Shown: in pieces, positions 1 to 64,000 of the stretch
Layout: each line of letters opens with the position of its first letter
How positions within the stretch are numbered: position 1 is the first letter of the stretch
Origin: Marinobacter similis
Lineage (GTDB): Bacteria > Pseudomonadota > Gammaproteobacteria > Pseudomonadales > Oleiphilaceae
Reading direction: 5' to 3'
Assembly: GCF_000830985.1 (NCBI RefSeq)
Contig: NZ_CP007151.1
Span: forward strand, 558,001 to 622,000
Length of the DNA: 64,000 bases
Made by a program: the position numbers and the translations under genes
The notes under the pieces: model-generated
Told to the model about the DNA's origin: nothing
The model's input: the letters and a program-made list of their open reading frames with translations, nothing else
The model's database searches: none

Positions 1-181
1 AGCTAACCCAGAACAATCAGGCGCGATCGAATCAGGCCTGCAGGGTATGGGCGACCTGTCACCGGCGTTGCGCGAATTGCGCAACACTCTGCGTAATCTC
101 AACCAGCTCACCCGCAAGCTGGGTGAAGACCCGACGCGTGCCATCTGGGGCGGCGAAACAATACAGGAGCTAGGACAGTGA
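1..181 (+). CDS. MCE/MlaD-family lipid-transport protein, C-terminal end only
   Basis: A reading frame enters from the left edge (codons in phase from base 2) and stops at TGA 179-181, giving about 59 residues. The tail is amphipathic and coiled-coil-like (ALRELRNTLRNLNQLTRKLG) and ends in DPTRAIWGGETIQELGQ. That kind of ending, directly before an ABC-transport auxiliary lipoprotein gene, is usual for MCE-domain substrate-binding proteins of Mla/Pqi/Let-type systems, which move lipids between inner and outer membranes. The stop overlaps the GTG start of the next gene (GTGA), so the two are translationally coupled. The MCE domain itself lies outside the window, so the call rests on the tail and on the neighbour. 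Confidence 0.5.
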   Translation, partial: ANPEQSGAIESGLQGMGDLSPALRELRNTLRNLNQLTRKLGEDPTRAIWGGETIQELGQ

Positions 182-792
182 GCTTGAGGCGAGTGGTCTT
201 CGTAGCCAACGCGGTGCTTCTGGGCACGATCACAGGATGCACGGTGTATCCAACCCTGGAGGCGCCGCGAGTCATGGATTTTGCAGCGCCCTCCTCGGCC
301 ATCCGCGCGGATCAAACACGCCCGCTGAGTTTGCGGGTGGATACGCCCTACGCCTCGGATCCTCTGGGCACCAACCGAATTCTGGCGAAACCTACGCCTT
401 TGGAATTTCAAATCTACCCATCAGTGCGTTGGCGGGACGCCGCGCCCGTGGTCATGCGCGACCTATTGGTTGAAACGTTCCGGCACAGCCAAGGATTCAG
501 TTCGGTGATCAGCGACACCAACCCGGCCAACGCAGACTGGACCCTGGTGAGCGAATTGACTGCTTTTCACACCGAGTATCAGACCGAAGACATACAGGCT
601 GTAATTGAATTGCATGGCCAGTTGGTGGACAACCAGAGTCGCAAGACCCTGTGCGCGACCAGTTTTAAGGTGCAGGAGCGCTCGGAGAGTGAGGCCATTG
701 AACAGGTGGTGGAGGCGTTTAGCCGCGCCGGTCAGGAACTATCGGAGTCCGTCGTGCGCTGGGCTGGTGAGTGCCACCAGCCCAAACCCTAG
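178..792 (+). CDS. ABC-type transport auxiliary lipoprotein (PqiC/DUF330 family)
   Basis: The 204-residue product begins with a lipoprotein signal peptide: positive start (MSLRR), hydrophobic core and lipobox ending ITGC with Cys at about residue 21. The body fits the ABC_trans_aux family: an early YRLD-like strand (LSLRVDTPYASDPLGTNRI), a segment on subunit or sequence exposure (YPSVRWRDAAPVVMRDLL), then WTLVSELTAF and a closing EAFSRAGQELSESVV helix. Such lipoproteins sit on the inner leaflet of the outer membrane and work with MCE proteins in lipid transport. The GTG start overlaps the upstream stop by two bases. It is the last gene of its operon; pgsA is convergent 11 bases on. A CCCGCC/GGCGGG hairpin at about 793-815 spans the gap and may help end transcription. 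Confidence 0.75.
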   Translation: MSLRRVVFVANAVLLGTITGCTVYPTLEAPRVMDFAAPSSAIRADQTRPLSLRVDTPYASDPLGTNRILAKPTPLEFQIYPSVRWRDAAPVVMRDLLVETFRHSQGFSSVISDTNPANADWTLVSELTAFHTEYQTEDIQAVIELHGQLVDNQSRKTLCATSFKVQERSESEAIEQVVEAFSRAGQELSESVVRWAGECHQPKP

Positions 793-803
793 CCCGCCGG
801 GGG

Positions 804-1352
804 TTATTTGGCGGGAAACAAGTCAGCCCAGGCAGCCTTCAGATAGAGGCCCATGGACCAGAGCGTTAGGCCGGCAGCGATATACAGCAGAGCGATCGCA
901 ATGTTCGATCCCAGCACGCCCGGCGGGAATGCCAGCAAGCCCACGATGGCTGCCATCTGCGCGGTCGTCTTGATCTTGCCGATGTAGGAAACCGCAACGC
1001 TGGCGCGACTGCCCATTTCAGCCATCCATTCCCTCAGCGCGGAAATGACAATCTCACGACCAATAATAACGGTAGCCGGAATGGTCAGCAGAATCGCCGC
1101 GTGCTCTTCAATCAGCACAGCCAAGGCGACCGCCACCATCAGCTTATCCGCCACCGGATCCAGAAACGCCCCGAATGGGGTGCTCTGGTCAAGTTTGCGG
1201 GCCAGGTATCCATCCAGCCAGTCGGTCACACCGGCCAAAGCAAAAATACCGGCACTTACCAGGTAACTCCACTCCACCGGCAAATAAAAGATCACCACAA
1301 ACACCGGAATCATGATGATGCGTGAGAGCGTGAGTATGTTGGGTAAATTCAT
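804..1352 (-). CDS. pgsA: CDP-diacylglycerol--glycerol-3-phosphate 3-phosphatidyltransferase
   Basis: This inner-membrane enzyme makes phosphatidylglycerol phosphate from CDP-diacylglycerol and glycerol-3-phosphate, the committed step to phosphatidylglycerol and cardiolipin. The 182-residue length is normal. The CDP-alcohol phosphotransferase signature DG-x2-AR-x8-G-x3-D-x3-D is complete: DGYLAR, then GAFLDPVAD. The N-terminus MNLPNILTLSRI is typical of PgsA, and several hydrophobic segments follow. It lies 7 bases downstream of uvrC, in the conserved gacA-uvrC-pgsA order of gammaproteobacteria, and is likely co-transcribed. Confidence 0.95.
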   Translation of the reverse strand: MNLPNILTLSRIIMIPVFVVIFYLPVEWSYLVSAGIFALAGVTDWLDGYLARKLDQSTPFGAFLDPVADKLMVAVALAVLIEEHAAILLTIPATVIIGREIVISALREWMAEMGSRASVAVSYIGKIKTTAQMAAIVGLLAFPPGVLGSNIAIALLYIAAGLTLWSMGLYLKAAWADLFPAK

Positions 1353-1359
1353 GCTGTCC

Positions 1360-3218
1360 TTACTCGTCGTGCAATGCTGCGTAGATGTTTTCCGCCAATG
1401 ACTTGCTGATGCCCGTTACCTTGGCCATCTCATCCACACTGGCTTTGCGGATTCCCTGTATCCCGCCAAAATAGCGAATCAAATCGCGACGGCGCTTGGG
1501 ACCCACCCCTTCGATGCCCTCCAGGGTGGACTGCCGGCGTTTTTTATCCCGACGTGCCCGGTGGCCGGTAATGGCGAACCGGTGCGATTCATCCCGGATG
1601 TGCTGAATCAGGTGCAGGGCCGGCGAATCGGCCGGTATCCGGAACACATCACCGGTCATCGCGTCGATCAGCTGTTCCATCCCTGCCCGTCGGGTCACGC
1701 CTTTGGCAACACCAATCAGCGGGATTTCGGAGATCTCCAGTTCATCAAAGACCTCTCGCGCTATATTCAGCTGGCCCTTACCACCGTCGATAAACACCAG
1801 ATCCGGGCGCTTACCCTCGCCGGCCACCATACGCTTATAACGCCGGGTTAACACCTGGCGCATGGCGGCATAGTCATCGCCAGCGGTTACGCCCTCGATG
1901 TTATACAGGCGATAGTCGCTTTTCAGCGGGCCATTCTCGTCGAAAACAACGCAGGATGCGACGGTATTTTCACCGTGGCTGTGGCTGATGTCGAAACACT
2001 CCATGCGGGATGGCGTTTCCGACAACTCCAGCGTATCCCGCAGGGCCAGTAACCGGCGGTACACGGTTTCCTTGCTGGCCAGGTGCGTCAGCAGGGTCTG
2101 GCGGGCGTTGGTCATTGCCAGTTCCAGCCAGCGACGGCGCTCGCCGCGAACATTGCCGCGAATCCGGGTTTCCCGGTTCGCTGCCTTGGTCAGCGCTTCG
2201 GCCAGTAACTCCTGGCCATCGACATCCACCGGTACCAGAACATCACGAGGAATTTCCCGGCGAGTGTTGCCGCCAAAATAATACTGGCCAAGAAAGGCGC
2301 TGAGCAATTCGCCTTCGGTCTGTTCAATGGAGTAACGGGGGAAATAGTCCTTGGTACCCAGCACCCGGCCGCCGCGCACTATGATCACCACGATGCAGAC
2401 AATGCCGGCGTCCTGGGCAATGGCGATCACATCAGCATCGCCGCCCTCGCCGTCCACCGACTGCTGCTCCTGGACATGCCGGAGGTGATTGATCTGGTCC
2501 CGGTAAGCCGCCGCCTTTTCGAAGTCGAGGCTTTTGGACGCCGTCTCCATTGCATTCATCAAATCCTGGATGATGGCGGGGTTCTTACCCTCCAGGAACA
2601 TGCTGGCACGGCGGATGTCCTCCTGGTAGTCCTCGGGACTGATGTACTCCACACAGGGGGCGGTACAACGGTTGATCTGGTACTGCAGGCACGGACGGTT
2701 CTGTTTTTAAAATAGCTTTCACTACAGGATCTTATGCGGAAAACCTTTTGTAAAACATTAAGGCTTTCCTTGACCGCCCCGGAGCTTGGAAACGGCCCGA
2801 ACCAGGTGCCGCCACCCTTTTTCGTGCGCCCACGCCGAAAGGTCAGCGAGGGATAATCGCTGTGGGACGAGAGGTAAATATAGGGATAGGACTTATCGTC
2901 CCGCAGCAGGATGTTATAGGGAGGCCGCAGAGATTTGATCAGGTTCTGTTCAAGCAGCAGCGCCTCGGTTTCACTCCCGGTGATGGTCACTTCAATGGAC
3001 GCAATCTTGCCTACCAGCGCCTCAGTCTTGGGCGCCAAGCCGGTTTTGCGGAAATAGCTGCTGACCCGGTTCTTGAGGTTGCGTGCCTTGCCCACGTACA
3101 GCACGTTGCCCCCTTCATCGAACATTCGATAGACGCCGGGCCGTTCCGTGAGCTGTTTCAGGAAGTTCTTACTGTCGAACTCCGCTGTTTGATTCGCGGG
3201 GTCAGACCTTGTCGGCAT
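1360..3218 (-). CDS. uvrC: Excinuclease ABC subunit C (one frameshift)
   Basis: UvrC makes both incisions in UvrABC nucleotide excision repair. The N-terminal GIY-YIG nuclease is clear (RPGVYRMF, then [14 protein letters not shown]), followed by a UVR region (MFLEGK..., [11 protein letters not shown]), the RNase H-like C-terminal nuclease ([25 protein letters not shown]) and helix-hairpin-helix motifs ([18 protein letters not shown]). The frame breaks near base 2697: ...SESYFKNRT should run into [15 protein letters not shown] and then VEYISPEDY, and restoring one base in a GG run does this. The repaired protein has about 619 residues, normal for the family. The ATG at 3218 lies inside the end of gacA (17-base overlap); a TTG one codon earlier is also possible. 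The break is most likely a sequence error. Confidence 0.93.
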
Positions 3219-3861
3219 CAAGCAACCCGAGGCGGACGGCCATCAAGGCCAGTTCAACATCACTGGAGATTTCGAGCTTTTCGAAGATTCGGTAGCGGTA
3301 GCTGTTCACCGTCTTGGGACTCAGGCACAGCTTATCGGAGATGTCCTGAACTTTCTGGCAATCGACCACCATCATGGCGATCTGCATTTCCCGCTCGGAC
3401 AGCCGCTCGAATAGCGACAGCTCACCGTCGTCATCACGATCGCCGCTCATCTGCTTGAGAGCCATTTTCTGGGCAATTTCCGGGCTGATGTAGCGTTGCC
3501 CTGAATGGGCCATGCGGATGGCCCGAACCATTTCCTTGATGTCCGCGCCCTTGGTGATATAGGCGGAGGCCCCACTCTGCATGACTCGGGTGGGATAAGG
3601 ATCGTCGGCACAGGCGGTGACAACGATGACACGGATGGAATCATCAATCCTGAGGATACGGCGGGTAGCTTCGAGGCCGCCAATGCCAGGCATCCTGATG
3701 TCCATCAGAACAATGTCTGGCCGCTCCTGGCGAACGAATTCTATGGCGTCCTCGCCCGAGGATGCTTGCCCGATAACGTCCAGGTCGGGGTTATCGGCCA
3801 GCATACGGGTAATGCCCGAACGCACCAGCTCATGGTCATCGACAACCAATACCCTGATCAA
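3202..3861 (-). CDS. gacA: Response regulator GacA/UvrY (LuxR-type)
   Basis: The 219-residue protein is the regulator partner of the GacS/BarA sensor kinase; in related bacteria it switches on CsrA-sequestering small RNAs that govern biofilm, motility and secondary metabolism. The receiver domain has the acidic pair DD at 8-9, phospho-acceptor Asp54 in MDIRMPG and the conserved T/K positions. The C-terminal LuxR-type helix-turn-helix is present ([30 protein letters not shown]). It overlaps the start of uvrC, the classic gacA-uvrC arrangement. The sensor kinase is not in this window. Confidence 0.93.
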
Positions 3862-3955
3862 AATTTACCTCGCACACGGACTACGGGAAACAGCAGAATT
3901 GTACTGGTTACCTTACCACTCTAATAGGTCCAAAATCATGATATCAGGCAAATTA

Positions 3956-4207
3956 TCACGCCGAAGGTCCCAATCCTGCGGTATTTTCGACCGGATCAAA
4001 CCAGACCACAAGGTCACCGCGCCTGACCGCAGCCATAACCCTGTCACGCTCGGCCAGCGGACTCTCGGTGTCGTTCAACCCGTGGTAGCGGGTGCAATAT
4101 TCTTCCACCAGACCATTCAACTGCTCTTGAGTCAGTAGCTCGGTTTCCACCACGAACTTCTCTTCCCGTGGGTCTGGCTGGGCCTGGTTGGCTGCGTCGT
4201 CAGTCAT
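3956..4207 (-). CDS. Small protein resembling UPF0270/YheU
   Basis: This 83-residue acidic protein begins with a polar stretch, then LLTQEQLNGLVEEYCTRYHG and AAVRRGDLVVWFDPVENTAGL. The order of a helix with LxxLVEEY, a loop with the D/TES region, a basic helix (ERDRVMAAVRRG) and a terminal strand ending in FD matches the layout of UPF0270 (YheU) proteins, whose function is unknown. The match is by eye and weak. A GAGGGAG ribosome-binding site stands about 7 bases before the ATG. It lies upstream of gacA in the same direction, about 95 bases away. Confidence 0.5.
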   Translation of the reverse strand: MTDDAANQAQPDPREEKFVVETELLTQEQLNGLVEEYCTRYHGLNDTESPLAERDRVMAAVRRGDLVVWFDPVENTAGLGPSA

Positions 4208-4317
4208 AGATTCTCCCTCGTGGCCAACATGGTAAGGATTAAGGCCGTGCGCGAGAAGCCCTGATCAACAATTGCCGCGATCAACGATAGAGAGTCTCGA
4301 CAAAGAGCCTCGACGAG

Positions 4318-5934
4318 TCAGGCAGCTTCAGAGGCTGTCCGGAAGTGAGCGATCAGTTGCCGCATGGAGAGGGATTCCTGGCGCAATGCTTCACTGATGG
4401 AGCGCGTATTTTCAACGCTCTCGATAAGAAAGTCAGCGCTTTCGTCCAAAACCGCAGATCGGCGCCCCACCCGGCCAATTTCATCGTGCTGGGTGGTGAT
4501 GGCGGCAGTAATCTCCGCACTATGCTCCTCTAGCCGGACAAACCGTTCGCCCAGGCCTTCAAGGTGTCCCCGCAGGCCACCAGATGCTCGCGGTTCTGAT
4601 TGCCAGCTTCGCTCATCTCTCCGAGTAAGCCGTCTACGCCGCCCACTCCCGATACCAGATCCTGAACCCACTGCGAGATATTCTGGGTCGATTCAGAGGT
4701 CCGCAAAGAGAGCGTGCGAACTTCATCCGCCACCACCGCAAAACCGCGCCCATGTTCTCCGGCTCGGGCTGCTTCGATTGCGGCGTTCAGCGCCAACAGA
4801 TTGGTTTGCTCCGCAATCTCAGCGATCACGCCGATCACCTGCTCAATTTTTCCAGTCGATTCGTTTAAAGCATGAATGGAGCCGACACCCGGGATATCAC
4901 TTCCACGGTGTTCTCTGCCGCTTTTTCGCTGGTGACGAGGCGCTCCTGTACCCCTACATTGGCGGCAACGGCCTCTCTCACGGTTTCTGCCGAAGCATTG
5001 GTAGCCTGATCAATCGCTGAGCCTGATCGGCAATAGCGGCCATGGACTGACTGACATCCTGGATTTGCTGCCGGGTTTTCTCCGAGGCCTGCTGTAATGA
5101 TTCGGCCCCACGATCCAGGGTGCTGGAGCGCTCGTTCAACCCACCAGCCGCGCCGCGAACGTCACCAATGAATTGCTCGAAACGACTCACCAGGGCGCCA
5201 AGGGCACGACTGACACCTGCCACCTCGTCCTTTCCGTTCAGTACCGGGACTCGAGTCAGGTCGCTGTGCTCTTCCATGGCCTCCAGCTCCCGGGCAATGC
5301 GGCGTAGCCTCTGGATGACCGAAACCCGCAACCACAGGGTCATCAAGATCACCAACGCCAGGAAACCGACCGAACCGGCGACCAGAAAGGTTTGCTGATC
5401 GGACAAAAAGGACAGCAGATCGTCAGCGCCGTTTTTAACCGATTCGCGACTACTCTCTTGACGTTCGTTTATGGCCCCCAGCATCGGTTCAAGCGCGGGG
5501 AACAGATCGAAGTCCACCACCTGACCAACCCGGTAATAGCTCTTTTGTTCGATACCCTCACTCATGGCGACCATCAACGCCTGAACCCGTTCGAAATCCT
5601 CGATGTGGCTCTCAGACCAGGGTTGCAAACCGCTGTTAGCCTGTACCGCCTCCCAGCGTTCCGGCAGTGAGACTTCCAGGTTCGCAAAAGCCGGCTGGAT
5701 CTCATCCCAGAGCAAGAGCTGGGCTTTGATTTTATAGGCCAGATCCTGAAGCTTGCGGTGAGACTGCTCCAGGTCTGCAAGCAGCCAGGTTTCTTGGAGG
5801 TTGGTGCGAATCAGTTCGTCCGACGCCTCCTCGGCCTTGAGAATGATCGTCCCGGACAGAGTAGCCAGCCCCGCCAACGCAAAAACACAGAGGAAGGCAA
5901 AACAGAAAATACGAGCGCGAACAGTGCCTAACAT
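4318..5934 (-). CDS. Methyl-accepting chemotaxis protein (three frameshifts)
   Basis: A transmembrane chemoreceptor that controls CheA kinase activity. Membrane segment 1 is at about residues 8-32, a periplasmic helical sensor region follows to about 180, membrane segment 2 is at about 183-205 ([20 protein letters not shown]), then a HAMP domain and the signalling helices. The highly conserved hairpin tip is present ([35 protein letters not shown]). The frame breaks near 5020, near 4890 (GGG run) and near 4559; each is repaired by one added base, giving about 539 residues. The frame order (0,1,2,0) is consistent with three single-base deletions. No C-terminal CheR/CheB tether pentapeptide was seen; the protein ends [15 protein letters not shown]-like box lies at 5992-5997 upstream. 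Confidence 0.85.
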
Positions 5935-6102
5935 GACGACTCCAACGACAGACTGAGAGCAGCAGGTTAAGACAGTTCTGTGACGCTTTTATGTCAAATG
6001 AGCATTTGAGTGCTGTCTTTTGCTTTGGAGGCCAGCGCGGAATCGCTTCAAAAACAGGGGTTAATTGCCTATTATCGCGACTTTAAATCAGATTGGATGC
6101 TA

Positions 6103-6798
6103 ATGAATCACTCCGTTTTTCGGCTGACCCTACCCATTCTATTCGGCTACCTGCCCCTGGGCATGGCGTTCGGCGTGCTATTTGCGACCCAGCTGGACTA
6201 CGCCTGGTGGATTGCGCCGTTGATGGGCGTGGTGATTTTTGCCGGTGCCGGACAGATCCTTGCGGTGAGCCTGTTGGCCGCCAACGCCGGATTGGTTGAG
6301 GTATTTGTGGCGATGTTTGTGCTCAACGCTCGCCATCTGTTTTATGGCCTGTCGCTGCTCGGGCAGTTCCGCGGAGCTGGCTGGCGCAAGGTTTACCTGA
6401 TCTTTGGCCTCACCGACGAAACCTACTCACTATTAACGAGCCGCCCGCGCGGGCCAGATCGCGCCTACGAGCAAACCGTTGATTTCCGGATTACCGCGTT
6501 TAATCAGGGCTATTGGGTTATCGGGTGCGCACTGGGCGCCTTGCTTGCGGATAACGTGGCGTTTAACAGCACCGGCATCGAATTTGCGCTGGTCGCGCTC
6601 TTTATCGTCCTGACCATTGAGCAATTGAAGGCACTCGGCGACAGCCTGCCGGTCTGGCTGGGCGCCGCTGCCGCAGGCGTAGCCATGATTGCCCTGCCCC
6701 CCGCTCATCAGCTTATCGGGCTATTGCCATCGTTACCGCTATTTTGCTGCTGCATTATCGGCGAATACGTGGTGAGCAATCATCGGGAGGAGGAGTGA
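6103..6798 (+). CDS. azlC: AzlC family branched-chain amino acid permease
   Basis: AzlC, with its small partner AzlD, forms an exporter of branched-chain amino acids in the inner membrane. The protein is very hydrophobic and carries family landmarks: LPILFGYLPLGMAFGVLFA near the start, FAGAGQILAVSLLAA, VLNARHLFYGLSLL, and the FGLTDETYSLL motif. The frame is open further upstream (to 6010), but MNHSVFRLTLP at 6103 gives the normal N-terminus; ATG 6097 is an alternative. azlD starts 3 bases after its stop, so the two form an operon. Confidence 0.88.
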   Translation: MNHSVFRLTLPILFGYLPLGMAFGVLFATQLDYAWWIAPLMGVVIFAGAGQILAVSLLAANAGLVEVFVAMFVLNARHLFYGLSLLGQFRGAGWRKVYLIFGLTDETYSLLTSRPRGPDRAYEQTVDFRITAFNQGYWVIGCALGALLADNVAFNSTGIEFALVALFIVLTIEQLKALGDSLPVWLGAAAAGVAMIALPPAHQLIGLLPSLPLFCCCIIGEYVVSNHREEE

Positions 6799-6801
6799 AG
6801 C

Positions 6802-7134
6802 GTGGCTGAATCGACCTATATTGCCGCATTCATTGCCGTTGCTGCAGTCGCGACTTTCGCGACACGGGTTATCCCGTTTCTGTTTTTTGAGCGGCACACG
6901 GAACACCCGCTGATCCAGCACCTGGGGCGTTACTTGCCGGCCGCAGTGATGGCCTTGCTGGCAACGGTGTTCCTGCAACGTTCTGGCACCTGGACGGCTG
7001 ACCTGCCGGGTTTCGATGCCCTGATACCAGGATTGCTGGTAATCGCGGTGCACCTCTGGCGGCGCAATGCCCTGCTATCCATTGCTGCGGGCACCGCCAG
7101 TTACATGATCATTCAACAAACCGGCGTATTTTAA
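6802..7134 (+). CDS. azlD: AzlD family branched-chain amino acid transport subunit
   Basis: A 110-residue membrane protein with about three to four hydrophobic segments. It shows the AzlD landmarks: TFATRVIPFLFF near residue 20, YLPAAVMALLATVFL, and a final SIAAGTASYMIIQ. It starts with GTG, preceded by a strong GAGGAGGAG ribosome-binding site that overlaps the end of azlC. The pair makes a two-component amino acid exporter. The stop is followed almost at once by a convergent gene. Confidence 0.85.
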   Translation: MAESTYIAAFIAVAAVATFATRVIPFLFFERHTEHPLIQHLGRYLPAAVMALLATVFLQRSGTWTADLPGFDALIPGLLVIAVHLWRRNALLSIAAGTASYMIIQQTGVF

Positions 7135-7136
7135 CG

Positions 7137-7541
7137 CTAACCGCGCTCTTCAAGATTAGCCACCAGCCGGGAATCCTGAACAGCGGCAGTCCGATGCTTA
7201 ACCACGCCCTTGTATTCCGGGCTCTCGATCATCGCCATGAAAGCATCAATGGACGGGTAGCGGACCAGCAGAACCTGGTCCCAGGATTCTTCCGGTGGTG
7301 CTATGAGTGAACCAACACTGTTGCCGGACCAGATAACCTCGGCACCGACCGCCCTGACGCAGGCACCCGCTTCTTCCATGTAAAGCTTGTAGGCTTCGCG
7401 ACCTGAGCGCTCCATGGCTTCATCAGGGTAGCTGGCCCGGTCACGAAATCTCAGCAGGTTCAACATGACCACCGGTTGATTCTTTGGCGTATCCGCCAGC
7501 ACTTTCTGTAATTGCTCCGGGGTCGGATTGACGGCTTCCAT
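7137..7541 (-). CDS. DUF1330 domain-containing protein
   Basis: A 134-residue soluble protein with a ferredoxin-like alpha+beta pattern of the DUF1330/dimeric alpha-beta-barrel type: VVMLNLLRFRD strand, YMEEAGACVRAVGAEVIW, then WDQVLLVRYPSIDAFMAMI and SPEYKGVVKHRTAAVQDSRL. These phrases (drive to a YPS-x-A-F-x-x-M segment then Y-x-x-x-x-x-H-R) are typical of the family. The biochemical role is unknown. It is convergent with azlD and likely monocistronic. The 281 bases between this gene and the next on the + strand contain promoter-length non-coding DNA; I see no gene or clear site there. Confidence 0.75.
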   Translation of the reverse strand: MEAVNPTPEQLQKVLADTPKNQPVVMLNLLRFRDRASYPDEAMERSGREAYKLYMEEAGACVRAVGAEVIWSGNSVGSLIAPPEESWDQVLLVRYPSIDAFMAMIESPEYKGVVKHRTAAVQDSRLVANLEERG

Positions 7542-7822
7542 CCTGGTCCTCTTCTTCTGCGTCGATTGGCGTCCACTATAGCCCAGGCCTGAGGCCTTGG
7601 GACAAGGATTTTCGTTAGAATTCTTTCACACTGGCGCTTTTTTGCCGCCGAACAAGGACCTACTGAGACAGGTCTACTAGGCGTTGAGATTGGCGTTGGG
7701 ATTAGCATTGGACTTTAGGAGCATAAAGATAGCTTACTATTTAGCGAGCACATACAATAAAACCTCCTGCGGAACCCTCACTTACGCACCCCATTCGCCG
7801 ACCAAGGGAACTCGATACCGGC

Positions 7823-8769
7823 ATGAACCTGACGGACATCTTCCTGCAAACCCTGGAAACAACCCTGCCTGTATTTGCCATGGTTTTCATTGGTATGGGC
7901 CTGCGCAGGATTGGCTGGATCGACAGCGCGTTCGTCAACACCGCCTCGGCCCTGGTCTTTAAGGCCACGCTGCCGACGCTGGTATTTCTAAGCATAACCC
8001 GGGCGGACCTGAACACCGCACTGAACTTCGGCCTGCTGGGCTTTTATCTGGCGGCAACCCTGGCAAGCTTTGCTTTAACCTGGCTGTGGGCGTACTGGCG
8101 GGTCCCTCATGCCGACCGGGGAGTTTATGTACAGGGCGCGTTCCGGGGCAACTGCGGCATTGTTGGCCTGGCATTGGCGGCCAACCTTTACGGCGACTTC
8201 GGACTGTCCGCAGGTGGCATTCTGCTCGGGCTGGTGATCATTTCCTACAACGCGCTGTCGGTCATTGTGCTCATTGCCTATCAGCCTGGGCAATCCGCCA
8301 GCTGGCGCCGCATCGGCCACGACATTATCCGAAATCCGCTGATCATAGCGGTCATCATCGCTGTTCCCGTGGCCTGGCTCGATATCAGCTTCCCTGAGTG
8401 GGTTATGACCTCCGGTGACTATTTCGCGTCTCTGACCCTGCCCCTGGCCTTGCTGTGTATTGGCGCCACGGTTTCGCTCAGCGCCATCCGCAGTGACAGT
8501 TCAACGGCCTTGGGCTCCAGTTCGCTTAAAATGGTTGTTTTGCCAGCCTGTGCACCGCCGCGGCCTGGCTGGTGGGTTTTCGGGGCGCGGAACTGGGACT
8601 GATGTTCCTGTATTTTGCCAGCCCCACTGCGGCCGCGAGCTTTGTGATGGTGAAGGCGCTGGGGGGCAACGATCGCCTGGCTGCCAACATCATTGCGCTG
8701 ACAACCCTGATGGCCAGCGTAACTGTGACTGTTGGTGTGTTTGCCCTGCGTAGCGCTGGCCTGATTTAG
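7823..8769 (+). CDS. AEC (auxin efflux carrier) family transporter (one frameshift)
   Basis: An inner-membrane carrier of the AEC family, whose bacterial members move small organic acids such as malate or malonate. About ten hydrophobic helices are seen, with FIGMGLRRIGWID near the start, AFRGNCGIVGLALA in the middle, DIIRNPLIIAVIIAV, and the C-terminal ASPTAAASFVMVKALGG motif, which is diagnostic. The frame breaks near 8547: LKMVVLPA should continue LCTAAAWLVGFRGAELG; one added C in GCCTG restores it, giving about 315 residues. The substrate cannot be told from sequence. The stop overlaps the end of the convergent kinase gene. Confidence 0.85.
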
Positions 8770-9539
8770 GCCGTGCGCATGCAGAGCTCCTGCATCGCTA
8801 CGAAGCCACGCTCGCAGCCCCACTGGTAGCTGCTGCCAAACAGGTTGTAGTGATTCAGGTAGTGGTAGAGGTTGTAAATATCGCGCTTCTGCGCGTACAC
8901 CGGAGTTCGTGGCCATACCCGGTCATAGGCCCGGTAAAACGCAGTCCCAAACCCTCCAAACAGCTCCGTCATCGCCAGATCTGCCTCGCGATCTCCACAG
9001 TAGATAGCGGGATCGATCAGCCAGGGACCCTCCTGATTGAACAAGACATTGCCACTCCAGAGGTCGCCGTGCAGCAGGCTTGGTTGGTCGCAATGCTCGT
9101 TCAGCCAGCCAATCAGGGTGTCGTCACACTGATCCAGAATACCTTCGAACCGATTGCGAACACTGCTCGCCCGGATGCGAGACACCTGATAGCGCAAGCG
9201 CTCCTGAACAAAGAACTCACCCCAATACTCGGCCCAGCAATTCGGCTGCGGCGACAGCCCAATGTAATTGTCCCCGTGCCAGCCATACATCGGCTGCGGC
9301 AGCCTGTGCAGCGCCGCCAGCCCCTCACCTAACGCGTCCAGCGCTCCTTCGCCAGGCCGGGCAGGCTCTATGGCAGTAATCTCAAGCGTCGACTCGTCTA
9401 CCCTGAAAAACTCGGGAACCCGAACCGACTCGACCCCTGCCGCCTTTAGACCATCAGATAGCTGACGCAAACCTTCTGCCTCGCAGATCAAGGCATCGGC
9501 GTATACCGTAGTGTTTTGTTTGCAAAAAATTCGAGACAT
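8766..9539 (-). CDS. Fructosamine kinase / aminoglycoside-phosphotransferase-like kinase (YniA type)
   Basis: A 257-residue ATP-dependent kinase of the fructosamine-kinase family, which phosphorylates ketoamine adducts on proteins or small molecules so that they fall apart (deglycation). The catalytic loop LLHGDLWSGNVLF contains the HGD and N residues, and the metal-binding segment is LIDPAIYCGDREADLAMTELF. An N-terminal region with AEGLRQLSDGLKAAG and VPEFFRVDESTLEIT forms the ATP lobe. The length is slightly short compared with about 285 residues in E. coli YniA. Start ATG at 9539 fits the N-terminus; no close homologue could be checked. Confidence 0.82.
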   Translation of the reverse strand: MSRIFCKQNTTVYADALICEAEGLRQLSDGLKAAGVESVRVPEFFRVDESTLEITAIEPARPGEGALDALGEGLAALHRLPQPMYGWHGDNYIGLSPQPNCWAEYWGEFFVQERLRYQVSRIRASSVRNRFEGILDQCDDTLIGWLNEHCDQPSLLHGDLWSGNVLFNQEGPWLIDPAIYCGDREADLAMTELFGGFGTAFYRAYDRVWPRTPVYAQKRDIYNLYHYLNHYNLFGSSYQWGCERGFVAMQELCMRTA

Positions 9540-9622
9540 TGCACTCCAGCCTTCTTGAATACATCCACCAACAGCCGGTAGATTAAAAGATAGCTGACAT
9601 TTCCGCCTGACAAGGACATTTC

Positions 9623-9901
9623 ATGCACGCCAAGCGTTGGTCCCTCCTCATTTCAGGGCTCGTTCAAGGAGTCTACTACAGAGCCTCCACAGCAACTCAA
9701 GCGACCAAATTCGGGCTTACTGGCTTTGCCCGCAATCTCGCCGACGGCAGAGTGGAAGTCGTAGCGGAAGGAACTGAAGAGCAATTGCAGCAGCTGAAAA
9801 GCTGGTGTGAGATCGGCCCGTCTGCCGCGCGGGTGGACTCGGTGGAGGTATCGGAACAAGAGGCCAGCGGAGAATTCAGTGACTTTGGCATTCGGCATTG
9901 A
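9623..9901 (+). CDS. acyP: Acylphosphatase
   Basis: A 92-residue alpha/beta-sandwich enzyme that hydrolyses acyl phosphates such as acetyl phosphate. The signature loop GLVQGVYYR carries the catalytic Arg20, and GFARN gives the catalytic Asn38, followed by DGRVEVVAEG, all in the expected order. The usual Phe of VQGVFYR is Tyr here, a common change. The start ATG at 9623 has AAGGACA about 7 bases upstream. The next gene starts right after, or possibly inside, its 3' end. Confidence 0.93.
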   Translation: MHAKRWSLLISGLVQGVYYRASTATQATKFGLTGFARNLADGRVEVVAEGTEEQLQQLKSWCEIGPSAARVDSVEVSEQEASGEFSDFGIRH

Positions 9902-9911
9902 CGGTGCCAAT

Positions 9912-10517
9912 GTGACTCAGAATCTACCGTTTTCTCAAGCCTGCGAGAACAACAAACGGCCTATTCTCGAGAAGCTGGCGGCCATCTTCCATGCCCCGGG
10001 GCTGGTTCTGGAAATCGGCACCGGCACTGGCCAGCATGCCGTGCATTTTGCCGGCCATTTATCTCACCTTACCTGGCAGCCCAGCGACCATCCCCGGAAT
10101 TACCAGCTCTGCCTGCCCAGAATCAGGCAAGCCGGCCTGGCCAACCTTAATTCGCCCAAATCACTGGACGTTTGCCAATCAGAGTGGGGCTTACCGGATT
10201 CAGTGAATGGTGTGTTCTCAGCCAACACCGCCCACATCATGTCTTGGCCCGAAGTGGAGCGCATGTTTGCGGGCGTCGCCAGGATTCTGGCACCTGGATC
10301 GGCGTTTTGCCTTTACGGCCCGTTCAGTTACGAGGGCCAACACACCAGTGCAAGTAACCTTAATTTTGACCGGCACCTTCGTTCTCAAAATCCGAGCATG
10401 GGCATCCGGGACATGAGCGATCTGATCGCGCTTGCTGACCGCTGCCGGCTATCGCTGGATGAAGATCTCGACATGCCCGCCAATAACCGCATGACCGTCT
10501 GGCGGCGACAAGCATGA
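9912..10517 (+). CDS. DUF938 family SAM-dependent methyltransferase-like protein
   Basis: About 200 residues. The N-terminal family phrase FSQACENNKRPILEKL is followed by a class I methyltransferase glycine loop VLEIGTGTGQHAVHFA (SAM binding), then WQPSDHPRNY, VFSANTAHIMSW, RILAPGSAFCLYGPF and NPSMGIRDMSDL. The substrate is unknown. The start is uncertain: the frame is open back to 9807 inside acyP, GTG 9879 and GTG 9912 are both possible, and 9912 gives the family-like N-terminus. The stop overlaps the TonB-receptor start (ATGA), so the two are coupled. Confidence 0.82.
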   Translation: MTQNLPFSQACENNKRPILEKLAAIFHAPGLVLEIGTGTGQHAVHFAGHLSHLTWQPSDHPRNYQLCLPRIRQAGLANLNSPKSLDVCQSEWGLPDSVNGVFSANTAHIMSWPEVERMFAGVARILAPGSAFCLYGPFSYEGQHTSASNLNFDRHLRSQNPSMGIRDMSDLIALADRCRLSLDEDLDMPANNRMTVWRRQA

Positions 10518-12577
10518 GGCCACTGAGGAGGCGACCTGCCACATTGCCACGGGCAGTATGGGCAGGGTTCACCCTGATCGCCTTTGTTCCGGCGGCTCAT
10601 GGGGAATCCGGTGCGAACATCGTGGTTACCGCACCGTTGCTGGAGCGTACTCTCTACGAGACGCCTGCCGCGCTCTCCGTTGTCGACCGCCCGACCATTC
10701 AACAGGGCCAGTTACGAAACAAGCTGGATGAGTCCCTGGTGCTGGTTCCCGGCGTGTACCTGCAAAATCAGGAGAACTACGCCCAGGGCGAGCGCATTGC
10801 CATTCGGGGCTTTGGCGCCCGGGCACCCTTTGGGGTTCGGGGAATCACCGTGATCGTTGACGGCATTCCCTACACCCTGCCCGACGGACAGGCCCAACTC
10901 GACGCCATTGATCTCGACAACGCCGAGCGGATCGAAGTCATTCGAGGCCCGGCCTCGGTACTCTATGGCAACGCCGCCGGCGGTGTGATCAGCGTGACTA
11001 CCGCCGATGGCCGGCGGACACCCGAAGGCTCCAGCATTCGCCTCACCGGGGGCAGCCATGGCTTTGGCAAGCTTACCGCCCGCAACAGCGGCACTGACGG
11101 ACCCTGGGCCCATAACGTTAGTTTCACCGCGCTCAACGTGGACGGGTATCGAGACCAGAGCGAAGTCGAGAAATACCTGTTCAATTCGAAGCTGAGCCGG
11201 GATCTGGGTGACGATCAGTCCCTGACGGTTATCCTGAACCTTCTCGACAACCCGCGCTCGCAAGACCCCGGCGCTCTCACCGCTGAACAGGTCGAAGACG
11301 ACCGCACCCAGGCCGGGCGCTTTACCGAGGACTATGACACCGGGCAGACCGTCGACCAGCAAGTGCTGGGCCTGCAATACCAGGACTTGTCGGCCGGCTC
11401 CGGCGAGTGGCGAGCAAAAACCTTCTACCTACGCCGCAACTTCGAGCAGCAACTGCCCTTTCCCGGCCCCAGCCGAATCGACTACTTCCGCGATTACTTC
11501 GGCTTCAACTCCGACTATCGCCAGCCCTTTGCACTAGCCGGTTACCCTGTCCGCACGGTCACTGGTATTGAGGCACGCCGACAAAGAGACGACCGCAGCC
11601 GACGCGAAGTGAGTTTTGACGGCACCCTCCAGGGTGAAACCGCAGATGAGGTGCAAACCGCCACGGCCCTCAGCGTTTTCAGCCAAAGTGATCTGGATCT
11701 GAATTCCGACCTGACCCTTTCAGTGGGCGCCCGCTTTGACCACATTCAGATGGAAGTGGACGATCAATTCGTTGAGGACGGCGATCAGTCCGGTGACCGC
11801 TCCTTTGGTGAATGGAGTGGCTCAGCCGGCCTGAGTTATCGATTTCGCCCCGACCATCAGGCCTACGCTAACGTCAGCACCGCGTTCGAGACCCCCACCT
11901 TCTCCGAATTTGCCAACCCTTCAGGCCAGGGCGGATTCAATCCGGATGTTGAGCCACAGACGGCAGTGAATCATGAATTGGGCTTAAGGGGCGAGCTGGA
12001 CGTCGGCGTTCGCTATGACCTGACCCTGTTCTGGATTGACGTGCGTGACGAGTTGACCCCCTACACCTTGCCCGGTGATAACGACCGGACCTTTTATCGC
12101 AACACCGGGGACACCACCCGCAAGGGTGTTGAGGCGGCCGCGGGCTGGAGTATCTCGCAAGCCTGGCGGATTGAAACGGCCCTGACACTGGCCCGCTACA
12201 CCTTTGATGACTATCAGGTGGGCGGCAATAACTTTGCCGGGAACCGGCTGCCAGGGTTGCCGGAGCAGGTCTGGAGCAACCAGCTCCACTGGAGCGGTCT
12301 CGGCGGCACTTTCGCTGTGCTTGAAACCCGCTATGTCGGAGACCTGGTGGCGGATGATGCCAACGATGTCCAGGTCGACGATTATTGGTTGGTGAACCTG
12401 CGCGGGGGCGATACCTGGTATGTCAGCCGCAACAGCCTGCTGAAAGCCTTCGTGGGCGTCCGCAATCTGTTGGACAAGGAGCATTTCGCCAATGTGCGCA
12501 TCAACGCCAGTAACGGCCGATATTTCGAGCCGGCGGCCAAGCGCACCTATTACGCGGGGTTGGAGCTCACATTCTGA
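10514..12577 (+). CDS. TonB-dependent outer-membrane receptor
   Basis: A 687-residue energy-coupled outer-membrane importer, probably for a ferric siderophore, haem or other metal chelate. A signal peptide (to about residue 30) precedes a TonB-box-like NIVVTAP. The plug domain has LVLVPGVYLQNQENYAQG, RIAIRGFGARAPFGVRG and IEVIRGPASVLYGNAAGGV, and the barrel has typical acidic, aromatic strands. It ends in the required terminal Phe (LELTF). Plug-domain wording is closest to FecA/PfeA-like siderophore receptors, but the ligand is not predictable. It is coupled to the preceding methyltransferase-like gene by ATGA overlap. No Fur box was identified. Confidence 0.9.
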   Translation: MRPLRRRPATLPRAVWAGFTLIAFVPAAHGESGANIVVTAPLLERTLYETPAALSVVDRPTIQQGQLRNKLDESLVLVPGVYLQNQENYAQGERIAIRGFGARAPFGVRGITVIVDGIPYTLPDGQAQLDAIDLDNAERIEVIRGPASVLYGNAAGGVISVTTADGRRTPEGSSIRLTGGSHGFGKLTARNSGTDGPWAHNVSFTALNVDGYRDQSEVEKYLFNSKLSRDLGDDQSLTVILNLLDNPRSQDPGALTAEQVEDDRTQAGRFTEDYDTGQTVDQQVLGLQYQDLSAGSGEWRAKTFYLRRNFEQQLPFPGPSRIDYFRDYFGFNSDYRQPFALAGYPVRTVTGIEARRQRDDRSRREVSFDGTLQGETADEVQTATALSVFSQSDLDLNSDLTLSVGARFDHIQMEVDDQFVEDGDQSGDRSFGEWSGSAGLSYRFRPDHQAYANVSTAFETPTFSEFANPSGQGGFNPDVEPQTAVNHELGLRGELDVGVRYDLTLFWIDVRDELTPYTLPGDNDRTFYRNTGDTTRKGVEAAAGWSISQAWRIETALTLARYTFDDYQVGGNNFAGNRLPGLPEQVWSNQLHWSGLGGTFAVLETRYVGDLVADDANDVQVDDYWLVNLRGGDTWYVSRNSLLKAFVGVRNLLDKEHFANVRINASNGRYFEPAAKRTYYAGLELTF

Positions 12578-12586
12578 GCCCATAAA

Positions 12587-12618
12587 AAAGCCCTGACCTT
12601 CTGCAAGGTCAGGGCTTT
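12587..12618 (+). terminator. Rho-independent terminator after the TonB receptor (bidirectional)
   Basis: A perfect 14-bp inverted repeat AAAGCCCTGACCTT / AAGGTCAGGGCTTT with a 4-base CTGC loop begins 10 bases after the receptor stop. The T-run is short on the + strand but the A-run at 12584-12589 gives a good U-tract on the minus strand, so it can work in both directions. Confidence 0.85.
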
Positions 12619-12619
12619 C

Positions 12620-12760
12620 TATTGGCGGAGAGGGAGGGATTACTCGGGCCTTCGGCCCTCACCCCTTCGGGGCCGTCGTCGCAACGCTCCGACGTTCCTC
12701 AGCCTGCGGGACAGGCTTCGGTCGAACCCGCGAAGGATCTTCTACCCACCCAATCGGCCA
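12620..12760. repeat. Hairpin-rich element capped by a copy of the tRNA-Ser 3' end
   Basis: Bases 12620-12641 repeat exactly the 22 bases at 12791-12812, which are the CCA end, the acceptor 3' strand, part of the T arm of tRNA-Ser and three bases beyond. After this copy the two sequences diverge. The element then holds short strong hairpins: GGGCC-TTC-GGCCC, CCCC-TTC-GGGG, and AGCCTG-CGGGA-CAGGCT, ending near GGTCGAACCCGCG, which resembles a T-loop. No reading frame in it looks real. It may be a remnant of a tRNA or attachment site, or a dispersed REP-like element tied to tRNA ends. Its limits on the right side are approximate. Confidence 0.55.
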
Positions 12761-12763
12761 ATA

Positions 12764-12789
12764 AAAACCCCAGCAAGCGCTGGGGTTTT
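12764..12789 (-). terminator. Rho-independent terminator of tRNA-Ser
   Basis: AAAACCCCAGC / GCTGGGGTTTT with a 4-base loop lies directly after the tRNA on the minus strand, and the stem ends in a run of T in that direction (A-run at 12763-12767). Confidence 0.85.
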
Positions 12790-12793
12790 GTAT

Positions 12794-12884
12794 TGGCGGA
12801 GAGGGAGGGATTCGAACCCTCGAAACGCTATTAACGTTTACACACTTTCCAGGCGTGCGCCTTCAGCCACTCGGCCACCTCTCC
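12794..12884 (-). tRNA. tRNA-Ser (anticodon GGA)
   Basis: Read on the minus strand, the gene folds as a class II tRNA of 91 bases including an encoded CCA. The acceptor stem is GGAGAGG with CCTCTCC, discriminator G. The D arm is GGCCGAGTGGCTGAAGGC, the anticodon loop CTGGAAAG gives GGA (reads UCC and UCU), the long variable arm contains AACGTTAATAGCGTT, and the T loop is GGTTCGAATCC. All serine features are present. Confidence 0.96.
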
Positions 12885-12903
12885 AATAAACTGTTTCAAA
12901 TCA

Positions 12904-12932
12904 GCGATATCGTCGCTCATTTGAGGGCGCAA
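12904..12932 (-). promoter_or_regulatory. Possible sigma-70 promoter of tRNA-Ser
   Basis: On the minus strand TTGCGC (12932-12927) and TATCGC (12909-12904) are 17 bases apart, and the -10 element ends 19 bases before the tRNA 5' end. Both boxes match the consensus in four of six positions. Placement is right but the match is modest. Confidence 0.35.
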
Positions 12933-13093
12933 ACTCTAATGGTTTTTATGGCGTTTGGCAACTCCCTTTCTGCAGTTCGGGCTTTTTTTTCTTTTCGGGT
13001 GGGTTTTCGTTTACCTATTGTTAGGATTGGGCACTATGGAGAACAGGTCACGCGCCATTCCAATCCTGCCAATTCCGCCCAAGGAGCCAGCCA

Positions 13094-13624
13094 ATGATGA
13101 TGAAAGCCGAACAATCGACCCTGGTGTTGATCGACGTTCAGGAACGATTGATGCCTGCCATCGCCCATGGTGAGGAAGTCGTCGACCGGTGCCTCACTCT
13201 CGCCACCATCGCTGGGCTTCTGGGGGTGCCCATTGTGGCCACAGAGCAATTGCCGGATAAGCTTGGCCACAACGTGGAAGACATCCGGGAGCTGTGCGAT
13301 CAGGTCATTTCCAAAGACCATTTCGACGCCTGTGGGGACGGTCTCATCGATCAGCTTCCGCAAGGACGTCAGGAGATCGTGATCTCAGGATGTGAAACCC
13401 ACGTATGCATGCTGCAAACGGCACTGAGTCTGCTCAAAGCCGACTACACCGTATGGGTGGTAGCAGACGCCACCGGCTCCCGTAACGAATTTGACCGGGA
13501 CGTTGCCTTGGACCGGCTTGCTCAAAGTGGCGCACGGATCGTGACCCTGGAAATGGTCGCCTTTGAGTGGATGAAGAACAGCAAGCACCCGCATTTCCGG
13601 GATCTGCAAAAATTGATCAAATAG
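13094..13624 (+). CDS. Isochorismatase-family cysteine hydrolase
   Basis: A 176-residue cytosolic hydrolase of the YcaC/nicotinamidase/isochorismatase fold. The catalytic triad positions are visible: Asp in LVLIDVQERL, Lys in VISKDHFDA, and Cys in VISGCETHVCMLQTAL. The cis-peptide region before the Cys is also normal. The exact substrate is not predictable. An AAGGAG ribosome-binding site stands 8 bases before ATG 13094. It is followed 21 bases later by a bicupin gene on the same strand, so the two may be co-transcribed. Confidence 0.88.
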   Translation: MMMKAEQSTLVLIDVQERLMPAIAHGEEVVDRCLTLATIAGLLGVPIVATEQLPDKLGHNVEDIRELCDQVISKDHFDACGDGLIDQLPQGRQEIVISGCETHVCMLQTALSLLKADYTVWVVADATGSRNEFDRDVALDRLAQSGARIVTLEMVAFEWMKNSKHPHFRDLQKLIK

Positions 13625-13645
13625 CTACCAAGCAAGAGGCCAGCG

Positions 13646-14302
13646 ATGCTGAACATGGATTTCTCCAAGCGTGTAGTAATCCGCACTGAAGAACAGGAGT
13701 GGGTTCCCAGCCCGGCGGGCGGCGTGCGGAGAAAACCGCTGGCCCGTGAAGAGGCGGAACGCGGTCACGCTACCAGCGTGGTCCGTTATGATGCGGGCGC
13801 CTCATTCAAACGGCACGAGCATCCGTTGGGCGAGGAAATCCTGGTTCTGGATGGTGTTTTTTCCGATGAAACCGGAGACTATCCCGCCGGTACTTATTTC
13901 CGGAACCCGCCCGGGACTGGCCACGCGCCCTTCAGCCGTGACGGCTGCACCCTGCTGGTGAAATTGCATCAGTTTGAAGAACGCGATCTGACCCCTGTGC
14001 AAATAGATACCCGTTCCCAGCCCTGGCTACCTGGTATTGGCGGGCTTGAGGTAATGCCGCTGCACAACTTCGAGCACGAGCATGTCGCGTTGGTGAAATG
14101 GCCGGCCGGCGAGCGCTTTCAACCGCACCGGCACTTCGGCGGAGAGGAAATCTTTGTGCTGTCGGGCGAGTTCTGTGATGAATACGGCCGCTATCCGGTG
14201 GGCACCTGGATTCGCAGCCCTCATCTCAGCCAACACCACCCCTTTGTTGAGCAGGAGACTGTAATCTGGGTGAAAACCGGCCACCTTCCCCTACAGGACT
14301 AA
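13646..14302 (+). CDS. Bicupin protein (ChrR-like cupin)
   Basis: 218 residues with two cupin domains in tandem. The first (about 35-110) has SFKRHEHPLGEEILVLDGVF and the second (about 140-215) has ERFQPHRHFGGEEIFVLSGEF; each carries the His-x-His, Glu set used to bind a metal. Both end with the matching G-x-Y-P-x-G-T-x-x-R-x-P element. ChrR-type cupins occur in anti-sigma factors and in small oxygenase-like or stress proteins; there is no zinc anti-sigma domain here, so a stand-alone metal-binding cupin is more likely. A CAAGAGG ribosome-binding site precedes ATG 13646. Confidence 0.78.
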   Translation: MLNMDFSKRVVIRTEEQEWVPSPAGGVRRKPLAREEAERGHATSVVRYDAGASFKRHEHPLGEEILVLDGVFSDETGDYPAGTYFRNPPGTGHAPFSRDGCTLLVKLHQFEERDLTPVQIDTRSQPWLPGIGGLEVMPLHNFEHEHVALVKWPAGERFQPHRHFGGEEIFVLSGEFCDEYGRYPVGTWIRSPHLSQHHPFVEQETVIWVKTGHLPLQD

Positions 14303-14322
14303 GCTGCCAAAGGCCTAAGCTG

Positions 14323-14903
14323 CTAAGGTTTCTGGCTGCTCTCCACAGAGCCCTCCACAGTACCCTCTACAGGACTCTCCACGGCACTCTGGTCGACCAC
14401 GATAAGCTCCGAGAGGTCGAAGCCCTCTGCCCTCGCCCGATCTCGGAAGTTGGCCATCTGGGCATCACTGACAGTGGGGGTGCGCGACAAGAACCATAGA
14501 TAGTCGCGGTTATAGCCGGTGATGTAAGCGTAGTCATAGCCCTGTTGGTCCAGCTCGAACACGACATAGGAACTGTAGAAAGGGCCGAAAAAGGACACCT
14601 TTAAATGCCCACTCTTGCGGTCGTCAACAAACACTGCGTGGCCTTCCGCTTCACTCCACTGCCCTTCACTGGCGTCGTAACCGCGATTGGTAACGACAAT
14701 ACTGCCGTCTTCCTTAAGCTCGTACTCGGCAGAGACCCGGCTCAACCCCTCCTCAAACGAGTGATCCAAGCGGGCGATCTCATACCAGGTGCCAAGGTAA
14801 CGATCCACTTCCAGATTCTGGACCGGGCGAATGCCTCAGGCACTCCGGTACAGCCGGCCAGAAAGCCGACTGCCATAACAATTAATGCGCCTATCCTGCT
14901 CAA
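14323..14903 (-). CDS. blc: Outer-membrane lipoprotein lipocalin, Blc type (one frameshift)
   Basis: Bacterial lipocalins bind lysophospholipids or fatty acids under envelope stress. The mature domain has the lipocalin signature DRYLGTWYEIARLDHSFEEG, the YELKEDGSIVVTNRGY strand, and DYAYITGYNRDYLWFLSRTP, as in Blc. The N-terminus lies in another frame: from TTG 14903 (AGGTGGG upstream) it reads LSRIGALIVMAVGFLAGC, a signal peptide with lipobox LAGC. The break is near 14834; one added base turns VPEA... into VPEGIRPVQNLEVDRY. The repaired protein has about 193 residues. The C-terminus is an odd repetitive acidic tail (VEGTVEGSVESSQKP). Confidence 0.85.
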
Positions 14904-15058
14904 AATTTCCCACCTAACCCAGTAACTTGGAAACAGGCAACCAAACGGCTGCCTACCTTGATCAGGATACGCAGAATCAGATGGGTAGGACCAGTATGGG
15001 CCCCGAAGGGCCCATCTCACTTTCCGTCACTTCCCACTCCCCTTTCTCCTGAGAAGAC

Positions 15059-15415
15059 TTAAGAGGCTTCAGAGCCGCGCCACTGGCCGCCGGAAAAATC
15101 GTGGTTACTGGCAGCACCAATGTTCATTGACCGCTCCGCCTCCGGCACCTCAAACACGTGATACGCTTCCGGGCCGAAGGTATCCAGCGCGGTGCCACGA
15201 TACTCATAGGAATCCGGGACCGGCTCGCCAGAGAAGGCAACGCGGAAATAGTGCTCGCGGGTCTGTGCGCCGACCCTTAATGGCTGCTCGACCCAGAGAT
15301 AGACGGATTTATCCGGCACCATGTACTCACACCGGACTACGCGATAGCCGTCATGGAGCGACAGGCTGGTAGGCTCTTTACCGGGTTCCAGACGAAATTT
15401 GTGGATAGTCTTCAT
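15059..15415 (-). CDS. DUF7352-like small protein
   Basis: 118 residues starting MKTIHKFRLEPGKEPTSLSL, a phrase typical of a widespread family of small uncharacterised proteins (DUF7352) that begin M-K-T/R-I-H/W-K-F and then describe a short beta-rich domain. The middle has YRVVRCEYMVPDKSVYLWVE and the end YRGTALDTFGPEAYHVFEV. The frame extends to 15592, but ATG 15415 has an AGAGGAG ribosome-binding site. The gene is downstream of the NhaR-like regulator on the same strand with about 140 bases between them. Confidence 0.6.
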   Translation of the reverse strand: MKTIHKFRLEPGKEPTSLSLHDGYRVVRCEYMVPDKSVYLWVEQPLRVGAQTREHYFRVAFSGEPVPDSYEYRGTALDTFGPEAYHVFEVPEAERSMNIGAASNHDFSGGQWRGSEAS

Positions 15416-15558
15416 GGCGGTGACTCCTCTGAAAATGTGGTCTACACATTTCCATCTTGCCCCCAAAGACTGATCGACAAAATAAGGTTTTATGAACCTT
15501 TTAGATCGATTTTTTCGACGCCAAATGACGCCCATCCAAAGGTTTATTGAGGGGTATT

Positions 15559-16458
15559 CTAAGAGGCCTGAAGGCCTGGACCGCCTTCGCAAATCGCGCG
15601 AACGCCTTCATGTGCAGGGTCTTTACTCCGGGTTATCGCAAACAGCTCATCTTTCACGTCGTTGATCGAGGCGATCTCTTCCACCTCATACTGTCGGCAT
15701 ACTTCCGCCCGGATCGCCGTCGGTGCAGCGAACACGCCGAGGCCCTGGCGGCCAAAGACTTTTATCAGTGCACTGTCATCAATGCGAGCCACCACGTTCA
15801 TGCGTACCCCTTGCAGCGAAAACCAGTTCATCAGCTTTTCGAAATAAGGTGCATTGGTCGCGTTCGCCAACAAGGGCTCGCCGTTCAGTGAACCTGGAAA
15901 GCCCTGTTTCAGTCGCTCTGCGATATCGGATCGGGCGAAAAGGCTGATCGTGGAGCCCGCAAGCGGATGTGCAGTAAAGCTGCCGTGGTCAACCAGGCCA
16001 GGCATGCGATCGGTCAGCACCACATCAAGATCCTTACGCTTGAGGCGGAGCATAAGATCCTCAGTGCCACCGGTCTGGCAGTTGAGCTGAATAGGACGTG
16101 ACAGCGCCATGGCTGGCTGCAAAAGTGAGTAGGCAATCAGCTTGTGGATGGAGGCGGAAATACCCGCTGACAACGTTAGCGGACGATCGGCCGGTGCCAA
16201 CTTCAGGGTTTCAGTGAGCTCGCCGGTGAGCGCAAAGATCTCATCGGCATAGCCCAGGACGGTCTTACCCAAATCGGTCAGAATCAGCTGCCGCTGTTCA
16301 CGCCGGAACAGCAGGCCATCCAGGGAGGATTCGAAAGTGGCGAGCTGCCCGCTCAGGGTTTGAGGGGCAAGCTCCAGCACCTCGCTGGCGCGGGCAATTG
16401 AGCCTTCCCTGCTGATCATCCAGAAGTAATACAGGTGTCTGAGGTTGAGCTGATCCAC
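15559..16458 (-). CDS. LysR-family regulator, NhaR type
   Basis: About 299 residues. The N-terminal winged helix-turn-helix starts LNLRHLYYFWMISREGSIAR, followed by LELAPQTLSGQLATFE; the LYYFW and PQT-x-SGQ words mark the NhaR subgroup of LysR regulators, which in E. coli respond to sodium and pH and activate the NhaA antiporter. The C-terminal effector domain follows (LTLSAGISASIHKLIAYSLL, LLANATNAPYFEKLMNWFSL). GTG 16458 has GGAG 6 bases upstream and is preferred over TTG 16464. No antiporter gene is nearby, so the target is unknown; the neighbour downstream is the DUF7352-like gene. Confidence 0.85.
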   Translation of the reverse strand: MDQLNLRHLYYFWMISREGSIARASEVLELAPQTLSGQLATFESSLDGLLFRREQRQLILTDLGKTVLGYADEIFALTGELTETLKLAPADRPLTLSAGISASIHKLIAYSLLQPAMALSRPIQLNCQTGGTEDLMLRLKRKDLDVVLTDRMPGLVDHGSFTAHPLAGSTISLFARSDIAERLKQGFPGSLNGEPLLANATNAPYFEKLMNWFSLQGVRMNVVARIDDSALIKVFGRQGLGVFAAPTAIRAEVCRQYEVEEIASINDVKDELFAITRSKDPAHEGVRAICEGGPGLQAS

Positions 16459-16479
16459 TGGCAACTCCGCAGTCCTTCT

Positions 16480-17097
16480 TCAGGAGGGGCGAGGCACCTT
16501 AAGAATATCGCCAAAGGTCACGTATTCGCTGCCGCCCAGGCGACCGATGGAGTCCAGCGCCGCGGCATCGATTTTTAACCGGCCTTTATCATCCAAATGG
16601 GTCGCCTGGTCACTCACGTAGACGCCTTTCACCAGGCCAAATACCAGAGTCTGGGGTGCTGCCCCGATTTCCTTGATGTCATAGAGTTCACAAGCGAAGG
16701 CGACGTGGCAGTCCGTGAGCCGTGGCAGGCGGGATCCTTCCATCGGCGTCAACTCCAACCCCAGATCCGCCAGCTCTGACTCACCGTGTGGCAAGGTACG
16801 GGATGTTGCCGTCATGGCACTGGCGAGCTCTCGATGGGCGATATGGACGACGAAATCCTTCCGAGCTTCGATATTCACCCGCGTGTCCTTGAAGGCGTTG
16901 TCCGTGGGCTTTCGGCCAACCGAAAACATCAACAAGGGAGGATTGCTGGTGATGGGTGTAAAGAATGAAAACGGCGCCAGGTTGTAGTCGCCATCGGGAT
17001 TTTCACTCAGCACCCAGGCAACCGGACGAGGTACCACAGTCTGGGTCAGAATATGGTAAGCCTCGGTTGCATCCATGTTCTCGAAATCAATAAACAT
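16480..17097 (-). CDS. Flavin reductase family protein (FMN-binding split barrel)
   Basis: About 205 residues from ATG 17097. The fold markers are VVPRPVAWVLSENPDGDYN, LAPFSFFTPITSNPPLLMFS, TRVNIEARKDFVVHIAHREL, and VPRPVAW, which fit the flavin-reductase-like domain that binds FMN and usually supplies reduced flavin to a monooxygenase or acts as an oxidoreductase. It begins 4 bases after the cheR stop, so it is almost surely co-transcribed with cheV-cheR, an unexpected partner. The frame is open a little further upstream, inside cheR, but the N-terminus MFIDFENMDA is family-like. Confidence 0.82.
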   Translation of the reverse strand: MFIDFENMDATEAYHILTQTVVPRPVAWVLSENPDGDYNLAPFSFFTPITSNPPLLMFSVGRKPTDNAFKDTRVNIEARKDFVVHIAHRELASAMTATSRTLPHGESELADLGLELTPMEGSRLPRLTDCHVAFACELYDIKEIGAAPQTLVFGLVKGVYVSDQATHLDDKGRLKIDAAALDSIGRLGGSEYVTFGDILKVPRPS

Positions 17098-17101
17098 CAG
17101 G

Positions 17102-17929
17102 CTATTTTTTCCTGTAAATGATACCCGGGTGACACTGCACCATCTCATACAAGTCGGGCAGACCGTTCAGCGATTCAGAGGCGCCGAGGATGAGATAACC
17201 ACCAGGGTTCAGGGTGGCATGGATGCGGGTAAGGATGTCTTTCTTGAGCTCTGCCGAGAAGTAGATGAGGACATTGCGACACATCACGATGTCGAATTTC
17301 CCGAGCATGTATCGCTCCAGCAGATTCAGCTCCTTGAATTCGACCATACTCTTGAGCTGCGGGCGAATCTGCCAGCCACCGTTCAGCGAAGGCGTGAAGA
17401 ACTGTTTTTGCCGTTCCGGAGAGAGTCCACGGCCGATGGCAATCATTTCATACTCGCCCCGGCGTGCCACTTCAAGAACGCTTTTGGAGATGTCGGTGGC
17501 AGTAATTTTCACATCACGCAGACGGCCCGGCCGTTGGCGCCGGAACTCTTCCACAATCATGCCCACCGAATAGGGCTCCTGCCCCGTGGAGCAGGCCGCA
17601 GACCAGAGCCGAAGAGGCTGAGCCGTTTTACGCTCGGCAAACTCTGGCAGCAGCTTTTCCTGCAAGATTCGGAACGGATGATTGTCTCGGAACCAAAGAG
17701 TTTCGTTAGTGGTCATCGCATCGATGACCACTTCACGGAGGCTCGCCCTGCCCGTCCGCTTCAATCGGTCGAGCAACTCACCCAGGGAGTTGAGTTCGTT
17801 TTCTTCCAGGATTCGACGAAGGCGGCTCTTAACCAGATATTGTTTATTTTCGCCCAGCAAAATGCCGCACGCATCCTGCAGGAACGTTTTGAAGGCTTCA
17901 TATTCCTGTGGCGTTATTTCCGCTTTCAT
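17102..17929 (-). CDS. cheR: Chemotaxis protein methyltransferase CheR
   Basis: CheR methylates glutamates on chemoreceptors with SAM as donor, for adaptation. The 275 residues hold the all-alpha N-terminal domain (YEAFKTFLQDACGILLGENK, YLVKSRL) and a Rossmann domain with LRLWSAACSTGQEPYSVGM, ITATDISKSVLEVARRGEY and FDIVMCRNVLIYFSAELKK. It follows cheV by 37 bases, the same order as in Pseudomonas, and is likely controlled by the sigma-28-type promoter upstream of cheV. Confidence 0.96.
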   Translation of the reverse strand: MKAEITPQEYEAFKTFLQDACGILLGENKQYLVKSRLRRILEENELNSLGELLDRLKRTGRASLREVVIDAMTTNETLWFRDNHPFRILQEKLLPEFAERKTAQPLRLWSAACSTGQEPYSVGMIVEEFRRQRPGRLRDVKITATDISKSVLEVARRGEYEMIAIGRGLSPERQKQFFTPSLNGGWQIRPQLKSMVEFKELNLLERYMLGKFDIVMCRNVLIYFSAELKKDILTRIHATLNPGGYLILGASESLNGLPDLYEMVQCHPGIIYRKK

Positions 17930-17966
17930 TGGATCTCTGTTGTTTGTGCATCAGTGAGCAATGGCT

Positions 17967-18896
17967 TCACCCTTGGTCGATGATCTCCATCACTCGCTCG
18001 GCCAGTTCGTCGGGACTGAACTTGGCCATGAAGTCGTCTGCCCCAACCTTTTGCACCATAGCCCGGTTAAAGACGCCACTCAACGAGGTATGAAGCATGA
18101 TGAACATATCGCTCAGCGCCGGGTCACTCTTGCACTTGGTCACCAGTGTGTAGCCATCCATTTCCGGCATCTCTACGTCCGAGATTATCAGGGCCAGGTG
18201 ATCACGGGCTTTCGAGCCGTCACCGGTGATCTCTTTAAGATACTCATAGGCCTGCTTGCCGTCGTTCTTGGTGACCACCTCCATACCAATCGCGGTCAGG
18301 CAGCGCTCAATCTGACGACGGGCTACCGAGGAGTCATCAACCACCAGGACCGGCAGATTGGCAGGCTCCCGGCCAGCGCTCTTGCTCAAGACCGCTTCGG
18401 TAACATCTTCCTTGAGCGGAGAAACCTCTGAAAGAACTTTCTCTACGTCAATGATTTCAACCAGTTTATCATCAATCTTGGTAACGGCAGTGAGGTAAAC
18501 ATCCTTGCCTGCACCTTTCGGCGGTGGAAGGATATCTTCCCAATTCATATTCATGATCCGGTCCACGCCGGTAACCAGGAAGCCCTGGGTTTTCCGGTTG
18601 TACTCGGTAATGATCACGAAACTGTTTCCCAGTTCTTCCTGGGGAATCCCCGGCAAGCCAATGGACATGCTGAGGTCGATGATGGGAATGGTCTCACCCC
18701 GAGTGTGGGCGACACCTCGTACCACAGAACGGCTGTTCGGGATGGAGGATAGCTTCGGACATTGAAGAACCTCTTTTACCTTGAACACGTTGATACCGTA
18801 CATCTGCCGTCCGCGCAGGCGGAACATCAGTAGCTCAAGGCGGTTTTTCCCTACCAGCTGGGTCCGCTGGTTTACGCTATCCAATACCCCTGCCAT
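17967..18896 (-). CDS. cheV: Chemotaxis coupling protein CheV
   Basis: 309 residues: a CheW-like domain (about 15-165; LLMFRLRGRQMYGINVFKVK, then RGVAHTRGETIPIIDL) fused to a receiver domain (about 185-305; LPVLVVDDSSVARRQIE, phospho-acceptor Asp in IISDVEMPEMDGYTL). CheV couples receptors to CheA and adjusts the link by phosphorylation. A TTAGGAGAGC ribosome-binding site lies before ATG 18896. It heads the cheV-cheR-flavin reductase unit and is divergent from flgA, as in Pseudomonas. Confidence 0.96.
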   Translation of the reverse strand: MAGVLDSVNQRTQLVGKNRLELLMFRLRGRQMYGINVFKVKEVLQCPKLSSIPNSRSVVRGVAHTRGETIPIIDLSMSIGLPGIPQEELGNSFVIITEYNRKTQGFLVTGVDRIMNMNWEDILPPPKGAGKDVYLTAVTKIDDKLVEIIDVEKVLSEVSPLKEDVTEAVLSKSAGREPANLPVLVVDDSSVARRQIERCLTAIGMEVVTKNDGKQAYEYLKEITGDGSKARDHLALIISDVEMPEMDGYTLVTKCKSDPALSDMFIMLHTSLSGVFNRAMVQKVGADDFMAKFSPDELAERVMEIIDQG

Positions 18897-19001
18897 CTAT
18901 GCTCTCCTAACTCACCGGGTCATCACCGGCATGTATTTTGCTGCTATTCAGATCATGAACGAGCTGACGGAAAATCGTCACCGTCACAACTACCTGCTCG
19001 C

Positions 19002-19028
19002 TTAACGGCCGACGGGGCCAAATCCTTA
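19002..19028 (-). promoter_or_regulatory. Sigma-28 (FliA)-type promoter upstream of cheV
   Basis: On the minus strand TAAG (19028-19025) is followed after exactly 15 bases by GCCGTTAA (19009-19002). The FliA consensus is TAAA-N15-GCCGATAA, so 3 of 4 and 7 of 8 positions match with exact spacing. It lies about 105 bases before cheV and would tie cheV-cheR to late flagellar expression. Confidence 0.6.
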
Positions 19029-19082
19029 GGATTTTTCCAGAGTAATGGCCGGACATTGACAGCATAGGACAAAGTGACACGT

Positions 19083-19783
19083 ATGCGCACCACCATTTTT
19101 AGCCTCGCTTTACTCATGTCCGGCGTCACGGGCGGCGTAGCTGCCCAGACCACGGCCACGGAGATTGAACAGGCTGCCACAAACTATCTAACCGCTTTTG
19201 CGAAGGCGCAGTCTGAGCAAGGCTATGAGGTCACCTTTGAGCCGGGCAGTATTGATAGCCGGCTCGCCCTGGCTAGCTGTGAGCAGCCTTTGGCAATCGA
19301 GTTTACCGGTGATCCCTGGCGCAGCACTCATCCGTCTCTTCAGGTCGCGTGTGAGGGTAAACGCCCCTGGCGTATGTTTGTGACCGCGTCGGTTTCCATC
19401 AACGGCCCAGCCTGGTGGCAGCACGACCGCTTGCCCGCGGCGAGCGCATTACCGCCGATATGGTCACCACCGAATCCGTCGTGGTAAATGCCAGCCGCAG
19501 GGGCGTGTTGGGCAACGCTGATGATGTACAAGGCATGGAAATTCGTCGGCCAATCAATGCAGGGTCCGTGATTACCCCCGATCTTCTCTCCGCTCCCGAC
19601 GCAGTGGAACGGGGCGATCATGTTATTATCTTCGCCAAGAGTGGAGCTTTCTCAGTGACATCCCGAGGCAAAGCCCTGGCGAATGCCTCGGTCGGCGAAC
19701 AGGTATTGGTTGAGAACCTCCGGTCTGCCCGGACGGTGCGAGCCAATGTAATCGCACCGGGGCGTGTTGAGATTCCGATGTAA
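19083..19783 (+). CDS. flgA: Flagellar P-ring assembly chaperone FlgA (one frameshift)
   Basis: FlgA is a periplasmic chaperone needed to build the flagellar P ring. A signal peptide (TIFSLALLMSGVTGGVAAQ) precedes the N-terminal domain (SRLALASCEQPLAIEF, VACEGKRPWRMFVTASVSI) and the SAF domain (ARPLARGERITADMVTTESV, RRPINAGSVITPDLL, GDHVIIFAKSGAFSVTSRG, LVENLRSARTVRANVIAPGR). The frame breaks near 19413: one added G in TGGTGG turns the sequence into AWVAARPLARGER. The repaired length is about 233 residues. GTG 19074 is an alternative start. It is divergent from cheV and precedes flgMN, as in Pseudomonas. Confidence 0.92.
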
Positions 19784-19908
19784 CCGTAACTGGCAAGTTT
19801 CTGCCGCTCGGCAATAGCCTGCCGCCCGCCATCGCCCTAGTGCAAGATAGTGCACAGACAGAGGCACGGCAGATGGAGAATTGGTAATAAAAATTCAGAA
19901 AATTTTTC

Positions 19909-19935
19909 TAAAGGTATGGACGGCACGGCCGTTAC
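19909..19935 (+). promoter_or_regulatory. Sigma-28 (FliA)-type promoter upstream of flgMN
   Basis: TAAA at 19909-19912, exactly 15 bases, then GCCGTTAC at 19928-19935; the FliA consensus is TAAA-N15-GCCGATAA, so 4 of 4 and 6 of 8 positions match. It lies about 60 bases before flgM, whose product is the anti-sigma-28 factor, which fits the known feedback loop. Confidence 0.65.
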
Positions 19936-19996
19936 ATAGATACACACTCGAGTAAGTCGCGCCACCGCGCGGCACTACAGGCAAGCAGGTATAGAT

Positions 19997-20323
19997 ATGT
20001 CAGTTGACTTAAATGGAATTGGCCCCGGCCAGGTCAACACCCAGAGAACCACGGCCGACAAGTCCTCCAGCAGCCAGGGCACCCAGCCGGCAAGCAGCGA
20101 ACAGGCTAAAACCCAGGCCCAGTCGGCACGCGGCGAAAGCGTTAGCCTCAGCAATCAGGCAAAAAACCTGAAGCAGCTGGAACAGAAGCTGGGCGACTAT
20201 CCCGAGATGGATGACGACCGAATTGCAGAAATCCGGTCAGCATTGGAAAACGGAACCTACAAGATCGATGCGGAAAAACTGGCCCAGAAAATGCTTGAGA
20301 TGGATGAAAGCATTTTTGGGTGA
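19997..20323 (+). CDS. flgM: Anti-sigma-28 factor FlgM
   Basis: FlgM holds FliA inactive until the hook-basal body is finished and FlgM is exported. The 108-residue protein is polar and disordered at the N-terminus (MSVDLNGIGPGQVNTQRTTA, Ser/Gln-rich) and has the helical FliA-binding C-terminus (ESVSLSNQAKNLKQLEQKL, DDDRIAEIRSALENGTYKID, EKLAQKMLEMD). It lies 7 bases upstream of flgN and is probably read from the sigma-28-type promoter at 19909. Confidence 0.93.
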   Translation: MSVDLNGIGPGQVNTQRTTADKSSSSQGTQPASSEQAKTQAQSARGESVSLSNQAKNLKQLEQKLGDYPEMDDDRIAEIRSALENGTYKIDAEKLAQKMLEMDESIFG

Positions 20324-20330
20324 GTAAATC

Positions 20331-20801
20331 ATGGCTGCTATCGATGAATTGAAAGAGCTTCTGTTGCAAGATGTGCAACAACTTGCGGTGTTGACGGCCA
20401 TCCTGGATAAGGAAAAAGCCTGCCTGTCTGTCTCTGATGTTCGTGCACTGCAAGCGCTGACCGCAGAAAAGAATCAGCTTCTCGCGCAGATCAGGGAGCG
20501 GGCAAAACAGAAGATCCACGCTCTCGTCGCCATGGGCTACAAGCCGGAGAGCGGTGCGCCTTCCCGATTTATTCAAAGTGCCGGCCTGACCGAACTGGTT
20601 GATCTCTGGAAACGTGCCGATGAGCAATTGCGCCAGTGCCAGGCGCTGAATCAGCACAACGGCCGTGTTATGGGCCACTTGCAAAAACGCCTATCACGAC
20701 TGACCGATATTTTCCGCGGCGCCACCGGCCAGCAAAAGCTTTACGGTCAGCAAGGCCAGCAAACCTCGGTATCAAGCAGAACCATTCTGGCCAGCGCCTG
20801 A
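20331..20801 (+). CDS. flgN: Flagellar export chaperone FlgN
   Basis: FlgN is the cytosolic chaperone of hook-filament junction proteins FlgK and FlgL. The 156-residue helical protein has the family pattern of an N-terminal helix with LLQDVQQLAVLTAILDKEKA, then LQALTAEKNQLLAQIRERAK and a C-terminal RQCQALNQHNGRVMGHLQKR segment, where NG-x-V/I is typical. It follows flgM by 7 bases and ends the operon before a strong terminator. Confidence 0.9.
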   Translation: MAAIDELKELLLQDVQQLAVLTAILDKEKACLSVSDVRALQALTAEKNQLLAQIRERAKQKIHALVAMGYKPESGAPSRFIQSAGLTELVDLWKRADEQLRQCQALNQHNGRVMGHLQKRLSRLTDIFRGATGQQKLYGQQGQQTSVSSRTILASA

Positions 20802-20818
20802 ATACCCCAGACCTAAGA

Positions 20819-20848
20819 TAACGCCCGGCTTGCCGGGCGTTATTTTTT
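20819..20848 (+). terminator. Rho-independent terminator of flgMN
   Basis: Perfect inverted repeat TAACGCCCGGC / GCCGGGCGTTA with a TT loop, followed by six T at 20843-20848, starting 17 bases after the flgN stop. Confidence 0.92.
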
Positions 20849-20913
20849 ATCGGGTATAGTTACTGGGCATAGTTACTGGGCATAGTTACCCGGCATAGCT
20901 AGCGGGTATAGAT
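20849..20913. repeat. 13-bp tandem repeat, five copies
   Basis: Five head-to-tail units of 13 bases, 20849-20861, 20862-20874, 20875-20887, 20888-20900 and 20901-20913. The core is ACTGGGCATAGTT; units 2 and 3 are identical, the others differ at two to four positions. The array fills the gap between the flgN terminator and the next gene and covers its last codons and stop (TAG at 20899-20901 on the minus strand). Confidence 0.85.
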
Positions 20914-21642
20914 AGTCATCTGTGACGAGGGACTGAAGCGAATATCATGGATGCTGACGTTTCCAAACGAAGGCCCCCGACTGCCACTCACCCGGATGTT
21001 GTCCATCCTAATTTCCTCAATGCGCTCCGGAAACGCCAGAGTTAGGCCGCCATCCTCTCGCAACGTATATCGAGGCTCTCCTTCCCGGTAATGAACCCCT
21101 GTGATGCTCAAGTCCGAATCCAGAAAGTTCAGGACAGGCACGAACACGTTGGTCGTAAGCTTCAGCCCTTCCATGACATCCGCTTCCGATCCGTCACCCT
21201 GTTCCGTTGCGTTATCCACCATGCTGCCCACCTGAGCCATACGCTCCAGCAATGAGGGATCGCCCTGCCCCGACACAGCGGCTAACTCATCGTCCTCAAG
21301 GGGCGTGAAGCCCACCGCCTCGTACATTTCGCCAGACTCAGACGGAGTGGAGTTCGTGTTGTTGACATGGTTAGTGGCCGCAAAACCGACCAGCGGCTGG
21401 AAAGGCAGAGCTACAACGGCGACGAGCGCGGCGGCATTACGGTAGCGGGACTGATGCTTCAGTACGCGACGCAACTCTTTTTCACTGATCCAGCCAGACT
21501 GAATGAACACCTCACCCAGTCGCTCTCCTGATTTCCGCTGCAAGCGCAGACCTTCTTCAAGCTGCGCTTCGGACAGGTAGCCTCGACCGACGAGCAATCG
21601 TCCTAATCGCGACTTTTCTTCAAATCCCTGACGGATTCTCAC
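20899..21642 (-). CDS. MshEN-domain membrane protein of unknown function
   Basis: 247 residues from GTG 21642, which has an AAGGAGAA site 4 bases upstream. The N-terminal 55 residues look like the MshEN/GspE N-terminal domain, which in T2SS/T4P ATPases binds c-di-GMP: SRLGRLLVGRGYLSEAQLEE, RLGEVFIQSGWISEKELRRV. A membrane segment follows (NAAALVAVVALPFQPLVGFA), then a motif FTPLEDDELAAVSGQG that resembles the L-D-x-x-L-S-x-V-T-G-Q motif of FilA/DUF6160-type surface proteins. The rest is beta-rich and outside the cytoplasm by prediction. No ATPase domain is present. The function is unknown; a link to a pilus or to surface display is a guess. Confidence 0.6.
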   Translation of the reverse strand: MRIRQGFEEKSRLGRLLVGRGYLSEAQLEEGLRLQRKSGERLGEVFIQSGWISEKELRRVLKHQSRYRNAAALVAVVALPFQPLVGFAATNHVNNTNSTPSESGEMYEAVGFTPLEDDELAAVSGQGDPSLLERMAQVGSMVDNATEQGDGSEADVMEGLKLTTNVFVPVLNFLDSDLSITGVHYREGEPRYTLREDGGLTLAFPERIEEIRMDNIRVSGSRGPSFGNVSIHDIRFSPSSQMTIYTR

Positions 21643-21857
21643 TGAATTCTCCTTATTATTCGTGAAAACCGTACAACCCGGCCCGGCATAGGGTAATAAA
21701 AACTGCAGCAACCACAGAGCGTGGTTTAGTCTCGCGATTCCGTATCTCATGAGTCGCCGAAACAGCCCACGCTTCTGCTAAAATCCTGCGGTAACTGAAG
21801 ATTCAATGGATTATTGCAGGAAATCACTCTGCAGCTCACCAGGAGATAAGTAATCAA

Positions 21858-22478
21858 ATGCTAAATTCCGTAAAACCGGTTCGTAGTGTGATCCCTGCCC
21901 TGATTCTGGCGATGTCGACCTTGCTTCCGCTTGGCGGAGCCCATGCCGAAACCGCTGCCGAGGCAGCTTCAGACACCTTGCCCAGCGTGAGAGTTGTCAC
22001 CAGCAAGGGCCCGTTTGTCCTTCAGTTGCGCCCGGATGTTGCGCCAAAGACTGTTGAGAATTTTCTTGAATACGCTCGCGGCGGCTTCTACAACAACACC
22101 GTGTTCCACCGTGTCATACCTGGTTTCATGATTCAGGGCGGCGGCTTTACCAAAGACCTGACCCAGAAGCCCACCCAGGATCCTATCGTGAATGAAGCCA
22201 AGCAGACCCTGAAGAACCTTCGTGGCAGCATTGCCATGGCACGCACCAGCGCTCCGGACAGCGCCACCTCTCAGTTCTTTATCAATGTGGTGAACAACGG
22301 TTTTCTGGATGCCGGCGTTAGGGGCGCGGGCTATGCCGTTTTCGGCAAAGTGACTGAAGGGATGGGCGTGGTTGACGCGATTGCGGGCGTGGATACAAAA
22401 AATGCCCGTGGAATGGCTAACGTACCAGTAGAGCCAGTGATCATTGAGTCCGTCTCGGTGCTCGAGCCCGCTAACTGA
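21858..22478 (+). CDS. Periplasmic cyclophilin-type peptidyl-prolyl isomerase
   Basis: A 206-residue proline isomerase with a Sec signal peptide ending AHAETA at about residue 30. The cyclophilin core shows VRVVTSKGPFVLQLRPDVAP, FHRVIPGFMIQGGG (catalytic Arg, Phe, Met, Gln) and GSIAMARTSAPDSATSQFFI, and GYAVFGKVTEGMGVVDAIAG. The usual Trp of the cyclosporin site is absent, as in bacterial PpiA/PpiB. The signal peptide makes it PpiA-like, a helper in folding of exported proteins. AGGAGAT stands before ATG 21858. mnmC starts 4 bases after its stop. Confidence 0.9.
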   Translation: MLNSVKPVRSVIPALILAMSTLLPLGGAHAETAAEAASDTLPSVRVVTSKGPFVLQLRPDVAPKTVENFLEYARGGFYNNTVFHRVIPGFMIQGGGFTKDLTQKPTQDPIVNEAKQTLKNLRGSIAMARTSAPDSATSQFFINVVNNGFLDAGVRGAGYAVFGKVTEGMGVVDAIAGVDTKNARGMANVPVEPVIIESVSVLEPAN

Positions 22479-22482
22479 TCCC

Positions 22483-24374
22483 ATGCCCGACGAGTTGCTC
22501 TCACCCAGTATCGAGACCGCTGAACTGACCTGGCAGGACGGTGTCCCGGAATCCACCCGGTTCGGGGACGTCTATTTCAATCGTGAGGACGGACTGGCCG
22601 AGAGCCGATATGTGTTTCTTCGCCCCAACCGGCTTTCTGAACGGTTTACGTCGGTTCCAGCGGGTGGCAGCTTTGTGGTCGCCGAATCCGGGTTCGGAAC
22701 CGGGCTTAATTTCCTCACCACCTGGCAGGCGTGGCGGGAGCATGCGACCAATCAGTCCGCCACGCTCCATTTTGTGTCAGTAGAGCGCTTTCCCCTGCAA
22801 CGGGACGACCTGGTTCGGGCCCTTGCCTTATGGCCGGAATTGGCGCCACTGGCAGCCGAGTTGGCTGACAAGTATCCACCGATGACCCGCGGCGCGCATC
22901 GCATTCTGCTGGATGGCGGACGAGTTCGGCTAACGCTTTACCTGGGCGATGTCTGTGAAGCCTGGCAGGCTCTCCAGTTCAAGGCCGACGCCTGGTTCCT
23001 GGACGGTTTTTCCCCGGCCTGTAATCCGGACATGTGGCAGGATCAGGCTCTTGCGATGATCAGAGGTCACAGCAAACCGGGCGCGACACTCGCCACGTTT
23101 ACCTCGGTGAGCCGAGTTCGGCGGGCACTGGAAAGTGCCGGCTTCACCATGAACATCTCGCCGGGCTTCGGGCGCAAACGAGACATGCTTGCTGGCAGCC
23201 TACCGGCTGAGACTCCGTCAGACCCAGATCAGCCAGCGAATTCAGTTGCGATCATCGGCGCTGGCATCGCCGGCTGCCTGCTCGCCCGCAACCTTGCCGA
23301 GCGCGGCCTTCCGGTAACGCTGATCGACTCGGCCAAAGGACCTGGCGCGGGCGCTCCGGGAACCTTCAGGGTGCGACCTATGTGAAACTGGGAGTCGAAT
23401 TCAACGATCAAACGGAGCTGGCACTGACCGCGCTGTGCTTTACTCAGCGCTTTTACAACCGCTTCCGCGATCAGTATTGGCATCCTACCGGATTGCTACA
23501 GCTGGCCTGGAGCGAACAGGAACAGGACCGTCAGCGACGTTTCCTGAACAGGAACACTTACCCGGCGGACATCTTCTATCCAGTAGACCAGCAGCAGGCT
23601 GAGCAACTGACCGGCGTTCCGACCCAAACCGGCGGCCTCTGGTTTCCAGGCAGTGGCTGGCTGGAGCCGGCAAAGCTGTGTGCGGAGCTTGCGGCACACC
23701 CCCTGATCCGCCAGCAGTTCCAGACTGACGTTCAGCAACTGCAACGACTTACCAACGCCTGGGCCATAAAGCCCGCGACCGGGCCAGAGATCCTGGCAGA
23801 TCGCGTGGTGATTTGCGCCGGCCATCATACCCCATCACTGTTGCCGGTTTCGGGCCGGTTCCGTCTCAAGAAGATTCGTGGTCAGGTCACTCACCTGGAA
23901 TCACACTCCCTGACGAGCCCTCGATCCGTGATTTGCGGCCCTCGCTACCTGAATCCCGCCCATGACGGTGTGGCTGTGGTTGGCGCCACTTTTGACCTGC
24001 GCGATGACAATCCCGATCCCACCGTGGCCAGCCACGAACAGAACCTGCAAGAGCTGACCGACCTGTTGCCGGGCATTCTAGAGAACAAAGAGGGGCTCGA
24101 AGAATCCGTTGAAGGACGAGTCAGCTTCCGCTGCGCAACCCACGACTATCAGCCTGTGGCCGATGAACTGTGCGACTCTGAGGGCCATGTAAGCCCGAAC
24201 CTGTTCATGTTTACTGGGCTGGGCAGCAAGGGACTTACCTATGCCCCCCTACTTGCGGAATACCTGGCGGATCGACTGTCAAACCAACCACAATGCTTGC
24301 CATCACACCTGATGCGCCGGGTGGCGAGCCGGCGCCTGCACCAAGTGGAAAAACCGGAATCAAATTCAGGGTAA
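22483..24374 (+). CDS. mnmC: Bifunctional tRNA mnm5s2U34 enzyme MnmC (one frameshift)
   Basis: MnmC finishes 5-methylaminomethyl-2-thiouridine at tRNA wobble U34. The N-terminal methyltransferase domain (about 1-245) has FGDVYFNREDGLAESRYVFL, FVVAESGFGTGLNFLTTW and DAWFLDGFSPACNPDMW. The C-terminal FAD oxidoreductase starts VAIIGAGIAGCLLARNLAER and continues to FMFTGLGSKGLTYAPLLAEY. The frame breaks near 23361; one added A gives GAPGNLQGATYVKLGVEF, joining both halves into about 630 residues, normal for MnmC. ATG 22483 gives the usual start. Confidence 0.93.
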
Positions 24375-24441
24375 ACTACAGTAATGGGCCTCACGGCCGA
24401 TAAGTGACTATTGCCAGTATAGAACTTGGGGATTCCGATTC

Positions 24442-25074
24442 ATGTCCATCTTCGTCAGTGAGCCAGGCCGTCCAATCGGGACCCGCCTTCCGGAAGCTTT
24501 CCGGGCACGGCGGGTGAACGATGTTACGGAGCTGACCGAAGGCCATGCCATTAACCCCAGCCACAGCGAAGCAACGGACGCGGAGTTTCAGCAGGCCGCC
24601 AACTCGGGACGGCATCGGGCGCTGGAGGAATATGGCGCCACGGCGGCGGCAGAGCCCAGAGCGGAACGGGCCTACCTGCCGGTGTCGATGATCTGCTCCC
24701 CCTCCCTGTACTCGGTGCCGGCCAAATCTACCATCTCGAATGCCATGGCTCTCATGGAAGAACACGGCGTGCACCACCTCGTCATCACAGCCGAAGACAA
24801 CATTGCAGGCCTGGTTGACCTCCGCTGGCTCCTCGATTGGTTACACCGCAATCGCGCCAACGCCTTCGACCAGAACCTGGTCCATGTGGAACTGCCTGCG
24901 TTTCTCACTGCGTCGCCGGAAACGGACGCCCATCAACTGGCCAGACTGATGCTCGCACACCAGTTGAATGCTGCCCTGGTGGTAGACCAAAACGGTAAAG
25001 CCTCAGGCATCGTGACGAGCACCGATTACCTGAGACTTTATGCCAGCGCCAGCAGGCATGAGGGCGCTGTTTAG
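24442..25074 (+). CDS. CBS-domain protein
   Basis: 210 residues. The first 75 are polar and low in hydrophobics, with no known domain. The rest holds a CBS pair: about 80-145 (PVSMICSPSLYSVPAKSTIS, GVHHLVITAEDNIAGLVDLR) and about 150-205 (FLTASPETDAHQLARLMLAH, AALVVDQNGKASGIVTSTDY). CBS pairs bind adenine nucleotides and act as sensors. No enzyme domain is attached, so the partner is unknown. The stop meets the convergent stop of the large lipoprotein gene. Confidence 0.78.
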   Translation: MSIFVSEPGRPIGTRLPEAFRARRVNDVTELTEGHAINPSHSEATDAEFQQAANSGRHRALEEYGATAAAEPRAERAYLPVSMICSPSLYSVPAKSTISNAMALMEEHGVHHLVITAEDNIAGLVDLRWLLDWLHRNRANAFDQNLVHVELPAFLTASPETDAHQLARLMLAHQLNAALVVDQNGKASGIVTSTDYLRLYASASRHEGAV

Positions 25075-27853
25075 TCCAGCGCTGAAAGCAGCTGGCCCTC
25101 CGGACTGAACACCAGCACTAACCAATCACTGCCAATCCGAGTCAGAGCCGCGATTTCATCATCGCGATAATTGGCGAGGGCGACAATCTCTGAGTCACCT
25201 TTAGGCAACTGGTAACGCCATTCGTTGTCGTGGGGCTTTTCCTCGCTATCAGATTCTGAATCTTCCTCAACCAGAGATACCCTGGCCAAAACACCCTGAT
25301 CTCCATCGACCACTGCGGTGTCCCCATCGAACCCTCCGTCCGTAGACCCACCGACCACCATATCGTCGTCAAACGCCAACAGCAGCGTAAGACGATCGTC
25401 CGACTGATCATCCCCATCGTTGAGGGTGAACGCCCGTCTGATCAGGCCGGTGGTGGTGTAAGCTAAAAGGAAGCCGGCCTGACTGTTTAGGGGCCCACGC
25501 TCCAGGCTGCGATTGCCGCCCTCGTCTTTCAGCAGCCGATAGCTGCCGGCCGTGGTGCCGAGCAGCCACATTTGATTACCTTCGTAGATGGCATCCGTGA
25601 GCGGATCATCGGCCTCCGAGCCAACCTGGAACACGGCTAGCCCGCGCTCGCCTGAGGTTGTGCTGTAATAGAAAGCATCCACCCCGCCCAATACCGGTTC
25701 GCCATTCACCGAACCGGCCACGGACCCGAAGAGCAGCGGCGCCACTGAGCGCGAGGCGGCGCCGACCACAGACTCGTTGGCCGACGAGCCGACCTGGCGA
25801 GTCCACGCAACCTTGGGAACTTCGTTGGCTCCATCCTGCTGCGTATCGATGCGTTGCAGGAAGCTGTCCGTACCGCCGGCGTTAGTTTGATTGGGCCAGG
25901 TGCCCACTGTTTCCCCAGCGATCAGTACGTAGCCACTATCGGAATTCATTTGCACTGACCGTACCTGGTCGTCGGCACTGGTGCCGGTTCGAATGGTCCA
26001 GTTCGCAACATACTCACCACCGTTGGACTCCTCATCAAACCAATACCTGGACGTCACGATATCCACTCCACCCTGGGCGGCGGTGCCCGAAACGGCCGAA
26101 TCAGTGCTGTAGGAGACGACAAATTCGAAACGGTCGACCTTCCCTTTATCCTTGGCTACCTCTCGCTTGACGGTGGCAATCAACGGCTTTGGCTGTGACA
26201 GAGTGTCACTGGGGCTGGAAATCAGAATATCCTGCAGTTCACTGCCTTTCTGATCGTAAACCCTGACCCTCACTCGATCGCTGCTGAGGCTGTCATATCC
26301 GGCGACGAAGATCCGCCCTTGGTGAGAAACATCGAGGTCGGTCGCGACAAAGCCGTCGGATTGATGCAATGCTAGGGCTTTAACCTGCTCGTTGAAGCTC
26401 ACTCTCAGGATACCTCCGTCAACCGCACGAGCGTAGTTTTCCCGGCCTGCCTGATACTTCTGATCAAGGCCGAGCAGGAGGAACCGGTCGTCCAGTTCCG
26501 AATTGGAATAGCTGCCCTCCGGAACCCGGATGCGGAACCTGACTTCGTTGACGCCAACAGGAAACTCCAGCTCATCGGAAGGCACCCACCGGCCATTACT
26601 CCAGCGCTCGGTGACTACACCAGCCCCCAGCTCTGCGTCGGACTCCTTGGTTTCCTGAAGTCTGGCCAGAATCACCTCGTCCCGGTCCCCCGTCAGCACA
26701 GCCAGGTACTCCCGTGCATCGCCAACGTTCAGGGCATCTCGCGCGTCCCCATCTTCGGTCTGAATGCTGACCAGAGGCTCATTGTCATCAATTTTCAGAG
26801 AGGTATCGGCTTCTTTGTTATTGGGGCCCAGGCCCGCCAGCCTGAGCGCACTTCGGTGAGCTTGAGCTTGGCAGTTTCCTGCTTCTCCGGGAAAGAATCG
26901 TCAATGACTTCCAGGCGGATATAGCACTCGGTAATGCCTGGCTCCAGCGTTACTACGCCACGGCTGTAGGTGCCGGACTCGTCCTGCTGATATACCAGGT
27001 AGTCCAGCTCTTCCAGACGGGTTTGACTGTTGCTACCCAACGCGACTATGTCATGACCGACGGTGGCATCGGCCTCGTTGGCCTTGCTGTGATCACAACG
27101 CTGATGGGGCGGAAGGTAATCGGTATCAGGATCCTTGTCGCAGCTGGCCGGGTTGTACTCGGACGTGAGCTCAAAGGCCACCGCCACCCGAGTGACGGAC
27201 GGTTGATCGAGTAGAACTCGCACCAGAACCGGCTGAGTTTCGGCGGTGATGGTCTTGGTGCCTGAAACCGAACCATCCTCAGCGTACTGGTTTACGGTAA
27301 AACTGTGTTCGCCTGGAGTGTCCAGTTTTGGGACGTCACAAAACCCGTCGTTCTCTTCCGGCTCATCGTCAGTTTCTGTTCCAGTATCCGCACCACTATC
27401 GGAACTCTGCCCCTCCGTGAAAGTGTCGTTTTCAAGCGATAGAGCGTTGTATCTAACCTCGATATCAAACGGTTGCACACCCGACATGCTCCCGTCGGTG
27501 CTCACGAGGTTGATACCCAGCTGACGCCCCAGATCCGCTTCGCCCCGACTGCCCCCACTAAGCCCAGGGACGCCTCGCATGATGATGCCCTGACGAGCTT
27601 TATTGCTTGTTTCTTCGAGGGCAAGCCAGGATGGCGCGTTGGTAAGGGTGTAATCGAGGATGTCCTCGCCGCCATAGGCGCCGAAGTTGTAGTAGTACTC
27701 TACGCCGAGATAGGCTTCTGCCGGCGGCACTCCAATAATGGTGGGGTCGTCGGGGTCTTTTTCGGTCTTGCAGGCAATCAGGGCCGAAGCAAAAACGAGC
27801 GTCACGAGGAGGCGGCTGGCGGAACCAGTGCGGGAGACTATATCGGCGCGCAT
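25071..27853 (-). CDS. Large FilF-like surface lipoprotein with Ig, Calx-beta and SBBP-like parts (one frameshift)
   Basis: About 927 residues after repair. A lipoprotein signal peptide is seen (LLVTLVFASALIACKTE, Cys at about 28). Then follow a putative-Ig region (about 40-130; PPAEAYLGVEYYYNFGAYGG), a Thr/Asp-rich linker, a Calx-beta-like segment (about 285-345; LEPGITECYIRLEVIDDSFP, KLKLTEV), and a long C-terminal beta-propeller-like part with SBBP-type phrases (VAWTRQVGSSANESVVGAAS, VLGGVDAFYYS). The frame breaks near 26840; one added C gives SGLAGLGPNNKEADTSLKID and joins the parts. The layout resembles FilF of pilus-related loci, and the MshEN/FilA-motif gene lies 3.4 kb away. Its ligand or partner is unknown. 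Confidence 0.65.
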
Positions 27854-28045
27854 GGAAAAATCCGTTTTAACGTTGTTGTTATCGGGTGCCCTGGCTCTCG
27901 ATTGAAAGCCACTTACACTCCGTTACAGAACAACGCCATGGTAGCCAATTTGAAGTACAGGGGAGCTGCGCGAGTTCTCAGATTTTTCCGCCAGCCAGCG
28001 TCCAAAAACCAGAAATTCGAGGGGTTTTAAAGGAACAAAATTAAC

Positions 28046-31000
28046 TTACGCTTTTGCTGAGTAGTCATTCACAATACCTATCATACCTGACGCTACTGCC
28101 TGACTATCCGTTAGCCTTCGATAACTCACCTCGTTATCGAGTACCATCCGCCGGATATTTGAAGGCTTGGCCAAACGCTCATCCATGATCTCTTGTGACA
28201 CCGGTCTACTGAACAAATATCCCTGCACTTCATCGCAATGGAGATCCTGCAAGAAGCGCAGCTGCTCTTCCGTTTCCACGCCTTCTGCCACCACCCGAAT
28301 ATCTAGACTATGACTCATGGCAATAATTGCGCTAACGATCGCCGCATCACTTGAATCCTGAAGAAAGTCCGCAATAAACGAGCGATCTATTTTTATCACG
28401 CTGATTGGAAACCGTTTGAGGTAACTTAGTGATGAGTATCCAATTCCGAAATCATCCAATGAAATCCTCATACCGGCGGAGCTGAGTTTTTCCAGAACGG
28501 ACTCCGCAGCATCCATGCTCTGCATAACCGCTGTTTCCGTAATTTCTATTTCAAGCGCTCGGGCCGGTATGCCAAATTCATCCACGATCGCGATAATCTG
28601 CTCGGCAAGATCCGAAACTCTGAACTCATATGGAGATATATTCACTGCGACAGGAAGGGTGCCGTAGCCCGCTTTCTGCCAAAAGCTGATTTGCCGGCAT
28701 ACAGAGCGGATTACCCAGCGATCCAGCATCTCAATCAACCCAGCCTGCTCGGCGAGAGGAACGAACTCGCTCGGCTGCACCAGTCCTAATAAAGGATGCT
28801 GCCACCGCACTAGCGCTTCCATGCTCTTGATCTCGCCAGTTCTCAAGTCGATCTTAGGCTGGTAGTAGACGGTTAACTCGTCATGCTCTAACGCACGATG
28901 TAACTCAGCTTCTAACTGGATCTGTTTCTTGGCACGCTGATTGATCTCTTCCGCATAGAATCGAAAGTTGTTATCCCCGTGGGTTCTTCTACCTTCCCGC
29001 ATCGCGCCACTTGCGTTTCTGAGCAATAATTCAGCACCTTCACCATCCTGAGGGAACAGGCTAATACCAACATTTATGTTCAAATAGATTTCATTACTTT
29101 CAACGGTAATCGACTTTTTAAATTCCAGGAAAATACGCTTCAATATACTTGTAACTATTTCAGGCCGTTCCAGATCGGTCAGCACCAGCGCAATTTCATT
29201 ACCACCCAGACGGGATACTGTGAAAAATAGTCCCTCCTGCGAACAAATAGCGACAGTGTCAGTAGACCTTAGGGTCTGTTTTAAGCGCGTAAGAATCTTG
29301 TTGGCTAATTTCTCTGTTATCGCAAAACCCAATGTGTCCTTTACACGCTGTAAGGTATCAACATTCATTAGCAGTACAGCAATTTGGGTTTCATCCCGCC
29401 GTGCCCTTTTCATACCTTGCTCAATACGATCCAGAAGTAAGGCGCTACTCGAATGATCACCGGCGCCAGTGCCATTTAAGGATGCTTCTCCCAAGCTCTC
29501 GTTTGCCGAAAACTCCGATAAAGCCTCCTTACCAAGAGCCGGAAGCGCGGTAGGCACGGTACTCTGCCCTCCTGATGGTTCATCATGGTTTAGCGTGCCC
29601 TTGTGCGGCGCCGGCGTCGCCAAGCTGGCGCTCTCTTCGTTCTCGGCCCCGTTCCAACAAATCACACGGTTTCGCCCGCTTTCCTTTGCTACATACAGCG
29701 CTTTATCGGCTTTTGACAGTAGGTCAGGAGCACTTGAAGCGCCCTTCGACAACGCGGAAACCCCAAAACTTGAGGTGATATGCAACTCACAATGGATCTC
29801 AGAGGTATCCCATCCTTCAACGGTTGAACGCATTCGCTCTGCAATTTGAGCAGCCGCATTGATATCCGTATCTGGAAGAACGACCACAAATTCCTCACCT
29901 CCCAGCCTTCCGACCAGATCACCGGAACGCGAACATTCTGTCAGGATGTGAGTTAGCAATTTTATCGTCTCATCACCAATCGGATGTCCGTATCGGTCAT
30001 TGACCAACTTGAAGTGATCAATATCAACCATGATACAACTGAACTCACTGCCCTCCCGACGGGCCTCATCGAACAAGGCGTCCATATGATGAGTTAAAGA
30101 GCGCCGATTCAATGCGCCGGTCAATGGGTCACGAGCAGCTAGCCACTGGAGTTCCTGATTCTGCCGTGATATTTCGCCCTGACTATGCTCCAACTCCATT
30201 AATGCACGATTCAGAGCCTCATTCTTCGCTTCTATTTCCGTAATATCATCAAAGGTAATTAATACCCCTCGAATTTTCCCTTCGGTTGCCGTAATCGGCG
30301 AGGCATAGACCGTGAGGATAAAAACTTCATCAAGGTCATTTTTGAGTTTCATCGTCACACTGCCGGCTAACACCTCACCAGCCAGTACATTCACCCAAGG
30401 CCGCTCGAAGTTATCACCGCCCTCACCATGACTCTGCCAGCTGAAACTCGAAATAGCTTTGCCCAGCAAAGCATCGGGTTTCATTCGGATTTTTTCTGAA
30501 AATGCCGAATTCGCAAAAACAATAAAGCCTTTTTGATCCACGATCAGAAGCCCCTCAGACAGTGTGTCCAGAGCCTTGCTTACCCGATCGGGTATGACCG
30601 CATCAGGGTTCAGTTCGCGCAATGCCCGCTTTAAAAACAGCAGGTAAACCAGAAACCCACCCAATGAAACAAATAAAATAATACCAAGGTACGAGTTTTT
30701 CAGAGGAAGCAGGCCGCTGCCGCCATCCAAATCAAAAAAAACAATTTCAACATTGCCCCAGCGAACTTCCCCCTTAAACAGAGGCACCAGAACCTGTGTG
30801 GCCGTAGATTTATCACCTGTTTTCAGGCTCCAGTGTTGCTCATGACCACCAAACTCGGCGAGCAACTCGTTATTGTTCTTACGAACAGCGATTGAATTGA
30901 CGATTTCATTCCGATCAACCACCGATTGCAGTATCTGCTCAATAGTTTTTACTCGCCCATTGGAAATTTCGTTCGATATCTGAATGGCTAACGATTCAGC

Positions 31001-31141
31001 GACCATTTTCCTGGATTCAATCTGGGCATGGCGTGTATCAGGAATCAGACCAAGCACATCTGCGACAAGGAGTAACGAAACGGTAAGCAGTGTCAGGCTG
31101 AAGCTGATTCGGATCAAAGGTGATTTAAGGAATCGTCTCAT
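28046..31141 (-). CDS. PAS-GGDEF-GGDEF-EAL c-di-GMP enzyme, membrane bound
   Basis: 1031 residues. Membrane segment 1 (about 10-32), a periplasmic region, membrane segment 2 (about 150-170), a PAS domain (about 190-305), then GGDEF domain 1 (about 335-495) with GGEEF at 414-418 and an inhibitory I-site RSGD at 405-408, so it should make c-di-GMP. A low-complexity linker leads to GGDEF domain 2 (about 565-730), whose motif is GGNEI (646-650), so it is degenerate. The EAL domain (about 745-990) keeps EAL 775-777, ITE, DDFGIGYSSL, KIDRSF and VVAEGVE, so it should hydrolyse c-di-GMP. It starts 6 bases after the giant surface-protein gene and closes the operon, suggesting that it controls that system. 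Confidence 0.9.
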   Translation of the reverse strand: MRRFLKSPLIRISFSLTLLTVSLLLVADVLGLIPDTRHAQIESRKMVAESLAIQISNEISNGRVKTIEQILQSVVDRNEIVNSIAVRKNNNELLAEFGGHEQHWSLKTGDKSTATQVLVPLFKGEVRWGNVEIVFFDLDGGSGLLPLKNSYLGIILFVSLGGFLVYLLFLKRALRELNPDAVIPDRVSKALDTLSEGLLIVDQKGFIVFANSAFSEKIRMKPDALLGKAISSFSWQSHGEGGDNFERPWVNVLAGEVLAGSVTMKLKNDLDEVFILTVYASPITATEGKIRGVLITFDDITEIEAKNEALNRALMELEHSQGEISRQNQELQWLAARDPLTGALNRRSLTHHMDALFDEARREGSEFSCIMVDIDHFKLVNDRYGHPIGDETIKLLTHILTECSRSGDLVGRLGGEEFVVVLPDTDINAAAQIAERMRSTVEGWDTSEIHCELHITSSFGVSALSKGASSAPDLLSKADKALYVAKESGRNRVICWNGAENEESASLATPAPHKGTLNHDEPSGGQSTVPTALPALGKEALSEFSANESLGEASLNGTGAGDHSSSALLLDRIEQGMKRARRDETQIAVLLMNVDTLQRVKDTLGFAITEKLANKILTRLKQTLRSTDTVAICSQEGLFFTVSRLGGNEIALVLTDLERPEIVTSILKRIFLEFKKSITVESNEIYLNINVGISLFPQDGEGAELLLRNASGAMREGRRTHGDNNFRFYAEEINQRAKKQIQLEAELHRALEHDELTVYYQPKIDLRTGEIKSMEALVRWQHPLLGLVQPSEFVPLAEQAGLIEMLDRWVIRSVCRQISFWQKAGYGTLPVAVNISPYEFRVSDLAEQIIAIVDEFGIPARALEIEITETAVMQSMDAAESVLEKLSSAGMRISLDDFGIGYSSLSYLKRFPISVIKIDRSFIADFLQDSSDAAIVSAIIAMSHSLDIRVVAEGVETEEQLRFLQDLHCDEVQGYLFSRPVSQEIMDERLAKPSNIRRMVLDNEVSYRRLTDSQAVASGMIGIVNDYSAKA

Positions 31142-31147
31142 AAATAA

Positions 31148-34100
31148 TTATCCGCCCTGACGGCTGGAATCCTCTCTTGAAAAGATCTGTTCGACCTCGT
31201 TCTCTGCTTCGCTCTCCGCATGCTGAGCATCTTTTTCCTGATCCTCTTCTCCAAGCACAGGAATTGGGTCAATCTGCCGCCACAATGGCGCGATAGACAT
31301 AAACCCGGCAATCAACGATCCCGCCCGAAGCACCCAACTGATAACACCCACTGAAAGCCCTGCCGTTGCGCCCAGCAGAACCTCCGCTCTCATCTTCTCC
31401 TGATTGGCTGTTGCTGCAGCAGCTTCATCAAGATCTCGCTTCATGTCATCGAGCCCATCAGAAAAAGACGCGTTGTCCATTAGCCAGGCCAGATCACCAA
31501 TCTCATTGCTATCAGGTTCGAAAGGCGCCAGATCCAGGCTCAGCAGGTCAATAAATTTTGGTGGGACAGGGTTATAGCTTTTAGCCTCGTACTGGTAGCT
31601 ATCGCGTGCCGCAGGCTCAGTTGCCAACACCTGGGCCAGAATTTCGTCATTAATCGGTGCCAATTGTTCAGCACCAGTTGTTACGGCTTCTTCCGTTTGC
31701 TCAATCTCTGGCTCACGGGCAAAGTTAGGTTCTGCCTCTGACGCTATTTCGAGGTCTGCTTCTGGCTCCGGTTCAGACTCAGCTTCTGGTTCCAGTTCAT
31801 ATTCTGATACAGGTTGTGGGCTGAGCGGCGTTAATGGCTCTCTTGCAACCACTCCAGTACCAGAGGTCATCAGCTCATTCCCACCGTCCTGGTCTTTGTA
31901 GCTTGCCTCGACAGTAATGACCCTACCCACCTCTGACTCAGTGAGCGTATAAGTCGTGCCTTTTCCCACCTCTATTCCGTCGGCCTTCCAGGTGTAGGTA
32001 ACAGGCCCCATACCATCTGCATCAGCCAGTGAGTTGGCGGCCGTCAGGGTTTCACCCAGCATTGCGATGCCAGAAATGGTCACCGCGCCGGTCGGCAGAT
32101 CGTTAACGGCGTTGACCGTAATATTCACGGTTCCGGTCTCCGTCACTCCGCCCGAGGTGATGGTGTAGGTGAAGGAATCGTTGCCGTTGAAGTTTGCATC
32201 CGGCGTGTAGGTGAAGGTGCCGTCAGACTGATAGCTGACGGTTCCGTTACTGCCGTTGGTCACAGCGGTTAGAGTTGGCGTACCCTCGAAGTTGTCGGCG
32301 CTGGCGCCGTTGGTGCCGGTCAACACGTTGGCCGTGATCGGCGTATCCTCATCCGTGATCAGAGTGTCATTAACTATATCGACCACCGGGGTCACGATGA
32401 CGCTGATTACCTGGGTGTCGGTGTAGCCATCATCGTCAGTGACCGTGACGGTAAACGAGTCACTGCCGCTGAAGTCAGCTGTTGGTGTATAGCTCCACAG
32501 ACCAGTGGCCGGATCGATGCTGGCCGTGCCGTTGGTCCCATCGGTTGAGACCGTAAAATAGGTGCCATCAGTCAGGCCGTCGGCATTGTCGCTGGCCGTC
32601 AACGTTCCGCTGATGGTGGTGTCCTCATTGCCCGCGCCAGTGGTGTTGCCATTGATGGTGACCGGATCATCGACGGAATTGACGGTGATGGAGACTGTCT
32701 GAGTCGAGCTCTCACCGCTACCACTGTCGGTAACGGTGTAGGTGAAGCTGTCAGGGCCATGATAGTGAGCGGTGGGCGTGTAGCTGAAACTGCCATTGGT
32801 ATTGAGGGTCAGACTGCCGTTACTGACATCGGTCGCCAGCGCGTAGCTCAACGCCCCGCCACTGGTGGTGCTGTCATTGGCAGCAACCGTATCAGTGAGA
32901 ACGGCGTCCTCGTCGAGCGTGAAGCTGTCGTCCTGGGCCGTCAGATCAGTCACGGCAGTGACCGTGATGTTGATCACCTGGGTTTCGACATTGCATCATC
33001 ATCGGTGGCCTGCACCACAAAGCTGTCGGCACCGCTGTAGTTCGCACTCGGGGTGTACGTCCAGTTGCCATTGCCATCGATGGCAGCAATGCCGTTACCT
33101 GCACCACTGGTAAGAGCGAAATTATTGACGGTGTATCCATCAATAGCATCGGAAAAGGTCACCGTGCCGGACGTGGCGGTATCTTCATTGGTGGTCGCCG
33201 AAACATCGCCCCCGAAGGTGCCGGCATCGTCGACCTGGTTAACGGTCAGACTAACCGTCTGCGTCGAGCTCTCACCGCTACCACTGTCGGTTACGGTGTA
33301 GGTAAAGCTGTCACCGCCTTGATAGTTGGCCGTCGGGGTGTACGTGAAGCTGCCGTTGGTATTGAGGGTCAGGCTGCCGTTACTGACACCGGTATTGACC
33401 GCATAGCTCAGCGCTCCACCACTGGTGGTGCTGTCGTTGCTGGCGACCGTACCGGTGAGCGTGGCGTCTTCGTTGAGCGTGAAACTGTCGTCCTGGGCCG
33501 TCAGATCAGTCACGGCGTTGACCGTGATGTTGATCACCTGGGTTTCGACATTGCCATCATCATCGGTGGCCTGCACCACAAAGCTGTCGGCACCGCTGTA
33601 ATTCGCACTCGGAGTGTACGTCCAGTTGCCATTGCTATCGATGGCCGCAGTGCCGTTACTTGCACCACTGGTTAGAACAAAATTATTGGCGGTGTATCCA
33701 TCAATAGCATCGGCAAAGGTCACCGTGCCGGACGTGGCAGTATCTTCATTGGTGGTCGCCGAGACATCGCCCCCGAAGGTACCGGCATCGTCGACCTGGT
33801 TGACGGTGATGGCAACGGTCTGGGTCGAGCTCTCGCCACTGCCGGCATCTGTGACTGTGTAGGTAAAGCTGTCACCGCCGTGATAGTTGGCCGTGGGGGT
33901 GTACGTGAAGCTGCCATCAGCATTGAAACTGAGGCTGCCGTTGCTGACACCGGTATTGACCGCGTAGCTCAGCGCACCACCACTGGTGGTGCTGTCGTTG
34001 CTCGCAACTGTACCGGTGAGCGTGGCGTCTTCATTGAGCGTGAAACTGTCGTCCTGGGCCGTCAGATCGGTAACGGCATTGACCGTGATGTTGATCACCT

Positions 34101-37100
34101 GGGTTTCGACATTGCCATCATCATCGGTGGCCTGCACTACAAAGCTGTCGGCACCGCTGTAGTTCGCACTCGGGGTATACGTCCAGTTGCCGTTGCTATC
34201 GATGGCCGTAGTGCCATTACTTGCACCACTGGTGAGAGCGAAATTATTGACGGTGTATCCATCAATAGCATCGGCAAAGGTCACCGTGCCGGACGTGGCG
34301 GTTTCTTCATTGGTGGTCGCCGAGACATCGCCCCCGAAGGTGCCGGCATCGTCGACCTGGTTGACGGTGATGGCAACGGTCTGGGTCGAGCTCTCACCGC
34401 TGCCGCTGTCGGTCACGGTGTAGGTAAAGCTGTCACCGCCGTGATAGTGGGCTGTCGGGGTGTACGTGAAGCTACCATCAGCATTGAAACTGAGGCTGCC
34501 GTTACTGACATCGGTCGCCAGCGCGTAGCTCAGCGCCCCGCCACTGGTGGTGCTGTCGTTGCTCGCAACCGTGCCGGTGAACGTGGCGTCTTCGTTGAGT
34601 GTGAAGCTGTCGTCCTGAGCCGTGAGATCGAGCACGGCGTTGACCGTGATGTTGATCACCTGGGTTTCGACATTGCCATCGTCATCGGTGGCCTGCACCA
34701 CAAAGCTGTCGGCACCGGTGTAATTCGCACTCGGGGTGTACGTCCAGTTGCCATTGCCATCGATGGCAGCCGTGCCGTTACCTGCACCACTGGTTAGAGC
34801 AAAATTATTGGCGGTGTAGCCATCAATAGCATCGGCAAAGGTCACCGTGCCGGACGTGGCGGTATCTTCACTGGTGGTCGCCGAGACATCGCCCCCGAAG
34901 GTGCCGGCATCGTCGACCTGGTTGACGGTGATGGCAACGGTCTGGGTCGAGCTCTCACCGCTGCCGCTGTCGGTCACGGTGTAGGTGAAGCTGTCACTGC
35001 CGTGATAGTGGGCCGTGGGGGTGTACGTGAAGCTGCCATCAGCATTGAAACTGAGGCTGCCGTTACTGACATCGGTTGCCAATGCGTAGCTCAGCAACCC
35101 GCCACTGGTGGTGCTGTCGTTGCTCGCAACCGTGCCGGTGAACGTGGCGTCTTCGTCGAGCGTGAAGCTGTCGTCCTGGGCCGTCAGATTAGTCACGGCA
35201 TTAACCGTCACCGTCACAGTCCCGGTCTCGGTCACCCCACCCGAGGTGATGGTGTAGGTGAACGAGTCGCTGCCAGTGAAGTTTGCATTCGGCGTGTAGG
35301 TGACGGTGCCGTCACCCCGGAAGCTGACGGTTCCGTTACTGCCGTTGGTCACAGCAGTCAGGGTCGGCGTACCTTCGAAGTTGTCGGCGCTGGCGCCGTT
35401 GGTGCCAGTCAAAACGTTGGCCGAGATCGCGGTATCTTCATTCGTGGTGAGACTGTCACCGACAATATCGATCACCGACGTTACAGTGATACTGCTGCTG
35501 GCTGGGTCAGCGCTGAACGGACTACTGCCGCCCACACCGGTGGTCAGGTCGGCGGTGACACCAGAGGTGCCGCGGGTCTGATCCCAGGCATGGAAGCTGA
35601 TGCCGTTGGTGACCGTGCCGTTCCAATCCGCGTCCGGTACGAAACGCACTGAGGTGTCGGCATCGGCGGCCAACAGGCGCGCGTTGGCCGTATCCACTGT
35701 GCCAAATGCCGTCCAGGTGGTGCCGCCGTCAGTGGTGTATTGCCAGGTGCCGTTGGTGTCGTCGACACCGGTCACCGCGATGCCTTCCACCGAGCCACTG
35801 TCACTATCGGTTACCTGACCACTGATCAGAGCCGAGACCAATGTGCCATCATTATTGGCCGGATCCTCGTTGATAACGGCAAGGTCATTTGCCCCGGTGA
35901 GCACCGGCGCATCGTTAACATTGGTCACGTTGAAGTTAAAGGCGCCGACGGCGGGCGTCGCTCCGTCTTCACCTCCATCGGCCAGTGAGAAATCAAACGA
36001 GTCCGTTGTCGCCTGCGTCCCATTGTGGACAAAAATCAGACGGTTGTTGTCGATGTCATCCTGGGTAAACGAAGTGATCGCCACGCCGGAATTGGTCGTC
36101 AGTTCCAGTTGGCCGTTGGTGGGTCCATTGGTCACCGTATAAGTAAGCCCGGTTCCGGCATCGTCCGGATCACCTTCGTTCAGCATTGTCGAGGTGATCG
36201 TTACCTGACCACCCTCGGCCACGGTCGTTCCATTGTTCGTGGCCAACGTCGGGGAATCGTTGACCGCAGTGATAGCAATATCACGAGTCTGCGCATGGCT
36301 GTTAGCATTGCCATCGTTTACGGTAAAGCTCACCGTACGAGTTGTTGTGTTCGGATTCTCGCTACTATTGCTGTAGGTGATCGAGCGGAGCGCCGTTTCA
36401 TATTGCCCCAGCGTGGCATTACCGGTCAGCGTCAAGATTCCCGTGGTCGCGTCAAAGGAACCGGTAATGCCGTTTTGGTCTCTGAAACTCAGGACGTCTT
36501 CGCTACCGGTGTATCCTGCAGTAAATTGCACGACGGCCGATTGAATGTGCGTATTATCCACATCGCTGATAGCCAACGTAGAAGTGATCGGTACCGCGCC
36601 ATCATTTTCGGTATATGACAGTGCCGTTTTCTCTATTGCGGCTCCGACAGGTGCCTCATTTTTGTCTTGCACTACCTGGATAGTGAAAATTTCGTTGTAA
36701 GTCAGCCCGCCTGCATCAGTGACCTCGATGGTAATATTATGTGATGTTACTGTCTGATAATCGATCAGCGAGGCATTCAGAACCGTGATGTTGCCGTTCA
36801 CCGAATCGATGTCGAAACGCCCACCTGCGCTATCAAGAAGTGTGTAAGTAAAGCTGTCACCACTGTCAGGATCAATGGTCGATAGCGTACCGACCACGGT
36901 TCCATTGGCAGTAGTTTCCGACACGGATAGGACCAGTTCTGGGTAGCTTGGCGAGAATCCGGTGCCGCTGGCGTGCTGCACGGTCAGGTTGTTACCGCTG
37001 ACGCTTTCGACGATCCTGCCACTGCTGGAAAGGTTGTCGAATATCCAGTTAGCTAACATGCCGGCTTCGTTACTGGGCAGCGTCTGATTGTAGTGCGTCG

Positions 37101-39773
37101 CAACTTCGGTGGCTGTACGTACACCATCGAAGAGCCGGATATCATAAAGCTCTCCGTTAAAGTATTCATGGGACTCGAAAGTGCCGCCGATGCTGTCCTG
37201 CTCAAGGCCAAACATCAGCGTTCCACCAGTCGGGATCGTTTGGCCTGTCGATAAACCTGTACCACTATCTATCAACGCGCCATCTATGTAGATGCTCCAG
37301 TCTCCAGCGGTATTATCCCAACTCACAGACAGGGTGTGCCTCTGACCGTCCATCAGGGTCGCGTTGTAATCGATCGCGCTGGAAAACGCGACAGCGCCTG
37401 TTCCGATATCGAGCTCAAGCGTGTTGTTTGCCATCGTGTTGATGGTGAGCACGTCGCCTGATGAGGTGTTGTACGAGATGAAAGGCACTTCGTTAGAGAA
37501 GGTATTTCCTTCGAACTGCACTTCAAACGTGAACTGGCTAAGTGGGCTTGGCAGTCCGTTGTCTGCTAAAAGATAAGTATCGTTACCGCCGTCTTCATTG
37601 AGACTGATGCCACTCTGTGAAATCGATGTGGTTATAAGGTCGATTGGGGTGTCGTTGACGGCCGTGATGTTGATCAGAACGCTGTTACTGCCTTCCTCGG
37701 TAGCAGCGGTGCCCGATGTACCGGGATCGTTCCCGGAATTACCGCCATCGTTTACCGTGACAGTGAGCGTTGTGCTGCCCGACGGATTATCCAAGCCGTT
37801 CAGATAGGTGATGGTGCCGGTACCGGCGCCGGTCAGCAGGTTATTGACTTGGGCGATACTGCCGCTAAGGGTGACTGTACCGGTGCTGTTGCCGCTGTTG
37901 ATGGTAACGCCTGAATCCCCGGCGGCCACCGTCAGAACTCCCTCAATTACAGTCAGGGTAGCCGTGGCCCCGCGCCCGCCTCGTCAACATCACTGACACT
38001 GAAGCCGGTGCCTTCAATGCTCAGACTGGTCTGCTCTGTGGCGGCAAGGGAGCTGCCCGGGGCTGTGACCACGGGCGCATCGTTATAGGCGTTGACGGTA
38101 ACGCTGCTGCTAGCCGGGTCGGCGCTGTAGGCCGTGCTTCCACCCACACCGGCAGAACCGTATTCGATCTGGATATCATCCAGGTAAAGCGTACGGTTAG
38201 ATGCCGCTCCGTCGTTGACATACAGGCGTATCTGCGTGTCGGTGGCGATGTAGCTGCTAATGTCAAACGAGCCGGTTCCGATCCCGCTATTGACGGAGGA
38301 AAAGGTATGCAGAGTGGTGAAACTGATTCCCCCATCGCCGGAAACCTGCAGCAATACCTCGCCCTTGGCCATCGAGCTGGAATCATACGCATAGGTCAAC
38401 GTGGCGGATGTCGCTGAGCTGATATCGACCTCGCGATAGATATTGTCTCCGATAACCGCGGCATTGACTATTAACTGTCCGCCCCTGACTTGCAGGTTAC
38501 CCTTGTCTGCTCCCAGACCTCCCGCCTCGTTTTCGACCCAGGCGCCGGACCAAGTTGCCGAGCCATCGTCATTTCCCCAACCGACCAAGGTGAATTCATC
38601 GCGCACCGTGGCAGAAGCACTCAGGTCGGCGGTGCCACCAGCCGTGCCGTTCGTCTGGTCCCAGGCATGAAAACTTATTCCATTGGTAACAGTGCCATTC
38701 CAGTTCGCATCCGGCATAAAACGTACCGAGGTATTGGCATCTGCTGCCAAAAGTCTGGCATTCGAGGAGTCTACTGCCCCGAAAGCAAACCAATTGGTGC
38801 CACCGTCCGTCGTATATTGCCAGGTGCCGTTGGTATCGCCGACTGCCGTTACCGCAATGCCTTCCAACGAGCCGCTGTCGGTATCGGTCACTTGGCCCGC
38901 GATCAAGGCAGAGACCAACGTGCCGTCGTTACTGACCGGATCCTCATTGATCGACGTCAGGTCATTAGCGCCAGCCAGTACCGGCGAAGCATTGGCGAGA
39001 ATGTTATGCCACTGACCCTGCTGCCTCTCGCTTATGGCTACAATAGTTTCGATGTCACCAGTTTCATATTCCAGATCCCAGTCTCCACCTATGCTTTCGT
39101 GTCCGGTGAGGTCATCGGAAGCTGCCACATCGGCCAGGGTCAGGGCGGCGAGGCCATCGATAAGCGATCGCCCCACCTCGGTTTCTGCCAGGTCACAACC
39201 ATAAAAAAGAATATCTGCGTCGGGATCCAGGTATTCGGCCCAGGATTGCAGCTGATTTTGATATAAAAAAAGATTCTCGTTATTGAGCTGCGTGTTGCCG
39301 AGATCAACGTTGCCATCTGAGCCGTGAGAAATAAGGTGGATTGCGTCTACAGCCTGATAGTTTTGCAAGGCGGCGGTGATCTGCTCGATGCCATCGCGGT
39401 TATTATCGAGCAGAATTACTTCCAAGCTGCGGTTGTCGTTGCCTTCCGATAAGATGTCATCGACGAGTTGCTGGTAGTTGGGAGTATCGGTATCAACAAA
39501 GACCAGCTCCGTACGAATAGCGCTTTCAGCCACAGGCGAAGTTGATTCGCCTTCCTGGGTGGGTGGTTCCGAGGGTGCGATGTGACTCTGTTCGCTCTCT
39601 AGCTGAGCACGATGCTTTTCGAGCACTGCGGCGGTGTCATCAAGCAGCGTCGCCAGAGAATCGTCCGTAGCAGGGTTGTCAGCGGCCCCGCCAAACAAAT
39701 CCGCCGAAAACAGCACCCGGGGCTCAAGAGCCTCGATGGTTGGCGCTACGCGTCGTTTCTGTTTTTTATCCAT
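31148..39773 (-). CDS. Giant LEPR-XLL/DUF4347/VCBS-cadherin surface protein (two frameshifts)
   Basis: About 2875 residues after repair. The N-terminus has the LEPR-XLL motif (IEALEPRVLFSADLF, about 13-27) instead of a Sec signal, then DUF4347 (about 85-245) with HLISHGSDG and ILFYGCDLAE. A LamG-like domain (about 725-900), cadherin-like domains (about 930-1100) and then many VCBS/Ig-like repeats follow, including the 561-bp array (about 1530-2280). Near the C-terminus are a Glu/Pro-rich acidic stretch, a hydrophobic segment (about 2795-2830; ATAGLSVGVISWVLRAGSL) and a short polar tail. No RTX nonapeptides were seen. Breaks near 37969 (joins DEAGAG to ATATLTVIEG) and 32993 (joins TDDD to GNVETQVINIT) are single missing bases. 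It is likely a surface adhesin or matrix protein exported by the operon upstream. Confidence 0.8.
32941..35183. repeat. 561-bp tandem repeat, four units
   Basis: The phrase for DLTAQDDSFTL recurs at 32941, 33501, 34062, 34623 and 35184, a spacing of 561 bases (187 codons) each time; the first interval is 560 because of the missing base near 32993. Each unit codes for two beta domains: one with DDSFTLNEDATLTGTVASND, one with AGTFGGDVSATTNEDTATSG. The units differ by scattered substitutions, and half units extend the pattern on both sides. A second repeat pair of about 290 bases, with ANVLTGTNGASADNFEGTPT, flanks the array at about 32110-32400 and 35195-35485. Assembly length errors are possible here. 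Confidence 0.9.
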
Positions 39774-39818
39774 CAGGCGCCTAACTCCATTTAAGACCCC
39801 TTCTCGTCAAGACTGAAC

Positions 39819-41231
39819 TTAACGATTGGCCAATTCAGGGTAACAAGCCATCGGTTTGAAAGCGGCCGGCGACACAAGGGATGCGGTGATGCTCTCTAAC
39901 TGGTCGAAAAGATCAGGTTCACCAGTTAGAGCTACATCGAGCCAATATTGATCAACGTCTTTGGTATGGGGCAGGATTTCCGTTTCGAAGCCCTTCAGCG
40001 CAAGCCCTTCCTGGCGTTGATCTGCGAACGCACGCGTGCGGAAATAACCGAGAGCCAAACGGCCCTTATTCTCGCCTTGCGCTAGAACGAATCGATCGTT
40101 AATACCCGCTTTATCAAGAAGGGAAAGTAAGCGCTTGGTCCCCTGAGAATTGGGCTGTTCAAGTGCAAGAACCCTATAACCCGCAATTACATTGTTACTG
40201 GCTGAGCGTAACCGGAGTTTTTCAGTGGTTTGTTCAAGCCTCTCAGCAAGCACTTGAGCCGTACTTTCATCCTTAACAGGGCCAACGCTGTAACAGACCT
40301 CTGTCGGATACTCGTTAGTCACCTCGACTGGCAAGGTGGGCTCTGTCGCATCAACAATCTGTGCAGGTTCATGCAAAGATTGTGGTAGGAAACTTAACTG
40401 ACACCGTAAACCAGCAGGAATCGCGTAATCGGGATTGGGCAAGCTTAAACGAACACCATAGGTACCACTGGCAGCATCAGCGACACGATCGACTCGTTCA
40501 ACCGTTGCCCGGTATTCGCCAGCGACCCCCAAACCAGTAGTCACCTCCGCCTGCATACCCGGCAGGATACGACCCCAGTAGTCCACCGGCACGATAACCT
40601 CCACATGCAGGGGATCTAGTTGAGCAACACGGACCAGTGGATCATTTTCCACAAACTCACCCACCGACTTAAAGCGCTCCATAATCACGCCCGAAACCGG
40701 GCTACGAATACTACGCTGTCCCAGAATCATTTGTGCTCGGTGGTATTCAAGCTCTGAAATGGCCTTCTTATCTTGCTCGTGCCTAACCTGCAATTCTGCA
40801 ATGCGCGCTTCCGTTTCCGATTGGTCCACATCGTGCTGGGAGATGGCGGACTTGCGTAACAGTTCCTGTTTACGCTTTTGAGTAAGTGAGCCAAACCGCG
40901 CGCCCTCCTGGCGTAACTCTATTGCCGTATCCATACCGGCGCGAATCCTGGCCAGCTCTAAAGAGGCTCGCTCCACACTGGATTCAAGCTCGACGATGAC
41001 TGTGCCTTTCTTCACGCGATCACTGCGATAGACGTGAATGGCTTCCACAACTCCCGGGATTGCGCTTCCCACATCAACAATCTCACTGGGCTGCATGACA
41101 CAATCTTGAACGGGAATGGCGTCATCAACCGATTCCCTCGGACTTTCGTTTGCATGAGCACTGACAACAGAATTAGTTATCAGAGCGAGCAGGAGCGACT
41201 TCCGTGTTTTTCCTTTCATTGGTTGACTCAC
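39819..41231 (-). CDS. Periplasmic adaptor (HlyD/RND-MFP type) with SPOR-like C-terminus
   Basis: 470 residues. A signal peptide (LLLALITNSVVSAHA) is followed by a lipoyl-like half motif (GSAIPGVVEAIHVYRSDRVK, KGTVIVELESSVERA), a long alpha-hairpin (about 90-175), the returning lipoyl half (RSIRSPVSGVIMERFKSVGE) and a beta-barrel domain (VEVIVPVDYWGRILPGMQAE). About 305-450 looks like a SPOR-type domain (CYSVGPVKDESTAQVLAERL, LALGYFRTRAFADQRQEGL), which often binds denuded peptidoglycan. It lies between the M50 gene (21 bases upstream) and the giant gene (45 bases downstream). GTG 41231 is preferred; ATG 41219 is possible. Most probably a part of the export or anchoring device for the giant protein. 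Confidence 0.72.
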   Translation of the reverse strand: MSQPMKGKTRKSLLLALITNSVVSAHANESPRESVDDAIPVQDCVMQPSEIVDVGSAIPGVVEAIHVYRSDRVKKGTVIVELESSVERASLELARIRAGMDTAIELRQEGARFGSLTQKRKQELLRKSAISQHDVDQSETEARIAELQVRHEQDKKAISELEYHRAQMILGQRSIRSPVSGVIMERFKSVGEFVENDPLVRVAQLDPLHVEVIVPVDYWGRILPGMQAEVTTGLGVAGEYRATVERVDRVADAASGTYGVRLSLPNPDYAIPAGLRCQLSFLPQSLHEPAQIVDATEPTLPVEVTNEYPTEVCYSVGPVKDESTAQVLAERLEQTTEKLRLRSASNNVIAGYRVLALEQPNSQGTKRLLSLLDKAGINDRFVLAQGENKGRLALGYFRTRAFADQRQEGLALKGFETEILPHTKDVDQYWLDVALTGEPDLFDQLESITASLVSPAAFKPMACYPELANR

Positions 41232-41252
41232 TCGCTACATGTCCTTGGAAGG

Positions 41253-43414
41253 TCAGAAATCCAGCCTGCTCAACAGCAACTGGCGACCACTACGAAACCA
41301 TTGGCTGGCCAAAGGCTCAGCACCATGATCGAAGCGCACGTAAGCGCGCTCACCTACCCCAGTTACACCGAAATTCTCGGGTAACGCCAGATCGATCTGA
41401 AAGACTTCTTCGGCCGCGCTTGTTCCGCCGCTATCCGTCATCTTTACGGCAATTGCACCACCGCCAGCAGTACCCAGGGCTCGGCTCGGCAACACCCTGC
41501 TGCCAGCTGGAGTCTCCCTGATAACCTCGGCCGTCACCGTCTCAATCGGCCTTTCAGCAACACGGATTTGAACTTGGGAGATCTGTTGGCGCACCAATCC
41601 TATAGTTGATTGCGGCACTACCGCCCTCACAATCAGACGCTCCGGGCTGATTACATACCCGATCAACTCCCCCTTACGCAGATAACTTCCGGCAAACCTG
41701 CTTTCATCGGGCAGTACAAACACACCCGCCACTTTGCTACGCACGATCAGTGCGTCCCGCTGTGCTTTCAGCATTGCCAATTCCGCTTCGACCGAAAGCA
41801 ACTCTGAACGGATCAGCTCAGATTTCACACGTTGCCTCATACGCTCGGCGGCACCACGAATTTGCAACTCTCGGCGACGAGCATCCAGTTTCGAAATTTG
41901 GGCTTCCAGTGAAAAAGCGCTCATGCGAACCAGCGGTGTATTGGCCTCCACCGGTGTTCCGGACTTAACCAACAACTCCTCCACAAACCCTTCTGCACCG
42001 CTATACACCAGGGCCTGCTCATTTACCCAGACAACACCTTCTGCGTGACTGGTAAGCGATATCGGCATCAGCAACAAGATAGCGCTAAGACCACCGACTA
42101 CTAAGACGGAAACGGAAGTGGCCCGTGCACGCCGCCCAACCAACATCTGTCCTTCGATCAGAAAGCGGGCACCGCGATAGAGCGGCAGAAACAGCTGCGT
42201 CCCCATCGCCCAGGCCCCCAAGGCGATCCCAATGAATAGGTACTCTTCCGCCAAAAACAGAACGATGACGGCCAAGATAAACAGCCGATAGAAAAAAGCG
42301 GCCAACCCATACACAGCAAACCAGGCCGCCTCGCCTTCGGCCGTCACCGGGGAGCGAGCTGTCTCAATGCCAAAGAGATAACGCTGGATCAGATAAAGGT
42401 AGTAACGGCTTGAACGGACATAAAGATTGGGAATTTCTGCGAGGTCCTGAAGGACGTAATAGCCATCAAATCGCAACAGCGGGTTGGCATTGAACAGTAG
42501 GGTCGAAACCGTGCCGATTAACATGACGTTAAATGCCACATCGCGCACCAGGCCGGGCTCAACCGCCAGCCATACAATCAATGCCAGTGCAGCAAGTGAC
42601 AACTCGGCCAGCACACCTACCGCCCCTACCAACGCCCGTTTGTACTTGTCGCGTATCTCCCAGGCGGCAGATGCATCTACATACGGAACCGGAGCAAAGA
42701 CCAGGAGCGTGATCCCCATTTCATGCACTTCGCCTCCCCACATCTTCACCGCGAAGGCGTGAGCAAATTCATGCACTACTTTGATAACCACAAAAGTCAG
42801 CAGCATGAGAACAAGGTTGGCCGGCAGGAGGATATCCCGACTTATTGAGGAGCTGATTTCAGGAATATTTACCAGCCCTAGCAAACCAGCTAAACCCACT
42901 AGGAGGATCCAAACAACGATACCGGCTCGAGAAAAAACTGGGCGGATCCAAGGATGAATCGATTCAGAATAGCGTCTGGATCCAGCAACGGAATGCGTAT
43001 CGACAACGGATTCACGACGGCACGTTGCCTGCGAAGACGACGCTCATTCTGAAACCGGTTAAAGAACTCTTTTGCTTCCGTCGGCAGTTCACTTCGCAGC
43101 AGATCCATTGCGAACAGCTGAGTCAATATCAGAACGATTTCATCTTGAGTCAGCGAATCCTCACCCAGAATTTGTTCTACCTTGTGGTAGATTTCTTCAA
43201 CCGTGAGCTCGCCGTCGAGTCGACCAATAAACTCGTAAGCCGGCGCGCTGAAACGCATATGACGATTACTGGATTGATCACGCAAAAGGTACCAGCGCTC
43301 GCCACGGTATTGCTGGGAATGGGTTGTTACATGCTTACGGAGCTTGGGGCGCAGCTTGGCGAGCAAAGGCCAATGTGGGTTTAAGGATGCTGCGTTCACT
43401 TGTTGTTCTGCCAT
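41253..43414 (-). CDS. PqqD-like / M50 membrane metalloprotease / HlyD-arm fusion (one frameshift)
   Basis: About 720 residues. Residues 1-150 resemble PqqD, a winged-helix domain that binds leader peptides (YRGERWYLLRDQSSNRHMRF, YEFIGRLDGELTVEEIYHKV). A membrane M50 domain follows: zinc motif HEFAH at about 215-219 (VVHEFAHAFAVKMWGGEV) and NANPLLRFDGYYVLQDL with the third ligand Asp. After several helices comes an HlyD-like arm (about 450-715) with half-lipoyl motifs and a coiled coil. The frame breaks near 42952: NRFI should run on as PWIRPVFSRAGIVVWILLVG, repaired by one C. The start ATG overlaps the stop of the GAF-HlyD gene (ATGA). Related fusions accompany LEPR-XLL proteins in other genomes, from memory. 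A role in reading or cutting the giant protein is inferred. Confidence 0.75.
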
Positions 43415-45324
43415 CAGACCGCCCAGAGCCAGAGACGGACTCGATCAACGATTGAGTGCGTCCAGATCCAGAGCAAGCTGTGTTGCCCCATATCAACCTT
43501 GGCCACCCCCCGCATGCCCGGGCGCAGCATAGGCGCGGGCTGATCTAGCGACGCCTCCACCCGGAAAAAGTTTCGCGCTTCACTGGAGACAGCAACTGGC
43601 ACTACTTGATCAATGACAACATCGAAAGCGGTTTGTGGTAAGGCCGATATGATAAGACGTCCGGGCTTGCCCCTTTCCACGCCCGCCACATCCTGCTCTT
43701 CCACTTCCAGCACCACGCGATAACTTTCCAGCGGCGCAACTTCATAGAGTACCTGGCCGGTCTCAACCGGTGCCCCAACCGATTGGCTCAGATCACCACT
43801 AACCACAACGCCATCGAAAGGCGCACGCAGTTGAGTACGTTTTATCTTTTCTTCAACAAGCTGAATTTCGGCGTTTACCTGGTCCAGCTGGGCGCGCAAG
43901 ACGCTGAGGGTAACCCGTTCGCTGTCCGCCAACGCCTGCTGATACTCGGTTTGGAGTTTGTTGTATTCGCCCTGCCATTTTTGACGCTCAAGTTGCAAAT
44001 CTCGATCGTCTAGTAAGGCCATCAGCTGGCCGTTCTTGACCAAGTCGCCAGCACGCACCTCCGCGCGTTTCACATAGCCAGTTTGCGGTGCCACCAAGAC
44101 CTGACGAACAGCGCCTTCGATGCTGGCGGCCGAAGCCATCTCATAGGTCCCTTCCACCAACGACAAAACACTGAGCAATACCGACGCCGTGAGCATCACC
44201 AATTTTGACTTCATAAATGAAAGGCCAAAAACGCTAGCGGCTAATTCATGCAACGCCTCAATGCCTTTAGACCAAGAGGAACGATCCTCCTGCCGCTTCC
44301 ATTCAAGCGCTGGCCCCACCACAGCAGCCAGAGACTGACACAGCGCAACCGTAGCCTTGTCAAAAGGTTGATTAGCCTCTCGCTCCAGGGTGATAGCCCC
44401 GATAACCTTTGATCGACCTCGTAGCGGGATTGTGCAAACAGAAGCACTTTGCTTCTGATTGGCCAATTCAGCATGGGCGCGAGAGACAACAGAATCCTGA
44501 ATGGGAATAGCCGGTAGAACCACGGTTAAGTCTTGATCCACAGCCTCTTCCATGGCTGCTTCTATTCTTCGCACGAGTTGGGTACGTGGATCAAAACTGC
44601 TGACATGTGATAAAGCCTGAAGGCGAATAGGCAGGCCCTGACGAAAACCGATACTGACTCGTTCGCATCCGAACTGATTGGCTAGCTGATTGACTGTTTC
44701 AATCGCCGCTGCATGAGAGGAGGAATGGCGGAGAATAGCTGTCATTGCAGTCAGGGCAAAGGTGCCCGATTCTCGCTGTGCAATGGAACGCTGTTGCACC
44801 AGCGTTTCCATCCACAGGCCACCCCATTGAAGCAACTGCAATACAGCATGCTGTTGGGCCACAGAGCGAGGTGAGATCAGGACTGCAACGACCGCGACGG
44901 GCTTATTTCCAACCATCAATGGGCAGGCTATTAATTCACAAGCACGCTGTTTTTCAGGCCCGTAACGCTGTTGCGAGCGAACTACGCTGCGCTTGTCGGC
45001 CAGTGCTTGGGCGGCGGCATCTGCCAGGAGAGATTCACCCTCACCCTCCTCTGGCCAACAGGAAACAGAAGCACCGAGACGCTTGGGATTTTCCGGCAAA
45101 TAGAGTGCGCCGCGGATAATGCCGGTAACCATCCGGCACTGCCAAGCCAGCCATTTCCGGGCCAATTCAACCGAAACAGCGGAGGAGCTTAGATCCACGC
45201 CCCCGTGGTCGGAGGTATTCGCCTTCCCCCGGTTAAATGCACGTGCCTCTATAGGTCCGTGGACGTCCTGTTCTTGGGAGCTCTTATCTGCACGCCTAGA
45301 CGGTGTGAGTATGCTAATGGGCAT
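43414..45324 (-). CDS. GAF-domain membrane protein with HlyD-like periplasmic arm
   Basis: 636 residues from ATG 45324. About 50-180 and 195-345 look like GAF-type sensor domains (ELIACPLMVGNKPVAVVAVL; FGCERVSIGFRQGLPIRLQA; VCTIPLRGRSKVIGAITLER). One membrane helix at about 378-398 (SKLVMLTASVLLSVLSLVEG) is followed by an HlyD arm: lipoyl half (VLVAPQTGYVKRAEVRAGDL), coiled coil (DLQLERQKWQGEYNKLQTEY), second half (RTQLRAPFDGVVVSGDLSQS) and a barrel. The sensor part would be cytoplasmic and the arm periplasmic. It heads the operon; TTGAGA-N17-TAAACA at about 45370-45403 is a possible promoter. A frame extension to 45408 is rejected for lack of a good start. Confidence 0.78.
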   Translation of the reverse strand: MPISILTPSRRADKSSQEQDVHGPIEARAFNRGKANTSDHGGVDLSSSAVSVELARKWLAWQCRMVTGIIRGALYLPENPKRLGASVSCWPEEGEGESLLADAAAQALADKRSVVRSQQRYGPEKQRACELIACPLMVGNKPVAVVAVLISPRSVAQQHAVLQLLQWGGLWMETLVQQRSIAQRESGTFALTAMTAILRHSSSHAAAIETVNQLANQFGCERVSIGFRQGLPIRLQALSHVSSFDPRTQLVRRIEAAMEEAVDQDLTVVLPAIPIQDSVVSRAHAELANQKQSASVCTIPLRGRSKVIGAITLEREANQPFDKATVALCQSLAAVVGPALEWKRQEDRSSWSKGIEALHELAASVFGLSFMKSKLVMLTASVLLSVLSLVEGTYEMASAASIEGAVRQVLVAPQTGYVKRAEVRAGDLVKNGQLMALLDDRDLQLERQKWQGEYNKLQTEYQQALADSERVTLSVLRAQLDQVNAEIQLVEEKIKRTQLRAPFDGVVVSGDLSQSVGAPVETGQVLYEVAPLESYRVVLEVEEQDVAGVERGKPGRLIISALPQTAFDVVIDQVVPVAVSSEARNFFRVEASLDQPAPMLRPGMRGVAKVDMGQHSLLWIWTHSIVDRVRLWLWAV

Positions 45325-45491
45325 AAGTAATTCTTCCGCTGAATTACCTGCAATTATCACCCAAAACTTATATTTTTCCTGTTTATTTTGTGTCCAAGTG
45401 TATCTCAACCGTACACATGAATCTGCGGATCACGTCCCAAAACTAAAATTTGACTGCCCGCGGGGCCGAAATCCCCTCGGGGCGACCAATT

Positions 45492-47536
<2,045 letters not shown>

Positions 47537-47544
47537 TCAACTGT

Positions 47545-47573
47545 CAAAAAAATGCCCGGAATACTCCGGGCAT
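47545..47573 (-). terminator. Terminator-like hairpin between zipA and ligA
   Basis: On the minus strand ATGCCCGGA / TCCGGGCAT with a 4-base loop is followed by seven T. It sits 25 bases after zipA and ends only about 20 bases before the ligA start codon, so it is either the end of the smc-zipA unit or an attenuator in front of ligA. Confidence 0.8.
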
Positions 47574-47598
47574 CATTCGTTACTCTGGTCGCCCTGCG

Positions 47599-48690
47599 TT
47601 AAACCCGCTGGGAACGTTGCTTTCGGTCGAATTCACGGATGCGCTGGCGGCAGTGCTCAATGGTTTGAGGCGTCATTACACTGCGCCGCTCATCTTTGAG
47701 CTCACCACCCAGGTTACGAACCACACATTGGGCTGTTTCAAGCATAAACTCGAACGCCTGGAGCGACTTCGAGGGTCCCGGCATGCTCATGAAGAAGCTG
47801 ATTCCCGGTGTGGTCATTCCGGGTATATCCTTTGGCCTGAAGGTGCCCGGCTCAACCGCATTGGCAACGCTGAACTGAACCGGACTGGTGGTGTCGGTCG
47901 TTTCATGCCGGTGATAGATGTCCATATCTCCCAACTCAAGGCCGCAGGCCTCAAACAGGTTTTTCAGAGCCGTTCCGCTGAAATCGTCACCGGTACGGGC
48001 CAGCACATTGATTACGATGACCTCCCGGGCTTCAGGACGGTTGGCGCCCGCAAGCGGCTGGCCGTGGTTGTGCTCCACCGGACTCCGACGAGCAGTATCT
48101 TCCTCAACTTCTGTGGTCACCGTCGGCGGTACCGAAGCTTCGGTTTCCCGATCCTGGACTGGCTCGGCTGCCTCAATCGCTGACTTGTGCTCAGCGTCTT
48201 TCTCGGCCTTTTTCTCAGCCTCTTTCTCAGTCCACGACTCTTCCTGCCTCTGGTCATCGTCAGTCAGATGCTCATCGTTCGCACCCCAACCAGTATCGAC
48301 GGCAGCGTCTGCTTCGTCATGGGCGGAAAAACCGGAGGCCCAGGACGAATCATCGACTTCACTGGCCGGTTTTTCACTTGCCGGAGTGCTGGCCGACGCG
48401 GTGACCGGACGTGTCGGCTTGGGTTTTGGCGAGCCAAAGCGCCCGGAGCGCTCGGGCTTCACATAACCACGCTCCTCGAGGGTATCCCGGGAAATCGTGC
48501 GGGCACCGCCATTCGGCAGCTCCGGATTGAAATGATCATCCAACGGCGACTCTTCCAGCTCATCGGCTCCCATACCGGAGGAGATGGCCAGGGATTCCTT
48601 GCGGGCGCGCCGGACGCGGCGGATTCCGTCAATGACAATACCAATAATGACGAGGGTACCTATGGCGATTAACCATTCCCTAAGTGACAT
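47599..48690 (-). CDS. zipA: Cell division protein ZipA
   Basis: ZipA anchors FtsZ to the inner membrane. The 363 residues start with an N-out membrane helix (MSLREWLIAIGTLVIIGIVI), then a charged and proline-rich linker with Lys/Glu repeats (about 120-190), then the FtsZ-binding domain (about 225-360; VIVINVLARTGDDFSGTALK, PVQFSVANAVEPGTF, PGISFFMSMPGPSKSLQAFE). Position between smc and ligA is conserved in pseudomonads and relatives. It starts about 130 bases after smc. Confidence 0.95.
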   Translation of the reverse strand: MSLREWLIAIGTLVIIGIVIDGIRRVRRARKESLAISSGMGADELEESPLDDHFNPELPNGGARTISRDTLEERGYVKPERSGRFGSPKPKPTRPVTASASTPASEKPASEVDDSSWASGFSAHDEADAAVDTGWGANDEHLTDDDQRQEESWTEKEAEKKAEKDAEHKSAIEAAEPVQDRETEASVPPTVTTEVEEDTARRSPVEHNHGQPLAGANRPEAREVIVINVLARTGDDFSGTALKNLFEACGLELGDMDIYHRHETTDTTSPVQFSVANAVEPGTFRPKDIPGMTTPGISFFMSMPGPSKSLQAFEFMLETAQCVVRNLGGELKDERRSVMTPQTIEHCRQRIREFDRKQRSQRV

Positions 48691-48819
48691 AGTCCTGCTG
48701 TCCTGTTTGCGGATCGGGTAACACTGTTACTCTAAGAAAAGCCCGTTGCGAATACAACGCACAGGCGGGCCAGATGGCGTTATTGTCATCCTTGACGGTT
48801 TTCTGTCCAGTTACGGCAT

Positions 48820-51800
48820 TCAGGCTTCCGCCAATGCCGCCGCTTCTTCCACATCCACCGAAACCAGTCGCGAACAACCCGGTTCGTGCATGGTCACGCC
48901 CATCAACTGATCCCCTAGCTCCATGGCGATCTTATTGTGGGTAATGTAGATGAACTGCACTTGTTTCGACATCTCTTTGACCATATTGGCGTAGCGGCCA
49001 ACGTTGGCGTCATCCAGCGGTGCGTCGACCTCGTCGAGCATACAGAACGGCGCCGGATTGAGCTGGAAGATCGAGAACACCAGGGCAATCGCGGTGAGGG
49101 CTTTCTCACCACCAGACAGGAGATGAATAGTGCTGTTCTTCTTGCCCGGCGGGCGCGCCATGATGGCAACACCGGTTTCCAGCAGGTCTTCACCGGTCAA
49201 CTCCAGATAGGCGTTACCGCCGCCGAAGACTTTCGGGAATAGCGCCTGCAACCCGCTGTTGACCTGGTCAAAGGTCTCCTTGAAGCGCTGACGGGTCTCC
49301 CGGTCAATCTTTCGGATGGCATTATCCAGGGTCTCCAGCGCCTCCATCAGATCGTCGTTCTGGCTGTCCAGGTAGGTCTTCCGCTCGCTCTGGACCTGGT
49401 ATTCCTCGATGGCAGCAAGGTTGATGGCACCCAGGCGCTGGATGCGATTGCCGATCTTTTCCAGCTCCTCGGCCCAATCCTTTTCATTGGCGCCTTCGGG
49501 CAGCTGCTCCAAAATTTCCTGCAGCTTCACATCCAGCTCTTGCAACTGTTCGATGTGATTACCAGAGCGGATTTCCAGGGCCTGGGATTCCATTTTCAGT
49601 TTTTCGAGGCTGGAACGAACATCCTGGATCTGATGATCAATCCGGCTGCGGCGCTGCTCCTTGTCCCGAACTTCCTGATCAATTTCCTCGAGCGCGTCCC
49701 GGGCACCGCCCAGCTTTTCCTCTTCCGCCAGACGACGATCCAACAACCCTTCCAGCTGCATCTGTAAATCTTCGATGGGCTCTTCCGCGCTTTCGCGGGA
49801 TTCCCGAAGTATTTCCAGGCGCTCTTCAATGCGCTCCTTCTGCATCTGCATTCGCTCGATGGTCTGCTTCAGACCGTCACGCTGGCTATGCAGTGACTGC
49901 AGCTGTAATTGCAGCTGGTGGGCATGATCGCGGTCATGACGGGCATCGTGGCGCAGCGGTCCAGGTTTTCCCGCAGACTGTCCCGCTGCGCCAACAGGCG
50001 TTCTTTTTCCTCATCACTGTCCTCGCTGGAAGCCAGCGCCTGCTGCCATTCTTCCCGGGCACTCTGCAAGCTCTCTTCCCGATCTTCGAGATTCAGGGAC
50101 ACGTCGGACAGGTCTTCGCGAATACTCTTCAAACGGGCATCGATCTGTTCCGCCCTGGCCCTTAGGCCACTGATCCGCGACGACAAACCACTCAGTTCAC
50201 GTTCGGCATCGCTCAAACTGGCCTGGGCGTCATCACGCTCCGCTTCCGCACGCTCGGCGCGCTCCTGCAGGTTGTCGAGCCGATCGTTGGTCAGTTCCAG
50301 GGATTCCTCGGCCTGGGCCAGTTGTTCGGTCAGTTCGCTGACCTTTTTCTGACGCTCAATCACACCAACCTGGCCCGCCTCCGAATCCGGCATCAGCAAC
50401 CAGTCACGGGAAACCCACACACCTTCGGGCGTAATCGCACTTTCACCGTCAGTCAGGGACGCTCGAAGTTCGAGGGCGTGATCCAGCGATTCAACCGTTC
50501 TGATGCCAGCCATCAGCGAGGCAACAGTCGGCAACCCGGAAACCTTGGCAGCCAGTCTGTCGCCACTAAACTCGCCCGTTTGTTGCTCGGCGGAATTCAC
50601 TAAGGCGAGGCCTTTCGGAGCGGACGCCATGGCCGCCGAGAGGTCTTCGATGCCGGGCAGCGCCAGCCCGTGGGTAAATCGGCCGATGACCTGCTCGACC
50701 GCGAATTCCCAGCCGTTCTCAATACTCAGCTTTCCAGCCACGCGGGGCGAGTCGGTCAGGCCATGTTCAGACAGCCAGCCCTGCAAGGCATCGTCCTGGC
50801 CGCCTAACTGCTCATCCAGCAAAGCCTGCTGCGATTCCAGCGATGCCCGAAGGCTCTGCACCCTTTGGCGATCCTCGGCGGCAGCTTGCTCAGCCTCACG
50901 CTGATTCTGGCGGGCCTCGTAAAGATTCTCCTGGATGGTTGCGATGCGCTCGGACGCCTCTTCACGCTGGAGCTCCAGGGTTTCCTGCTGCTCGAGCAAC
51001 TCCTCCAGTTCAGCTCGATCCATCTGGCCGTCCAGCAGCGCCTGCTCGTCTTCCAGCTTGCGGTATCGGTTCCGCAGTTGTTCGATGGCATCTTCCAGAG
51101 AACGAATACGGGATTGCGATAGCTCGGCCTGACGACGGGCGTCGGAGGAGCGACCGCTGAAGTCTTCCCACTGCTGCTGCCACTCGCTCATGCGTCTTCC
51201 GCCATCTGCAGTTTTTCTCCCGACTCTTCGGAGCGCAGCGAGAGCGATTCCTGCTCGGGCTCGATCATATCGAGCTCTTCCTGAATGCCGGCCAGCCGGC
51301 TTTCATCCTGTTCCAGTTCCCGGGCCAGTTCGCGCTGGTTGGCCATGGCCTGATCCAGCTCCGCTGCCGTCTGGCGGCTACGCTCACGCTGGTGCTCAAG
51401 GCTCTGCTCAATCCGGGCAATATCCGCGCCAGCCTCGTAATAGCGGGCCTGGGCCTTATTAAAGTGCTCTGTTCGATCCAGATGGTTGTCCCGCAGGATT
51501 CCAGCGAGGTTTCCAGGTTAACGCGCTCGGTGAGCTGCTTTTCCAGCTCAAGCTCTGTGTCGCGGATTTTGCTGCGCCAGCTTTGCAGATCATTATCGAG
51601 GGTCTGCCAACGCAAGACCGTGAGCTCGGCTTTTTTCTGACGCTCTTCGTGCTTGTAGGCCTTGTACTTTTCAGCCGCCGCAGCCTGACGTTCCAGGTGC
51701 TGCAACTGTCGGCCCAACTCGTCCCGCAGGTCCGTCAGGCGTTCCAGGTTTTCCTGGGTACGGCGAATGCGGTTTTCGGTTTCCCGGCGCCGTTCCTTGT

Positions 51801-52317
51801 ACTTGGAGATGCCAGCCGCTTCCTCGATGTAAATCCGGAGCTCTTCTGGCTTGGCCTCGATCAGCCGGGAAATCATGCCCTGCTCGATGATGGCGTAGCT
51901 ACGGGGGCCCAGACCCGTACCGAGGAACAGATCGGTAATATCCCGGCGCCGGCATTTTGAGCCATTCAGGAAATAATCGGACTGACCTTCGCGGGAGACA
52001 CGGCGGCGTACGGAAATCTCGTTAAAGCTAACAAACTCGCCCGGAGCCGAGCCGTCGCTGTTATCAAAGACCAGTTCAATGGAAGCCTGACCGACAGGCT
52101 TGCGAGCACTGGAGCCATTGAAGATAACGTCGGTCATGGATTCGCCGCGCAGGTACTTGGCTGAACTTTCACCCATAACCCAGCGAACGGCATCAATAAT
52201 GTTGGACTTACCACAGCCGTTGGGGCCCACCACGGCAGTCATGTTGGATGGGAACGGCACCGTGGTTGGGTCAACAAAGGACTTGAAGCCAGCCAGCTTG
52301 ATGGATTTCAGACGCAT
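48820..52317 (-). CDS. smc: Chromosome partition protein SMC (three frameshifts)
   Basis: SMC is the ATPase of the SMC-ScpAB condensin; scpA and scpB are 3.5-4 kb away. The N-terminal Walker A is [20 protein letters not shown], with the Q-loop region following; the coiled coil, hinge (about residues 510-640; [16 protein letters not shown]) and second coiled coil follow; the C-terminus has the ABC signature [19 protein letters not shown] and Walker [21 protein letters not shown]. Breaks near 51497 ([14 protein letters not shown] restored), 51192 (AEDAMSEWQQQ) and about 49952 ([10 protein letters not shown]) each need one added base. The repaired length is about 1166 residues, normal. ATG 52317 lies 1 base after the stop of the GntR gene. 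Confidence 0.95.
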
Positions 52318-52318
52318 A

Positions 52319-53002
52319 TCAGGTGTTCTCCTCATCCCTGAGAATGGTCAGTACCTGCTTGCGCTGGTGCTCACCGAAGGATTCGATGACCGACTGCAGA
52401 CGGACCACGTCATCGTTGACGGCGGCGTCGGCCAACTGACGGAAAAAGGTCGCGGTTTCACCGATCTCATCCCGGAAATGCTCCAGGGCAACAAAATAGG
52501 TTCGGCTGATGGCCGGACGGAAGTTTTCCAGGGTTTCTTCCAGAAACGGGTTCTCGACCAGCTTGTAGGCATACCGCATCACACCGAAACCGGCGTCGAT
52601 GACTTTTTCGGCCGCGTCGGTGTCAGTCGAGTTCATCGCTGCAATCACCGCTTGCAGCTCGCTGACTTGCCCCATTACCCCGCCTAATTCCTTGCCGGAC
52701 CAGCGCTCCAGCACTTTGCGCCCAAGCATGCACAGCAGATCAATATAGATATCGTAAAGGCTGTTGACGCTCTCAGGCGTTAAATTCGAAACCACCGCGC
52801 CACGGCGTGGGTAGATGTTGATCAGGTGGCGACGCTGGAGAATCAGTAGGGCTTCACGCACAGACCCACGACTGACATTGAGATCTCCAGCAACCTTAAG
52901 CTCCTGAATGCGCTCTCCAGGTTCAAGATCTCGAGTAATGATCCGTTGCCCCAAGTGCTGGGCGATTTGTTCAGACAGACTTTCCGGGGCCTGAAACCTC
53001 AT
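52319..53002 (-). CDS. GntR-family regulator (FadR/FCD subfamily)
   Basis: 227 residues: an N-terminal GntR winged helix ([40 protein letters not shown]) and a C-terminal all-helical FCD domain (about 80-215), whose metal-binding Asp and His residues are not clearly complete here, since the domain is only loosely similar by eye. FCD regulators usually sense organic acids. It sits just upstream of smc, with smc starting 1 base after its stop, so both are probably in one transcript; the placement next to smc is conserved in pseudomonads. Confidence 0.85.
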
Positions 53003-53185
53003 AAAGATAGTCGCTCACTTCTGCAGACGGCGTAGGTACAAGCGCAGCAGTTTACCACAGGCGTCCGCCAGCCCAATGCCCGGGCCTGAGATTTCGAATT
53101 CAATCCCGCACCCAGGCGGCAAAGGTCTGCCGGCAAATTGACGCCATCCCTGTCCAACACCTGCCAGACCTTAAAAAACACATGA

Positions 53186-53212
53186 ATTATATGTTTTAGC
53201 TATTTGTGTTAA
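53186..53212 (-). promoter_or_regulatory. Possible sigma-70 promoter for gntR-smc-zipA
   Basis: On the minus strand a perfect -10 box TATAAT (53191-53186) lies in an AT-rich stretch; TTAACA (53212-53207) is a fair -35 box but the spacing is only 15 bases. The start would give a leader of about 180 bases. The 241-base gap that holds it shows nothing else clear. Confidence 0.35.
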
Positions 53213-53243
53213 TTAGGTTTTTAGATTTTGGCATAGGTTCTGC

Positions 53244-54218
53244 TTGAACCGCTCTGTAGCGGCGCAAATCCCACTGACAGAGCAAACACCAGTGAAACAG
53301 ATACCATCCATCGAACGATCCATTGCCCAGCCCCACAAGTTGGGGGAACTGAGGCAGGCGCAGAAGGACTGGCGCAATGACCCTGATGTGCTCACACGTC
53401 TGACCAGACGACTGTCCACAACGCTTTCATTGGAAACACAGCTCGGTATTGTTGCTGACGAGCTCGGGGAAATCGTACCCTTTGATTCACTGAACTACCG
53501 GCATCGGATTGCGCGCCAGGATTTCGTGTTTGCCTCGGGCCTGGGTGGCCAGCACAAGTGCGAGTACCGACTCAATCTCGAAGGCGTTTCCTACGGCACT
53601 CTTACCTTGTACCGGCGCAAGAAATTCTCTGAAGAGGAACTGGAGGGGATCGAAACGATATTGGGCGTAGTTATCTGCCCAATGCGCAATGCCTGCCACT
53701 TCCTTACCATCGAGCAGGCAGCATTGACTGATTCCCTGACAGGCATTCCGAACAAGCGCGCCCTGGATGACAATTTGTTACGGGCAAGCCAGCTATCGGC
53801 TCGTCACGAAGAATCCTACTCGCTGATTCTGTGCGACCTGGACCATTTCAAGACGGTTAACGACAACCACGGCCACGTGGTTGGTGACCACCTCCTGCAG
53901 CAGGCCGCAGAAGGCATTGAGCGGGCTCTGAGAACCTCGGACAGCGTCTACCGATTCGGAGGAGAGGAATTTGCCATTGTGCTCCCGCACACCTCTGATC
54001 AGGATGCACGGGATGTCGCGGACAGAATTCGAAAGGCCATTGCCAGCATTTGCGTTGACTGCGGAGACGGTAAGCTCTCGGTAACCGCCAGCTGCGGCGT
54101 CGCTACCCATCTGGGCAACGAAACGCCGGAGCAATGGCTGGCGCGGGCAGATGATGCCCTCTATCACGCCAAACACGCCGGCAGGAACCGCACTCAGGTA
54201 TTCGCAGCTATCGGCTGA
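53244..54218 (+). CDS. Diguanylate cyclase, GAF-like sensor plus GGDEF
   Basis: About 324 residues. Residues 60-155 look like a small GAF-type sensor domain (TLSLETQLGIVADELGEIVP, LEGVSYGTLTLYRRKKFSEE). The GGDEF domain (about 160-320) has DSLTGIPNKRAL, LILCDLDHFKTVNDNHGHVV, the active motif GGEEF after RFGGEEFAIVLP, and the inhibitory site RTSD five residues before it. It therefore should make c-di-GMP and be limited by product inhibition. No membrane helix is present, so it is cytosolic. The start is uncertain: TTG 53244 or GTG 53292; no strong ribosome-binding site was seen. Confidence 0.88.
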   Translation: MNRSVAAQIPLTEQTPVKQIPSIERSIAQPHKLGELRQAQKDWRNDPDVLTRLTRRLSTTLSLETQLGIVADELGEIVPFDSLNYRHRIARQDFVFASGLGGQHKCEYRLNLEGVSYGTLTLYRRKKFSEEELEGIETILGVVICPMRNACHFLTIEQAALTDSLTGIPNKRALDDNLLRASQLSARHEESYSLILCDLDHFKTVNDNHGHVVGDHLLQQAAEGIERALRTSDSVYRFGGEEFAIVLPHTSDQDARDVADRIRKAIASICVDCGDGKLSVTASCGVATHLGNETPEQWLARADDALYHAKHAGRNRTQVFAAIG

Positions 54219-54221
54219 AGC

Positions 54222-55190
54222 CTACTTCTTAACCGGCTTGCGCTTGGGAGCAGTAGCCTTTACTGAAGATTTCGCCGGCCGAGAGTCACTTACCTGCCAG
54301 CGACTGCCGCTGCGCTTCTGATTTATGGCTGGACTTTTCCGACGCTGTCGATCCTGCGCCGCTTTCTCACTGGGCGTTTTCTGCGGGATGGCGAGCGCGT
54401 TCAAACCAACCGCGCGGCTCAGAGAGTCCACGGCCTTCTGGTCCAGCTCTTCCCACTTGCCCAAGGTCAATCGACTGGGAAGAAAAACCGACCCATAGCG
54501 AACCCGCTTAAGGCGACTCACCTTCACACCCTGAGATTCCCAGAGACGGCGGACTTCGCGGTTACGCCCTTCCAGTAGCGTCACGTGGAACCAGCGGTTC
54601 ATGCCACTGCCCCCCGCCGGGCTGATGTCGGTGAACTTGGCCATGCCATCTTCCAGCAACACGCCCTGCATCAGTCGCTCGACCATGGCGTCGTCCACCT
54701 CACCGAAAATGCGTACCGCGTATTCACGGTCAATCTGACTGGACGGGTGCATCAATCGATTAGCCAACTCGCCGTCCGTAGTGAACAGCACCAGGCCAGT
54801 GGTGTTGATATCCAGGCGGCCAATGGAAATCCAGCGATGGTCCTTGAGACGGGGCAATCGGTCGAACACTGTCGGCCGGCCTTCCGGATCCTTGCGGGTG
54901 GTGACCTCGCCCTCAGGCTTGTTGTAGATCAGGACCCGTCGAACAACCTCGCGGCGCCAGCGACATCGAGGCGCTTGCCATCAAGCTCGAACTGGTCCTC
55001 AACCGTGGCCTTCTGCCGGGTGAGACCGCATTGCCATTCACAGTCAGACGCCCGGCCTCCATCCAGCCTCAATTTCGCGCCGTGATCCTACACCGGCACG
55101 TGCCAGAAGTTTCTGAATACGCTCGGGACCAGCATCGCTGGCTGCGTCGACCGCTGGTTTAGCGGCTTTCTTTGGGCGTTGTGAACCCAT
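54222..55190 (-). CDS. rluB: Ribosomal large subunit pseudouridine synthase B (three frameshifts)
   Basis: RluB makes pseudouridine in helix 93 of 23S rRNA. From ATG 55190 (AAGGAT upstream) the N-terminus has a basic start and an S4-like RNA-binding part ([19 protein letters not shown]). The catalytic motif is [20 protein letters not shown] with the conserved Asp, then [17 protein letters not shown] and [17 protein letters not shown]. The C-terminus is a basic tail. The frame breaks near 55061, 55017 and 54955; each needs one added base to give [31 protein letters not shown] and [14 protein letters not shown]. The repaired length is about 323 residues. It lies after scpA and scpB, a conserved order. 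Confidence 0.9.
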
Positions 55191-55228
55191 GTATAAATCC
55201 TTAGTTACTGACCGAGTCCGTGACGGCC

Positions 55229-55857
55229 TCAGTGAAGTGTCTGCTCGTTCGTGTCGTCGTCTTTTGGCGACTCAAACTCTATTTCCGCCTGCATGTTCTT
55301 TTCAATCTCGCGCCCGATCTCTTCGAGATCCCGTACTTCCGACAACGGTGGCAACTGGTCCAGGCCACTGAGATTGAAATAATCGAGGAACTGTTTAGTC
55401 GTCGCATACATAGCAGGCCGCCCTGGAACATCCCGGTGCCCGACGACGCGCACCCACTCTCGCTCAAGCAGCGTGCGAATGATATTGCTGCTTACCGTAA
55501 CGCCCCGGATATCTTCAATTTCGCCCCGGGTAATGGGTTGGCGATAAGCGATCAGCGCCAGGGTCTCCAACAATGCTCGCGAATAGCGCTGGGGCCGTTC
55601 CTCAAACAGGCGGCCGACCCAGGGCGCGTACTCTTCGCGGATCTGGAGACGGTAACCACTGGCAACCTTCTTCAGCTCAAAACCGCGATTCTCGCACGCG
55701 GATTCCAGCAGCATCATGACATGCTCCATCACCTGCCGCGCAGGCCGCTCATCCTCAGTGAACAGCTCTCGCAACTGGTCCAGCGACAACGGTTTACCGG
55801 CTGCCAACAAAGCGGCCTCGGCAATCGCTGGATACGTAACAGATGCTCTTCATTCAT
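55229..55857 (-). CDS. scpB: Segregation and condensation protein ScpB (one frameshift)
   Basis: ScpB is a winged-helix partner of the SMC-ScpA complex. About 209 residues after repair. The body has PLSLDQLRELFTEDERPARQ, ASGYRLQIREEYAPWVGRLF, RPQRYSRALLETLALIAYRQ and PITRGEIEDIRGVTVSSNII, all typical. The N-terminus MNEEHLLRI from ATG 55857 is in another frame; one missing base near 55833 separates it from AIAEAALLAAGKP. It follows scpA by 51 bases and precedes rluB by 38. Confidence 0.93.
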
Positions 55858-55908
55858 AACGGTGACCCGTGCTCCACACGTCTCTCAGATAACAGCCAGC
55901 GGGCTCGC

Positions 55909-56736
55909 TCAGCTTGCCGCCCTGGCCCGAACATGGATTGGCCCCAGCACCTCGGCCTGAACCACTTCAATCAGCTGTTCCTTTACCAGTTCCAGGGTCG
56001 CCAGGAATGACACCACTACGCCCAGCTTGCCCTCCTCCGGAGTAAACAGGCTTTCGAACGTGACAAAATGATCGTCCCGCAATACCGACAGAATCGCCGA
56101 CATGCGCTCCCGGGTGGACAACTTCTCCCGCTCAACATGGTGACTGGTGAACAGATCGGCACGCTGGAGCACACCCTGGAGTGCCAGCAGCATTTCCCGC
56201 AAATCAACGTCCGGATGGGGCTGGCTCGACGGTAACTTCGGCAGCGCTGCCGAGGCGTTAAAGTTGTCGCGCTCAAGTCGTGGCAGCTCGTCGATATCCT
56301 CGGCCGCCTGCTTGAACCGCTCATATTGCTGCAAACGTCGGATCAGCTCGGCCCGTGGATCGACCTCGTCGTCGTCCTCACTCTCCTGTCGCGGCAGTAA
56401 CATGCGCGATTTGATCTCTGCCAGCGTCGCCGCCATCACCAGGTACTCGGCAGCCAATTCGAAGCGCATGGCCTCGACGGCACCAATGTAATCCATGTAT
56501 TGGCGGGTAATTTCGCTGACATCGACGTTCAGGATGTCCATGTTCTGGCGACGAATCAGATAAAGCAGCAGGTCCAAGGGCCCTTCGAAGGCCTCCAGAA
56601 ACACCGCAAGGGCGTCGGGCGGTATGTAAAGATCTTTGGGCAGGTCGACGACGGGCTTGCCGGAAACCCGAGCAAGCGGCGACCGCTCGGGCGTCCCTTC
56701 CTCGTCGGCCACTGGCGTAGCTGCGCTGTCGTCCAT
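55909..56736 (-). CDS. scpA: Segregation and condensation protein ScpA
   Basis: ScpA is the kleisin that bridges the SMC heads. From ATG 56736 (GAGGAGAGAG upstream) the protein has 275 residues. The N-terminal SMC-binding region (FLEAFEGPLDLLLYLIRRQN, MDILNVDVSEITRQYMDYIG), the middle (AAEYLVMAATLAEIKSRMLL) and the C-terminal winged helix (GKLGVVVSFLATLELVKEQL) are typical. The frame is open to 56775, but 56736 has the ribosome-binding site. It lies 74 bases after trpS. Confidence 0.94.
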   Translation of the reverse strand: MDDSAATPVADEEGTPERSPLARVSGKPVVDLPKDLYIPPDALAVFLEAFEGPLDLLLYLIRRQNMDILNVDVSEITRQYMDYIGAVEAMRFELAAEYLVMAATLAEIKSRMLLPRQESEDDDEVDPRAELIRRLQQYERFKQAAEDIDELPRLERDNFNASAALPKLPSSQPHPDVDLREMLLALQGVLQRADLFTSHHVEREKLSTRERMSAILSVLRDDHFVTFESLFTPEEGKLGVVVSFLATLELVKEQLIEVVQAEVLGPIHVRARAAS

Positions 56737-56810
56737 CACCACTCTCTCCTCTGGAAGCCTCCCCTCTGGAAGCACCTTGCTGCCCGGACCATCACACCTG
56801 AAGCCGCAGC

Positions 56811-58022
56811 TTAACGGTAATGCAGACCCATTGCGGCCCGAACTTCCTCGAGCGTATCGCGGGCCGCATCACGTGCGTGTTCACGCCCTTCCTGAAGGAT
56901 TGAATGCACCAGGTCCGGGTTATTTTCGTATTCGCGAGCGCGCTCATGCAGTGGACGCTGTTCCTCGACGATCGAGTCGATCAGCGGTTTTTTGCAATCC
57001 AGGCAGCCAATGCCGGCACTCCGACAGCCGTGCTGGACCCAATCCTGGGTATCGGCGTCGGAATAGATCTTGTGCATCTCCCAGACCGGGCACTTTTCAG
57101 GATCGCCCGGATCGGTTCTGCGTACACGCTGGGGATCGGTCTGCATGGTGCGGATCTTCTGAGCAACGCTGTCCGGCTCCTCGCGCAGACCGATGTAGTT
57201 GTTGTAGGACTTGGACATCTTCTGGCCATCCAGTCCCGGCATCTTGGATTCAGGCGTCAGCAACGGCTGCGGCTCTGGCAGAATGACCTTGCCACCACCT
57301 TCGATGTAGCCATACAGACGCTCACGATCACCCAGGGAGATATTCTGTTGTTCCTTGAGCAACGCACGGGCGGTTTCCAGTGCCTCCATATCGCCCTCTT
57401 CCTGGTAACGCCGCTTGAGGTTGCGATACAGCTTGGCGTTCTTTTTACCCATCTTGACGATGGCGCCCTCGGCCTGCTCCTCAAATCCTGCTCGCGGCCA
57501 TAGATGTGATTGAACCGACGGGCAATTTCCCGAGTAATCTCGACGTGGGAGACCTGATCCGCACCGACTGGAACCTTGCCGGCCCGGTAGACCAGGATGT
57601 CGGCACTCTGCAGCAGTGGGTATCCCAGGAACCCGTACGTCGCGAGATCCTTTTCCCTGAGCTTCTCCTGCTGATCCTTGAAGGTCGGCACCCGCTCCAG
57701 CCAACCAAGTGGCGTGATCATTGACAGCAACAGGTGCAGCTCCGCATGCTCAGGCACCTGGGACTGAATGAACATCGTTGACGAACCCGGGTTGACGCCC
57801 GCGGCCAGCCAGTCGATAACCATGTCCCAGACACTTTGCTCGATACCCGCAGTTGTCATATTCAGTGGTCAGCGCGTGCCAGTCGGCCACGAAGAAGAAG
57901 CACTCGAACTCGTGCTGGAGTTTCACCCAGTTTTTAAGCACACCGTGGTAATGACCGAGATGTAGCTTGCCGGTCGGACGCATGCCGGACAGAACCCTTT
58001 GCTGGGAATCTACAGAACTCAA
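56811..58022 (-). CDS. trpS: Tryptophanyl-tRNA synthetase (two breaks)
   Basis: TrpS charges tRNA-Trp. The N-terminus has LSGMRPTGKLHLGHYHGVLK with the class I HIGH signature as HLGH, and the C-terminal half has GQKMSKSYNN, the KMSKS loop. About 404 residues after repair, matching the long type of the enzyme that carries a CRSAGIGCLDCKK insert before the C-terminus. Breaks: near 57857 (EYDN then TAGIEQSVWDMV, two bases missing) and near 57484 (GREQD then FEEQAEGAIVKMGKK, one base missing). It starts 118 bases after the sucD stop, behind the terminator at 58087. Confidence 0.93.
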
Positions 58023-58086
58023 AGCACGAACTCCTCAATTTGTTTTTGGACCGCCATGATAAGACAGGCGACCCGGCATTATAAAT

Positions 58087-58123
58087 AAAAAACCCCCGCT
58101 CTGCAGGGCAGAAACGGGGGTTT
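58087..58123 (-). terminator. Rho-independent terminator after sucD
   Basis: On the minus strand AAACCCCCG / CGGGGGTTT close a longer stem whose inner part (TCTGC / GCAGA) also pairs; six A at 58087-58092 give the T-run. It lies 18 bases past the sucD stop and separates the suc cluster from trpS. Confidence 0.9.
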
Positions 58124-58140
58124 CAAGAAAGAAGACCGAC

Positions 58141-59013
58141 TTACCAGCCAGTTACTTCCTTCAGAGCCTTGCCAATTTCGGCCAGGCTACGCACGGTTTT
58201 AACGCCTGCGTCGTTCAGAGCGGCAAACTTCTCGTCTGCTGTACCCTTACCACCGGAGATGATCGCACCGGCGTGGCCCATACGCTTACCAGGAGGCGCA
58301 GTAACACCAGCGATGTAGGAAACCACCGGCTTGGTTACGTTTTCCTTGATGAACGCAGCGGCTTCTTCTTCAGCGGTACCGCCGATCTCACCGATCATTA
58401 CGATGGCTTCGGTCTGCGGATCTTCCTGAAGCAGCTTCAGGATGTCGATGAAGTTGGAGCCCGGAATCGGGTCACCACCGATACCGATACAGGTCGACTG
58501 GCCGTAACCAAAGTCGGTGGTCTGCTTAACGGCTTCGTAAGTCAGGGTACCTGAACGAGACACGATACCGACTTTGCCCGGCTTGTGGATGCTGCCCGGC
58601 ATGATGCCGATCTTGCATTCACCCGGAGTGATAACACCCGGGCAGTTGGGGCCGATCATGCGGACGCCCTTGCGATCGACGTACTCTTTCGCGTACAGCA
58701 TGTCGATGGTCGGGATGCCTTCAGTGATGCACACGATCAGCTGAATGCCAGCGTCCGCGGCTTCAATGATGGCGTCCTTGCAGAACGGAGCCGGTACGTA
58801 GATGACAGTCGCCTCGGCGCCAGTCTTCTCGACCGCGTCACGAACGGTGTTAAACACCGGCAGACCCAGGTGCTCAGTGCCGCCCTTACCCGGGCTAACG
58901 CCACCAACCATCTTGGTGCCGTACTCAATGGCTTGCTCAGAGTGGAAGGTACCCTGTGCGCCGGTAAAGCCCTGGCAGATAACCTTGGTGTCTTTATTGA
59001 TCAGGATGCTCAT
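58141..59013 (-). CDS. sucD: Succinyl-CoA synthetase, alpha subunit
   Basis: SucD with SucC turns succinyl-CoA into succinate while making ATP or GTP in the TCA cycle. 290 residues. The CoA-binding Rossmann fold starts [20 protein letters not shown], the ligase domain has [20 protein letters not shown], and the phosphorylated His is in [15 protein letters not shown]. The start overlaps the sucC stop by one base (TAATG), so they are coupled. Confidence 0.97.
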
Positions 59014-60179
59014 TATTTACCCCCTGCGGCTTTAACGACTTGCTCTGCGGCATCCGCCAGGCTGGTGGCGGCAATGATGTTCAGGCCACTGTCGGCGAGT
59101 ACCTGAGTGCCCTTCTCGGCGTTGTTGCCTTCAAGGCGAACAACCACAGGAACCTTAACGCCCACGTCCTTAACCGCACCGATAATGCCTTCGGCAATCA
59201 TGTCGCAACGTACGATACCGCCGAAGATGTTAACCAGAACGGCTTGTACGCTGTCGTCAGACAGGATGATTTTGAACGCTTCTGAAACGCGCTCTTTGGT
59301 AGCGCCGCCGCCAACGTCCAGGAAGTTGGCCGGCTGGCCGCCGGACAGCTTGATGATGTCCATGGTGCCCATGGCAAGGCCTGCGCCGTTAACCATGCAG
59401 CCGATGTTGCCTTCCAGCGCCACGTAGTTCAGTTCCCACTTGGCAGCTTCGGCTTCACGGGAATCTTCCTGGGAAGGATCGTGCATCTCGTGAATTTTCT
59501 TCTGACGGTACAGCGCGTTGCCGTCTACGCCAATCTTCGCGTCCAGGCAATGCAGGTCACCGGCCGGGGTGATAACCAGCGGGTTGATTTCCAGCAGCGC
59601 CAGGTCACGGTCTTCAAACAGCTTCGCCAGACCCATGAAGATCTTGGTGAACTGACCGATCTGTTTGCCTTCAAGACCCAGCTTGAAGGCCAGCTCGCGG
59701 CCCTGGTACGGCTGTGCGCCGACCAGCGGATCAACTTCGGCTTTCAGGATCTTTTCCGGAGTTTCTTCGGCAACCTGTTCGATCTCAACACCACCTTCGG
59801 TGGAGGCCATGAACACGATACGACGGGTACCACGATCCACAACCGCGCCCAGGTAAAGTTCCTGGTCGATGTCGGTCAGGGATTCAACCAGAATCTTGCT
59901 CACCGGCTGGCCGTTCTCGTCTGTCTGGTAAGTTACCAGGTTTTTGCCCAGCCACTTTTCAGCGAACTCACGGATTTCGTCTTTGCTCTTGACCAGCTTT
60001 ACACCGCCGGCCTTACCACGGCCACCCGCGTGAACCTGTGCCTTGACAACCCATGCGTCACCACCAATTTCGGTGGCAGCCGCTACGGCTTCCTGAGGGG
60101 TATCGCAGGCAACGCCCTGAGATACTGGCAGGCCATATTCAGCGAAAAGCTGTTTGCCCTGATATTCATGCAAATTCAT
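59013..60179 (-). CDS. sucC: Succinyl-CoA synthetase, beta subunit
   Basis: 388 residues from ATG 60179, the usual length. [20 protein letters not shown] is the family start, followed by the ATP-grasp domain ([20 protein letters not shown]) and ligase domain ([39 protein letters not shown]). It provides the nucleotide site and is coupled to sucD. The 195 bases between lpd and sucC hold a stem-loop and a normal leader but no gene. Confidence 0.97.
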
Positions 60180-60313
60180 AGTTAATGTCCCGCTTCTTGA
60201 TGGAGGATAACCACGTACGGAAATGAACCCGCGCAAGCCCCGCTCAGGGACTGCTGTTGCGAATTCGGTTTGGCGAGCCGGGGATCACCTCAGCTCGCCG
60301 TGAGCGCAACCGG

Positions 60314-60371
60314 AAGCCAGCCGTTTTTATGGCAGTGGGGCGCCGTCATTGGCGCCCCCGCTTCCTGGCTT
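60314..60371. other. Nested stem-loop between lpd and sucC
   Basis: Outer arms AAGCCAG (60314-60320) and CTGGCTT (60365-60371) enclose inner arms GGGGCGCC (60337-60344) and GGCGCCCC (60351-60358). There is no run of T after it, so a simple terminator is unlikely. It starts right after the lpd stop and may affect mRNA decay or the lpd/sucC expression ratio. Confidence 0.5.
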
Positions 60372-60374
60372 GCG

Positions 60375-61846
<1,472 letters not shown>

Positions 61847-61851
61847 TCAGC

Positions 61852-63072
61852 TCAGACGTCCAGCAGAATACGCGCTGGGTCTTCAAGCATTTCCTTAATG
61901 GCGACAAGGAATTGTACCGCTTCCTTGCCATCGATCATGCGGTGGTCGTATGACAGCGCCAGATACATCATCGGCTGGATCTCGACCTTGCCGTTAACTG
62001 CCATCGGACGCTCCTGGATCTTGTGCATACCCAGGATAGCTGTCTGCGGCGGATTCAGGATCGGCGTAGAAATCAGCGAACCAAAGATACCGCCATTGGT
62101 GATGGTAAAGGTTCCGCCGGTCATGTCTTCGATGCCCAGCTTGCCATCTTTCGCCTTGGTGCCGTACTCGACAATCTTCTTCTCGATGTCAGCCAGACCC
62201 ATCGCGTCGGAGTCACGCAGAACCGGAACAACCAGACCACGGTCGGTTGATACGGCGACGCCGATATCCTGATAGCCGTGGTACACCATGTCATTGCCAT
62301 CGATGGAGGCATTCACTGCCGGGAAACGCTTCAGCGCTTCGGTCGCAGCTTTGGTGAAGAACGACATGAAGCCAAGCTTGATACCGTGACGCTTCACGAA
62401 GCTGTCCTGGTACTGCTTGCGCATTTCCATGATCGGCCCCATGTTCACCTCGTTAAAGGTGGTCAGCATGGCGGCGCTCTGCTGCGCATTCACCAGGCGC
62501 TTGGCAATGCTGGCACGCAAGCGGGTCATCGGTACGCGTTTTTCAGGACGCTCACCAGAAGCCACATTGACCTCAGGCATACCCGCAGCCGGTGCCGCTG
62601 CAGCAGCGCCGCCGGCCGGCTTGTTATCAATGTGACTCTGCACATCTTCCTTGGTGACCCGACCGTCTTTGCCAGTGCCTTTGACGGAGTTGGGGTCAAC
62701 GTTGTTCTCATCAGCCAGCTTGCGAGCAGCCGGACTGAGGATGGCATCGCCAGAGGCAGCGGCTTCTTCTTTCGGAGCCTCCTCTTTGGGCGCTTCTTCT
62801 TTCTTGCCCTCGGCAGGCTTGGAGTCTCCGGCCGCGCCTTCCTTGAATTTTCCGATTACTTCACCGCTTTCCACGGTATCGCCTTCGCCCTTCAGCACTT
62901 CTTCGATCACACCGTCGGCGGGGGCAACGACTTCCAGGACGACCTTGTCGGTTTCAATATCGACAATCAGTTCGTCTCGTGAACAGGCTTCACCCGGCTG
63001 CTTGTGCCAGGTCGCAACGGTACCCTCTGCGACCGACTCCGGGAAAACGGGGGCTTTAATCTCAGTTGACAT
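61852..63072 (-). CDS. sucB: 2-oxoglutarate dehydrogenase E2, succinyltransferase
   Basis: 406 residues. The lipoyl domain (about 1-75) has [15 protein letters not shown] with the lipoylated Lys43. A Lys/Glu/Ala-rich linker leads to the peripheral subunit-binding domain (about 110-150; [20 protein letters not shown]), a second linker, then the catalytic domain with [15 protein letters not shown] (His377, Asp381). It follows sucA by 25 bases and precedes lpd by 35. Confidence 0.97.
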
Positions 63073-63097
63073 TACAGATCCTTAGTTCGGTAGCTCG

Positions 63098-64000
63098 TCA
63101 GATTTCAAACGCGTCGTTTACCAGCTTCTTCTGCTCTTCAATGTGCACAGACATGTGCCCACAAGCGGGAGCAGCGGAAGCATCGCGACCGGCATACTGG
63201 AGGTACAGCTTTGGGTTCAGGCGCTGGAGCGCATTTCTCATATGATGCTGGCTCGGGTACCAGGCACCCTGGTTCATCGGCTCTTCCTGGCACCAGACCA
63301 CGTTTTTCAACTTGGGATACTTGGCCAGCATAGCGTCCAGATCGTCACCCGGGAACGGGTAAAGCTGCTCGATTCGGAAGATCGCGACGTCATCGCGCTC
63401 TTCCGCCTTCTTCTTCTCGAGAAGATCGAAGTAAACCTTACCGCTGCACATGATCAGGCGCGTCACTTTCTTCGGATCAGACGGCTCTTTCTCTGGCAGA
63501 ACAGTCTGGAAGGTACCTGAAGTCAGGTCATCCAAATCGGAAGTCGCTTCCTTATGACGCAGCAAACTCTTTGGCGTAATAGCAACCAGCGGCTTACGCA
63601 GCGGACGCTTCACCTGACGACGCAGCATGTGGAATACCTGCGAAGGCGTTGTCGGCACACACACCTGAATGTTGTGCTCGGCACTCAACTGCAGGAATCG
63701 CTCCAGGCGGGCCGAGCTGTGCTCCGGACCCTGGCCCTCGTAACCGTGAGGCAGCAACAGTGTAAGACCGCACAGACGGCCCCACTTGTGCTCACCGCTG
63801 GTCAGGAACTGGTCGATAACCACCTGGGCGCCGTTGGCGAAATCGCCAAACTGAGCTTCCCAGACAATCAAACCACTGGGCGCGGTGGTCGCGTAGCCGT
63901 ATTCAAACGCCATGACCGCTTCTTCAGACAGCAGCGAGTCATAGATTTCAAATAGCGGCTGATCGTCAGACAGCTGCTCCAGGGCAATGTGCGTTGCGCC
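63098..64000 (-). CDS. sucA: 2-oxoglutarate dehydrogenase E1, C-terminal part (cut by window edge)
   Basis: The open frame runs from the right edge to the stop at 63098, about 300 residues of the roughly 940 of E1. It holds the transketolase-like pyrimidine-binding part (LSEEAVMAFEYGYATTAPSG, VWEAQFGDFANGAQVVIDQF, LLPHGYEGQGPEHSSARLER) and the C-terminal domain (RIEQLYPFPGDDLDAMLAKY, VVWCQEEPMNQGAW, YAGRDASAAPACGHMSVHIE). The catalytic N-terminal part lies outside. It starts the sucA-sucB-lpd-sucC-sucD transcript. Confidence 0.96.
   Translation of the reverse strand, partial: GATHIALEQLSDDQPLFEIYDSLLSEEAVMAFEYGYATTAPSGLIVWEAQFGDFANGAQVVIDQFLTSGEHKWGRLCGLTLLLPHGYEGQGPEHSSARLERFLQLSAEHNIQVCVPTTPSQVFHMLRRQVKRPLRKPLVAITPKSLLRHKEATSDLDDLTSGTFQTVLPEKEPSDPKKVTRLIMCSGKVYFDLLEKKKAEERDDVAIFRIEQLYPFPGDDLDAMLAKYPKLKNVVWCQEEPMNQGAWYPSQHHMRNALQRLNPKLYLQYAGRDASAAPACGHMSVHIEEQKKLVNDAFEI

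What the first reader, a model, noticed from the sequence alone, without database searches (positions are those of the whole stretch)
28046..45324. Five-gene operon for a giant LEPR-XLL protein with its own membrane machinery and c-di-GMP enzyme
Seen: five minus-strand genes with gaps of 45 bases or less: GAF-HlyD, PqqD-M50-HlyD, adaptor with SPOR-like end, giant LEPR-XLL/DUF4347/VCBS protein, PAS-GGDEF-GGDEF-EAL. No ABC ATPase, TolC-like factor or RTX signal is nearby. Established: HlyD adaptors join inner-membrane pumps to outer-membrane channels; PqqD-like domains bind leader peptides; M50 proteases cut within membranes; c-di-GMP controls giant adhesins of the LapA type. Inference: the three HlyD-armed proteins form an unusual envelope device that recognises, exports, trims or anchors the giant protein, with the last gene setting c-di-GMP. 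I know of no described system of this exact make-up.
Basis: partly seen in the sequence, partly recalled or inferred. Interest (0 to 1): 0.88.

Follow-up and report, generated by a model that had tools for sequence, protein, structure and literature searches.

The report
Dedicated export machine for giant proteins
A Marinobacter-like bacterium carries a 17.5-kilobase gene block, missing from the same spot in 19 relatives, that joins one giant repeat-rich protein to three adaptor genes, one of them a metalloprotease gene whose family occurs in 25 of the 29 sampled genomes that encode such giants, and the block likely builds a dedicated machine that would recognise, export and trim its giant.

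Summary
The genes are there, but as eight ORFs: frameshifts split the M50 gene once and the giant gene twice. smc, ligA, lpd and mnmC in the same window are split too, so sequencing error is likely. The block (28,004-45,505) is absent between ligA and the next gene in 19 of 19 genus relatives whose junction was fetched. Among 369 genomes of the class, 25 of 29 with LEPR-XLL carry this PqqD-M50-HlyD family, against 7 of 340 others; LssB-type ABC exporters show no such link. Where both lie on one contig they are within 20 kb (13 of 13 and 21 of 21 genomes). The core was described in 2015 (Kamneva et al.) as a SecA_DEAD/type-I-like locus of unknown role. I add the likely substrate, a leader-binding fold on the M50 protein, a caspase-like fold (DUF4347) in the giant, a conserved C-terminal membrane hairpin, and a clade, the window's, without the SecA-like motor. 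Best reading: a dedicated export-and-maturation machine for LEPR-XLL giants. The association is shown; recognition, transport and cleavage are inferred.

The parts
28004..45505 (.). whole block, absent at this place in relatives
   Evidence: blastn against closest relative G028: homology runs to 28003 and resumes at 45506, 50 bp between; ligA directly beside the downstream gene in 19 of 19 relatives fetched
43414..45324 (-). GAF-HlyD protein (ORF open from 45408; ATG at 45324): GAF, one predicted membrane segment at residues 403-421, periplasmic adaptor part
42899..43414 (-). first piece of the PqqD-M50-HlyD gene: PqqD/RRE-like part
   Evidence: daptide_HExxH 1-113; homologues are single proteins; fold of relative P0013 residues 16-105
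41253..42899 (-). second piece: M50 domain (HEFAH) and adaptor part
39819..41231 (-). HlyD adaptor with SPOR-like C-terminal part
   Evidence: RND_mfp over cut-off; SPOR in 8 of 13 family members at E <= 1
37953..39773 (-). giant protein, first piece: LEPR-XLL leader and DUF4347
39675..39740 (-). LEPR-XLL leader
38997..39506 (-). DUF4347, predicted caspase/CHAT-like cysteine peptidase fold; His150 codon 39324-39326, Cys193 codon 39195-39197
32974..37929 (-). giant protein, second piece: cadherin/tandem-95 repeats and a pentaxin-like domain
31148..32977 (-). giant protein, third piece: repeats and C-terminal region
31280..31372 (-). conserved C-terminal membrane hairpin, followed by a charged tail
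28046..31141 (-). membrane PAS-GGDEF-GGDEF-EAL enzyme: first GGDEF (GGEEF) and EAL motifs intact, second GGDEF degenerate

Best explanation
The block is a SecA-less variant of a described but unassigned gene module, and it likely works as a dedicated export-and-maturation machine for the giant LEPR-XLL protein encoded within it. Inferred steps: the PqqD-like (RRE) domain at the start of the M50 protein would bind the giant's N-terminal LEPR-XLL leader, which does not look like a classical Sec signal. The M50 membrane part and the three adaptor domains, with a TolC-type protein from elsewhere in the genome, would form the conduit. The housekeeping SecA, in place of the SecA-like motor found in most relatives, would power transport. 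The DUF4347 cysteine-peptidase domain and/or the M50 protease would remove the leader, perhaps after the conserved Arg of LEPR. The C-terminal hairpin would hold the giant in the inner membrane until release, with the neighbouring c-di-GMP enzyme tuning production or release. Shown: the genes, their motifs, the linkage and the co-occurrence. Predicted from models: the folds. Not shown: transport, leader binding, any cleavage, or a c-di-GMP effect.
Confidence: 0.6

Rival explanations
1. Maturation and anchoring only: the giant crosses the inner membrane by the ordinary Sec route, and the M50, GAF-HlyD and HlyD-SPOR proteins process it and fix it in the envelope, without forming an export conduit.
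For: The window's clade has no SecA-like motor and no TolC-type gene in the window. The adaptor ends in a SPOR-like domain, a type known to bind peptidoglycan (recalled). The giant has a C-terminal membrane hairpin.
Against: The LEPR N-termini are less hydrophobic than the yardstick N-termini at 10-residue windows. Most related loci add a SecA-like gene, and some a TolC-type gene, which fits a conduit better.
Confidence: 0.2
2. A LapA-like, c-di-GMP-gated adhesin: the giant is exported by an ordinary type I exporter elsewhere in the genome, and the enzyme of the block sets its retention or release.
For: Giant repeat protein beside a membrane GGDEF-EAL protein; the enzyme recurs in 7 of 80 loci.
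Against: No LssB-type ABC exporter in this genome at E <= 1e-150 (3 candidates scored); no association of LEPR with such exporters (p 0.12); LapD score 159 bits against a cut-off of 1020; enzyme motifs are intact rather than degenerate.
Confidence: 0.08
3. Neighbourhood without function: the core and the giants travel together on mobile stretches but work apart.
For: The block is missing from the same place in relatives; the M50 family is found on 13 plasmid records; 7 of 32 M50 genomes have no LEPR.
Against: The link holds across 19 family codes of the class sample and in 27 of 36 genomes of M50 loci, with giants on either side of the core, which mere hitch-hiking would not keep.
Confidence: 0.07
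4. A dead copy: the splits in the giant and M50 genes are real and the block is decaying in this strain.
For: Three splits within the block.
Against: ligA, smc, lpd and mnmC in the same window are split as well, which points to assembly errors; relatives are unbroken.
Confidence: 0.05

Closest known systems
Secondary SecA_DEAD / type-I-related locus (Kamneva, Poudel and Ward 2015, PMC4452313)
   Same: GAF-HlyD, Peptidase_M50-HlyD and HlyD genes; type-I-like parts without an ABC transporter; secretion suggested, M50 proposed as pore (sections 16-18)
   Different: The window's clade lacks the SecA-like gene. The paper names no substrate in the sections read, and a term search of its main text for LEPR, PqqD and giant found none.
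NCBIfam LEPR-8K / LEPR-XLL giant proteins
   Same: Window leader scores 29.7 bits, cut-off 17
   Different: Two papers of the library hold the name, once each; the passage in one (PMC10868602) mentions an ~8,000-aa Vibrio protein without an export route; the other was not opened.
Type I secretion (HlyB/HlyD/TolC)
   Same: MacA/MexA/HlyD-type adaptors; TolC-type gene beside the core in some relatives
   Different: No ABC ATPase in the core; N-terminal LEPR leader
LapA/LapD/LapG adhesin control (recalled)
   Same: Giant repeat protein beside a membrane GGDEF-EAL protein
   Different: Enzyme motifs intact, far below the LapD cut-off; membrane hairpin at the C-terminus
RiPP leader-binding RRE domains (TbiB1) and daptide M50 proteases
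   Same: N-terminal 90 residues of the M50 protein match the RRE fold; its first 413 residues match daptide_HExxH at 170 bits, cut-off 300
   Different: Fused to a periplasmic adaptor part; the partner is a giant protein, not a short peptide
DUF4347 of the T6SS effector Tce1 (9qpe, PMC13323088)
   Different: Here it is a domain near the start of a giant; self-processing is inferred

Membership tests
Secondary SecA_DEAD / type-I-related locus | GAF-HlyD gene | tested here: met
   directly upstream of M50 in 69 of 71 loci
Secondary SecA_DEAD / type-I-related locus | Peptidase_M50-HlyD gene | tested here: met
Secondary SecA_DEAD / type-I-related locus | HlyD gene | tested here: met
Secondary SecA_DEAD / type-I-related locus | secondary SecA_DEAD protein | tested here: not met
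   one SecA over the cut-off in the genome, 922 aa; the window-type group of 16 rows has 12 without and 4 undetermined
Type I secretion system | ABC exporter ATPase | tested here: not met
   none in 48 window ORFs; no LssB-type in the genome at E <= 1e-150
Type I secretion system | C-terminal RTX-type secretion signal | not tested
   Pfam reports no RTX repeats in the window's giant; the signal itself was not modelled
LEPR-XLL (NF012209) | N-terminal domain above cut-off | tested here: met
   29.7 bits against 17
PqqD/RRE leader-binding domain | RRE fold | tested here: met
PqqD/RRE leader-binding domain | binds a leader peptide | not testable with these tools
   needs a binding assay or a complex prediction
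M50 / site-2 protease | HExxH and second metal-site motif | tested here: met
   residues invariant in 72 of 72; HEFAH present in the window; activity untested
Clan CD (caspase/CHAT/CPD-like) cysteine peptidase | fold | tested here: met
   on a predicted model
Clan CD (caspase/CHAT/CPD-like) cysteine peptidase | His-Gly and Cys pair (motif recalled) | tested here: met
   His150, Gly151 and Cys193 invariant in 21 of 21
Clan CD (caspase/CHAT/CPD-like) cysteine peptidase | peptidase activity | not testable with these tools
   needs an assay
LapD receptor | NCBIfam equivalog score; degenerate GGDEF/EAL | tested here: not met
   159 bits against 1020; GGEEF, EAL and DDFG motifs intact

The most novel reading that the evidence does not exclude
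LEPR-XLL giants, with open frames of up to 15,161 residues, leave the cell by a secretion route of their own: the PqqD/RRE domain of a membrane M50-adaptor fusion reads an N-terminal leader as RiPP enzymes do, a SecA-type motor (a dedicated truncated one, or in this clade the housekeeping SecA) drives the chain through an M50/HlyD/TolC conduit without any ABC transporter, and a caspase-like domain in the cargo cuts itself free at the LEPR arginine.
Probability: 0.35. Interest if true: 0.93.

Novelty: new variant of a known kind. Interest (0 to 1): 0.74.

Why it matters
A locus described in 2015 as secretion-related, its role 'completely unknown' (PMC4452313, section 17), gains a likely substrate: proteins with open frames of thousands to 15,161 residues, for which I found no described export route in ten paper searches (listings only, apart from the papers named in the report). 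If right, it is an ABC-free export route that borrows a leader-binding domain known from peptide natural products, and it can be tested directly, since cultured strains and plasmids carry it. The SecA-less clade asks whether the housekeeping SecA can serve such a conduit.

Tried and rejected
Standard type I secretion: rejected for lack of an ABC gene and of association. LapD-like control: rejected on score and intact motifs. Decay as the cause of the split genes: judged less likely than sequencing error, because ligA, smc, lpd and mnmC are split as well and the gene after the block (25071-27853, two ORFs here) is one ORF of 896-981 aa in the 33 other genus genomes that have it; not proved. The first count of SecA-less rows in the tree (19) was too high: L018, L071 and L078 do carry a SecA-like ORF that the position rule missed, leaving 16. 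The two loci counted as lacking GAF-HlyD (L078, L084) have a GAF-HlyD ORF that fell outside the position rule. The row L123 (G366) of the enzyme alignment is a hybrid kinase sharing only the N-terminal part and is left out of the motif statements; L134 and L040 are identical rows there. G147 and G428 give the same hit coordinates; neither is in the adjacency counts. The 13 and 21 genomes come from two draws, and other overlap cannot be excluded. In one search M50 was counted at E <= 1e-100. One search scored the best 7,995 candidates and listed 120 of 5,358 hits; 21 went into A1. The tree used the quick method and the F4216 protein in place of the window's split one. Fold comparison of the M50 model barely tests its middle part (note). 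Repeats, promoters, RNA families, viral contigs and phage records were not searched.
Full report
1. The observation. Two of the five 'genes' are not open: the M50 gene is two ORFs and the giant three. Relatives are unbroken: M50 proteins mostly of 710-720 residues, and giant ORFs of at least 2,857 residues in G031 and 1,503 in Marinobacter F4216, both running off the stretch held. ligA, smc, lpd and mnmC in the same window are split too. The simplest account is an error-rich assembly. The nearest named proteins are from Marinobacter.

2. A block missing elsewhere. The gene after the block was sought in 41 genus genomes and found in 34, own included. 20 of those stretches were fetched, one of them the window's own; in the other 19 of 19, ligA lies directly beside that gene. 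In the closest, G028, homology to the window runs up to 28,003 and resumes at 45,506, with 50 bp between. G+C of the block is 53.7%, of the flanks 57.5-57.8%. In a draw of 58 relatives (36 of the genus besides the window's), LEPR was in 3 and the M50 family (E <= 1e-50) in 6; within the genus both were found in the window's genome and G031 only. In G031 the block's genes and the gene that follows the block here are on different contigs.

3. A conserved core. 80 loci fetched with the M50 family span Gamma-, Beta-, Alpha- and Deltaproteobacteria, Nitrospira, Myxococcota and one Omnitrophota record (record titles). GAF-HlyD lies directly upstream in 69 of 71 with room. In 56 of 71 with at least 1 kb downstream the locus holds a SecA-like ORF, mostly of 650-700 aa, with SecA_DEAD, preprotein-binding and P-loop domains in the two scanned. 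Its ATPase motifs are invariant in 16 of 16, but the match to SecA chains ends near residue 608 of 783 (3jv2), and the two tested are below every NCBIfam SecA cut-off. [quoted passage not shown] Next come HlyD and sometimes a TolC-type gene. At genome level, judged by ORF length and score, the short SecA-like protein was in 23 of 32 class genomes with M50 and in none of the 20 genomes without M50 that I included (16 others and 4 LEPR-only). On a quick tree the window's kind (F4216 as stand-in) falls in a 16-row group, support 100, with 12 rows lacking the SecA-like gene and 4 cut off before it; four further SecA-less loci (L038, L051, L053, L064) lie elsewhere (corrected).

4. The giant is the likely client. 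In one sample of 369 class genomes: both in 25, LEPR only 4 (G133, G269, G280, G375), M50 only 7, neither 333 (p 1.8e-28). Collapsed by hand to family codes, 19 families have both, 3 only LEPR, 5 only M50 (tables). As a control, LssB-type ABC exporters occur in 94 of 369, 11 of them LEPR genomes (p 0.12). In 36 genomes reached from M50 loci (37 asked, L045 not held), 27 have LEPR. Edge-to-edge distance, computed from ORF lengths, is under 20 kb in 13 of 13 and 21 of 21 genomes with both on one contig; a second LEPR gene in G164 lies 610 kb away. Giants lie upstream or downstream of the core. Partial 'RTX giants' upstream of GAF-HlyD in L050, L055, L069, L074 and L082 fit, by their coordinates, as the C-terminal ends of LEPR ORFs of 7,273-12,896 aa. 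Two complete plasmid records show the whole order, and their 'prepilin peptidase' genes match the SecA-like profile at 886 and 918 bits.

6. The c-di-GMP enzyme. In the aligned relatives other than the L123 row, the first GGDEF keeps GGEEF, the second is degenerate, and EAL and DDFG are kept. It occurs at over 600 bits in 7 of 80 loci, with pieces at contig ends in L042 and L064. In 3 of the 7 a LEPR/DUF4347 gene or hairpin is visible in the stretch, in 4 not; two of those four genomes were searched and have 3 and 6 LEPR genes (G459, G460). So it is a recurring, optional partner with the motifs of an active enzyme.

7. Prior work. The core with SecA was described by Kamneva and colleagues (PMC4452313; abstract and sections 14, 16, 17, 18 read, part 2 of the text seen). 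They propose secretion, with SecA as ATPase and M50 as pore, and call the broader role completely unknown. A term search of the main text for LEPR, PqqD and giant gave none (supplements could not be read here). PMC10868602 names LEPR-XLL in passing (passage); PMC8262886 names DUF4347 (passage). Paper searches; most subscription journals and preprints are not held.

8. Verdict. The association is strong and specific; the mechanism is inferred. I file it as a SecA-less variant of a described, unassigned module, with its substrate newly proposed.

Noticed in passing
window 45492-47524, 48820-52335, 60375-61816, 22444-24374: ligA, smc, lpd and mnmC are each split over two or three ORFs: the assembly is rich in frameshifts.
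   Followed up: partly
window 25071-27853: Gene downstream of the block, two ORFs here, one ORF of 896-981 aa in the other genus genomes that have it; no Pfam match.
   Followed up: partly
L162:14222-16138, L164:15056-17080: The SecA-like protein is annotated 'prepilin peptidase' in two plasmid records.
   Followed up: yes
L028, L045, L050, L061, L129, L130, L135, L137, L164: A SapC-family gene recurs in these loci, near the core or a giant; role here unknown.
   Followed up: no
G447:C6:254448, G448:C7:325859: LEPR-XLL open frames of 15,161 and 13,628 aa.
   Followed up: no
L064:10128-11453: One second adaptor seems to end in a LysM_OapA-like domain where others have SPOR (one member; which one was read from the alignment).
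   Followed up: no
L123:4257-7196 (G366): Beside a LEPR giant lies a hybrid kinase-like protein that shares the N-terminal part of the c-di-GMP enzyme.
   Followed up: no
window 17102-20801: Chemotaxis and flagellar genes (CheR, CheW-receiver, FlgA, FlgN).
   Followed up: no
window 53244-54218: A second, separate GGDEF protein.
   Followed up: no
plasmid records: The M50 family sits on 13 plasmid records, 5 of them predicted conjugative.
   Followed up: partly
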